A stretch of 41,320 bases of DNA from an uncultured Opitutia bacterium (GTDB lineage Bacteria; Verrucomicrobiota; Verrucomicrobiia; Opitutales; UBA953). Under the pieces are notes generated by a model, which was given only the letters and a program-made list of their open reading frames with translations, did no database searches and was not told the DNA's origin. Positions 1-41,320 of the stretch are shown piece after piece (positions within the stretch are counted from its first letter, which is position 1; each line of letters opens with the position of its first letter). The stretch covers positions 1 to 41,320 of the forward strand of contig CAINMU010000081.1 of assembly GCA_903850885.1 (NCBI GenBank), read 5' to 3'. The translations under genes were made by a program, and so were the position numbers.

Positions 1-2
1 CG

Positions 3-3000
3 ACTAAGCGCACCTTTTATAACTTCCGCCTGACGCTCGAGTATAAGCTCATAGGCACCGAAGGCTTCGTGAACGCCGGCGTCCAGTTCCGTAGCCTGCG
101 TGCCACCAATCCGCCTAACGAGATGATCGGCTACCAAGCCGATATTGGTCAAGGTCACACGGGTTCGCTTTACGACGAATCTCGCCGTAAGAAATTTCGG
201 GCACGTGCCGGCAGCGGCTTCGGCGGCATCGGTGTCAAGGACGAGTCGGAGATCGCCGACCTCGAGAAGAAGGGCGAATGGAACAAGTATGAAATCCGGG
301 CCGAAGGACCTCGCATCACGATTCGCCTCAATGGCAAGCAGACGCTGGACTACACTGAGACGGATCCTAGTATCGACGACGCGTATGGCCTGATTGGCCT
401 GCAGATCCACGGCAACAACAAGGCGGAGATTCATTACCGGAACATCGTCCTCGACCCGCTGAACGACCTGCCGGTCACAACCAAGGAGACGGTCATGAAC
501 CGCTTCGGTGACGTGAAGTCTGCATGGGTACCTCCAGCATCCTTTAAGGATGGCAAATTCGACCTCGGTCAGGACGAAGTCGTCGTGTTCATCGGTCAGG
601 AGAATTTGGTCCGTGAGGCCAAGTCCGGCGAAATCGAGTCGCGACTCGCCGCAGCCTTCGCCGCCAAGAACCCTGTCTTCCGCTCCATGGCCTGGGAGGC
701 AGATACCGTCCATGAGCAGTGGCGCGATCTGAATTTCGGTCCATGGAAAGGGCAGCTCGAGGCCGCTGGAGCGACGACCTTGATTGTCCAATTCGGTCAA
801 GCGGAAGCGCTCAAGGGGCAGGGTGGATTGGCCAAGTTCAAAGCCGACTATCACAAGCTGCTCGATGACCTCAGTCGCCACACGCCCCGCATCGTGCTGT
901 TATCGCCCGCTGGTTTCATGCCTTCCGGGCGTCTACCGGACCTCACGACTTCTGAACATCGGAAGAATCTGGCTGATTACGCTTCTGCCGTAGCCGAGAT
1001 CGCCCGGCTGCGCGGGCTTCCTTACGTGAACCTGACCGAGGTCACCCAGAATGAACCCTCGACTGACGGACTCCATCTTTCCGCCCATGGTCTGGAGATT
1101 GTCGGCCGCGAGGTCGCATCCGCCTTGGGACTGCCTGCCAAGTCTGAGCCCTCCGAAATAGTCCGGGCGGCTATCGTCGAGAAAAACCGGCTCTGGGCGG
1201 ATTGCTGGCGTCCCGCTAATTGGTCCTTCGTCTATGGAGATCGGATTTCTCAGAACTATGGCAAAGGCTTCGGACCGACGCCGTCCCTGAAGGAGAATTT
1301 CGAAGCGTATAAGCCTTTGGTCGCCGAATGGGATCGGCATATCCTGGCCTTGGCTCGCGGGGAGCAATCGGTCGCGCCTGCGCCGCAAGCCGGTCCCGTC
1401 GTCAGTACGGAGAAGGTCATGACCGCCGCGGAAGAACTCGCGACGTTCAAGGTGGCCGACGGTTTCGAGGTGAATCTCTTTGCCGACGAATCCTTGGGCG
1501 TGGCCAAGCCGACGCAAATGGCGTGGGATGCGAAAGGTCAGCTTTATATCTGCTGCTCGCCGACTTACCCGCAGGCCGTTCCGGGCGTGAAACCGCGGGA
1601 TTACATCCTTCGGCTCGAAGACACGGACGGCGATGGCAAGGCCGACAAAGCGGTGCGTTTCGCCGAAGGCCTGACGATGGTCCAAGGCGTCGAACCTCTG
1701 ACTGACGAAGCTGGCAATATCTCGATCCTCGTTTGCGACTTTGATCGCCTGCTGCTCTTGACGGATAAGGATGGCGACGGCAAAGCCGATGAGACGACCG
1801 TGCTGATGTCCGGATTCGGCGTCGGTGATACGCACCAGTTGCTCAATTCCATCTGCCATGGTCCGGATGGCACCCTTTGGATGAGCCAAGGCTTGCATGC
1901 AATCACGCGGGTCGAGACGCCGTATGGTATCGTGAGCCTGCCGAAGTCCGGCCTGATGCGGTACGATTTCAAGACCCAGCGCCTCCAGCCTTTCTTCCAA
2001 TACGGCAAGGCGGGGCATAACTGTTGGGGGGTCGCGTTTGACGATTTCTTCCAACCCTTCCATAAAAGCGGCGATCGGGTCGCCGGTTATTACAGCTTAC
2101 CTGGCTTGGGCGCGATTGAGACGCCTGATGAATATGCAGGGACGCATTCATTGTTCGATTCGCCGCTGAAATCTAATTCCATTGATATCATCGGAACCAA
2201 GGCGATGCCGGCCGAATTGCAGGGTGCGGCCCTCATCGGGGGCTATTATGGTAACACCCTCGATCTGCATCGTTTCGTCGACGAGGGTTCAGGTTTTAAG
2301 ACCGAGCGCATCGTCAGCCCGATCATCTCCAGCAGCAAGGCCTTCCGTCCCGTGGACGTTTCGGTCGGCCCGGATGGCGCCCTGTATGCCTGCGATTGGT
2401 TTAATGCCGTCATCGGCCACTATCAGGCAAGTTATGCCGATCCGCGCCGCGATCGTTCGCATGGGCGCATCTGGCGTATCACCGCGAAAGGCCTGCCGAC
2501 CGTGAAGCAGCCCGACCTCGGGTCGATGAATGAGAGCGAACTTTTCGCACAGTTGGCTTCGCCTGAACGCTGGACGCGTTACCAAACTCGAAGAATATTA
2601 TTCCATCGCCCGACCGAGAAAGTCGTCGCCGCCGCCGATGCTTTCCTGGCCAAAGACCGTCCGGATGCACAATTCCTCGAAGTCATGGGCGTTTTACAAT
2701 CCCATGCCGCGATCCGTCCCGGTGTGTTGGATTATCTGCAAGGTTCGACGGATTTCCGCATTCGATCCTATGCCGCCCGTGTTGTCGGCGAATGGTCGAC
2801 GCAACTCCCGGACACCCAGTCACGTCTGGCCAAGGCTGTCGCCGATGCGCATCCCCGCGTCCGCTTGGAAGCCGTCGTGGCCCTCAGTCATGTCGGTGGT
2901 CAGCCGTCGTTGCGCACGGCGTTGATGGCTTTAGATCAGCCGACAGATAAATTCTTGGATTACGCCTTACGCCAGACCGTGCGGCATCTTTTGCCGACTG

Positions 3001-3443
3001 CAGGAAAGATCGCGGCTGAATTGCCGGCGCCACAGGCCGCTTATTTGAAGAAAGTTGCCGCATCTGGGCCCGTCGTCGTTTCGCCTGGTCAGGCGATCTA
3101 TGAAGGACTCTGCCTTAACTGTCACCAAGCTGCGGGCCAAGGCCTTGCCGGAGTCTATCCGCCGTTGGCCAAGAGCGAATGGGTCGCAGGCGATGCCCAA
3201 GTCCTCATCCGCATTACCATGCATGGCTTGGCCGGACCGACTAAGGTTCAGGGTAAGGATTACGGCCTCGTCCCGATGCCGCCCATGGGACTCGACGACC
3301 AGCAGTTGGCGGATGTCCTGACTTATGTCCGCAGCGCTTTCGGCAATAAGTCTCACGCTATTAAGGTCGACGAAGTCAAAGCCGTGCGCGAAGAGACTAG
3401 GGCTCGGACAGCTCCGTGGTCGGCGGTGGAGTTAGGGAGGTGA
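3..3443 (+). CDS. DUF1080 / SGNH-like / PVC-type dehydrogenase / HEAT / cytochrome c fusion protein (5' truncated)
   Basis: The frame is open from the window edge, so the true start and any signal peptide lie upstream; 1146 residues are visible. Domains in order (residues counted from position 3): DUF1080-like beta-sandwich (1-155), an SGNH-hydrolase-like domain (about 185-380), a sorbosone/glucose-dehydrogenase-like propeller of the putative membrane-bound dehydrogenase type (about 470-830) with two DxDGDGKAD acidic loops (near 1620 and 1764), HEAT-like repeats (about 842-1010), and a C-terminal c-type haem domain with CLNCH at 3111-3125 and a downstream PMPPMG that could supply the Met ligand. 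SGNH block I reads GQEN instead of GDS (588-605), so the catalytic serine is missing, although DGLH is kept near the domain end. Family knowledge suggests a periplasmic sugar-oxidising protein feeding electrons to haem; the substrate is unknown. It converges on the EamA gene across a palindromic repeat. Confidence 0.85.
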   Translation, partial: TKRTFYNFRLTLEYKLIGTEGFVNAGVQFRSLRATNPPNEMIGYQADIGQGHTGSLYDESRRKKFRARAGSGFGGIGVKDESEIADLEKKGEWNKYEIRAEGPRITIRLNGKQTLDYTETDPSIDDAYGLIGLQIHGNNKAEIHYRNIVLDPLNDLPVTTKETVMNRFGDVKSAWVPPASFKDGKFDLGQDEVVVFIGQENLVREAKSGEIESRLAAAFAAKNPVFRSMAWEADTVHEQWRDLNFGPWKGQLEAAGATTLIVQFGQAEALKGQGGLAKFKADYHKLLDDLSRHTPRIVLLSPAGFMPSGRLPDLTTSEHRKNLADYASAVAEIARLRGLPYVNLTEVTQNEPSTDGLHLSAHGLEIVGREVASALGLPAKSEPSEIVRAAIVEKNRLWADCWRPANWSFVYGDRISQNYGKGFGPTPSLKENFEAYKPLVAEWDRHILALARGEQSVAPAPQAGPVVSTEKVMTAAEELATFKVADGFEVNLFADESLGVAKPTQMAWDAKGQLYICCSPTYPQAVPGVKPRDYILRLEDTDGDGKADKAVRFAEGLTMVQGVEPLTDEAGNISILVCDFDRLLLLTDKDGDGKADETTVLMSGFGVGDTHQLLNSICHGPDGTLWMSQGLHAITRVETPYGIVSLPKSGLMRYDFKTQRLQPFFQYGKAGHNCWGVAFDDFFQPFHKSGDRVAGYYSLPGLGAIETPDEYAGTHSLFDSPLKSNSIDIIGTKAMPAELQGAALIGGYYGNTLDLHRFVDEGSGFKTERIVSPIISSSKAFRPVDVSVGPDGALYACDWFNAVIGHYQASYADPRRDRSHGRIWRITAKGLPTVKQPDLGSMNESELFAQLASPERWTRYQTRRILFHRPTEKVVAAADAFLAKDRPDAQFLEVMGVLQSHAAIRPGVLDYLQGSTDFRIRSYAARVVGEWSTQLPDTQSRLAKAVADAHPRVRLEAVVALSHVGGQPSLRTALMALDQPTDKFLDYALRQTVRHLLPTAGKIAAELPAPQAAYLKKVAASGPVVVSPGQAIYEGLCLNCHQAAGQGLAGVYPPLAKSEWVAGDAQVLIRITMHGLAGPTKVQGKDYGLVPMPPMGLDDQQLADVLTYVRSAFGNKSHAIKVDEVKAVREETRARTAPWSAVELGR

Positions 3444-3450
3444 ACGCAAA

Positions 3451-3481
3451 GGTAGGGACGGCACGTGGTGCTGTCCCTACC
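3451..3481. repeat. Intergenic palindromic repeat, copy 1
   Basis: A 14-bp arm GGTAGGGACGGCAC, a 3-nt loop and the arm GTGCTGTCCCTACC form a hairpin with a single G-T wobble; flanking AA/TT can extend it to 3449-3483. It sits between two convergent genes, where it could act as a transcription barrier in both directions. A nearly identical element lies at 14321-14350, so it is a dispersed repeat and not a one-off terminator. No long T tract follows on either strand. Confidence 0.8.
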
Positions 3482-3482
3482 T

Positions 3483-4370
3483 TCAAACCTTCTGCTTCCT
3501 TGCCAACGATTGTACCCAGGCGACGCCAGTAAGGGTGACTACGCCACCGACCAGGGTCATGGCCGAAGGACGTTCGCCGAGGATCATCCAGCCGAAGAGC
3601 ACCGAGAAGACAGGGATCGCATAGACCGCGCTCATCACGGTCGTGATCGGTAGCTTCACCAGCACCCAGGACCAGATCGTGTAACAAAGAGCGGCGGGGA
3701 CCATGCCGAGGAAAACGAGGTGAATCCAGCCCATGCCTGAGAGACGTCCGGCCGTGCCGATGAGATCTTCGGAGAACGGCAGCAGCCCGAGAGTGCCCAC
3801 CCAGATGGCCCAAGTGGTCACATCAACCGCCGCATAGCGTTGGGTAAGGGCCTTGCTGATCAAGGTCTGCACGGCCGCACAGAAGGCCGCCCCGAGAATC
3901 AGGAACGACCCGAAGTTGAGGGTCAGTCCCGCCTCGGAGCCGGCGGCGGTGAGTACGACTCCGGTCATCGAGATTCCGATGCCGAGCCAGGCGAGCAGGC
4001 CGACGCGTTCACGTCCGGTGAGTACGCCGAGCAGGATGACCAGCACGGGGATGCAGGAGATGAGCATCGAGCCCGTGCCGGCGTTCACGGTGCGTTCACC
4101 GTAGTTGATACCGAGGTTGTAGAGGCAAAAGCCGAAAAGACCAAGCGACGCAACTTTAGGCCAGTCGCCTCGCGCCGGCATGGGGCGTCCGCGATAGAGC
4201 CAGATTGGTAGCATGACCGATGAGGCGATGAGGTAGCGGAGTGCGCCAAGTTGGCCAGCACCGACTTCGGGCAGGACTGCGCGGACGTTCACCCACGACA
4301 TGCCCCAGGCCACGACGTTGAAGAACATCGCGAAGGTGGCCCACCGCCGGGTGGAAGAAGCCTCGCTCAC
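3483..4370 (-). CDS. EamA/DMT-family transporter
   Basis: A 295-residue hydrophobic protein with two EamA repeats and about ten membrane segments, the usual size of the drug/metabolite transporter superfamily. The substrate cannot be read from sequence. The GTG start at 4368-4370 overlaps the stop of the upstream Tm-1-like gene as GTGA, which indicates translational coupling and a shared transcript. As the last gene of the unit with the Tm-1-like and PEP-hydrolase-like proteins, it probably moves the compound they act on or a product. It ends at the palindromic repeat facing the convergent dehydrogenase gene. Confidence 0.88.
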   Translation of the reverse strand: MSEASSTRRWATFAMFFNVVAWGMSWVNVRAVLPEVGAGQLGALRYLIASSVMLPIWLYRGRPMPARGDWPKVASLGLFGFCLYNLGINYGERTVNAGTGSMLISCIPVLVILLGVLTGRERVGLLAWLGIGISMTGVVLTAAGSEAGLTLNFGSFLILGAAFCAAVQTLISKALTQRYAAVDVTTWAIWVGTLGLLPFSEDLIGTAGRLSGMGWIHLVFLGMVPAALCYTIWSWVLVKLPITTVMSAVYAIPVFSVLFGWMILGERPSAMTLVGGVVTLTGVAWVQSLARKQKV

Positions 4371-5572
4371 GAACGACAGCCGATCAGCTCGATCAACTTA
4401 TACGCACACGCCTGGGCGAACTCCTTGTCGTTGATCGCCAAGTCGAATTCCTGCACCGGAACCGTGGCGTTCGCCTTCAGCGACGTGAAAAGCGCCTCAT
4501 CGGCGGCGCTATCGTGGAAAGGTTGACCGGGTGCACTGATCACGGAAATCGCTTTACGCGGAATCATGATAGCGGTGCCAGCACGGTAGCTGTTGGCCTT
4601 GTTCGCGATAATCTCGCCAAGCTGTCGGCATTCGTCGGCCGTCGTGCGCATGAGCGTGATCTGCGGGTTATGAATATAGAAATTACGTCCCTTGAATTTG
4701 GCCGGCACCGAGGCCATCTCGCCGAAGTTGACCATGTCAAGGCAACCAGGGGCGACGACGACGGGCACGTTCGCTTTGGCCGCGGCGTCCATGCGGTCAG
4801 GGCCGGCGTTGAGATTTCCGCCGACCAATTCATCGGCCCATTCGGTCGTCGTGAGGTCGAGTACGCCCGCAACGATACCGCTTTCGATGATTGATTCCAT
4901 GATGCGTCCGCCGGTGCCGGTCGCGGCAAAGACGAGGACTTCATAGCCCGCCGCCTCGAGGACTTTTTTTGCTTCGGTGACGCAGGCAGTGGTGTTGCCA
5001 AATTGGCTGGCGACGATGAGGGGCTTGGCGGTGCCGATTTCCGGCTCAGCGCCGACCATGCCGCAGATGGCACCCGCGGCCCGGGTGAAAATGACGCGCG
5101 AAAGGCGATTGAGCCCGGCGACGTCAGCGATGCTGGGCATCATCGTGATATCTTTCGTGCCGACATAAGCTGCGATATTTCCTGCCGCCAGGGTCGAAAC
5201 CATCAGTTTGGGGAAGCCGAGGGGTAGGGCGCGCATGGCGGCCGTGCCGATGGCGGTGCCGCCTCCGCCTCCGAGGGAAATGATACCGTGGATACGTCCG
5301 TCGGCAGCCAGTTTGGAGACGAGGGCGGGAGCGGCGTGGGTCATTGCGATGACGCAGGCACCGCGATCCTTTTTTGCCATCAGCGAAGCGAGATCGAGGC
5401 CGATGGCGGCCGCGACTTGTTCACGGGTGATGTCGGGGTTGACCGTGGGCGGACCGCCCGTGCCGACGTCAATCAGTAAGGTCTTATGGCCATGCTGGGC
5501 GATGAGTGCCGCCACGAAGGCATGTTCTTCGCCCTTGGAATCAAGCGTGCCGAGAACTGCAATCGTGGCCAT
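4367..5572 (-). CDS. Tm-1-like ATP-binding domain protein (UPF0261)
   Basis: This 401-residue protein matches the UPF0261/Tm-1-like family along its length: an N-terminal GTLDSKGEEHAF segment, a glycine-rich SLGGGGGTAIGT stretch in the first half, and a conserved second half with DLTTTEWADELVGG. The family is known from the N-terminal part of tomato Tm-1, which binds ATP and blocks tomato mosaic virus replication; its bacterial role is not established. It lies 7 bp downstream of the PEP-hydrolase-like TIM-barrel gene, the partner domain that is fused to it in plants, and overlaps the EamA gene. The start is ATG at 5570-5572 with no Shine-Dalgarno motif. Confidence 0.88.
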   Translation of the reverse strand: MATIAVLGTLDSKGEEHAFVAALIAQHGHKTLLIDVGTGGPPTVNPDITREQVAAAIGLDLASLMAKKDRGACVIAMTHAAPALVSKLAADGRIHGIISLGGGGGTAIGTAAMRALPLGFPKLMVSTLAAGNIAAYVGTKDITMMPSIADVAGLNRLSRVIFTRAAGAICGMVGAEPEIGTAKPLIVASQFGNTTACVTEAKKVLEAAGYEVLVFAATGTGGRIMESIIESGIVAGVLDLTTTEWADELVGGNLNAGPDRMDAAAKANVPVVVAPGCLDMVNFGEMASVPAKFKGRNFYIHNPQITLMRTTADECRQLGEIIANKANSYRAGTAIMIPRKAISVISAPGQPFHDSAADEALFTSLKANATVPVQEFDLAINDKEFAQACAYKLIELIGCRS

Positions 5573-5579
5573 GGTCGGT

Positions 5580-6452
5580 TCAGAAGAACATACGCTTCAC
5601 CGGAATCTGCTTAAAGCGTTGGGTTAGATCCGTGAGCGATTGTTCGACGGCCATTCGCTCGAGGCTCGAGGCCCCCACGAAACCATCGGTGTCGGTATGC
5701 TCATTGATATACGCGGCGTCTTCGGGCGTATTGATCGGTCCACCGTGGCTGAGGAAGATGAGGTCTTTGCGGACGGACTTGGCGGCATCAATGATACTTT
5801 GGGTGATCTTCGCCGCTTCAGGCAGGCTCATCGTGGCGTTGGTCACGCCGATGGAGCCGCCGACCGTGGTGCCTACGTGCGCGATGATGACATCGGCGCC
5901 GGATTCGGCCATGGCTTTGGATTCTTCCGGCGAGCCCACGTAGACGATCGTGAACATGTCCATCTTGCGGGCGAGGGCGATGGTTTCGAATTCCTTCTGC
6001 ACGCTCATGCCGGTCTCTTCAAGGACTTGGCGGAATTTGCCGTCGATGATGGTGTGGGTCGGGAAATTATTGATACCGGAGAAGCCCATGTCTTTCACCT
6101 TACCGAGCCAGTGCCACATGCGGCGTCGTGGATCGGTGGCGTGGACGCCACAGATGACGGGGATTTCTTCGACGACTGGGAGGACTTCATATTCGCCAAT
6201 CTCCATCGCGACGGCATTCGCATCACCATAGGCCATCATGCCGGCCGTGGAGCCGTGGCCGGCCATGCGGAAACGGCCGGAGTTATAGACAATGACCAGA
6301 TCGGCGCCGCCGCGTTCGATGAATTTGGCGCTGATGCCAGTGCCGGCGCCGGCCGCGATGATCGGCTGGCCTTTCGACATTGTGTTGCGTAGGCGCTCCA
6401 CGACTTCGAGTCGGGTGTAAGGGTTTCCTTTTCCAGTCCAGGGGTTGGGCAT
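5580..6452 (-). CDS. Phosphoenolpyruvate hydrolase-like TIM-barrel protein
   Basis: A 290-residue protein of the TIM-barrel/PEP-hydrolase-like family (PF09370). Visible conserved stretches are IIAAGAGTGISAKF, VYNSGRFRMAGHGSTAG and YGDANAVAMEIGEYEVLP. The family corresponds to the C-terminal half of plant Tm-1. The reaction is uncertain, and the name reflects similarity to PEP mutase/hydrolase barrels. It is first in a tight three-gene unit (7 bp to the Tm-1-like gene, then the EamA transporter). The N-terminus MPNPWTGKGNPYTR fits the family, so ATG at 6450-6452 is likely correct. An AraC regulator is divergent and is the obvious candidate controller. Confidence 0.88.
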   Translation of the reverse strand: MPNPWTGKGNPYTRLEVVERLRNTMSKGQPIIAAGAGTGISAKFIERGGADLVIVYNSGRFRMAGHGSTAGMMAYGDANAVAMEIGEYEVLPVVEEIPVICGVHATDPRRRMWHWLGKVKDMGFSGINNFPTHTIIDGKFRQVLEETGMSVQKEFETIALARKMDMFTIVYVGSPEESKAMAESGADVIIAHVGTTVGGSIGVTNATMSLPEAAKITQSIIDAAKSVRKDLIFLSHGGPINTPEDAAYINEHTDTDGFVGASSLERMAVEQSLTDLTQRFKQIPVKRMFF

Positions 6453-6613
6453 AGTAGTATGAGAGGGGGGTGAGTGTGGTCAGGGTTGCGCTCGGCAACT
6501 TCAGCGCTTATGCAAGGGGAGTGGCCCGTAAGAGCGATTTAAATCATTACAGCGAGACGCAACTTCGTCATCCTGAAACTGACATCGAGAACCCACGTTC
6601 CCGCAGGAAAATC
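6453..6613. promoter_or_regulatory. Probable divergent control region between the TIM-barrel unit and the araC-type gene
   Basis: About 160 bp if the regulator starts at 6614. It holds a perfect 10-bp AT-rich palindrome, GATTTAAATC, at 6536-6545, unusual against the GC-rich surroundings and a plausible promoter or operator element. The plus frame stays open upstream to a GTG at 6470, so part of this stretch could instead be coding. Confidence 0.4.
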
Positions 6614-7426
6614 GTGGTAGCGGCGGATTATAAGGATGAACGCCCCTGGGTGCTTTCCGGGGTGCGCTGCAAGGAATTAGGGCTCTTTGAAATCGCCCAC
6701 CTTGGCGTCGCCGAGATGCTCGCTCCGTATGAAGTCGTCCGTTCCAATCAGAGCGGTGCCTTCTTTATGGCTTGTCTGTCCGGTCAGGGGCAAATCTGGG
6801 TCGACGGCCGTTGGCGGACCCTCTCGGCGGGCCAAGCTTGCCTGCAGCCAGCCGGCATCCGTAATTCTTTCCGCATCGGTCGAAGTAAGCGCTGGGATTT
6901 TTGCTGGGTGCGTTTCAGCGGAGGCGTTCGTTCCAATACCATCTTCCGGGCCAGCTCACCGGTACTTTCCGACTTTGATGCCGAACCCTTACGAGCCGCC
7001 ATCACCGGACTCATCGCCGAACTCAAGGGCGCCAAAGTATCCCGTCGTAATCACCAGTGGATCGAACTGGCCTATGATTATGTGCGAAGTTTCGCCGGTA
7101 GTTTTCGCGGCGATCCGCGGGTGCAGCGTCTGTGGGATGAGGTTCATGGACGCCTTGATTTCGCCTGGGACACCCAGTCGCTGGCTCGTCAATCCGGATT
7201 AAGCTTCGAACACCTTCGTCGCCTTTGCCTGAAAGAGATCGGCCGCACGCCGATGAATCATCTAACCCATCTACGGATCCAACAGGCGATTCGGGTTATT
7301 AGTGAATCCGACGACAAACTGGCCGTGATTGCCCGCAAGGTTGGTTTCGCGAATGGCAATAGCTTTTCTTCGGCCTTTAAAAAGTTGACCGGCCACGCCC
7401 CGTCCCATTTCAGAGCCGAGGTCTGA
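6614..7426 (+). CDS. AraC-family transcriptional regulator
   Basis: An N-terminal cupin-like sensing domain (SGQGQIWVDGRWRTLSAGQA) is followed by a C-terminal pair of helix-turn-helix motifs: LARQSGLSFEHLRRL and the terminal AVIARKVGFANGNSFSSAFK, the AraC/XylS signature. The frame is open back to GTG 6470 (318 residues), but that start leaves only 17 bp to the divergent TIM-barrel gene. I prefer GTG at 6614, preceded by AGGA at a spacing of 5, which gives 270 residues and frees an AT-rich palindrome as promoter. It likely controls the divergent Tm-1-like unit, possibly also the 1708-residue protein gene that starts 94 bp downstream. The ligand is unknown, though regulators of this type often sense sugars. 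Confidence 0.85.
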   Translation: MVAADYKDERPWVLSGVRCKELGLFEIAHLGVAEMLAPYEVVRSNQSGAFFMACLSGQGQIWVDGRWRTLSAGQACLQPAGIRNSFRIGRSKRWDFCWVRFSGGVRSNTIFRASSPVLSDFDAEPLRAAITGLIAELKGAKVSRRNHQWIELAYDYVRSFAGSFRGDPRVQRLWDEVHGRLDFAWDTQSLARQSGLSFEHLRRLCLKEIGRTPMNHLTHLRIQQAIRVISESDDKLAVIARKVGFANGNSFSSAFKKLTGHAPSHFRAEV

Positions 7427-7520
7427 AATTCGTCCCGAATGTGCATCTGAGAGGGGTCGGGTTGTAGTTCGGGGAGTCGCTAAGTCTTGTAGGTATCGGT
7501 CGGGTTACTTTGATGAGGGT

Positions 7521-10500
7521 ATGCTTTCCCGCTTCGCCCCCCTCTTGCGCCTCGCCATGGTCTGTGCCACCGCCGTGCTTGGCGCCGCGCCAATCAAGGT
7601 CACCGTCATCGCCGATGATCATGCTGCGGTCAAATCGCTCGTCGCGGAACTCACCGCCGCCGGTGCTATCGTCACCGAGGCGAATCGCCCGAGCGAAATT
7701 ATCGACCTGAAGCACGAGAAGGACGAAGTCATCGTTCTCTATCGTAAGGACTACACCCCGTATGAAGTCGGCGATCGGGCCGCCCTAGCGGATCTCTCTC
7801 TCCGTGGTATCAGCTTCGTCGCCCTGCGCGGCGCCATCGCTGGACCTTCGGCCAGCTGGGCTAAAGATACTTTCGGTGCGGGTTGGACGCCAGATAGCCG
7901 GCGCTTCCGCGCCCTGATGATGCTTAATGTCCGCACCGACTCCCATCCGTTGGCCAAGGATGCTTCCACGTTCGACGTCACCGACCAGACCGTCTTCGAA
8001 CTCGATCTCAACGAGAAGATTCAAGTGCTGGCTTCATCGTTCACTTCGAAGGTCGGCGCCAATCGCAAGAAAATCACGGAAGTCGCCGACAAGGCTTCGG
8101 TCTATGACATCCAGCCACAAGCCTGGGTGTTCGAGAACGACCGCCTTCGTTCCGCAGTGTTCCTGCAGGGTGAGGCTGAGACGCTCGCGCACGCCAGCTA
8201 CCGCACCTTTATCAAGCGGGGCATCGCTTGGGCGGCCCGTCGCGCCAATGTCGATGAACTCTGCACGCCCAAAGATCTCGTGGACATGCGTTACCCGATC
8301 GGTGGACCCAGTCGTGCCGAAAAGGCCATCGCCGCTTTCCAGATGCAACCCGGCTTCAAGGCCAGCGTTATTTCGAACGAGCCCCTGATTAATAAGCCCA
8401 TCGCCGTGCAGTGGGATGAACGCGGTCGCCTGTGGGTGGCTGAGACGCCAGAATATCCGAACGGACGTCGCCCGCTCACCGCTGAGTCGTGGCGCGAAGG
8501 TGGCGTTCTGGTTCCGGGTAGCTACGATCGTCCGGCACAGGATAAGATCAGCATTCTGACTTCCAGCAAAAATGACGGCGTCTTCGATCAGAAGAAGATC
8601 TTCCACGAAGGCCTCGAATTGATCACGGGTTTCTGTCACTACAAGGATGGCGTCATCGTGGTCTGCCAGCCTCACATCGTCTGGCTCCGCGATACGGATG
8701 GCGACGGCAAGGCTGACAAGGAAGTGGTTCTCTACGGCGGCTTCACCCCGGGCGACACGCACTTCGTAGCCAATCACTTTGTCCTCGCTCCCGACGGCTG
8801 GGTCTACGCCAGTAACGGTGGTGGCGGCGAAGTCTTCCCCGCCTCCAATCCCGAGCGCGTAGTCCGCATCTCCTCCGGAACCTTCCGTTTTAAGCCGGAC
8901 GGATCGGCCATCGAACAGATCGCCTCTCAGGGCGGCAATAGCTTTGGCAACGAAGTTACCAGCAAGATGGAACTCTTCCATGGGAAAGCTACCAACGGTA
9001 ATCCCATCCAACACGTCGTGTTACCTGAATCCATTCTCGCCAAGGCACCTGGTACGCCCGCCAAGGCCTTCAGTTCCGTCAATCCGCGGCGTCCGGTCCT
9101 GCGTGCCGACCTGCCTGACCGCGCCCCGCTCCTGCAGATCGACCAAGTCGGCTATTACACCGCCGCTTGCTCCGTGGCCGTGCAGGAGCATGGCGCATGG
9201 CCGGCAGAATATCGCGAAGGCATCTTCACCAGCGAACCGATTCTCGACATCATCCACTTCGAAAAGCTGACCCCGAGTGGTCCGACCTTCCTGGGTGAAG
9301 TCACCATCAAGGACCGCGAATGGCTGCGCTCCATGGATCATTGGTTCTGTCCGATCGACGTCTCGTTCGGTCCGGACGGCGCGATGTATATCCTCGATTT
9401 TTATACCCCCGTCGTCGCGCACAACGACACCCGCGGTCCGATGCACAGTAAGTCCGGCGCTTCCGTCCGTCCGGATCGCGAGCACTACTTCGGCCGCATC
9501 TACCGCATCCAGCATGAGTCTGCTCCGAAGTTCGATATCCCCGACCTTTCGAAGGCCGATGTCGCTGGTCTCGTCGCTGCGTTCGATCATCCGAATAAGG
9601 TCGTGCGCTTTAACGCCCTGCGCGTGCTCATGGATAAGGATGCTGGCCTGCTCGCCTCCGCCGTCGGCCCGCTCGTGATTAAGGTCCGCAGCGACGCCAA
9701 AGCGGAAGCTCGTATCCAGGCCCTCTGGGCTCTCCAGCGCCTCGATCGCCTGGAGGACGGCTTGCTCCGTGTCCTTTGTACCGATGCCGATCCGGATGTG
9801 CGTAAGAACGCCTTCCTCGTCGCCGAGGCCAGCCACAGCAAGCTGCCGACCGAAGTCTTCGCTAAAGCTTTGGACGACGCTGAACCGCGTGTCCGCTTGG
9901 CCGCCCTGCGCGCCATGGGCGCCGCACCGCTCGAAGCCTCTGCCGGTGCACTCCTGCTGTCTGCTCAAGCCCGACTGACCGATGACTGGTCCAAGGCCGC
10001 TGCCACGGCCGCTGCGGCCGCTAATCCCGGTCCTGTCCTTGCTGGCATCCTTGGTGGTCCGGCCGATGCCGCTGCGGCCGAGTTCGCCCGCACGCTCGCC
10101 GCTTCCCTGAATGGAGATGACGCTTCGCTCGTGCTTACCGCCGCTGCCAAGTCCGCGAATAAACCGGTCGCGGTCGCCGTCATCCGTGAGATCGCTTCCC
10201 GTCGTGTAGCCGCTCCGGCTTTGCTCGATGCTTCGCGTGCCGCCTTACGACCTTTGCTCGTCAATCCGGATGAGGCCATTTCTGGGTCTGCCGCCTCGAT
10301 CGCGGCGCTCTGGTTCACGGATGGCAGCCTGAAGTCTGAACTCGCCGCGGTGGCCGCTCGTCTGGTGCCCGTGCTCAGCGATGCTAAGGCTTCGGTCGAA
10401 GCGCAGGTCGCCGCTGCCCGCGTACTCGTCCTGCTGCGTGATGTCGACCCGCAGGTCCGTCCGGCGCTCGCCAAGGCCCTGGCCTCTTCTCATGAACCAG

Positions 10501-12647
10501 TCGCCGTCGCTACGGCTGGCGCCCTTGCCGCTACTGGCGATGCGTCCGTCGGTAAGATGCTCTACGCGGCTTTCCCAAAATCGACCGGACCCTTCCGTTC
10601 TACCTTATTCTCCGCACTCGTCGGTCGCTCGGAGTGGGCAGGACTGGTGCTCGACGCCTTGGAAGCGAAGTCGCTCTCTGCGATGCAGCTCGGGCCCATG
10701 CAGGTCTCGCAGCTCGTCCGCCATCCAGACGAAGCCGTGGCCAAGCGTGCCGCCGCTGTTCTTTCGAAACTCAACGCTGGCAGTAGCCCGGCCAAGGAAG
10801 ATCTCGTGGCTAAGCTACTTCCCGAGGTCGAGAAGCCTGGCGATATCGCCAAGGGCAAGGAACTCTTCGTCGCGATCTGTCAGACTTGTCACATGATTGG
10901 TAATGTCGGCAATGACTTTGGTCCGAACCTACAGGGTATTGGTTCGCACCCCGCGGCGGAACTGCTGGTGCATATTGTGGATCCGAACCGTATGGTCGAC
11001 GACGAGCATCGCACTTGGAACTTCAAGATGAAGGACGGTACCCAGTATTCTGCCCTCATCGGTAGCGAGAACCCCAGTTTCGTGAAGCTCAAGTTGCAAG
11101 GGGGTTTATCAGCCGAACTCAAAGTCGGTGATATCGTCAGTCGCGAGCGCAGTCCAAACTCTCTCATGCCTGAAGGCTTCGAAGCCCTCGGCGCCGAAGG
11201 CCTCCGTAACGTCATCGCTTACCTCCGCAGCGTCGCCATCAGCCCCGAGGGCGTGACCGTGGGACGTTTCCGTCTGCTCGACCTTGGTGCTGCCTTCACC
11301 GCTTCGACATCCACCGGCCTTTATGCCAAAAAGGAATCGAAGAAAGATACCTTGCCCTTCGCGAAGTTCGGCCAAGTCGAATCGAATGGCGTCCCGTATA
11401 AGGTCGTCGACCCCAAGACCGCGAAGGACGGCCTGAACGTCATCGTCCTCAAAGGGGGCGCCTTCAAGGAGGCTTATTCGCGGACTCTGCCCCAGAAGGT
11501 CGAGATTCCGGTCGGCTCCGTGGCCAATCGCATTCACTTCCTCGGCGCCGTCGGCGGCTGGGGTGCGCATGGTGACGCTATCGCCATGATCGCCGAGGTG
11601 CATTTCCTGAGCGGCAAGGTGCAGAAGAAGGTCTTCTACGGTGCCCGCGACTTCGCCGACTACAATGGCACGGGCGACGTGCCCGGTTCGAAGTCTGCGA
11701 GTCAGTTGCTGACCGGCGATAGCCGGCAGGTACGCACGCTCTGGATCCCGGTCGAAAGCGACGAGATCATCGATAAGCTTGTGCTGAGTTCAGCCGACAC
11801 CGAAATCGCTCCGACGACCGTGGCAGTAACCATTGAGATCGGTGGTCCGCCCAATCCGCCCCGCGGCAAGGATGAGACTGCACCAAATGGCGGCAAGAAA
11901 GGTAAGGGTAAGACCAACGACGGACCGAGCGACCTGCTCCCCAAGGATAATCCCAAGACCACCCAGGCTTACGGTCAGTCCTTTGGGCCGCGTAAGGCTG
12001 GTCAACTCCGTGTGCTCTTCGCTGGAGCCGGTAGTTCGCATAACTTCCCCACCTTCTTCCTTGGTACGGATGCGCAGACCGCCAAGGCCGCTGGTTACGA
12101 TGTCGCCTCGACGCCGAACCTGAAAGAAACCCTCGCGCTGCTCCCGCAGGCCGACCTGTTCGTCTTCAGTGGCAATCATGGTCAGTTCGGCACGCCCGAA
12201 TTCCAGAAGGCCATCCGTGACTTCGCGGCGGCCGGGAAGGGTATCGTCCTTCTGCATGCGGCTACCTGGTATAACTGGCCGCTCGAGACCAAGTATAACG
12301 ACGAGTTCGTTTGCGGCGGCTCGCGAGGACATGGACACAGCGATTTCACCTTCACCGTTACCAAGGCCGCCCACCCGATCATGAAGGGAGTGCCCGCCAC
12401 CTTCGTGGTCAACGACGAGAGCTATAACATCGAACTGACTCGACCCGAAGGCGCCGAAGTCCTCGGTACGATCCCGCGTCAGGATCCCAAGGAAGGCCTG
12501 TCGAACATCTTGCCGTCCGTCTGGACTGTGCGCTATCCCGGTACCCGCGTCGTTTGCATCGCCCTCGGCCACGACGAGAAATCTCATGACCATCCGGCCT
12601 ACAGGCAGCTCCTCCTCAATTCACTCCTGTGGGTCGCGAACAAGTGA
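7521..12647 (+). CDS. ThuA-like / PVC-type dehydrogenase / HEAT / cytochrome c / ThuA multidomain secreted protein
   Basis: A 1708-residue protein with an N-terminal signal peptide (hydrophobic to about residue 23). Domain order: a divergent ThuA-like Rossmann domain (about 24-240), a membrane-bound-dehydrogenase-type propeller (about 269-665, with DTDGDGKAD from residue 391), long Ala-rich HEAT repeats (about 680-1085), a PVC-type haem domain with CQTCH at residues 1120-1124 (10878-10892), a beta-rich jelly-roll-like module (about 1240-1440, with IHFLGAVGGWG), a Lys/Gly/Pro-rich linker, and a canonical ThuA domain (1495-1708, with LLHAATWYNWP, GGSRGHGH and HPIMKGVP). ThuA proteins take part in disaccharide use through 3-keto intermediates. 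I infer a periplasmic sugar-oxidising machine passing electrons to haem. It shares its core with the fusion at the left edge. Confidence 0.87.
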   Translation: MLSRFAPLLRLAMVCATAVLGAAPIKVTVIADDHAAVKSLVAELTAAGAIVTEANRPSEIIDLKHEKDEVIVLYRKDYTPYEVGDRAALADLSLRGISFVALRGAIAGPSASWAKDTFGAGWTPDSRRFRALMMLNVRTDSHPLAKDASTFDVTDQTVFELDLNEKIQVLASSFTSKVGANRKKITEVADKASVYDIQPQAWVFENDRLRSAVFLQGEAETLAHASYRTFIKRGIAWAARRANVDELCTPKDLVDMRYPIGGPSRAEKAIAAFQMQPGFKASVISNEPLINKPIAVQWDERGRLWVAETPEYPNGRRPLTAESWREGGVLVPGSYDRPAQDKISILTSSKNDGVFDQKKIFHEGLELITGFCHYKDGVIVVCQPHIVWLRDTDGDGKADKEVVLYGGFTPGDTHFVANHFVLAPDGWVYASNGGGGEVFPASNPERVVRISSGTFRFKPDGSAIEQIASQGGNSFGNEVTSKMELFHGKATNGNPIQHVVLPESILAKAPGTPAKAFSSVNPRRPVLRADLPDRAPLLQIDQVGYYTAACSVAVQEHGAWPAEYREGIFTSEPILDIIHFEKLTPSGPTFLGEVTIKDREWLRSMDHWFCPIDVSFGPDGAMYILDFYTPVVAHNDTRGPMHSKSGASVRPDREHYFGRIYRIQHESAPKFDIPDLSKADVAGLVAAFDHPNKVVRFNALRVLMDKDAGLLASAVGPLVIKVRSDAKAEARIQALWALQRLDRLEDGLLRVLCTDADPDVRKNAFLVAEASHSKLPTEVFAKALDDAEPRVRLAALRAMGAAPLEASAGALLLSAQARLTDDWSKAAATAAAAANPGPVLAGILGGPADAAAAEFARTLAASLNGDDASLVLTAAAKSANKPVAVAVIREIASRRVAAPALLDASRAALRPLLVNPDEAISGSAASIAALWFTDGSLKSELAAVAARLVPVLSDAKASVEAQVAAARVLVLLRDVDPQVRPALAKALASSHEPVAVATAGALAATGDASVGKMLYAAFPKSTGPFRSTLFSALVGRSEWAGLVLDALEAKSLSAMQLGPMQVSQLVRHPDEAVAKRAAAVLSKLNAGSSPAKEDLVAKLLPEVEKPGDIAKGKELFVAICQTCHMIGNVGNDFGPNLQGIGSHPAAELLVHIVDPNRMVDDEHRTWNFKMKDGTQYSALIGSENPSFVKLKLQGGLSAELKVGDIVSRERSPNSLMPEGFEALGAEGLRNVIAYLRSVAISPEGVTVGRFRLLDLGAAFTASTSTGLYAKKESKKDTLPFAKFGQVESNGVPYKVVDPKTAKDGLNVIVLKGGAFKEAYSRTLPQKVEIPVGSVANRIHFLGAVGGWGAHGDAIAMIAEVHFLSGKVQKKVFYGARDFADYNGTGDVPGSKSASQLLTGDSRQVRTLWIPVESDEIIDKLVLSSADTEIAPTTVAVTIEIGGPPNPPRGKDETAPNGGKKGKGKTNDGPSDLLPKDNPKTTQAYGQSFGPRKAGQLRVLFAGAGSSHNFPTFFLGTDAQTAKAAGYDVASTPNLKETLALLPQADLFVFSGNHGQFGTPEFQKAIRDFAAAGKGIVLLHAATWYNWPLETKYNDEFVCGGSRGHGHSDFTFTVTKAAHPIMKGVPATFVVNDESYNIELTRPEGAEVLGTIPRQDPKEGLSNILPSVWTVRYPGTRVVCIALGHDEKSHDHPAYRQLLLNSLLWVANK

Positions 12648-12707
12648 ATGACTTGAGCTTGTTCCTTCTTGTCACCATGTCCCCTTGTCTCCTTGCCCCC
12701 TAATCAA

Positions 12708-13004
12708 ATGGTTTACCACTACGGAACTTTCGTTTTCAAGCAGGGCGTCACCACGGCGCAGATCGACGCCTGCTTCGCCGAGATGCGCGGCATGGTCGGG
12801 AAGATTCCCGGCCTGCTTTCGATGCAGCACGGCGTCTACCAGAGCCCCGAGGGTCTGAATGACGGATTCACGCACGGCTTCGTCATGACCTTCGACAGCC
12901 CGCAGAGCCGCGACACTTATTTACCGCATCCAGAGCACGAACGCGTGAAGACGATCGTTGTGCCCAATCTCGAGCGGGTATTGGTCTTCGACTTCACCGT
13001 TTGA
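12708..13004 (+). CDS. Dabb-family (stress-responsive alpha/beta barrel) protein
   Basis: A 98-residue protein matching the dimeric alpha/beta-barrel Dabb family: an N-terminal MVYHYGTFVFKQG strand, central GLLSMQHGVYQSPEGLNDGFTHG, and DTYLPHPEHERVK near the end. The His and acidic residues in that last stretch are typical of the family. The frame runs upstream to 12669, but the family N-terminus begins at ATG 12708. Members are small cytoplasmic proteins of mostly unknown function. It lies 60 bp after the large ThuA/cytochrome gene and may be cotranscribed; its stop is 2 bp from the stop of the convergent CLC gene. Confidence 0.85.
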   Translation: MVYHYGTFVFKQGVTTAQIDACFAEMRGMVGKIPGLLSMQHGVYQSPEGLNDGFTHGFVMTFDSPQSRDTYLPHPEHERVKTIVVPNLERVLVFDFTV

Positions 13005-13006
13005 TC

Positions 13007-14203
13007 TTAACCTTCGGGCTCGTATAGCCCGCGTCTGCCCGCGATTACCCAGCTGATGAAGCATGCCACCAAGGCATAGACGCCCATGGAAGGGTGGAAT
13101 AATTCATAAGCCATAATGGAGCAGGCGAGGGGGACGGCTCCGACTCCGGCGAAGACGCCGACAAAGCCTAAACCGGCGCAGACGACAGGGGCGAGGCCGG
13201 TCAAAGGGGCCAGAGCGGTACCCAGCGCGGCGCCGATGAAGAACAGCGGGGTCACTTCGCCGCCTCTAAAGCCAAAGCCAACGCAGATGAGCGTAAGAAT
13301 CATCTTAAAAATCCAAACCCCGTGCCCGAGATTTTGCTCAAACGCCGCATCGATGCCGGATAATCCCAACCCGGTGAATTCATAGGAATCCGTGGGAGCG
13401 ATGATGAGGATGAAAAGCAATGCACCGAGCACGATCCTCAGATAGGGGCTATGGATGCGGCGAACGGCCTCCGCTTGTTTGCGGAAAGACCAGAGGTAGG
13501 TCCGGGCGACCAGTCCGCAGGCCAGGCCAATGGCCGCCGCCCAGAGCGCACCACCGAAGGAGAGTCCTACTGGAAAGGGAAAGAAGACCGAATAATCGGC
13601 ATGGACTGATCCACCAAGGTTTCGCCCGATATAATCCGCGGCGTAGGCGGTACAAAGGCAGGCGCTGATCTGAAGGTGGGATCTTAATTTGACGAACTCG
13701 CTGGCAAAGATCGCAGCGGCGAGCGGGGTGCCGAAGACGGCAGAGAAACCGGCGCTGACGCCGCAGAGCAATAGAGTCTGCCTTTCTTTCTCGGTGAGGC
13801 TGAAGATCCGGCTGAACTGATCCGCCAATGAAGCTCCGAGCTGGAGGGCGGTTCCTTCGCGTCCGACCGAGGCCCCGCCAAGGTGCGAAAGAAGGGTGGT
13901 ACCCAAAATCATCGGCCCTTTGGCAGCTGGCAAAATGGCGGTGGGGTGCTTGATCTGATTGATGAGGGTTTTAACCCCGCCTGCTGAGCTATGAGCGAAA
14001 GTGTCATAAGCCCAGACCGATAGGAGGCCGAAGATGGGGAGAAGGAAGATCAGCCAGTGATGCGTGGCAAAAGTGGCTGAGACCCAAGTCAGTGAACGTA
14101 GGAAAGCGGCGCCGGCGAGACCGACTACGAAACTCACGCTGGCTAAAATGATCAGCCAGCGAAGGATGAATCTCAGGGTGCTATTTGGGTGCAAAATTGT
14201 CAT
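13007..14203 (-). CDS. CLC-family anion channel/antiporter, possibly fluoride-type
   Basis: A 398-residue polytopic membrane protein of the CLC (voltage-gated chloride channel) family. The glutamate-gate motif is GREGT (residues 114-118) where chloride CLCs have GREGP, and the later pore motif is GFRGGEVTPLFFIG (from 311). Both resemble the fluoride/proton-antiporter branch (CLC-F), which exports toxic fluoride. The first selectivity-loop motif (GSGIP-like in chloride transporters) is replaced by SSAGGVK. The frame extends to 14266, but the membrane-protein N-terminus fits ATG 14201-14203. No fluoride riboswitch consensus is visible upstream, so the ion cannot be settled from context. It converges on the Dabb gene. 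Confidence 0.86.
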   Translation of the reverse strand: MTILHPNSTLRFILRWLIILASVSFVVGLAGAAFLRSLTWVSATFATHHWLIFLLPIFGLLSVWAYDTFAHSSAGGVKTLINQIKHPTAILPAAKGPMILGTTLLSHLGGASVGREGTALQLGASLADQFSRIFSLTEKERQTLLLCGVSAGFSAVFGTPLAAAIFASEFVKLRSHLQISACLCTAYAADYIGRNLGGSVHADYSVFFPFPVGLSFGGALWAAAIGLACGLVARTYLWSFRKQAEAVRRIHSPYLRIVLGALLFILIIAPTDSYEFTGLGLSGIDAAFEQNLGHGVWIFKMILTLICVGFGFRGGEVTPLFFIGAALGTALAPLTGLAPVVCAGLGFVGVFAGVGAVPLACSIMAYELFHPSMGVYALVACFISWVIAGRRGLYEPEG

Positions 14204-14320
14204 CCGGTCAGTTTCTGCGAAGTGGGAGTTTAGGAGGCACCCATTTCTCGGGCCTTGGCGAGGCAATGAGCGTGGTGGATTAAGGAAAGAGGTCGAATGA
14301 AAGTTTCAAGGTAGGCGGTA

Positions 14321-14350
14321 GGTAGGGGCAGCACCGCGTGCTGCCCTACC
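14321..14350. repeat. Intergenic palindromic repeat, copy 2
   Basis: GGTAGGGGCAGCAC, a 3-nt CGC loop, then GTGCTGCCCTACC form a stem with one bulged G. It matches the element at 3451-3481 at nearly all arm positions, with a paired change in the middle of the arm (GAC.GC against GGC.GC). It lies in the 207-bp gap between the CLC start and the end of the NIPSNAP gene, beside a separate terminator at 14365-14392. Confidence 0.78.
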
Positions 14351-14362
14351 TCATGCAGGTAC

Positions 14363-14392
14363 AAAAAAGGGCGGCCATGATGCCGCCCTTTT
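14363..14392 (-). terminator. Rho-independent terminator of the NIPSNAP/sugar-transport operon
   Basis: On the minus strand an 11-bp perfect stem (AAAAGGGCGGC and its complement, loop of 6) is followed by a run of T residues (14363-14368 read in reverse). It starts 18 bp after the stop of the NIPSNAP gene, so it probably ends the long minus-strand unit. Confidence 0.82.
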
Positions 14393-14410
14393 CGGTAAAC
14401 CAAGAATTGC

Positions 14411-15187
14411 TTACTTAATTGGGGAGTAATCGGTAGGGACGAGGAACTCAGACTTTACGCCGTCCTTGATCGTGAGCGAACCACTGGCCTTCTTCTCGGA
14501 GGCTTCCTTGGCGGCAACCCAGATCGGGTCGGCCCGGAAAGCGTCGAAGCTGGCCTTGGCTGCTTCGGCGGACTTGTGGGTCAGTAGATAGATGAGCGTA
14601 TTGCCGGCCACGTAGGGGCTCTTCGCGCCCTTTTGGTCGTCGGCGAGGTTCCAGTAGGTGACATTGGTCATGCCATGTTTCTCAAAGAGTTTGAGGGTGT
14701 GATCACGGAAGCGGGCGTTAAGGTCGGGCAGGCGGCCGGCTTCGGTTGTGTAGGTTCGAAGTTCGAAGACGCCGCCGTAGTTCTTCGCTTGAGCGAGGGC
14801 TGAGTATTCGGTGGCCGTGAGGAACGCGTTGGAAATATGATCGATGAGCTTGCCGTCTTTTTCTGATTCCTTGGCGGCAGCTTTCCAGTCTGGATCCGAA
14901 CCGAAAGCTTTCCAGGCGGCGTCGTGGGCGGCGCGATCAGGGAAAGCGAGGAAGTAGACCAGCTTGTTCTCCTTGTTGTCGAGTGGGACGAAATAGCCCA
15001 GGCTCGTCATGCCATGTTTCGCGAAAAGCTTGAGGGTGTGGTCGCGGAAACGCGCATTCAAGGCGTCCAGCTTTCCGGGTTTAGCGTAGTAGACACGCAT
15101 CTCGAAAAGACGGGTGTCAGGCTTGTCGGCAGCGACGACGGTCGCTGACATCAGGCCTAAGGAGAGGAGGGCGAGCAGGGATTTCAT
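14411..15187 (-). CDS. Secreted tandem NIPSNAP-domain protein
   Basis: 258 residues with a signal peptide (MKSLLALLSLGLMSATVVAA). Two copies of the NIPSNAP ferredoxin-like domain follow: one starting near LFEMRVYYAKPGKLDALN and one at VFELRTYTTEAGRLPDLN. Both carry the identical stretch NARFRDHTLKLF followed by KHGMT, so the gene arose by internal duplication. NIPSNAP proteins in PVC bacteria are often exported and associated with sugar-degradation loci; no reaction is assigned. It is the last gene of the ABC-transporter unit, 6 bp after the binding-protein gene and just before the terminator. Confidence 0.9.
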   Translation of the reverse strand: MKSLLALLSLGLMSATVVAADKPDTRLFEMRVYYAKPGKLDALNARFRDHTLKLFAKHGMTSLGYFVPLDNKENKLVYFLAFPDRAAHDAAWKAFGSDPDWKAAAKESEKDGKLIDHISNAFLTATEYSALAQAKNYGGVFELRTYTTEAGRLPDLNARFRDHTLKLFEKHGMTNVTYWNLADDQKGAKSPYVAGNTLIYLLTHKSAEAAKASFDAFRADPIWVAAKEASEKKASGSLTIKDGVKSEFLVPTDYSPIK

Positions 15188-15193
15188 GGTAGA

Positions 15194-16156
15194 TTATTTC
15201 TTGGGAAGGAATTCGCCGACGTTGTCGCGGGTGACGAGTCGGAAGGGGATATAGTTTTCTTTGGCGCCCGGCTGTTTGCGCGCGAGCCGGAGCGCAGCGT
15301 CGACTGCTCCTTGGCCTTGGCCTACGGCGTCTTGAAATACCGTCGCATCCAGGCGGCCTTCGTTGACCGCGGTGAGCGCCTGGGCGATGGCGTCGATGCC
15401 GATGACGTAGACTTCTTTTTTGATCCCGGCGCGTTCGAGGGCCAGAAGGGCGCCCATCGCCATTTCATCGTTATGGGCAAAGATGGCTTGGAATTTGCCA
15501 CGGTGGGCTTGGATCCAGTTTTCGGTCAGGGACATCGCTTTGGCCCGATCCCATGCAGCGGTTTGGTGATCCACCAGCTTGAGTCCGGGATATTTGGCAA
15601 AGACCTCGCGGGCGCCCGCTTCACGTTGAAGTTGAGCCGAGGTACCCATGATGCCGTGGATCATCAACACGCCACCTTTGCCGCCGAGTTGTTTGGCGAT
15701 GGCTTCCATGGCGATGTGTCCGGCGTCTACGTCATTGGAGCCGATGTAGGCGTCGCCCGCTGATTTGGTCACCTGGTTGACGAGCACGATCGGGATGTCG
15801 GCGGCCTTGGCTCGATCTACGGCGGGCGTGCTGGCCTCTAGTTCGCAAGGATTCAGGATGATAACATCCGCTTTCTGGGAGATGAAATTCTCGATCTGGC
15901 TCAGTTGTTTCTGAGCGTCGGATTGCGCATCGACCATCACCAGGCGAACGCCCGGCTTGGTTTTTGCATAATCAACCACGGCTTCGGAAAGTTTCGCCGT
16001 GTATTCGGCGGAAAGGTCGCGGGAGGAGAAGCCGATCAATATTTCGCCTTCCTTGCGGGTGGACGCTTTCTTGCAGCCCGTGAACAAAGCGAGCACGCCG
16101 GCGAGGGAGCAGGCGATAAAGAAGAAGCCTGCGACGGGGCGAGGGGTAAGGCGCAT
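15194..16156 (-). CDS. Sugar ABC transporter substrate-binding lipoprotein (RbsB-like)
   Basis: A 320-residue periplasmic binding protein of the RbsB/LacI-type fold (Peripla_BP_4). A signal peptide ends in a lipobox-like ALFTGC with the candidate lipidated cysteine at residue 28. Recognisable stretches are DAQSDAQKQLSQIENFISQKADVIILNPCE, typical of ribose/galactose-type binders, and the hinge-region FAHNDEMAMGALLAL and VIGIDAIAQAL. It captures a monosaccharide-like ligand for the adjacent permease and ATPase. The gene follows the permease by 9 bp. The exact sugar cannot be told from sequence, so no rbs symbol is assigned. Confidence 0.92.
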   Translation of the reverse strand: MRLTPRPVAGFFFIACSLAGVLALFTGCKKASTRKEGEILIGFSSRDLSAEYTAKLSEAVVDYAKTKPGVRLVMVDAQSDAQKQLSQIENFISQKADVIILNPCELEASTPAVDRAKAADIPIVLVNQVTKSAGDAYIGSNDVDAGHIAMEAIAKQLGGKGGVLMIHGIMGTSAQLQREAGAREVFAKYPGLKLVDHQTAAWDRAKAMSLTENWIQAHRGKFQAIFAHNDEMAMGALLALERAGIKKEVYVIGIDAIAQALTAVNEGRLDATVFQDAVGQGQGAVDAALRLARKQPGAKENYIPFRLVTRDNVGEFLPKK

Positions 16157-16165
16157 GTCTAAGGA

Positions 16166-17101
16166 TTAGGAACGGGATTGCCGACGGTCGAGCCAAACCG
16201 CACCCACAATGATGACCCCCTTGATTACGGCCTGATAATAGGACGAAACGCTGAGCAGATCCAATCCGTTGTTGATTTCGCCGATGAGCACGACGCCGAG
16301 GATGGTACCGGTGACGGTGCCTATGCCGCCAGCTAGGCTCGTGCCGCCGATGACCACGGCGGCGATGGCATCGAGTTCATAGGCGATGCCGGCGTTAGGT
16401 TGTCCGGTAGTGGTGCGAGCCGCCAGTACGACGCCGGCCAAGCCAGTCAGTAAGCCGCAGGTCGTATAGGCGAAAAGTTTGACTTTTGTCACCGAGATGC
16501 CGGCGGCTCGGGCGGCATTCTCATTACCGCCGACCGCATAGATGTAACGTCCGAGTCGAAAATTACTTAGGAAAATCCAAGCAATTAAAGCCACGCCGGC
16601 GAAGCAAAGTAGAGGAATCGGAATACCCAAAACATCCCCGGCTAGGTTAGTCAAACTGGGTGACATGTCGGCGACGGGTCGTCCGCCGCTGGCAATGAGC
16701 GCTAAGCCGCGTGCAACGGTCATCATGCCTAAGGTCACGATGAAAGGGGCGACGCCGCCTTTTGTCACGAGTACGCCATTCGTAATTCCGCAGGCGGCAC
16801 CGGTGGCGAGTCCGATGAAAATCGGGATCATGACGTTATGTTCGCCCGGGTGAGCAAAGGTCGCGCACGTGACGCCACTCAAGGCGACGACCGCACCGAG
16901 GGAAAGGTCTACGCCGGCGGTAAGGAGGACGAACGTGACGCCGATGGCCAGGATGCCGTTAATCGAAACCTGGCGGGCGACATTCGTCAGGTTGGAGAGG
17001 CTCAGAAATGTATCCGTGGTGAGCGAGAGTCCAAGCCCGATGAGCAGGATAACGATCAGGATTCCGAAACGGTGGAGCAGATTACGATCGAGGGTTGGCA
17101 T
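16166..17101 (-). CDS. Sugar ABC transporter permease (RbsC-like)
   Basis: A 311-residue inner-membrane permease of the branched-chain/ribose type (BPD_transp_2). Conserved segments are [23 protein letters not shown] near the N-terminus, [15 protein letters not shown] in the cytoplasmic coupling loop, and [22 protein letters not shown] towards the C-terminus. About eight to ten hydrophobic helices are visible. It lies 5 bp after the ATPase gene and 9 bp before the binding-protein gene, giving a complete ABC importer of the CUT2 class. Confidence 0.93.
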
Positions 17102-17106
17102 AATGA

Positions 17107-18582
17107 TTAAAGCGGCATGGCGAGATTGAGTAGGGACTCCTGGTCCGAGCGGGAGGCATCAAGCGTGGCGGCAACGTTGCCTTGGCGCAGGACGACGATG
17201 CGATGGGCGAGAGCGAGGACTTCAGGGAGTTCGGAAGAGATTAGGAGTATCGCTTTACCTTGGGCGGCCAACTTTTGGATAACAGCATAGATTTCAGCTT
17301 TGGCGCCGATATCGATGCCGCGCGTCGGTTCGTCGAGGATGATGATTTCAGGTTCATTAAGCAGGCAACGGGCGAGGAGCGCTTTCTGCTGGTTGCCTCC
17401 GCTGAGCTGATGGATGGGTTGTTCGGGGCTGCTGGCTTTGATCGCGAAGGCTTGGAGCTGGTGGCGGGCGGCGTTGGCTTCCTCGGTGTGTCGTACCAAC
17501 GGCCCACGGGCGAAGCGGTTCAAGGCTGCCAAAGAAATATTCTCCCGAACGCTTAGTGCCGGGATTAATCCGAGACCCTTGCGGTCTTCCGTGACCATGC
17601 CGATCCCGAGCGCGATGGCGGTAGTCGGTGAATCTATGACGACATTCTTACCGTGAACGGAAATCAAACCCGATATCGCCGGCTGTAGGCCATAGAGCGC
17701 ACTGGCTACTTCGGTCCGGCCTGCTCCCATCAGCCCGGCTAAGGCGAGGATTTCGCCGCGGTGAAGCGTAAGATTGATATCACGGTAGGCGGGTTCACGC
17801 GTGAGTCCGCTGACTTCAAGCACCGGTTCGCGGCCCGGTACGGAGCGGGGTGGGAAGATGTCGGCGAGTTCTCGGCCGACCATGAGGCTGATCAGTTTCT
17901 GGGGGCTAAGTTCGTGGGCCGGTGCGGTAGTGATCAGACGGCCGTCCCGCAGGATGCTGATGCGATCGGCGAGGCGAAAGACTTCATCCATCTTATGGGT
18001 GGTATAGACGACGGCCACGCCGCGGGATTTCAGACGGTTGATCGTGCGGAATAGTGCGGCGATCTCGTGGTCAGACAAGGCGGCGGTCGGCTCGTCCATG
18101 AGGATGACATCCGCATGGCGGCCTAGGGCTTTGGCGATCTCCACGACTTGCGTCTGGGCAACCGTCAAGGTGCGCATCAGGCGATCCGGCTCGAGGTCGG
18201 CTTCTAATTCGCGTAAAAGTTCAATCGCCCTTTCGCGCTGCGTCTGGCGATTGATGATGCCCAAAGGGCCCGTTGGCTCGATGCCGAGGGTGATATTTTC
18301 GGCCACGGTCAGGTCGGGTATCGGCATGAGTTCCTGATGAATCATGGCGATACCAGCGGTGAGGGCGTCGTGCGGGGAATCAAAGCTGACGATTTCCCCG
18401 CGCCATTGAATATGGCCGTAATCGGGCTGATACAGACCGGCCAAAACCTTCATCAGCGTAGATTTCCCGGCACCATTCTCGCCCATCAGCGCATGTACCT
18501 CACCCGGGCAGAAGTCGACCGAGATGGGATGCAGGACAGTGAGTTCTCCGAAGTCCTTGCGCAGTTCGAGGGCTCGGAGCAT
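17107..18582 (-). CDS. Sugar ABC transporter duplicated ATP-binding protein (RbsA-like)
   Basis: 491 residues with two tandem ABC ATPase domains, as in CUT2 importers. The first has a full Walker A (GENGAGKS, residues 34-41) and Walker B (ILMDEPTAAL) with a variant signature LTVAQTQ. The second has the degenerate Walker A GLMGAGRT normal for RbsA and a good LSGGNQQ signature with ILDEPTRGID. It energises import through the adjacent permease. It lies 10 bp after the secreted DUF1080 gene, which makes the coupling of extracellular cleavage to import plausible. Confidence 0.93.
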   Translation of the reverse strand: MLRALELRKDFGELTVLHPISVDFCPGEVHALMGENGAGKSTLMKVLAGLYQPDYGHIQWRGEIVSFDSPHDALTAGIAMIHQELMPIPDLTVAENITLGIEPTGPLGIINRQTQRERAIELLRELEADLEPDRLMRTLTVAQTQVVEIAKALGRHADVILMDEPTAALSDHEIAALFRTINRLKSRGVAVVYTTHKMDEVFRLADRISILRDGRLITTAPAHELSPQKLISLMVGRELADIFPPRSVPGREPVLEVSGLTREPAYRDINLTLHRGEILALAGLMGAGRTEVASALYGLQPAISGLISVHGKNVVIDSPTTAIALGIGMVTEDRKGLGLIPALSVRENISLAALNRFARGPLVRHTEEANAARHQLQAFAIKASSPEQPIHQLSGGNQQKALLARCLLNEPEIIILDEPTRGIDIGAKAEIYAVIQKLAAQGKAILLISSELPEVLALAHRIVVLRQGNVAATLDASRSDQESLLNLAMPL

Positions 18583-18592
18583 CGGATGAGGG

Positions 18593-19459
18593 TTATTTGA
18601 CCGGAAGAGACGGCATATCCTTGGCCACGTCGACAGGCCAGGATGTCAGCGGGCGGATTTCAAATCGGCGATATTCGCATTCGGCTGCCTCGGATTGGAT
18701 CTGGAGCTTACCGGCTTTCATGGGGACCTCGACAGTCGAGCCTTTTTCACGATAACGGGAATTCAAGATGACGTTGACGGTGTGTCCATTGAGCCGGAAG
18801 ACCGCGTTGCCGTTGAGGGCGAAACATTCGATAGTGTTCCATTCACCGGAAGGTTTTTCATGATAATCTGGGCCGTGCCACACTCGAGCCGTCACCGTCT
18901 TGGCGGGCGCCTTGGCATCATAGATTTGCTTCTTGATAGGGTCGTCGGTACGTATCGGGGTTTCACACATGGCGCCGGCGAGCGGCCACCAATCACCAAT
19001 GTCGCCTTCCTGGACTTGGAGTTCTTGACTGCGCATCCAGTATTTAGCCTGGGCACCGTGTTCGCCGATACAGAAAATCAGGATACCATTATCTCGGACG
19101 GTGTTGGTGCGAGGTTCCCAGCGTTTTACGCCCCAACGCTGTTCGGTGCGCAGGTGGAAATTATCATAGCTTTTAAGCGTCGTGACGGCCCCGTAGACCT
19201 GCCCGCTGATATGGAGAATGGTTTCACCGGCTTCTTGGCGAGTCGTGAAAACATTCAGCGGGTCGTTGTTTAGCCCGAGTGCTGGGTCGTCTTTAGCTTT
19301 TGCTCCTCGGACATAGCCGGGCAATTCGTAAGCGCGATGGACTGGCCCGAGCCACTTTTCCCATTGGGAAAGTTTGGCATCGAGCAGGGGGGTGAATTCT
19401 TCGGCGGCGGGTGCGAGGGTAACGCTGGCGGCGAAACTTAGGACGGCAAGGAGGCGCAT
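18593..19459 (-). CDS. Secreted DUF1080 (3-keto-disaccharide hydrolase family) protein
   Basis: 288 residues with a signal peptide (MRLLAVLSFAASVTLAPAA) followed by a single DUF1080 beta-sandwich: FTPLLDAKLSQWEKW at the start, then AKYWMRSQELQVQEGDIGDWW, GEWNTIECFALNGNAVFRLNG and a C-terminal EYRRFEIRPL. PF06439 is named for hydrolysis of 3-keto-glycosides, but many members are uncharacterised. It probably acts in the periplasm. The gene is 4 bp downstream of the esterase and 10 bp upstream of the sugar ABC ATPase, so cleavage outside and uptake of the product are likely coupled. Confidence 0.88.
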   Translation of the reverse strand: MRLLAVLSFAASVTLAPAAEEFTPLLDAKLSQWEKWLGPVHRAYELPGYVRGAKAKDDPALGLNNDPLNVFTTRQEAGETILHISGQVYGAVTTLKSYDNFHLRTEQRWGVKRWEPRTNTVRDNGILIFCIGEHGAQAKYWMRSQELQVQEGDIGDWWPLAGAMCETPIRTDDPIKKQIYDAKAPAKTVTARVWHGPDYHEKPSGEWNTIECFALNGNAVFRLNGHTVNVILNSRYREKGSTVEVPMKAGKLQIQSEAAECEYRRFEIRPLTSWPVDVAKDMPSLPVK

Positions 19460-19463
19460 GGGC

Positions 19464-20399
19464 TTAGCGGACGTCGCGCCAGAGCCACTTCATGGCTTCG
19501 GGGAAAATCATGGCACCGTGTTTCGGATTATGGGTGCCTTCGCCGAGGATGAAAATGTGATCGTAGCCCTTTTCGTCCAGGGCCGCCGCTAGCTTCTTAT
19601 TGGCTTCGGGCCAGACGCCGAATTCATTGGTTAGATCGTTGGCACCATCCTGTTGGTAGATGCGGATATCTTTTTTAGGCTCTTTGAGTACCCATTCTGG
19701 GTAAATATTACCGCCGATTTCCGTCCCTTTGCTGATGACGCCGCGAATATTGGTGAAGCTGCCGATAGTCGTGAAGACCTTACTGAATTGGTCGGGACGA
19801 TGCCAAGCCGCATTAAAAGCGCAGATGCCGCCGCTGCTTGAGCCGGCGATGGCGCGATGTGAAGCTTCTTTGGAGATATTCAAGCCCTGGGCTTCGGCGA
19901 GGGGGATCATCTCATTGATCAGGAAGCTCACGTAAGCCGTGGTGACGTTATCATATTCGAAAGAGCGATTCGATTTTCCGAGCGGCTTGCCTTTCTTGTC
20001 TTTGCCCGAGGGGTTTTTGAGATCGGGAATGAAGCCGGGGTTGATGAAGAGACCGATGGTCACTGGCATTTTTCCAGAGGCGATGAGGTTGTCGAAGACC
20101 GTTGGGATGCGCCAAGAGCCTGTCGGCGCCACGTAACCTAAGCCGTCTTGGAAGACCATGAGCGCGGCCGGTTTCTTGCCGTCGTATTGCTTGGGGATGT
20201 AGAGCGCCCATTTCCGAGCGTAACCTGGGAAGGCCTTGGAATCCTTCATCTCGAACTCGCGGACCTCGCCTTTCGGAACGTTGGGTTTAACTTGGGAGTC
20301 CGATCCCAGCACGTATTGCGCATCGTAGTCAGGCTTCTTGGGTTCGGCGCCCCAAAGGGTAAGCGTCAGGAGGGAGGGAAGGAGGCAACGGAGTTTCAT
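19464..20399 (-). CDS. Secreted esterase (esterase D / enterochelin esterase-like alpha/beta hydrolase)
   Basis: 311 residues beginning with a short signal peptide (MKLRCLLPSLLTLTLWGAE). The fold matches the PF00756 esterase family: nucleophile elbow GSSSGG with Ser188, a candidate acid in QDGANDLTNEFG and a candidate His in LGEGTHNPKHG. Upstream frame extends to 20438, but the signal peptide places the start at ATG 20397-20399. Family members remove acyl groups from polysaccharides such as xylan or cleave other esters. Head position in the unit with DUF1080 and a sugar importer supports a role in deacylating a glycoside. Confidence 0.88.
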   Translation of the reverse strand: MKLRCLLPSLLTLTLWGAEPKKPDYDAQYVLGSDSQVKPNVPKGEVREFEMKDSKAFPGYARKWALYIPKQYDGKKPAALMVFQDGLGYVAPTGSWRIPTVFDNLIASGKMPVTIGLFINPGFIPDLKNPSGKDKKGKPLGKSNRSFEYDNVTTAYVSFLINEMIPLAEAQGLNISKEASHRAIAGSSSGGICAFNAAWHRPDQFSKVFTTIGSFTNIRGVISKGTEIGGNIYPEWVLKEPKKDIRIYQQDGANDLTNEFGVWPEANKKLAAALDEKGYDHIFILGEGTHNPKHGAMIFPEAMKWLWRDVR

Positions 20400-20451
20400 G
20401 GGGGAGATTATGAATATGAAACCCGGACGAAAGGACACAAGCCCAAGCGGG

Positions 20452-21759
20452 TTAGGATTTCACTTCGTGTCCGATTCGCCGTAACCGGGCGATTTCGGGG
20501 AATTTCCAAGAAGTGAGTGCGATCACCCCGAAGGTCGCCAGCCCGCCGAAGACCACCGAATTAACCGTCCCCATAAGTTTGGCGGCCAGGCCGGATTCGG
20601 CCATGCCGAGTTCGTTCGAGCAACCGATGAAGACCGCCGTCACCGCCGAGACGCGCCCCATCATTTCGGGGGGCACACTGGTTTGCAGGATAGTTTGCCG
20701 GATGATCACGTTGACGGCATCGGCGGCGCCACCGATGAGTAGGAAGACGATGGAGAGCACGAAGGCCGTGGTCAGGCCAAGCCCGAACGCTTGGGCGAGC
20801 GGAATGGCGAGGGCGAAACCGATGGTGCTTAACCCGAAGACAGCGAACGAGGCATAAAGCGTCGGTCCAGCTCGTTCGAGGGGTGGGCGGACAATGAGGT
20901 AGATAGACATCAGCACGGCGCCCGCTGAGGAGGCAGCCCGCAGTAGCCCGAAACCTAAAGCGCCGACGCCCAGCATACCGGCAAAGATCGGTAACAGCGC
21001 CACGGCTCCTCCGAGGAGGACGGCGAAGAGGTCCATCGTGAAGGCGCCGAGCATCACTCGTTGGCTGAGCATGAAATCAATGCCTTGGCGTAAACTTACG
21101 AAGATCGGTTCGGCTTTGCGCGATTGCAGACTTTGCGTGGTGCGCAAGGCGATGGTCAGTCCGAGCGAGCCGGCGAAGCAGAGAGCCATCGCGGCGTAGG
21201 CGAAAAGTTCGCCGTGTTCTCCCCCTAGCCAGATCAAGAGGCCAGCGAGACCCGGCCCGATGACGCAGGCTAACTCAAAGAGCGTGTTACGCCAGCGGAC
21301 ACCGATCGAGAGCAAATCGCGGGGTAAAATCTCGGCGATAATCGCTTGGCGGGCGGTGGTGAGGAAGCTGCGAGCGAGTCCACCCAGGATAACGACCCCG
21401 TAGATGACGGTTAGCTTGGCCCAGCGGCTGGAGAGAAATTCCGGCAGAAATAGAAAAAGGCCTAAAATTAACATCGTGAGCAGGGCGCCAATGGCGACGC
21501 GTCTACGATTATTATTGTCGGCTACGTGACCCGCGAAGAGCACCGAACTGACGAAGGGGATGACTTCAGCCAAGCCGATGGCACCCAGGGCCAACGCAGC
21601 AGTCTCGGCGCCATCATGTTCAGTGAGTTTAAAGACCTTCCAGGCAATGGCCACGCCTTGGATCTGGATCGCGATTGTCCCGAGCACAATCGACGCCAGG
21701 TAAAGGCGGAACGGGCGTGAGGTGACGGCGGACGAAGGTCCTGTTGGCTCAAGTGACAT
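20452..21759 (-). CDS. MFS transporter (MFS_3-like)
   Basis: 435 residues, about twelve hydrophobic helices, with AGHVADNNNRRRVAIGALL after the second helix, the usual cytoplasmic loop of major facilitator proteins. Overall pattern fits the MFS_3/EntS-like group of exporters, including RGALxRSFLTTARQA-like sequence (GLARSFLTTARQAIIAEILP) after helix 4. The substrate is unknown. The gene lies 28 bp below the DUF1501 gene and 52 bp above the esterase, with no terminator in either gap, so it may belong to the long minus-strand transcript. Confidence 0.87.
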   Translation of the reverse strand: MSLEPTGPSSAVTSRPFRLYLASIVLGTIAIQIQGVAIAWKVFKLTEHDGAETAALALGAIGLAEVIPFVSSVLFAGHVADNNNRRRVAIGALLTMLILGLFLFLPEFLSSRWAKLTVIYGVVILGGLARSFLTTARQAIIAEILPRDLLSIGVRWRNTLFELACVIGPGLAGLLIWLGGEHGELFAYAAMALCFAGSLGLTIALRTTQSLQSRKAEPIFVSLRQGIDFMLSQRVMLGAFTMDLFAVLLGGAVALLPIFAGMLGVGALGFGLLRAASSAGAVLMSIYLIVRPPLERAGPTLYASFAVFGLSTIGFALAIPLAQAFGLGLTTAFVLSIVFLLIGGAADAVNVIIRQTILQTSVPPEMMGRVSAVTAVFIGCSNELGMAESGLAAKLMGTVNSVVFGGLATFGVIALTSWKFPEIARLRRIGHEVKS

Positions 21760-21787
21760 CCCTCTTAGCAGAAATCAGACCGGGTGC

Positions 21788-23224
21788 CTACGCAATCACG
21801 GCTTTGACCACGTGACCGGAGACGTCCGTCAGGCGGTAGTAGCGACCCTGGAACTTGAAGGTCTGGCGCTCGTGGTCGACGCCGAGGAGGTGTTGCATCG
21901 TGGCGTGGAGGTCGTGCACGTGGACAGGGTCCTTAACAATGTTATAACCAAACTCGTCGGTGGTTCCGTGAACATAGCCGCCTTTCACGCCGCCGCCCGC
22001 CATCCAGATACTGAAGCAGCGTGGGTGGTGGTCTCGCCCGTAATTATCTTTGGTCATCTTGCCTTGGCAGTAAGCGGTGCGACCGAATTCTCCGCCCCAA
22101 ATTACCAAAGTATCTTCAAGTAGGCCTCGTTGTTTAAGATCCTTAACTAACGCCGCCGAGGCTTGGTCGGTTTGTTGGCACTGTCGTTTGATGCCGTTGG
22201 GTAGGCTGCCGTGTTGATCCCAGCCTTGGTGGAAGAGTTGGACGAAGCGTACGCCTTTTTCGATAAGCCTTCGGGCCTGCAAACAATTTGCCGCAAAGGA
22301 TCCAGGCGTCTTCACGCTCTCTCCGTACATCGCGAGAGTGGCAGCGGATTCCTTAGAGAGGTCGGCGACTTCGGGCACGCTGGTTTGCATGCGATAAGCC
22401 ATTTCCGCTTGGGCTAAACGAGCATCTACTTCCGGATCAAGTTCGGTGGCCCGCTGATCGGCGTTAAGTTTACCGAGGGCATCGAGCATGTTGCGACGAG
22501 CATGCGGCGAAACGCCTTCGGGATTGGTGAGATAGAGTACCGGCTCTTTGCCCGCTTTGAATTGCACCCCTTGATGTTCGGAAGGCAGGAAACCTGAACC
22601 CCAGAGGCGCGAATAAAGCGGCTGATCCTTGGTCGCATCTTGTGAGACCAGCACGATAAAGGCCGGAAGGTTTTCGTTCATGCTCCCCAGGCCATAAGAA
22701 GCCCAGGCGCCCATGGAGGGCCGACCGGCGACTTGGTTGCCAGAGCAGAAGAAAGTGATGGCCGGGTCGTGATTGATGGCTTCGGTGTGCATCGTCCGGA
22801 TGACGCAAAGGTCGTCGGCGACTTCGCCCGTGTGACTCATGAGGTCGCTATATTCCGTGCCGCTTTGACCGTATTTCTTAAAATCCGTGAAGGCGCCGGC
22901 GAGAGGAAGCGTCGCCTGATAGCCGCTCATGCCGGTCAGACGTTGGCCTTGTCGCACCGAGTCCGGTAAGGGTTGGCCGTTTTTTTCCCGAAGGAGCGGC
23001 TTAGGGTCGAAGGTCTCGAATTGAGAAGGCCCCCCGGCTTGGAAAAGGTAGATGACACGTTTGGCTTTGGCCGGGAAGTGCGTGCCTTTCGTCAGTGGTG
23101 CCGCGTGCGCATCGCTAACGAGGCTGCGCATGGCCAAAGCGCCCATGCCCAGCGCAGAGGTGCTGAGGAAATGGCGCCGCGTTGATTGCATCAGGCGATC
23201 GTAGGAAGGCTTAGGGGAATGCAT
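21788..23224 (-). CDS. Tat-exported DUF1501 protein
   Basis: 478 residues with a twin-arginine signal (STRRHFLSTSALGMGALA). The remainder matches the DUF1501 family, a sulfatase/alkaline-phosphatase-like fold: IYLFQAGGPSQFETFDPKP, MHTEAINHDPAITFFCSG, FHQGWDQHGSLP, IWGGEFGRTAYCQG and the metal-site-like GRDHHPRCFSIWMAGGGVKGG. In PVC genomes it is nearly always beside a PSD1 cytochrome protein, as here. The function is not established. The frame opens at 23233, but ATG 23222-23224 gives the family-like MHSPKPSYDRL start. It overlaps no gene and follows the PSD1 stop by 5 bp. Confidence 0.9.
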   Translation of the reverse strand: MHSPKPSYDRLMQSTRRHFLSTSALGMGALAMRSLVSDAHAAPLTKGTHFPAKAKRVIYLFQAGGPSQFETFDPKPLLREKNGQPLPDSVRQGQRLTGMSGYQATLPLAGAFTDFKKYGQSGTEYSDLMSHTGEVADDLCVIRTMHTEAINHDPAITFFCSGNQVAGRPSMGAWASYGLGSMNENLPAFIVLVSQDATKDQPLYSRLWGSGFLPSEHQGVQFKAGKEPVLYLTNPEGVSPHARRNMLDALGKLNADQRATELDPEVDARLAQAEMAYRMQTSVPEVADLSKESAATLAMYGESVKTPGSFAANCLQARRLIEKGVRFVQLFHQGWDQHGSLPNGIKRQCQQTDQASAALVKDLKQRGLLEDTLVIWGGEFGRTAYCQGKMTKDNYGRDHHPRCFSIWMAGGGVKGGYVHGTTDEFGYNIVKDPVHVHDLHATMQHLLGVDHERQTFKFQGRYYRLTDVSGHVVKAVIA

Positions 23225-23229
23225 GGAAA

Positions 23230-26200
23230 TCAACGGGAGGTGACGGCAGCGTCGCTGGCCAAGATCGTCGAGCAGACGAGGGTGAGGGCAGCAAGGGAAG
23301 GGTCGGCGGGAATCTTCGTTGGTGCCTGAGCGGATGCGATCGGAGCTTTCATCTTCTTTTTTATATCGGCCTTACCTTCGGGCTTAGTTGGCGTCGATAC
23401 GACCTGGGCGAATTGCGGCGGATTCGCTTTCTGCGCGATATAAAGTTCGTTCAGGGCGGCGAGCTCGGAGGGGCGTGGGTCACGCGTGCATACATGCCGG
23501 AAAGCTTGGGAAATCTGCGCCGTAGGTTCGGTGGCGGACTTACTGACTTTAATCGCGAGATTTTTGGCGGCTTCGACGAAGCCAGGGTTATTCAAGAGGA
23601 CAAGCGCTTGCAAAGGGGTGTTGGTATTAAGGCGTTTCGGTTGGCAGACTTCACGGGAACCGGCGTCAAAAATTAGCATGTTTTCCGGAGGTGACGTGCG
23701 TTTACGATAGGTGTAAAGACTGCGACGGTTGGCGGATTCCGGAACGCTTTCGCCACCGACTTTCTCGACGAGGGTACCGGCGGCAAGCAGGGCTTGGTCA
23801 CGGACCATCTCGGCGGTCAGGCGGAGGACCGGGCCGCGGGCGAGATACTTGTTTGAAGGATCTTTCTCGCGTGCCTCGGCCGTCGGGGTCGAAGACTGGC
23901 GGAAGGTGGCGCTCAGGACGAAGCGGCGGAGCATCGCTTTCGTATTCCAACCGCTGCGGACGAAGTCGACGGCTAAGGTGTCGAGTAATTCAGGATGCGT
24001 CGGCAGATCACCCTGCATGCCCAGGTTCTCGCTGGTCGCGACCAGGCCGGAGCCGAAGACCTGCGCCCATAAACGATTGATGATCACGCGGGAGGTCAGC
24101 GGGTGTTTCGGGTCGGTCAGCCAGCGAGCGAGACCGAGGCGGTTCTTCGGGAGGGAGTCGTTCCATGGGAAGATCCGCGCGGGGGCGCCAGGCTCGCAAA
24201 GTTTGGAGAGGTCGGGTTTATCGTATTCGCCGCGGGTCAGTACATAGTTTTTCGGGGCGAGGTCAGAGTGCTCCATCGCGAAGAAGGCCGGAGCTGATTC
24301 CTGATGCGCGGCGAGGGCTCGCTGGGCTTCCTGAAGCCGAGACCAAGCCTGGGTATAAGTTGGATTGGCCCGAAGGCGCGCATGCTCAGCTAGAACTAAC
24401 TCAGGAAGAGTCAAAGCGTCGGCGCCATGCAGCACCGCGACTTCAGCCGCCGTTAGGGAGGTACGCCAGAGCTGAATCTCGTCGAGGGAGCCGTTACGGA
24501 AGCCGGCGTCACGTGAACGCGAACCGATCTCGAGGGCATTGTCGCGCGGTTTGGCATGTAGCGTGTCGCGCACGACCGTCGTCTTCGCTTCGCAGCCATC
24601 CAGATAAACGTGCAGTCCAGCTGCTTTGGAAGATCCGTCGTAAGTGACCGTTACGCGCTGCCAGGTGCCGACCGGAAGCTCGGTGGCAGTCTCGATGGAG
24701 ACCGCGCTGTTGGGCCAGAGGTGAATCATGCTCCAGCGAAGCTTGCCGTGATCGACCAGGAGTTCGACGCCTGAGGCATCGCCGTCACCCGTATAGCGAC
24801 CGGTGGCATGGAGCACCGTGGCGCGAGCGTTCTTCTCGTCAAGGCGAAGGAAGGCGGAGAACGTGAACGCATCGAAGCGACCGAGCTGCTTGAATTCCGG
24901 AAGGATGAAGCCGGCGTCCCCATCGAATTTGACCGCCTGGCCTTTGACGCCCGGAACAAGCTGCAGGTCTTCAGGGGAACCCCGACGTTCGAACTTGGCT
25001 GGCTTACGGCCCGCCACGCTATCGTCGACGCCTGTCTTCGTGAAAGACTCGAGCGGGAAATGGGCGAGCGGAGTTGGCACCGTGACGGCTACCTTCTCCG
25101 TGACGGTGTGGGTAGTCACTAGGCCTTGTTCTGCTGCACGCACGGCGGCCCGAAGTTTAGCTTCCTTATTCCGATCTTCGTCGGATTTGAAGAGACGGAC
25201 GAACGGCGGCGGTACTTCGCCGTGGTACGAAAGTAGCCCATTTTCGTTCTGGTCGCCGAACATCGCCGCCATCGAGTAATAATCTTTCTGCGAAATCGGA
25301 TCATATTTGTGGTCGTGGCAGCGCGAGCACTCCATCGTCAGTCCCATGAAGCCGTAGCCAGCGGTCATCACCCGGTCGTTGATGCCATCTTGGCGAAACT
25401 CTTCGGCGATGGAGCCTCCTTCGAAAGTCATCCGGTGCAGGCGATTATAGGCCGTCGCTACGCGTTGATCCTGCGTCGGGTTCGGCAGAAGGTCGCCGGC
25501 GAGCTGTTCGGTTAGGAATTGGTCATAAGGTTTGTTATCGTTAAATGCCTTCAGCACCCAATCGCGCCAAGGCCAAGCGAACATGGGGTTGTCTCCCGTG
25601 TAGCCCCAGGTGTCAGCGTAGCGGGAAAGGTCGAGCCAGTTCACGGCCAGGTGTTCGCCGAAGCGGGGAGAGGCTAGCATCGCGTCGACACGCTTTTCAT
25701 AAGCGTCAGCAGACTTATCAGCGAGGAAGGCGTCGACCTCGCCGTTGGTCGGGGGCAGGCCAGTAAGCGCAAACGAAGCGCGACGAAGCAAGGTGGTACG
25801 ATCGGCGGGAGGCGATAACTTCAGTCCGGCTTTGGCGGCTTGGTCGGCAACGAAAGCATCGAGAGCATCTTTCAGCCAGGACGGATCTGCCACGGCTGGT
25901 GCGGTATGAGCGACCGGACTCACAAACGCCCAATGAGGATCGTATTTAGCGCCCTGCTTGACCCAACGTTTCAAGATGTCTTTTTCCTTGGCCGAAAGCG
26001 GACGGTGCAACTCCGGCGGCGGCATGATCTCCTCGGGGTCGGTTGAAAAGATGCGGGGGATCATTGCGCTTTTTTCGATATCGCCTGGGATAATCGCGAT
26101 TTCACCGCTCTTGAGTTTTTTCGTCGCGCCGGCGTATTCGTCGAGACGGAGGCCGGCCTTGCGTCCCTTGTTCGCGTCCGGACCATGACAGCCATAACAC

Positions 26201-26313
26201 CGGTCCGAGAGAATGGGACGGACCTCCCGGTTGAAATCCACGGATTCATCGGCGCCGTAGCTTGTGATGCCCAAGAGGCAGACAAGGACGACGATGTTGC
26301 GGGACGATGACAT
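23230..26313 (-). CDS. PSCyt1 / DUF1549 / LamG / DUF1553 (PSD1) exported cytochrome protein
   Basis: 1027 residues from ATG 26311-26313 with a signal peptide ([16 protein letters not shown]). Order: PSCyt1 haem domain with CYGCH at residues 39-43, DUF1549/PSCyt2 ([55 protein letters not shown], containing a second CxxCH), a LamG/concanavalin-like domain in the middle ([12 protein letters not shown] to SLDEIQLW), then DUF1553/PSD1 ([43 protein letters not shown]). Such proteins are typical of Planctomycetota and Verrucomicrobiota and are thought to be periplasmic electron-transfer or polymer-degrading components. It heads the DUF1501 pair and possibly the whole downstream sugar unit. Confidence 0.92.
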   Translation of the reverse strand: [1027 protein letters not shown]

Positions 26314-26604
26314 CGTAAGGGTAGGACACATAAGCCCAACTGGTTGTTCCTGTAGAGGTTTTTTGAGGTCTCACCTTTTCTGCTCTCTGGCAGTAGGGCT
26401 TTCTTGGCTTCGGCTTGCATTGGCCAAATCTCGCAAATGCTTGCTTGAAGAGTATCAGTCTTAAATCGCTGGCTGGTTATTCACAGTTTGCCCAATTTTT
26501 TTAGGGATTTAAAACTTTATGACTGCTTCAGTCATATCATTCATAAAAGAGTGATTTCGCTCATTTAAACTTGCAAAAATAGCTGATAAATAAGGAATAA
26601 GGGC
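26314..26604. promoter_or_regulatory. AT-rich divergent intergenic region with a palindrome upstream of glmM
   Basis: This 291-bp gap separates the divergent PSD1 and glmM starts and has no convincing gene. Its right half is much more AT-rich than the window. A perfect 7-bp inverted repeat ATGACTG-CTT-CAGTCAT lies at 26519-26535, overlapping a TATCAT that could serve as a -10 box (26534-26539), though no good -35 is 16-18 bp before it. A weaker inverted pair GAGTGA-TT-TCGCTC lies about 20 bp further on. The palindrome may be an operator or a leader hairpin. Confidence 0.45.
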
Positions 26605-27963
26605 ATGGTGACCAAACTCTTCGGAACGGATGGTATCCGTGGCAAAGCCAACGAATATCCCATAACACCCGAAATCGCGCTGCGGACGGGCCAAGCTATT
26701 TCCAGAGTACTCAAGTCGAGCGGGGCTAATCATAACCGCGTCATCATCGGTAAGGACACCCGGATCTCGGGTTATATGTTAGAGACTGCCTTAACGAGCG
26801 GCTTGGTCGGTAGCGGGATGGATGTTTTTCTGGTCGGTCCGATGCCGACTCCGGCAGTCGCTCACTTGACCAAGTCCATGGGTTGTGGCGCCGGCATCAT
26901 GTTAACCGCCTCGCATAATCCTTATGAGGATAACGGGCTGAAGATTTTCGGACCCGATGGGTATAAATTATCCGACCAGCTCGAAGCCTTGGTCGAACAA
27001 GATATCTTATCAGACATCAAAGCCTCCGGCGTGACGGGGGATAAGATTGGCAAAGCTTATCGCATCGATGATGCCCGGGGTCGTTATATCGAATACGCAA
27101 AGCAGAGCTTAGGGCCAGCGTCTCTGGCGGGAATGAAGATCATCGTCGATTGTGGGCATGGCGCAGGCTATCTGCTCGCGCCGCTTATTTTTAAGGAACT
27201 GGGTGCAAAGGTCGTGAAGATGGGCGTCGATCCGGACGGTATGAATATCAATGCCGGCTGTGGAGCTTTACATCCCGAAGCGGCGGGCGTGTTGGTGCGC
27301 GAGCACGGGGCCGACGTCGGCATTTCCTTGGACGGTGACGCGGATCGGGTCATTTTTTCCGACGCCTCTGGCGCGGCGGTCTCCGGGGATCGCATCCTGG
27401 CTCTCTGTGCCTTGGCATTGCATCAGGAAGGCCGCCTCCGCGGCGATAAGATGGTCTGTACGGTCATGTCTAATCTTGGATTACATGAAGCCATGCGTGA
27501 TGCCGGCATCGGCGTGGTGACTACGCCGGTCAGCGACCGCTACGTGATCGAGGCCTTACGGAAGGACGGTCTTTCTTTTGGTGGCGAAAATTCTGGGCAC
27601 CTCATCTTTGCGGATTATGCGACGACCGGGGACGGCATCTTGAGCGCCTTGCAGGTGCTGCGGATGATGCGAAACAAAGGTGCGACTTTGGCCGACCTCG
27701 CTCAAGGCATGCGCGAATACCCGCAGTCGCTCGTTAATATGAAAGTCCAAGCCAAGGTCGCCTTGGAGAAGCTGTCACGCTTGCAGGAAACGCTGGCAAA
27801 GGCTGACGCCGCTTTCGGTCAGACGGGTCGGCACTTGATTCGTTATTCCGGGACGGAGAACAAACTGCGTATCCTCGTCGAACATCGGGAGCAAGGAGAG
27901 GTCGAGCGCTGGTCGAAACTTTTCGCTGACGCCGTTGTGGCCGATTTTGCAGACCTCGCATGA
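26605..27963 (+). CDS. glmM: Phosphoglucosamine mutase
   Basis: 452 residues with the GlmM hallmarks: KLFGTDGIRGKAN at the N-terminus, the phosphoserine active-site loop TASHNPYEDNG (Ser103), the metal-binding DGDADR loop, the sugar-binding GGENSGH, and RYSGTENKLRILVE at the C-terminus. It interconverts glucosamine-6-phosphate and glucosamine-1-phosphate in the cytoplasm on the path to UDP-GlcNAc. The start at ATG 26605 has an AAGGA about nine bases upstream, one of the few Shine-Dalgarno-like sites here. Its stop overlaps the start of the GlmU-like gene (ATGA), and glmS follows. Confidence 0.95.
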   Translation: MVTKLFGTDGIRGKANEYPITPEIALRTGQAISRVLKSSGANHNRVIIGKDTRISGYMLETALTSGLVGSGMDVFLVGPMPTPAVAHLTKSMGCGAGIMLTASHNPYEDNGLKIFGPDGYKLSDQLEALVEQDILSDIKASGVTGDKIGKAYRIDDARGRYIEYAKQSLGPASLAGMKIIVDCGHGAGYLLAPLIFKELGAKVVKMGVDPDGMNINAGCGALHPEAAGVLVREHGADVGISLDGDADRVIFSDASGAAVSGDRILALCALALHQEGRLRGDKMVCTVMSNLGLHEAMRDAGIGVVTTPVSDRYVIEALRKDGLSFGGENSGHLIFADYATTGDGILSALQVLRMMRNKGATLADLAQGMREYPQSLVNMKVQAKVALEKLSRLQETLAKADAAFGQTGRHLIRYSGTENKLRILVEHREQGEVERWSKLFADAVVADFADLA

Positions 27964-28868
27964 AGCCGACGTTTATCTTTGCGGGGTCCCCTGACTCCGC
28001 CGGTTGTCATCCGCTGACGTTGACGCGTTCTTTGGCGGATTTCCCTTTAGCGAATATTTCCTTAAAGCAGCATCAGGCCGCAGCCCTCTTACAGGCAGGC
28101 GTCGGACTGTCATCGGACGCTAAAGCCACACTGGAAGTGCAGGCCGATGCTTGGTTAGATGTCGCCGATATCCTTGCCTTCCTGGCCGATAGTTCCGCCG
28201 GTATCCTGACGCAGACCGACGGTAAGGTCTTGGTCCGAAAAGCCCAGGCTGGTGCTGTTACGCAGGTCGCTTCGAAGTCATTTTCAATTTCCTACAGTTG
28301 GGATCTGCTCCGCGCGAATGAAGCGGCCTTGGCGGCCAAGGTGAAGTTCAGCCGTCCGCTGGAATTTCACCCCTGGTTAGTCCACACGGGGGTACTTTAC
28401 GTCAAGGGTCGATTGCAGCTGGGCAAGGGCACGCGACTCTTACCTGGGGTCGTCATCGAGGGCGATGTCGTCATCGGCGACAATTGTAAGATTGGCCCGC
28501 ATTGTTATATCCGTGGATCCACTTCGATTGGTGATGGTTGCCACATCGGACAGGCCGTAGAGATTAAGAATTCGATTTTACTTAACCAGACGAACGTGGG
28601 TCATCTGGCTTATATCGGTGATTCGATTTTAGGCCAAGGTGTGAACCTGGGCGCCGGTACGATTTCTTCTAATCTTCGTCACGACGGTAAGGCCCATCGG
28701 AGCATGGTCGACGGCGATCTAATCGAAACCGGCCGGCGTAAGCTCGGGACCATCATCGGAGATAAAGTGCATACCGGAATCAATACCTCCATTTACCCCG
28801 GCCGTAAGATTTGGCCGCACCTCACCACTTTACCGGGAGCGATCGTCGAGCGCGACCTGATTTCCTAA
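27960..28868 (+). CDS. GlmU-like left-handed beta-helix acetyltransferase with divergent N-terminal domain
   Basis: 302 residues. The C-terminal two thirds (from about 135) is a left-handed beta-helix of hexapeptide repeats closely like the GlmU acetyltransferase: NVGHLAYIGDSILGQGVNLGAGTI, with His215 at the catalytic His position. The N-terminal part (1-130) starts HPLTLTRSLADFPLANISLK, like the putative sugar nucleotidyltransferase domain of GlmU-family proteins, but lacks the GxGTRM uridylyltransferase signature and is far too short for it. I infer acetylation of glucosamine-1-phosphate, with uridylyl transfer done elsewhere. Overlapping glmM and 6 bp before glmS, it fits that pathway. Confidence 0.85.
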   Translation: MKPTFIFAGSPDSAGCHPLTLTRSLADFPLANISLKQHQAAALLQAGVGLSSDAKATLEVQADAWLDVADILAFLADSSAGILTQTDGKVLVRKAQAGAVTQVASKSFSISYSWDLLRANEAALAAKVKFSRPLEFHPWLVHTGVLYVKGRLQLGKGTRLLPGVVIEGDVVIGDNCKIGPHCYIRGSTSIGDGCHIGQAVEIKNSILLNQTNVGHLAYIGDSILGQGVNLGAGTISSNLRHDGKAHRSMVDGDLIETGRRKLGTIIGDKVHTGINTSIYPGRKIWPHLTTLPGAIVERDLIS

Positions 28869-28874
28869 ACTTTT

Positions 28875-30710
28875 ATGTGTGGCATCATCGGATATGTCGG
28901 TCGCGCGTCCGCGACTCCTGTTCTCTTAGGCGGCTTACGCCGTCTTGAATACCGCGGTTACGACTCGGCGGGGATGGCGCTCCAGGAAGGCAGCGAACTC
29001 CGGGTCGCGAGGGCCGTCGGCAAAGTTGCTAAACTGAGCGAAAAGATTGACCTCACCTGGAGCGAGGAGCTTCAAGGCCGATGCACCGTTGGCATCGCCC
29101 ATACGCGCTGGGCCACGCACGGGGCACCGACCGAAGCGAATGCGCACCCGCATCGGGATGCCTCGCAACGGATCTGCTTGGTTCATAATGGCATCATCGA
29201 AAATTACCGGAATATCCGGCAAAAGCTTGAAGCCAAAGGACATGTTTTTGTCTCGGAGACCGATACCGAAGCACTCTCACGGCTAGTCGGCGAATTTTAT
29301 AAGGGCGACCTACGTCAGGCGGTCACCCGCGCACTGCGACAGGTCGAAGGCGCTTATGGCATCGCGGTCATGGCCGCGGATGAGCCGGGTGTCATCGTCG
29401 CCGCCCGCAAGGGCAGTCCTCTGGTCATCGGCGTCGGTGAAGGCGAATGCTTGGTCGCCTCCGATGCGTCGGCTTTGGTGGCCCATACGCGCCGGGTGAT
29501 TTATCTGAACGACGGCGACATTGCTTTGCTGAAAGCGGATTCGGTCCAGATCACCGATATCGACCATGCGCCGATTGAGCGCGACGTCGCCGACCTTGAA
29601 CTCGAAGCGGGAGCCGTCGAAAAGGGAGGTTTCGAGCATTTCATGCTCAAGGAAATCTATGAGCAACCGGAGTCGGTACGTAACGCTCTCCGGGGTCGTA
29701 TCGATGCCCAGCAGGGGACGGCGGTCTTGTCCGGCATGGGTACCTCGCCGCGCGAATTGGCCGAAATCCGTCGGATCGTCATGGTCGGTTGCGGTACTTC
29801 CCTCCATGCTGGCATGGTCGGTGAGTTCGCCTTCGAGGAGTTAGCCACAATATCCTCGGAGGTTCAGCAAGCGGCCGAGTTCCGTTATCGTAATCCGATT
29901 GTCGATGCGCACGACCTGGTGATCGCCATTTCGCAATCGGGTGAGACGGCTGATACTTTGGCTGCCGTCCGTGAGGCGAAGGAGAAGGGCACGATGGTCA
30001 TGGGGTTGGTGAACGTGGTGGGCTCCACGATCGCCCGCGAAACCGGTCGCGGCGTCTACTTGCATGCCGGGCCTGAAATTTCCGTGGCTTCGACCAAGGC
30101 TTTTACCGGCCAGGTTACGGTATTATTATTGATGGCGTTGAAACTTGGCCGGAGCCGACACCTTTCGGCGGAGCGTGGTTTGGCTATTGCCCAGCAGCTT
30201 CAAAGCCTGCCTGAGCTGATTGAAACAGTGTTAGCGCAGAATGATGCCATCGCCCAGGTGGCGGCCGTCATTGCTCCCCATGAGCATGCCTTCTTCTTGG
30301 GGCGTGGGCCGATGCATCCGGTGGCCTTGGAAGGCGCCTTGAAATTGAAGGAAATATCTTACATCCATGCGGAAGGTTACCATGCGGCCGAATTAAAACA
30401 TGGCCCGATCGCCTTACTCACGCCGGGTACACCGGTCGTGGTCATCGCCAATCAGTCTCCCGTGGTGGATAAGGTGCTGAGTAACGCGGAAGAATGTCGC
30501 GCCCGCGGCGCCCAGGTCATTGCGCTCGTGTCGCAGACTGGCTCCGCGGCTGTGGCCGATCATGTAATCCGGATTCCTGATTGTGATCCGCTCGTGGCGA
30601 CCATCCCCGCCGCGGTGGCCTTGCAATTGCTTGCCTATCACGTGGCTCGGTTGCGCGGTTGCGCCATCGATCAGCCGCGTAACCTGGCGAAGTCGGTGAC
30701 AGTCGAATAA
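28875..30710 (+). CDS. glmS: Glutamine-fructose-6-phosphate aminotransferase (isomerising)
   Basis: 611 residues, the normal GlmS length. The N-terminal nucleophile Cys2 (MCGIIGYVG) and the glutaminase motifs HTRWATHGAP and HNGIIENY are present. Two SIS domains follow, with VGCGTSLHAGMVGEF, ISQSGETADTLAAVREA and STKAFTGQVTVLLL, and the C-terminus DQPRNLAKSVTVE is complete. It makes glucosamine-6-phosphate from fructose-6-phosphate and glutamine, the first step to UDP-GlcNAc. It is third in the glmM/GlmU-like/glmS unit. No glmS ribozyme is seen, and the leader is only 6 bp. Confidence 0.96.
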   Translation: MCGIIGYVGRASATPVLLGGLRRLEYRGYDSAGMALQEGSELRVARAVGKVAKLSEKIDLTWSEELQGRCTVGIAHTRWATHGAPTEANAHPHRDASQRICLVHNGIIENYRNIRQKLEAKGHVFVSETDTEALSRLVGEFYKGDLRQAVTRALRQVEGAYGIAVMAADEPGVIVAARKGSPLVIGVGEGECLVASDASALVAHTRRVIYLNDGDIALLKADSVQITDIDHAPIERDVADLELEAGAVEKGGFEHFMLKEIYEQPESVRNALRGRIDAQQGTAVLSGMGTSPRELAEIRRIVMVGCGTSLHAGMVGEFAFEELATISSEVQQAAEFRYRNPIVDAHDLVIAISQSGETADTLAAVREAKEKGTMVMGLVNVVGSTIARETGRGVYLHAGPEISVASTKAFTGQVTVLLLMALKLGRSRHLSAERGLAIAQQLQSLPELIETVLAQNDAIAQVAAVIAPHEHAFFLGRGPMHPVALEGALKLKEISYIHAEGYHAAELKHGPIALLTPGTPVVVIANQSPVVDKVLSNAEECRARGAQVIALVSQTGSAAVADHVIRIPDCDPLVATIPAAVALQLLAYHVARLRGCAIDQPRNLAKSVTVE

Positions 30711-30795
30711 CTTTAATACGGTTATTATTTCTGGGTATTAGTCCTTAGGTCCTTCCGATTGCAGGGAGTCGGCCCGTTCATTTGCTTGTCCTGCC

Positions 30796-31119
30796 ATGAG
30801 CACCCCTCCCAAGAAAACCTGCCGTCTCTGCCGCAAAGCCAAACCCCTTGAATTATTTCATCGGTTGCATGGCTCGGCGGCTTTGCACCCCTTCTGTAAG
30901 CCCTGTTTGGGGACTACGGTCCAACAACGTTTCAAGGAGCGAGCGGTCAAACGGCGCGTGAACAAGAAAGAATGTGCCCAATGCGCACAGGAATTACCCT
31001 TGCAGATGTTCCATTGGCTGACGGCCTCGGGGACCCATCACAGTTACTGCCGCGCCTGCCATGCTGCCTATATGGCCGATCGCTATCGCCGACTCTTGGC
31101 CAAGCGGAGAACCCTTTAA
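30796..31119 (+). CDS. Small protein with two identical-spacing zinc ribbons
   Basis: 107 residues, highly basic, composed of an internal duplication. Each half has C-x2-C-x21-C-x2-C (Cys9/12/34/37 and Cys60/63/85/88) with matching landmarks PL-x2-FH after the first pair and an aromatic residue before the third Cys. Each unit is followed by a basic tail (KERAVKRR and RRLLAKRR). The pattern resembles the zinc ribbons found in some HNH-associated nucleic-acid-binding proteins, but no HNH catalytic residues are seen. Nucleic-acid binding is my inference. It lies between glmS and a convergent tRNA-Lys pair. Confidence 0.72.
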   Translation: MSTPPKKTCRLCRKAKPLELFHRLHGSAALHPFCKPCLGTTVQQRFKERAVKRRVNKKECAQCAQELPLQMFHWLTASGTHHSYCRACHAAYMADRYRRLLAKRRTL

Positions 31120-31131
31120 AAGGTTTCCCGC

Positions 31132-31206
<75 letters not shown>

Positions 31207-31303
31207 AGACAGCGGGATGTGAATGAGTGCAATTCGCTGGCAGGAGTTCAAGAGCAAATGCAGCTAAATCGACAAGGCCGCCGGCCAGGGATGGTTTGAT
31301 TCG

Positions 31304-31378
31304 TGGTGGCTGGACCGGGACTCGAACCCGGAACCAATTGATTAAAAGTCAACTGCTCTACCATTGAGCTATCCAGCC
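31304..31378 (-). tRNA. tRNA-Lys (anticodon UUU)
   Basis: A complete 75-nt cloverleaf with encoded CCA, nearly the same as the CUU gene 97 bp downstream. Acceptor GGCTGGA/TCCAGCC, identical D arm and anticodon stem, loop CTTTTAA (anticodon TTT at 31344-31346), T arm CCGGG-TTCGAGT-CCCGG. The stem changes relative to the other copy are paired, so both genes look functional and likely share one transcript. Confidence 0.97.
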
Positions 31379-31438
31379 TCTACGAACCAAATCGATACAA
31401 GCCATCAAATGACCGTTGGTAAAGTAATTTCTGACCCT

Positions 31439-32002
31439 TTAACGTTCACCTCTTTGACGTAAGGCCTCGAAGAGGCAAACGCCTGCAGATACGGAGACAT
31501 TGAGACAGGGGACCGCACCAAGCATGGGGATGCGAAGCAAGAAATCGCAGGTCTCGGCGGTCAGGTGTCTGATGCCGTCGCCTTCGGCGCCAAGGATGAT
31601 GGCCAGGGGGCCGGACAGTTTTGCGTCGAAGAGCGATTGGCTGGTCTTGTGATCGCTTGTGCCAGCAACCCATACGCCGGCATCCTTGAGTTTAACCAAG
31701 GCGTTGCGGAGATTGTTGGCTTGGACGATGGGGAGCGTTTCCGCGGCGCCCACCGCTACCTTACGCACGGTTTCGTTGACTGGAGCCGAGTTCTTCTTGG
31801 TGATGATGACAAAGGCGCAACCTGCGCATTCGGCCGTTCGGATGCAGGCCCCGAGGTTATGCGGGTCCTGAACTCCATCGAGAATTAGGATGAGCGGATT
31901 CTTATGTTCGGAGAGCAGGGCCGTAATGTCCCCCTCATCATAAAGTTTGAGAGGCTTATTTAAGTCCGCATGACGCGGGGCGCGGTCATTGCTCCGGGCC
32001 AT
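31439..32002 (-). CDS. TrmH/SpoU-family RNA 2'-O-methyltransferase
   Basis: 187 residues of a SPOUT fold: motif 1 ILDGVQDPHNLGACIRTAECAG, motif 2 LAIILGAEGDGIR, motif 3 IPMLGAVPCLNVSVSAGVCLFEAL. It transfers methyl from SAM to a ribose 2'-OH in rRNA or tRNA; RlmB-like is closest, but the target cannot be assigned. The L30e-like N-terminal substrate domain of RlmB is absent, so this is a short form. The frame extends to 32086, but ATG 32000-32002 leaves an 8-bp gap to asd, and the extra N-terminus would lie inside asd. It probably follows asd on one transcript. Confidence 0.88.
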   Translation of the reverse strand: MARSNDRAPRHADLNKPLKLYDEGDITALLSEHKNPLILILDGVQDPHNLGACIRTAECAGCAFVIITKKNSAPVNETVRKVAVGAAETLPIVQANNLRNALVKLKDAGVWVAGTSDHKTSQSLFDAKLSGPLAIILGAEGDGIRHLTAETCDFLLRIPMLGAVPCLNVSVSAGVCLFEALRQRGER

Positions 32003-32010
32003 CGTCGTGC

Positions 32011-33030
32011 TTAGCGGCGGGCGAGCCGACCGCGGGCATGGAGGGCTTCCGCGATCTGGATGGCATTGAGGGCTGCGCCTTTCCAAAGTTGGTCTCCGCT
32101 TACCCAGAGAGACAGACCGTTATCAAAAAGGGTGTCTTTGCGGAGGCGGCCGACGCCGCATTTTTCTTTGCCGGCATAATCAAGCGGCATGGGGTATTTC
32201 TTATTGGCTGGATCATCGCATAACTCGGCACCGGGGAAGTTGCGGATGGCCTGACGAGCGACGGTCAGGTCGACCGGACGTTCAAATTCAGCGCTGATGG
32301 CAATGGAGTGGGCCCGGAAGACCGGAACGCGCACGCAAGTCGTCGTCACTTTGAGGTCAGGCAGATCCATGATTTTGCGACCTTCGTTGAGCATCTTCAT
32401 TTCTTCCTTGGTGTAACCGTCTTCCTGGAAGGAGTCGACCTGCGGGATGACGTTGAAGTTAATCGTGTGAGGATAAACTTTGGCGGGGGAACTTTCGCCG
32501 CGAGCCCATGCTCGGGCTTGGGTGTCTAACTCGCGCATGGCCTCGGCTCCCGTGCCGGAGACCGCCTGATAGGTGGAGGCGAAGAAACGCTTGAGACCGA
32601 AAGCTTGATGCAGGGGGTAGAGCCCCATCAAGGCGATGGCGGTCGAGCAGTTGGGATTAGAGATGATACCTTGATGCGTTTCTAAAGCCTGAGGATTGAT
32701 CTCGGGGATGACCAGGGGGACGGTGGGGTCCATCCGGTAAGCGGAACTGTTGTCAATGACGATGACCCCGCGCTTGACCGCTTCGGGGGCAAGGGCGAGG
32801 GAGATGGAGCCGCCAGCGCTGAAAATAGCAAAATCAAGGCCATCAAACGCTTCGGGCTTGGCTTCCTGGACGGTCCATTCCCGGCCTCCGTAGGTTACCT
32901 TGGTCCCCGCGGAGCGAGCGGAAGCCAGGGGGCGGAGTTCCGCGACCGGGAAGTTCCGCTTGGCCATTAATGCCAGCAGTTCTTGACCCACCGCGCCTGT
33001 CACGCCCACGATGCCGATACGATATGCCAT
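32011..33030 (-). CDS. asd: Aspartate-semialdehyde dehydrogenase
   Basis: 339 residues, normal for Asd. N-terminal Rossmann motif GVTGAVGQELL, catalytic Cys128 in SNPNCSTAI, and the conserved VRVPVFRAHSIAISAEF containing the substrate-binding His. It reduces aspartyl phosphate to the semialdehyde, leading to lysine/diaminopimelate, threonine and methionine. Diaminopimelate links it to the peptidoglycan genes around. Its start (33028-33030) is only about 14 bp from the divergent L,D-transpeptidase start, so the two promoters must overlap coding sequence. Confidence 0.95.
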   Translation of the reverse strand: MAYRIGIVGVTGAVGQELLALMAKRNFPVAELRPLASARSAGTKVTYGGREWTVQEAKPEAFDGLDFAIFSAGGSISLALAPEAVKRGVIVIDNSSAYRMDPTVPLVIPEINPQALETHQGIISNPNCSTAIALMGLYPLHQAFGLKRFFASTYQAVSGTGAEAMRELDTQARAWARGESSPAKVYPHTINFNVIPQVDSFQEDGYTKEEMKMLNEGRKIMDLPDLKVTTTCVRVPVFRAHSIAISAEFERPVDLTVARQAIRNFPGAELCDDPANKKYPMPLDYAGKEKCGVGRLRKDTLFDNGLSLWVSGDQLWKGAALNAIQIAEALHARGRLARR

Positions 33031-33044
33031 GTTCTGAGTTTGCT

Positions 33045-33584
33045 ATGGTTTTGATGCGGGAGATGTCCGAACGCCTCACAGCGCGGGGTCTCCCTGTTGC
33101 GGAAGATTGCATCGTTGTGTCGATTGACCAGCAAAAACTATGGATTTTAAGCAAAGGGGCCTTGCGTACGTTCGTTATTAGTACGGCCCGCGCAGGTTTG
33201 GGCTGTGTTCAAGATTCTCTGCAAACCCCTTATGGGCTTCATAGAGTGGCAGAAAAGATCGGCTCAGGTGCGCCCGCTAGCATGGTCTTTAAGGCCCGAA
33301 AGGCCACCGGGGTGCTTTCGTCCGATTGGCCGACCCCCGAAGATAATTTGATTACCAGCCGCATCCTTTGGTTGGAGGGTTTGGAGAACGGGGTCAACGC
33401 CGGCAGCAATGCCGCCGGGCAGGTGGTAGATACCAAAGCCCGCTATGTTTATCTTCACGGCACGAATCAGGTCGCAAAACTCGGACAGCCGAACAGCCAC
33501 GGGTGCGTGCTGCTTTCCGATGCGGATATCATCCATATCTTCGATATCACTCCGGTCGGTACACCGGTCTTGATCCGGGCTTAG
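33045..33584 (+). CDS. L,D-transpeptidase (YkuD domain)
   Basis: About 179 residues carrying a YkuD domain with the His/Cys catalytic motif SHGCVLLSDADI (Cys154 from this start, 33504-33506) and the upstream HGTNQ. It would form 3-3 crosslinks or attach proteins to peptidoglycan. ATGs at 33045, 33054 and 33063 are all possible; the domain starts soon after each. No signal peptide is visible from any of them, odd for an enzyme acting on periplasmic peptidoglycan. The stop (33582-33584) overlaps the stop of the convergent mrdA by 4 bp. Confidence 0.86.
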   Translation: MVLMREMSERLTARGLPVAEDCIVVSIDQQKLWILSKGALRTFVISTARAGLGCVQDSLQTPYGLHRVAEKIGSGAPASMVFKARKATGVLSSDWPTPEDNLITSRILWLEGLENGVNAGSNAAGQVVDTKARYVYLHGTNQVAKLGQPNSHGCVLLSDADIIHIFDITPVGTPVLIRA

Positions 33585-35680
33585 CGCGCGGGCTCTTCGG
33601 CTTCGCTCTTTACTTCGCTGACCGGGGTTTTCTTGGCCCAGGCAAGAATCATGTCGCGCGCGACCGGACCGGCGGTTTTGCCACCCCAGGTGCTGGTATC
33701 GAGCTGGCCTTCGACGAGCACGCAGAAAGCGACGGCCGGATTATCCGCCGAAGCATAACCGATAATCCATGCCAGGTGGGCCTTCTGGCCTTTTTGGAAA
33801 TATTCCGAAGTGCCGGTCTTCGCGGCGAACGCTAGGCCGGGGATCATGACGCTGCGGGCGGTACCTTCTTCGACGCAACGGTTAAGCCCGGAGCGCAGGG
33901 CCGCTAGTTGCAACCCATTTAGCCCGATAGCTTCGGCACCTTGGTGTCGTCCATCACGCCCCGGGTCGTGGATGATCGTGGGTGTGGTCCTCGTTTCCCC
34001 GCGGGCGATAGACGCAGCGACGCAGGCCATGTGCAAAGGGGTGGTCAGCAGGAAGCCTTGGCCGATGGCGGTGTTTGCGGTGTCGCCCCCGGTCCATGGG
34101 CCCGCCCCGATTCTTAATTTATAAGCGGTATCCGGGATGACCAAGCCACGGTTGGCGGGGAAGGGGAGTTCGGTGGCATTTTTATTACCAGCCGAAGGTG
34201 GCATTTGGAGTAAGGGGGTGTCTAATCCGAAACGCCGCGCTTCCGCCGCCAAGGGTTCAATGCCCACACCCAGACCGACTCGGTAATTCCAGACGTTGCA
34301 GGACACGGCCAACATTTTTTCGAGATCGACTTGACCGTAACCGGCTGGGTCATGTTCGGGGAAATCGCGGCTGCCCACACGATAGCTTGGACCGCATTCT
34401 AAGATATCGTCCCAATCGACGACTTTGTTCCGCATTCCGGCGATGGCCGTGATGACCTTGAAGGTGGAACCAGGAGGATAGAGTCCTTGGATGGAGCGAT
34501 TGAGCCAGCCGCCCGAGGTTTCGATCTCATCAAAATAGGTCCGCGTGACCCGGTCGGCCAGTCGGTTGGGGTTGAAAGTTGGTTGGCTAGCGAGAGCGAG
34601 GATTTCGCCGGTGTTCACGTCCAGCATGACCGCCGCCGCCGGCAGGACTTTGCCTTGCGAATCTTTGATCTGAGCCAGGGCTTTCTCGGCGGCACGTTGG
34701 ATTTCGACGTCGAGAGATAAGACGACCTCGGAGCCTTGGGTCGGATCTGATTTACGTAATAACTCTTTGTTATACCCAGCAGAGGTTTTGGTCCAAAGTT
34801 CCCAGCCGCTTAGACCGCAAAGGATTTCGTTAAAAGATTCTTCGATGCCCGCGGCTCCCTTTTTCCCGGTATAATGTAATTTCTGCAAGAGTTCATTCTT
34901 TTCATCGTTTAGGCTATTGGGCGGCAGTTCATCGGTATCTTTTACATAGCCAAGGACGTGGGCGGCTAGGGTGCCGTGCGGGTAGGTTCGGATGATGTCG
35001 GAATCTAGGCGAATCGGCCCATCCACCGGGAACTGTTCGACGAAGCGCGCAACGGCCCGGACGCCTTCCTCAGGGGTGACTGATTGGTCAGCGCCGGGGA
35101 AGGCTAAATCAGAAACTAAAGTGAAGGGAAGCGCGCGACGTTCGCGCAGGTGCTTCTTGAGGTCGTCGATTTTGACCAGCCGTTCGGTGGGAGAATCCAC
35201 CGGGTTCGATTTGACCGGTAACTTGTTTTTTTTGATATTTCGACTCGTCGCATCGATCACGAACCAGACTTTATCGAGCCAGCTCTGTAAGACGTTGCGG
35301 CGCGCCGTATCCTGAAGTTTTTCGCGGTCAATGTGGCCGGTTTCACGGGCCTTTTCAGCGGCCAGTAACTTACGGTATTCGGCTTGGAATTCCGGTTGGA
35401 GTTCGGAGAGGTCAGCTTTGACACTCCAGCGCACGCGATTTTCTACGAGCACATAACCGTGGCGATCATGGATGAGGCCGCGGGCCGGAGGTTTCAGGAT
35501 GATGCGTCGGCTTTGTGAGTCGGACTGTTCCTTGAGTTCGTTGGATTGCACTATTTGCCGAATCAAAAGACCGCCCGCGATGTAGATGAAGCCAGCCGAG
35601 AATACCCAAAAAACAAAAATCAACCGTAAGCGCTCGATGCGGGTCGAAGGAAGTACTTTTAGGTCATTAAGCTCTCTCAT
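33581..35680 (-). CDS. mrdA: Penicillin-binding protein 2 (elongation transpeptidase)
   Basis: 699 residues. A single N-terminal membrane anchor (LIFVFWVFSAGFIYIAGGLL) precedes the PBP dimer domain and the transpeptidase domain. Catalytic motifs are S405-TFK (PPGSTFKV), S460-CN and K621-TGT. It crosslinks peptidoglycan during cell elongation with RodA and MreBCD. No rodA is in the window. It overlaps mreD by 4 bp (ATGA) at its start, and is the last gene of the mreB-mreC-mreD-mrdA unit. Order and size support PBP2 over PBP3. Confidence 0.93.
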   Translation of the reverse strand: MRELNDLKVLPSTRIERLRLIFVFWVFSAGFIYIAGGLLIRQIVQSNELKEQSDSQSRRIILKPPARGLIHDRHGYVLVENRVRWSVKADLSELQPEFQAEYRKLLAAEKARETGHIDREKLQDTARRNVLQSWLDKVWFVIDATSRNIKKNKLPVKSNPVDSPTERLVKIDDLKKHLRERRALPFTLVSDLAFPGADQSVTPEEGVRAVARFVEQFPVDGPIRLDSDIIRTYPHGTLAAHVLGYVKDTDELPPNSLNDEKNELLQKLHYTGKKGAAGIEESFNEILCGLSGWELWTKTSAGYNKELLRKSDPTQGSEVVLSLDVEIQRAAEKALAQIKDSQGKVLPAAAVMLDVNTGEILALASQPTFNPNRLADRVTRTYFDEIETSGGWLNRSIQGLYPPGSTFKVITAIAGMRNKVVDWDDILECGPSYRVGSRDFPEHDPAGYGQVDLEKMLAVSCNVWNYRVGLGVGIEPLAAEARRFGLDTPLLQMPPSAGNKNATELPFPANRGLVIPDTAYKLRIGAGPWTGGDTANTAIGQGFLLTTPLHMACVAASIARGETRTTPTIIHDPGRDGRHQGAEAIGLNGLQLAALRSGLNRCVEEGTARSVMIPGLAFAAKTGTSEYFQKGQKAHLAWIIGYASADNPAVAFCVLVEGQLDTSTWGGKTAGPVARDMILAWAKKTPVSEVKSEAEEPAR

Positions 35681-36201
35681 GGCGTTTCATTGGCCAGGGG
35701 CGCATTCATGTGATCCAGAGCGGCAATCTGGCTGAGCGAGAGGGGCCAGAATAAAATAAGAGTTACCGCGGCTGAGGCGATCAGCTGAAGCAGAAGTTGG
35801 GGCAGGAAGTCGCCGAGATTGCGGAAGCTCAGTTGACCCAGGGTAACGGCCACGGCACTGAACCAGAGGGTGGCGGCAGCAAGGTTGACGATGAGCGAGG
35901 CACGTAGAAGCCGCGGGGCGCTGCGGAGCAGCGGCTTATTGCTGGTAAGGAAGATGGCGGCGGCGACCAACGTCAGGGCGAGGATGCCGTCCGGGATGGG
36001 TCTGCGAGCTTCGAAGAGAAAACCTACGCAGCCCGAAAACAGGACGGCTTGCCAGCGTCGTAGTCGACTGCAGGGCACAATAATGGCGGCACCCGATATG
36101 AAAACGTTTAATCCCCAGGGGGCCGTCCAATCCGATAACAAATCCGCCGCGAAAAGCCACGGGTAAGTCGCCAGCAGGATGATGAGCCAGGACCAACTCA
36201 T
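35677..36201 (-). CDS. mreD: Rod-shape-determining protein MreD-like
   Basis: 174 residues, strongly hydrophobic with about five to six helices and little residue-level conservation, as usual for MreD. The assignment rests mainly on position: it lies 2 bp after mreC and overlaps mrdA by 4 bp in the standard mreBCD-mrdA order. MreD links MreC and PBP2 within the inner membrane. Confidence 0.78.
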   Translation of the reverse strand: MSWSWLIILLATYPWLFAADLLSDWTAPWGLNVFISGAAIIVPCSRLRRWQAVLFSGCVGFLFEARRPIPDGILALTLVAAAIFLTSNKPLLRSAPRLLRASLIVNLAAATLWFSAVAVTLGQLSFRNLGDFLPQLLLQLIASAAVTLILFWPLSLSQIAALDHMNAPLANETP

Positions 36202-36203
36202 GC

Positions 36204-37085
36204 CTATTGAAAATCCTCGTAACGTTTTTCGAGCAGAATTTCTCCCGCGGCGGGATGAATCGGAACGAGAACAGAGACTTCTTGCAGGGAAAAGAGGTTT
36301 CGGCTGGGCTGAAGGGTGCCTTCCTTGAAGTTACCATCTTGGGTCGTGCGAATATTCGCATCGAGCGTCCCGATGATCAGGCCGGCCGGGAAGACGCCAC
36401 CCATGCCCGTGGTGACTACTTTGGGGCTTTGACCTGCGGGTGGGAGATAGTCCATGGGGATGACGGCGATTTTGGCCCGAGCTGTCCCAAGTGAATTGGC
36501 GGGTAAGCCGCTGACCAGAACGATGCGACCTTGTTCATCGCCCTCAAGGTAGGCGGTGCAACGGAAGTTCGGGCTGGTTACTAGATCCACTTCGCAGGTG
36601 TTGAGATGCACGAGGGAAACTTTACCAATCACCCGGTCGGAAAAAACTACGGGGCAGCCTGGGCGAACGCCGTCGCTGCGGCCTTTGCGGAGGATGATGC
36701 GATGCCACCAAGAAGAACTGTCGCGCGAGGCGACGCGGGCGACGATGGTCAAGAATTCCCTGGGAGCGGCGTAGCGCGCGAGTTCGCGTAACCGAATGTT
36801 CTCCTGGCGAATATCTTCGAGGGTCCGGACTTTGAGCTCAAGGGCCGCATTGATGCGGGCGAGGTCTCGGGAGGCGGCGGCCAGTTCTTCGGCACTCTTA
36901 CTTTTAAGCTCCCAGAAGCGGGCGAGGTCTCGTCCTTTGGCGACGAGGTGCAGGGCCGGAGCTTGGAATTCGACGAACGCCTCTCGGGTGCCCATCCGAA
37001 CAAAACTCGGCGACATGATCCATATCGCCACAAATACGAAAAATGCGACGTAAGATGCCTTCGCGCCTTGACGGTTTTTATCCAT
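36204..37085 (-). CDS. mreC: Rod-shape-determining protein MreC
   Basis: 293 residues: short cytoplasmic N-terminus, one membrane helix (YVAFFVFVAIWIMSPSFV), a coiled coil (about residues 60-105, ARFWELKSKSAEELAAASRD) and the beta-barrel periplasmic MreC domain with SSWWHRIILRKGRSDGVRPG and VTTGMGGVFPAGLIIG. MreC is the periplasmic scaffold connecting MreB filaments to PBP2. It starts 20 bp after mreB ends, with mreD 2 bp further on. Confidence 0.93.
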   Translation of the reverse strand: MDKNRQGAKASYVAFFVFVAIWIMSPSFVRMGTREAFVEFQAPALHLVAKGRDLARFWELKSKSAEELAAASRDLARINAALELKVRTLEDIRQENIRLRELARYAAPREFLTIVARVASRDSSSWWHRIILRKGRSDGVRPGCPVVFSDRVIGKVSLVHLNTCEVDLVTSPNFRCTAYLEGDEQGRIVLVSGLPANSLGTARAKIAVIPMDYLPPAGQSPKVVTTGMGGVFPAGLIIGTLDANIRTTQDGNFKEGTLQPSRNLFSLQEVSVLVPIHPAAGEILLEKRYEDFQ

Positions 37086-37105
37086 GGCGGGTAAGCCCGC
37101 GGTGC

Positions 37106-38122
37106 TTATTCTCGGCCGCTCCAGCGCGAGGAGTTGGCGAGGATTTTACCGGTACCGTTGACCACCGCGCAAAGAGGGTCTTCTGCGACCATGACGGGGA
37201 CGCCAGCGGCTTCGGAGATGGCACGATCGATACCGCGAATCAGGGCACCCCCACCGGCGACAACGATGCCGCTGAGGTAGATATCACCCGATAACTCAGG
37301 GGGAATCCGTTCTAGCGAGCCTTTGACTGCTTCGATGATTTGGTTGATGTTATCCATCATGGCTTCGCGGACTTCTTGAGAGGTCAGGTGAAGAGAACGG
37401 GGCAGCCCGGTGACGGAGTCGCGACCCCGAACTTCATAGGTGAGTTCTTGTTCCAGCGCGTACGCCGACCCGATCTTTATCTTAATTTCTTCCGCGGTGC
37501 GTTCGCCGATAAGCAGGTTGTAAGAATTTTTAATATACTTGGTGATGGAGGTATCAAATTCGTCGCCGCCGACCCGGATAGAGCGCGCGTGCACGATGCC
37601 GCCCAGGGAGAGCACGGCGACTTCGGTCGTACCGCCGCCAATGTCGACAATCATCGAGCCGGTAGGTTCTTCGACCGGTAAGCCGACACCGATCGCAGAA
37701 GCGACGGGCTCAGGAATCGTGATCACATCGTCAGCCCCGGCGCGATAGGCCGAATCCATGACAGCCCGACGCTCAACGGCGGTGATGCCATAAGGAACGG
37801 CCACGACGACGGTCAAGTTGGTGAAAAGGGATTTTCGAGCCACTTTACCGATGAAGTAGCGGAGCATGTGCTCGCTGATTTCGAAGTCAGCGATGACGCC
37901 GTCTTTCATCGGGCGAAGGGCTTGGATATCTACCGGGGTCCGGCCCAACATCATTTTGGCCTCGTTGCCGACCGCAATGGGTTTGCGGGTGCTGGTGCGG
38001 ATGGCGACGACGCTGGGCTCACGAAGGACGACCCCGCGGTCTTTTAAAAAGACGAGCGTGTTGGCGGTGCCAAGGTCGATACCAATGGCTTGGGTAAATA
38101 GCCCGGGGAAGCGCTTAAACAT
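37106..38122 (-). CDS. mreB: Cell-shape actin homologue MreB
   Basis: 338 residues with the actin-fold nucleotide motifs: IGIDLGTANTLVF (phosphate 1), MIVDIGGGTTEVAVLSLGG (phosphate 2) and VVAGGGALIRGIDRAI (adenosine). These and the AVPYGITAVERRAVMDS and EPVASAIGVGLP stretches are typical of MreB. It forms membrane filaments that direct the elongation machinery. It heads the mreB-mreC-mreD-mrdA unit; the divergent oxidoreductase gene starts 205 bp away. Confidence 0.96.
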   Translation of the reverse strand: MFKRFPGLFTQAIGIDLGTANTLVFLKDRGVVLREPSVVAIRTSTRKPIAVGNEAKMMLGRTPVDIQALRPMKDGVIADFEISEHMLRYFIGKVARKSLFTNLTVVVAVPYGITAVERRAVMDSAYRAGADDVITIPEPVASAIGVGLPVEEPTGSMIVDIGGGTTEVAVLSLGGIVHARSIRVGGDEFDTSITKYIKNSYNLLIGERTAEEIKIKIGSAYALEQELTYEVRGRDSVTGLPRSLHLTSQEVREAMMDNINQIIEAVKGSLERIPPELSGDIYLSGIVVAGGGALIRGIDRAISEAAGVPVMVAEDPLCAVVNGTGKILANSSRWSGRE

Positions 38123-38327
38123 CAGGGTCGTTTGGGTTTCCTTGATGAACCTCGGATTGGCGGGGGAGTCAAAAGTAAAGTGAGGTCAGCCGTCGCCTAT
38201 CTTCCGTCATAAGATTCATAGAACCAGAGAGATAGGCTGGGAGCGCAGTCAGGGATTGGCGTCCCCGCGGCGGGTTGTCGCTTGCTCAATCAAAGGGGAT
38301 GACTAAAAAACGCTCACCCCAACCCCC
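38123..38327. promoter_or_regulatory. Divergent intergenic region between mreB and the Gfo/Idh/MocA gene
   Basis: These 205 bp should carry the promoters of both genes. On the mreB side a TTGACT (minus strand) with a 17-bp spacer to TTCATC is a weak sigma-70-like match. On the other side no hexamer pair stands out. No ORF or structured RNA was recognised. Confidence 0.35.
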
Positions 38328-39707
38328 ATGACACCCCCGCTCAATCGTCGCGATTTCCTTAAATCAGCCGGCATGGCTTCGGCCGCTTTTGCCGTCGCCC
38401 GCCCTTGGCTTAATTCTTCCGCTCGGACGGTCTCCCCGAACGAGAAGTTGAACATCGCCGCCATCGGCTTCGGTGGCGTCGGGGGAAGCAATGTGCGCAA
38501 TTCAGCCGAGGAAAACATCGTCGCCCTCTGCGACCTGGATTTAAAGCGCTGCGCCAGCACGATCAAGTTGCAGCCTAAAGCCGCGCTCTTTACCGACTTC
38601 CGCGAGATGCTGGAGAAGCAGAAAGATATCGATGCGGTCATCATCGCCACGCCGGACCACTCCCACGCTTATATCGCCATGGAATGCATGCGAGCGGGTA
38701 AGCACGTTTACGTTCAGAAGCCAATTGCGCACTCCGTTTTTGAAGCCCGCACGCTCACCGAAGCTGCCCGGAAATATAAGGTTGTTTCGCAGATGGGCAA
38801 TCAAGGCCACTCCGGCGAAGGAATCCGTCAGGTCACCGAATGGATCGCCGCCGGGTTGATCGGACAGGTTCGTGAGGTGCACGCTTGGACGAATCGTCCG
38901 ATCTGGCCGCAGAGTTCGGAAATGGAACGTCCGAAGGATGTGCAATCGCCTCCGGAAGGGATGGATTGGAATAAGTGGATCGGTCCTGCCCCGTCGCGCC
39001 CGTTCAACAGTGTTTATCATCCAGGCAAATGGCGCGCCTGGTGCGATTTCGGTACCGGTTCCTTAGGTGACATGGGTTGCCATATCATCGACCCGATTTT
39101 CATGGCATTGAAACTGCGTTATCCGACGAGCGTCGAAGGCAATGTGTCAACCGTCTACGAGACCTTTGGTCACGAAACCAAGAGCAAGAACGAATGTTAT
39201 CCGCGGTCCTCAATCGCCCGTTTCAAGTTCCCCGCTCGCGAAGGCTTGGTCGCCGTCGAACTTACCTGGTGGGATGGCGGCTTGATGCCTTCCCGCCCGG
39301 ATGAATTGGAAGAAGAAGATTCCTTTGGCGACCGTAATGGCGGCTGTTTGTTCATCGGCGATAAGGCGAAAATCGTTTGCGGATGTTACGGTGAAAAACC
39401 TCGAATCTTAAATGCCGACCTGCGGCAGGAAGCTAAGAAACTCGCGAAGACGATTCCGCGGATTCTTGGTGGCAGCACCGGACACGAGAAGGATTGGATC
39501 CGCGCCTGTAAGGGCGGTGAAGCCGCTTCGTCGAATTTCGATTACTCGGGTCCTTTATCCGAAATGGTACTGATGGGTAATCTCGCGATTCGTTACCCTG
39601 ATCGTAAGTTACTCTGGGATGGCGAAAAGATGGAAGTCACCAACGATAAGGCCGCGAACGCCTATGTGCGTCGCCAATATCGCGAAGGGTTTGGCTTAGG
39701 CGTCTGA
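38328..39707 (+). CDS. Tat-exported Gfo/Idh/MocA-family oxidoreductase
   Basis: 459 residues with a twin-arginine signal (NRRDFLKSAGMASAAFAVA). The NAD(P)-binding Rossmann motif IGFGGVGGSN follows near residue 46, then IIATPDHSHAYIAMECMRAGKHVYVQKPIAHS containing the conserved KP Lys, and GSLGDMGCHIIDPIF in the C-terminal domain. These enzymes oxidise sugars or glycosides, often at C3, with a tightly bound nucleotide that would have to be loaded before Tat export. It stands alone between mreB and uppP with its own terminator. It might supply 3-keto-glycosides to the DUF1080 and ThuA proteins, which is inference. Confidence 0.92.
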   Translation: MTPPLNRRDFLKSAGMASAAFAVARPWLNSSARTVSPNEKLNIAAIGFGGVGGSNVRNSAEENIVALCDLDLKRCASTIKLQPKAALFTDFREMLEKQKDIDAVIIATPDHSHAYIAMECMRAGKHVYVQKPIAHSVFEARTLTEAARKYKVVSQMGNQGHSGEGIRQVTEWIAAGLIGQVREVHAWTNRPIWPQSSEMERPKDVQSPPEGMDWNKWIGPAPSRPFNSVYHPGKWRAWCDFGTGSLGDMGCHIIDPIFMALKLRYPTSVEGNVSTVYETFGHETKSKNECYPRSSIARFKFPAREGLVAVELTWWDGGLMPSRPDELEEEDSFGDRNGGCLFIGDKAKIVCGCYGEKPRILNADLRQEAKKLAKTIPRILGGSTGHEKDWIRACKGGEAASSNFDYSGPLSEMVLMGNLAIRYPDRKLLWDGEKMEVTNDKAANAYVRRQYREGFGLGV

Positions 39708-39727
39708 TTTAACGCCATACCGTTTTC

Positions 39728-39763
39728 ATGCCCCTGGCGCTTCGGCGCTGAGGGGCATTTTTT
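39728..39763 (+). terminator. Rho-independent terminator after the Gfo/Idh/MocA gene
   Basis: Arms ATGCCCC..GGCGC and GCGC..GGGGCAT around a TTCG tetraloop, with a small internal mismatch, followed by TTTTTT at 39758-39763. It begins 20 bp after the oxidoreductase stop. The reverse strand has no good T tract, though the hairpin might also slow transcripts from the convergent uppP. Confidence 0.82.
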
Positions 39764-39765
39764 AT

Positions 39766-40734
39766 TTACAGCTTATACCCCAGAACCAGTGCGAGCAGAA
39801 TGGCACCGCCCAGCACGATACGATACCAAGCGAACGGCCCCATACCGCGACGTGAGACGAAACTGACCATCCATTTCACGGCGATGAAGGCGGTCACGGC
39901 TGCGACGATGAGGCCAAGGCTCGCGGGACCGGCTGGATAAACTTGCCCCAAGGCAGGTCCGAGCGACCACATCTTGTAGGCGGAGGCGGCGGTGAGGGTG
40001 ATGAGGCCGACCAGGAAGGAGAACTCGGTGGCCGCCGGATTTGAAAGTCCAGCCAAGCGTCCGCCGAGGATGGTCGATAGCGAGCGGCTGGTACCAGGAA
40101 TGAGGGCAAAGCATTGACAGAGGCCGATGGTCAGCGCCTGACGAAGCTTGATTTCCGCGACCTCTTTTTCGTTGAAATTGATTTTAGGGAGGAATTGCTC
40201 TGCGCCCAGGATGACGACTCCGCCGATCATTAAGGCTCCTGCGACGACTTCTACCGAGAATAAATACATGCCGATAGCTTCTTTGAAGAAGAGGCCAAGC
40301 AGGGCGGAGGGAAAAAACGCAATGAGGAGCGCTAGGGTCAGCCGGAGGGCGGCGCTTTCTCCGCGAAACAGTCCGACGATGACGCTGCGCACCCGTCCCA
40401 AAAAGACGACTAAGACGGCGGCGATCGCGCCCACCTGAATAATCACGATGTAGTCGTCTGCAACCCGTTCTTGCGAGATGGGGCGGCCTTTACGGTCGCT
40501 GACCTCGCTGACCATTATATTCTTATCATGAGGCACCTTCATCAGCCGGTCGCTGATGATCATGTGACCGGTGGAACTGACTGGTAGGAATTCGGTCACG
40601 CCTTCGACGGTGCCCGTGATCAAGGCGCGTTGATAGGTGAAGCTGGCCTGAGTCTCGGCAGGTGTTTCGGTCGGTCCGGCCGCAAACGCGTTGCATGCCG
40701 TGAGGAAGAGGAAGGCACAGGCGATTCGGCGCAT
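39766..40734 (-). CDS. uppP: Undecaprenyl-diphosphatase UppP/BacA with signal-like N-terminus and insertion
   Basis: 322 residues. Catalytic motifs [14 protein letters not shown] (44-57) and IPGTSRS (R217) are intact, with about eight helices. It dephosphorylates undecaprenyl diphosphate at the membrane to recycle the lipid carrier for peptidoglycan; mild bacitracin resistance is typical. Compared with the ~270-residue Escherichia coli enzyme it has an extra signal-like N-terminus ([14 protein letters not shown]) and a polar insertion of roughly 20-25 residues after the first motif (about 66-92, [16 protein letters not shown]). The start is ATG 40732-40734; trpB is divergent. Confidence 0.93.
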
Positions 40735-40834
40735 GAGTCTGGATTGTCCGAATGGTTGGCTTTCCGCAAGCCTGTGCCGAACTCCCCTTGTCGCTTGCCC
40801 TCGGGTTATCTTCTCGCTTTATGGGGTTATTCTT

Positions 40835-41320
40835 ATGTCGGCCTCCAGCCTTATTCCGACCACCGAGCCACGTTTTCAGGTTCCTGACGTCCATGGACGC
40901 TTTGGGCAATTCGGAGGCATGTATGTCCCCGAGACGTTGATGACGGCGTTGCTGGACCTGACCAAGGCCTACGACGAGGCCCGGCGCGACCCGGCCTACC
41001 AGCAGGCTTTCGCAGACATGCTGCGAGATTACGCCGGACGTCCGACCGGACTCACCTTTGCCGAGTCGCTGACCAAGCACGCCGGCGGCGCCCGCATCTA
41101 CCTCAAGCGCGAGGACATGCTCCACACCGGAGCCCATAAAATCAATAATGTCATCGGCCAGGCTTTGCTCGCCGTGCGCATGGGCAAGAAGCGCATCATC
41201 GCCGAAACCGGAGCCGGCCAACATGGCACCGCGACCGCCGCCGTCTGCGCCCGATTTGGTCTGAAGTGCGTCATTTATATGGGGGCGACGGACATGGAGC
41301 GCCAAGCCCTCAACGTCTAC
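40835..41320 (+). CDS. trpB: Tryptophan synthase beta chain (3' truncated by the window)
   Basis: The first 162 residues are visible: [53 protein letters not shown] with the PLP-binding Lys in HKIN, and [19 protein letters not shown]. These are standard TrpB. It condenses indole with serine using PLP to give tryptophan, in complex with TrpA. The start is ATG 40835; another ATG at 40821 is in a different frame. The gap to uppP is 100 bp and shows no strong promoter. Confidence 0.95.

Follow-up and report, generated by a model that had tools for sequence, protein, structure and literature searches.

Two propeller–HEAT–haem fusion proteins of an uncultured Opitutia bacterium and a possible role for one of them in periplasmic 3-keto-glycoside breakdown

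The window, meaning the whole 41,320-nucleotide stretch analysed here, is the complete contig C81 of a 2.34-Mb MAG from an uncultured freshwater Opitutia bacterium. It encodes two giant exported proteins on the plus strand, ORF A (3..3443, 1146 aa) and ORF B (7521..12647, 1708 aa), which share a core of propeller, HEAT repeats and haem domain. This core had been recognized in an earlier, sequence-only reading of the same DNA; its observations are confirmed by Pfam and NCBIfam scores, down to the exact positions of the haem motifs (CLNCH at 3111 and CQTCH at 10878), and its interpretation is supported in part. Both proteins belong to TIGR02604/DUF7133, a known family without established function. 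Against the cut-off of 122.2 bits for TIGR02604 ('PVC-type heme-binding'), ORF A scores 194.3 and ORF B 222.5 bits, and the Pfam scores for DUF7133 are 205 and 335 bits, respectively. The core of the two proteins is the same as that of the family, whose paralogues vary in their N-terminal modules. The haem domains differ in kind, being class-I PF00034 in ORF A and TIGR02603 in ORF B.

ORF A is arranged in the order DUF1080, SGNH fold, sGDH/AA12-type propeller, HEAT repeats and cytochrome c. Its reading frame is open at the first base of the contig, and the gene is thus without its own start; the missing 62 aa, supplied by relatives, comprise the signal peptide and the beginning of DUF1080. Although the signal peptide and the first 46 positions of the PF06439 profile lie off the contig edge, the remaining DUF1080 (3-keto-disaccharide hydrolase) domain (3..449, aa 1–149) scores 92.2 bits against a gathering cut-off of 26.8, in agreement with the N-terminal DUF1080 of the sequence-only reading. 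By both sequence and structure comparison its closest solved chain is 4jqt, BT3469, with which it has a YDE-x-RR motif in common, and 40 of its 152 positions are conserved at 98.5% or more in an alignment of the best 80 of 140 relatives. The structure model of ORF A was made with 61 sequences (pLDDT 84, pTM 0.76).

The second domain of ORF A, absent from the sequence-only reading, has an SGNH/GDSL fold (549..1136, aa 183–378; PF13472, 37.4 bits) and matches 4q9a structurally with a Z of 21.0. The catalytic Ser is replaced, mostly by Glu or Thr, in an otherwise invariant G-Q-x-N. None of the 80 homologues that cover the stretch has the block I Ser nucleophile, and nearly all have GQEN or GQTN; G-Q-x-E and x-G-x-H are kept in the family. 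The paralogous SGNH domains of the same genome (on contigs C66, C129 and C146) likewise have no Ser, and a normal, active esterase is ruled out by its loss from homologues and paralogues alike. The Ser-less domain is either a binding domain or a new kind of active site. It is followed by the six-bladed propeller (1428..2500), the HEAT repeats (2510..3000; PF13646, HEAT_2), which appear as helical repeats in the model, and the class-I cytochrome c domain (3081..3335; PF00034, Cytochrom_C, 43 bits), whose CxxCH motif is conserved in 74 of 75 homologues. This haem domain resembles the CuNIR haem domain 3ziy (E 3e-22), groups structurally with Ralstonia nitrite reductase in the model, and has a relative in 7w2j_C, the cytochrome subunit of fructose dehydrogenase (E 4e-8).

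ORF B carries ThuA domains at both ends, as the sequence-only reading had it, in the order ThuA, propeller, HEAT, TIGR02603 haem and ThuA. A Sec-type signal peptide (7521..7586, MLSRFAPLLRLAMVCATAVLGAA) precedes a divergent N-terminal ThuA-like domain (7587..8234), which on its own scores 34.0 bits for PF06283, barely above the cut-off of 33.4, whereas the other domain scores are far above chance; the alpha/beta model of this domain has a pLDDT of 84–91 across its first 80 residues. The propeller (8316..9518), the HEAT repeats (9756..10800; PF13646, PF02985) and the TIGR02603 haem domain (10839..11231; 106.1 bits against a cut-off of 68) lead to the C-terminal ThuA domain (12080..12644), which scores 99.9 bits when scanned alone, and the whole protein scores 124 bits for PF06283. 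An AraC-type regulator lies ahead of ORF B on the same strand. In several congeners ORF B lies near ORF A, and in others the two are on separate contigs. We note that the ORF B orthologue at G016:C17:22225-27100 is split into frames with internal stops, and that the one at G025:C25 is split or interrupted; these broken copies may reflect decay or assembly errors.

The space between the two genes (3483–6452) is occupied, on the minus strand, by an EamA transporter, UPF0261 and PEP_hydrolase (TIM barrel), a block conserved in several congeners. A minus-strand cluster at 14411–26331 holds NIPSNAP, a ribose-type sugar ABC importer, an esterase, an MFS protein, DUF1501, a PSCyt1/PSCyt2/PSD1 (DUF1549/1553) protein with an inserted Laminin_G_3 domain, and a stand-alone DUF1080 protein (18593..19459, minus strand; PF06439, 56.8 bits). 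A Gfo/Idh/MocA protein with a Tat signal is encoded at 38328..39707 on the plus strand, and its nearest curated family is the NCBIfam glycoside 3-dehydrogenase BT_2158, for which its 525 bits fall below the cut-off of 750. It has no link to ORF A and may be a further 3-keto-forming enzyme of the periplasm encoded on this contig. The stand-alone DUF1080, the Tat-exported Gfo/Idh/MocA and the sugar importer named in the sequence-only reading are all real.

In the predicted models, both proteins contain the six-bladed propeller fold of the sGDH type. The ORF A propeller is nearest to AA12 (6i1t; Z 24.1, rmsd 3.0, 286 aligned residues), followed by the PQQ domain of fungal pyranose dehydrogenase (6jt5, Z 23.6), whereas below these top matches the Z values merge with those of unrelated propellers at 21–22. 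The ORF B propeller is closest to the PQQ sugar dehydrogenases (3a9g; Z 27.0, rmsd 3.2, 283 aligned residues), with Z values of 26.2 to AA12 and 25.5 to sGDH. Structure comparison, which the sequence-only reading had proposed for both full proteins, places the propellers with the PQQ sugar dehydrogenases and DUF1080 nearest BT3469, with the ORF B model spanning aa 23–690 only (pLDDT 69). Because aligning the propeller and GSDH profile to profile yielded short local matches only, residues were mapped in a multiple alignment through intermediate sequences. On this alignment, and on sequence only, His144 of sGDH, the catalytic histidine, corresponds to H611 of ORF A, invariant in 81 of 81 sequences, and to H414 of ORF B; N673 of ORF A is conserved as well. 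Of the PQQ-binding arginines, ORF A has lost some and ORF B all: in place of Arg228 of sGDH, ORF A has His or Ala and ORF B has Gly, and Arg406 corresponds to R782 in ORF A and to Cys in ORF B. In addition, PqqE is absent from the genome itself and from the 36 congeners searched, and none of the 11 ORF-A-bearing genomes of the class is among the phylum-wide positives, although the same search gave clear positives in five genomes of one other family (f29). The partly lost arginines and the lack of PqqE weaken the case for a PQQ enzyme, and the word 'dehydrogenase', applied to the propeller, is therefore a statement on its fold only.

These data bear on whether the propeller itself is the oxidizing enzyme, as the sequence-only reading had assumed. 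It would then act as an AA12/sGDH-like glycoside or aldose dehydrogenase with scavenged PQQ or another cofactor, passing electrons to its own haem and leaving the product to be cleaved by DUF1080. In fungal pyranose dehydrogenase such a propeller is joined to a haem, like the propellers described here, and the fold matches, the invariant catalytic histidine and the conserved N673 speak for the same chemistry. However, the altered arginines, the lack of PQQ synthesis in the organism as judged from PqqE, the merging of Z values with unrelated propellers, and a dedicated flavin dehydrogenase adjoining ORF A (described below) all count against it, and we regard oxidation by the propeller as quite unlikely.

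The architecture of ORF A is ordinary for its group, though functionally obscure. A search of GTDB species genomes found 140 relatives, and most of the best 80 match end to end, with 45–58% identity outside the genus; the full length is kept in about 60 loci. They occur in Prosthecobacter, Brevifollis, Chthoniobacteraceae, Limisphaerales, a Planctomycetota MAG and several Cyclobacterium (Bacteroidota). In the collections searched, the nearest named relative of the genome is the MAG Opitutia UBA7397, among MAGs that are mostly from lakes. The seven Cyclobacterium loci (L121, L122, L125, L126, L128, L133 and L138) hold full-length orthologues at ~50% identity, which suggests horizontal transfer. 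Five MAGs named Akkermansia muciniphila (L083, L105, L107, L119 and L124) carry ORF A genes close to those of Opitutae or Verrucomicrobiales MAGs, and their labels look wrong. The genome itself has 25 DUF1080 places, further fusions of DUF1080 with DUF7133 (C74, C85) and with cytochrome c (C129), and SGNH–DUF7133 fusions (C66, C129, C146). A unique fusion in ORF A is ruled out by these sister proteins and the widespread full-length relatives.

The many paralogues with differing N-terminal modules, together with the Ser-less SGNH domain, would also suit an electron carrier or cell-surface scaffold that is not itself catalytic, receives electrons from several dehydrogenases and binds through interchangeable modules, namely ThuA, the pseudo-SGNH domain and DUF1080 as a CBM66-like lectin. 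An overlap of DUF1080 with CBM66 has been noted (PMC5673643). However, the strong conservation of DUF1080 and the YDE-x-RR motif that it shares with BT3469 suggest catalysis, and we consider a purely binding role unlikely.

A candidate oxidizing enzyme lies just beyond the contig edge (1..2). In relatives, ORF A is immediately preceded on its own strand by genes for a secreted alpha/beta-hydrolase, a GMC oxidoreductase and a Gluconate_2-dh3 protein with a Tat signal; the last two, which we take to represent the subunit families of LacA and LacC, occupy this position in 16 of the 18 congener loci with enough upstream DNA, the two exceptions being L083 and L107. The genome itself has exactly one PF13618 (Gluconate_2-dh3) and one PF05199 (GMC) gene, both on the minus strand in the first 2.7 kb of another contig (G000:C141). 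Reverse-complemented, this contig aligns to the congener locus L073 up to position 7754, and the window starts at 8093, with a gap of ~0.3 kb. On this synteny, rather than on read-through, the pair probably adjoins ORF A here as well. The locus L086 keeps the pair and lacks the downstream block of EamA, UPF0261 and PEP hydrolase, so that the upstream link looks the more durable. The closest solved relative of the GMC protein is the large subunit of fructose dehydrogenase, FdhL (E 2e-41). Fructose dehydrogenase (FdhL/S/C) has a cytochrome subunit, to which, as noted above, the haem domain of ORF A is related, whereas no separate cytochrome c gene was found in the cluster upstream of ORF A; the candidate for this part is the ORF A haem domain.

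Several observations limit this link. In 15 of 18 congeners, Gluconate_2-dh3 is separated from ORF A by a terminator-like hairpin with a T run, which makes co-transcription unlikely and weakens the idea of a single operon. In the hairpin at L073 7714–7745 and its equivalents in 14 other congeners, the sequence of the stem varies by species while hairpin and T run persist. In loci outside the genus, no GMC relative was found beside ORF A in flanks of up to 10 kb, and no enrichment was found among its neighbours. In an even draw of the class, ORF A is present in 11 of 188 genomes, and PF13618 occurs in 6 of these 11, against 23 of the 177 without ORF A (Fisher p 0.002). This co-occurrence, a count of the sort that the sequence-only reading had suggested, comes almost wholly from one family and is gone without it (p 0.58).

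Genes resembling the parts of ORF A are found unfused elsewhere. GMC relatives were compared in two bands of identity. In the upper band (at least 33%), DUF1080 lies beside the GMC gene in Pseudoalteromonas, Xanthomonas sacchari, Palleronia, Spirosoma and Runella, and ThuA is near it in Novosphingobium; neither DUF1080 nor ThuA was found within 8 kb of a Hymenobacter relative. In the lower band (below 30%), DUF1080 is beside none of four. The Pseudoalteromonas proteins, the best plasmid relatives (51% identity), come with a separate DUF1080, Gluconate_2-dh3, Gfo/Idh/MocA, two sugar isomerases, a transporter and an AraC regulator, and the Xanthomonas sacchari cluster comprises GMC, Gluconate_2-dh3, DUF1080 and a separate small cytochrome c. 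Runella rosea carries a DUF7133–HEAT–cytochrome gene and a DUF1080 gene 24 bp apart, with Gluconate_2-dh3 and GMC nearby; these two genes are the unfused counterpart of ORF A. The adjoining flavoprotein pair and the unfused relatives support, for ORF A, the earlier suggestion that the fused haem collects electrons. The same synteny, with the DUF1080, cytochrome c, Gfo/Idh/MocA and sugar isomerases that accompany the pairs of relatives, upholds the 3-keto-sugar theme for ORF A; for ORF B the theme has the ThuA domains as its one foothold.

A related system is known from Caulobacter, in which fitness data tie a DUF1080 hydrolase to the adjoining lacABC, and the DUF1080 protein BT2157 is a 3-ketotrehalose hydrolase (PMC9007349). 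Like the lactose 3-dehydrogenase LacABC with its DUF1080 protein, the genes described here combine GMC, Gluconate_2-dh3 and DUF1080 in the periplasm; unlike in that system, DUF1080 and cytochrome c are joined in ORF A in one chain with propeller and HEAT repeats, and the pair is probably transcribed separately from ORF A. In Thermogutta, DUF1080 was proposed as a xanthan-backbone glycosidase (PMC5673643). A literature search for TIGR02604 in combination with DUF1080 or 3-keto pathways found no direct study.

The propeller family could alternatively consist of glycosidases, the TIGR02604–HEAT–cytochrome chain hydrolysing beta-glycosides directly with DUF1080 and ThuA as accessory binding domains. 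We hold this to be very unlikely, as it leaves the conserved haem unexplained and draws on one report, which raises a worry of contamination; E. coli BL21 is lacZ+. The report concerns Lac161_ORF7 (AGW45552), a verrucomicrobial protein of 109 kDa that, like ORF A, has TIGR02604, HEAT_2 and Cytochrom_C in one chain, and that was purified and described in 2017 as a beta-galactosidase releasing glucose from lactose (Km 1.8 mM, kcat 13.2/s; PMC5342196). The sequence-only reading had known of no characterized example of the fused form; for the shared core this does not hold, although Lac161_ORF7, assayed as a glycosidase without redox, is described with neither DUF1080 nor ThuA. We treat the result with caution because the host was a derivative of E. 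coli BL21(DE3), BL21(DE3)pLysS under IPTG, and the paper itself remarks that E. coli LacZ has a similar Km (PMC5342196).

Starting from the observed domain content, the adjacency in synteny, the unfused equivalents and the lack of PqqE, we propose that ORF A is a periplasmic protein with two jobs, hydrolase and electron acceptor, in a 3-keto-glycoside pathway whose oxidizing enzyme is a separate flavoprotein, with ORF B as a paralogous ThuA chassis; we give this proposal about an even chance. The GMC large subunit would leave the cell together with the Tat-signal-bearing Gluconate_2-dh3 small subunit, as in the LacA/LacC type, and we infer that their complex would oxidize C3 of a glycoside, although the sequence does not tell C3 from C1 or C5 specificity. 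In a presumed physical complex, the flavoprotein would hand its electrons to the ORF A cytochrome c domain, which would fill the role that a separate cytochrome plays in LacABC-type enzymes, and from there they would reach the respiratory chain. Cleavage of the 3-keto-glycoside would fall to the DUF1080 domain, and the propeller, HEAT repeats and Ser-less SGNH domain would most likely bind substrate and partners. The kinship of haem domain and GMC protein to the cytochrome subunit and FdhL of fructose dehydrogenase argues for this flavoprotein pathway; the hairpins, the missing pair in L083 and L107, the lack of a link outside the genus and the one-family co-occurrence argue against it, as does Lac161_ORF7, which reportedly cleaves lactose without such partners. 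ORF B is probably a chassis paralogous to ORF A that carries ThuA modules and serves another 3-keto-sugar-like intermediate; this role is a guess by analogy, taken from its ThuA domains.

The protein family is already known; what is new, and can be tested, is the role of a fused hydrolase and electron acceptor beside a LacA/LacC-type pair. That neighbouring pair and the unfused genes of Runella give a testable role to the many-copy TIGR02604/DUF7133 family, with its dozens of candidate copies per genome. More tentatively, and with the odds against it in our view, the whole family may be a general periplasmic chassis that accepts electrons and cleaves products in oxidative (3-keto) glycoside breakdown, with N-terminal modules determining the substrate and the fused haem receiving electrons from separate flavin or Gfo-type dehydrogenases. 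The flavoprotein-pathway reading also opens a route to re-testing the puzzling report of beta-galactosidase activity in Lac161_ORF7 and, if true, would help to explain the oxidative attack on glycans by PVC bacteria.
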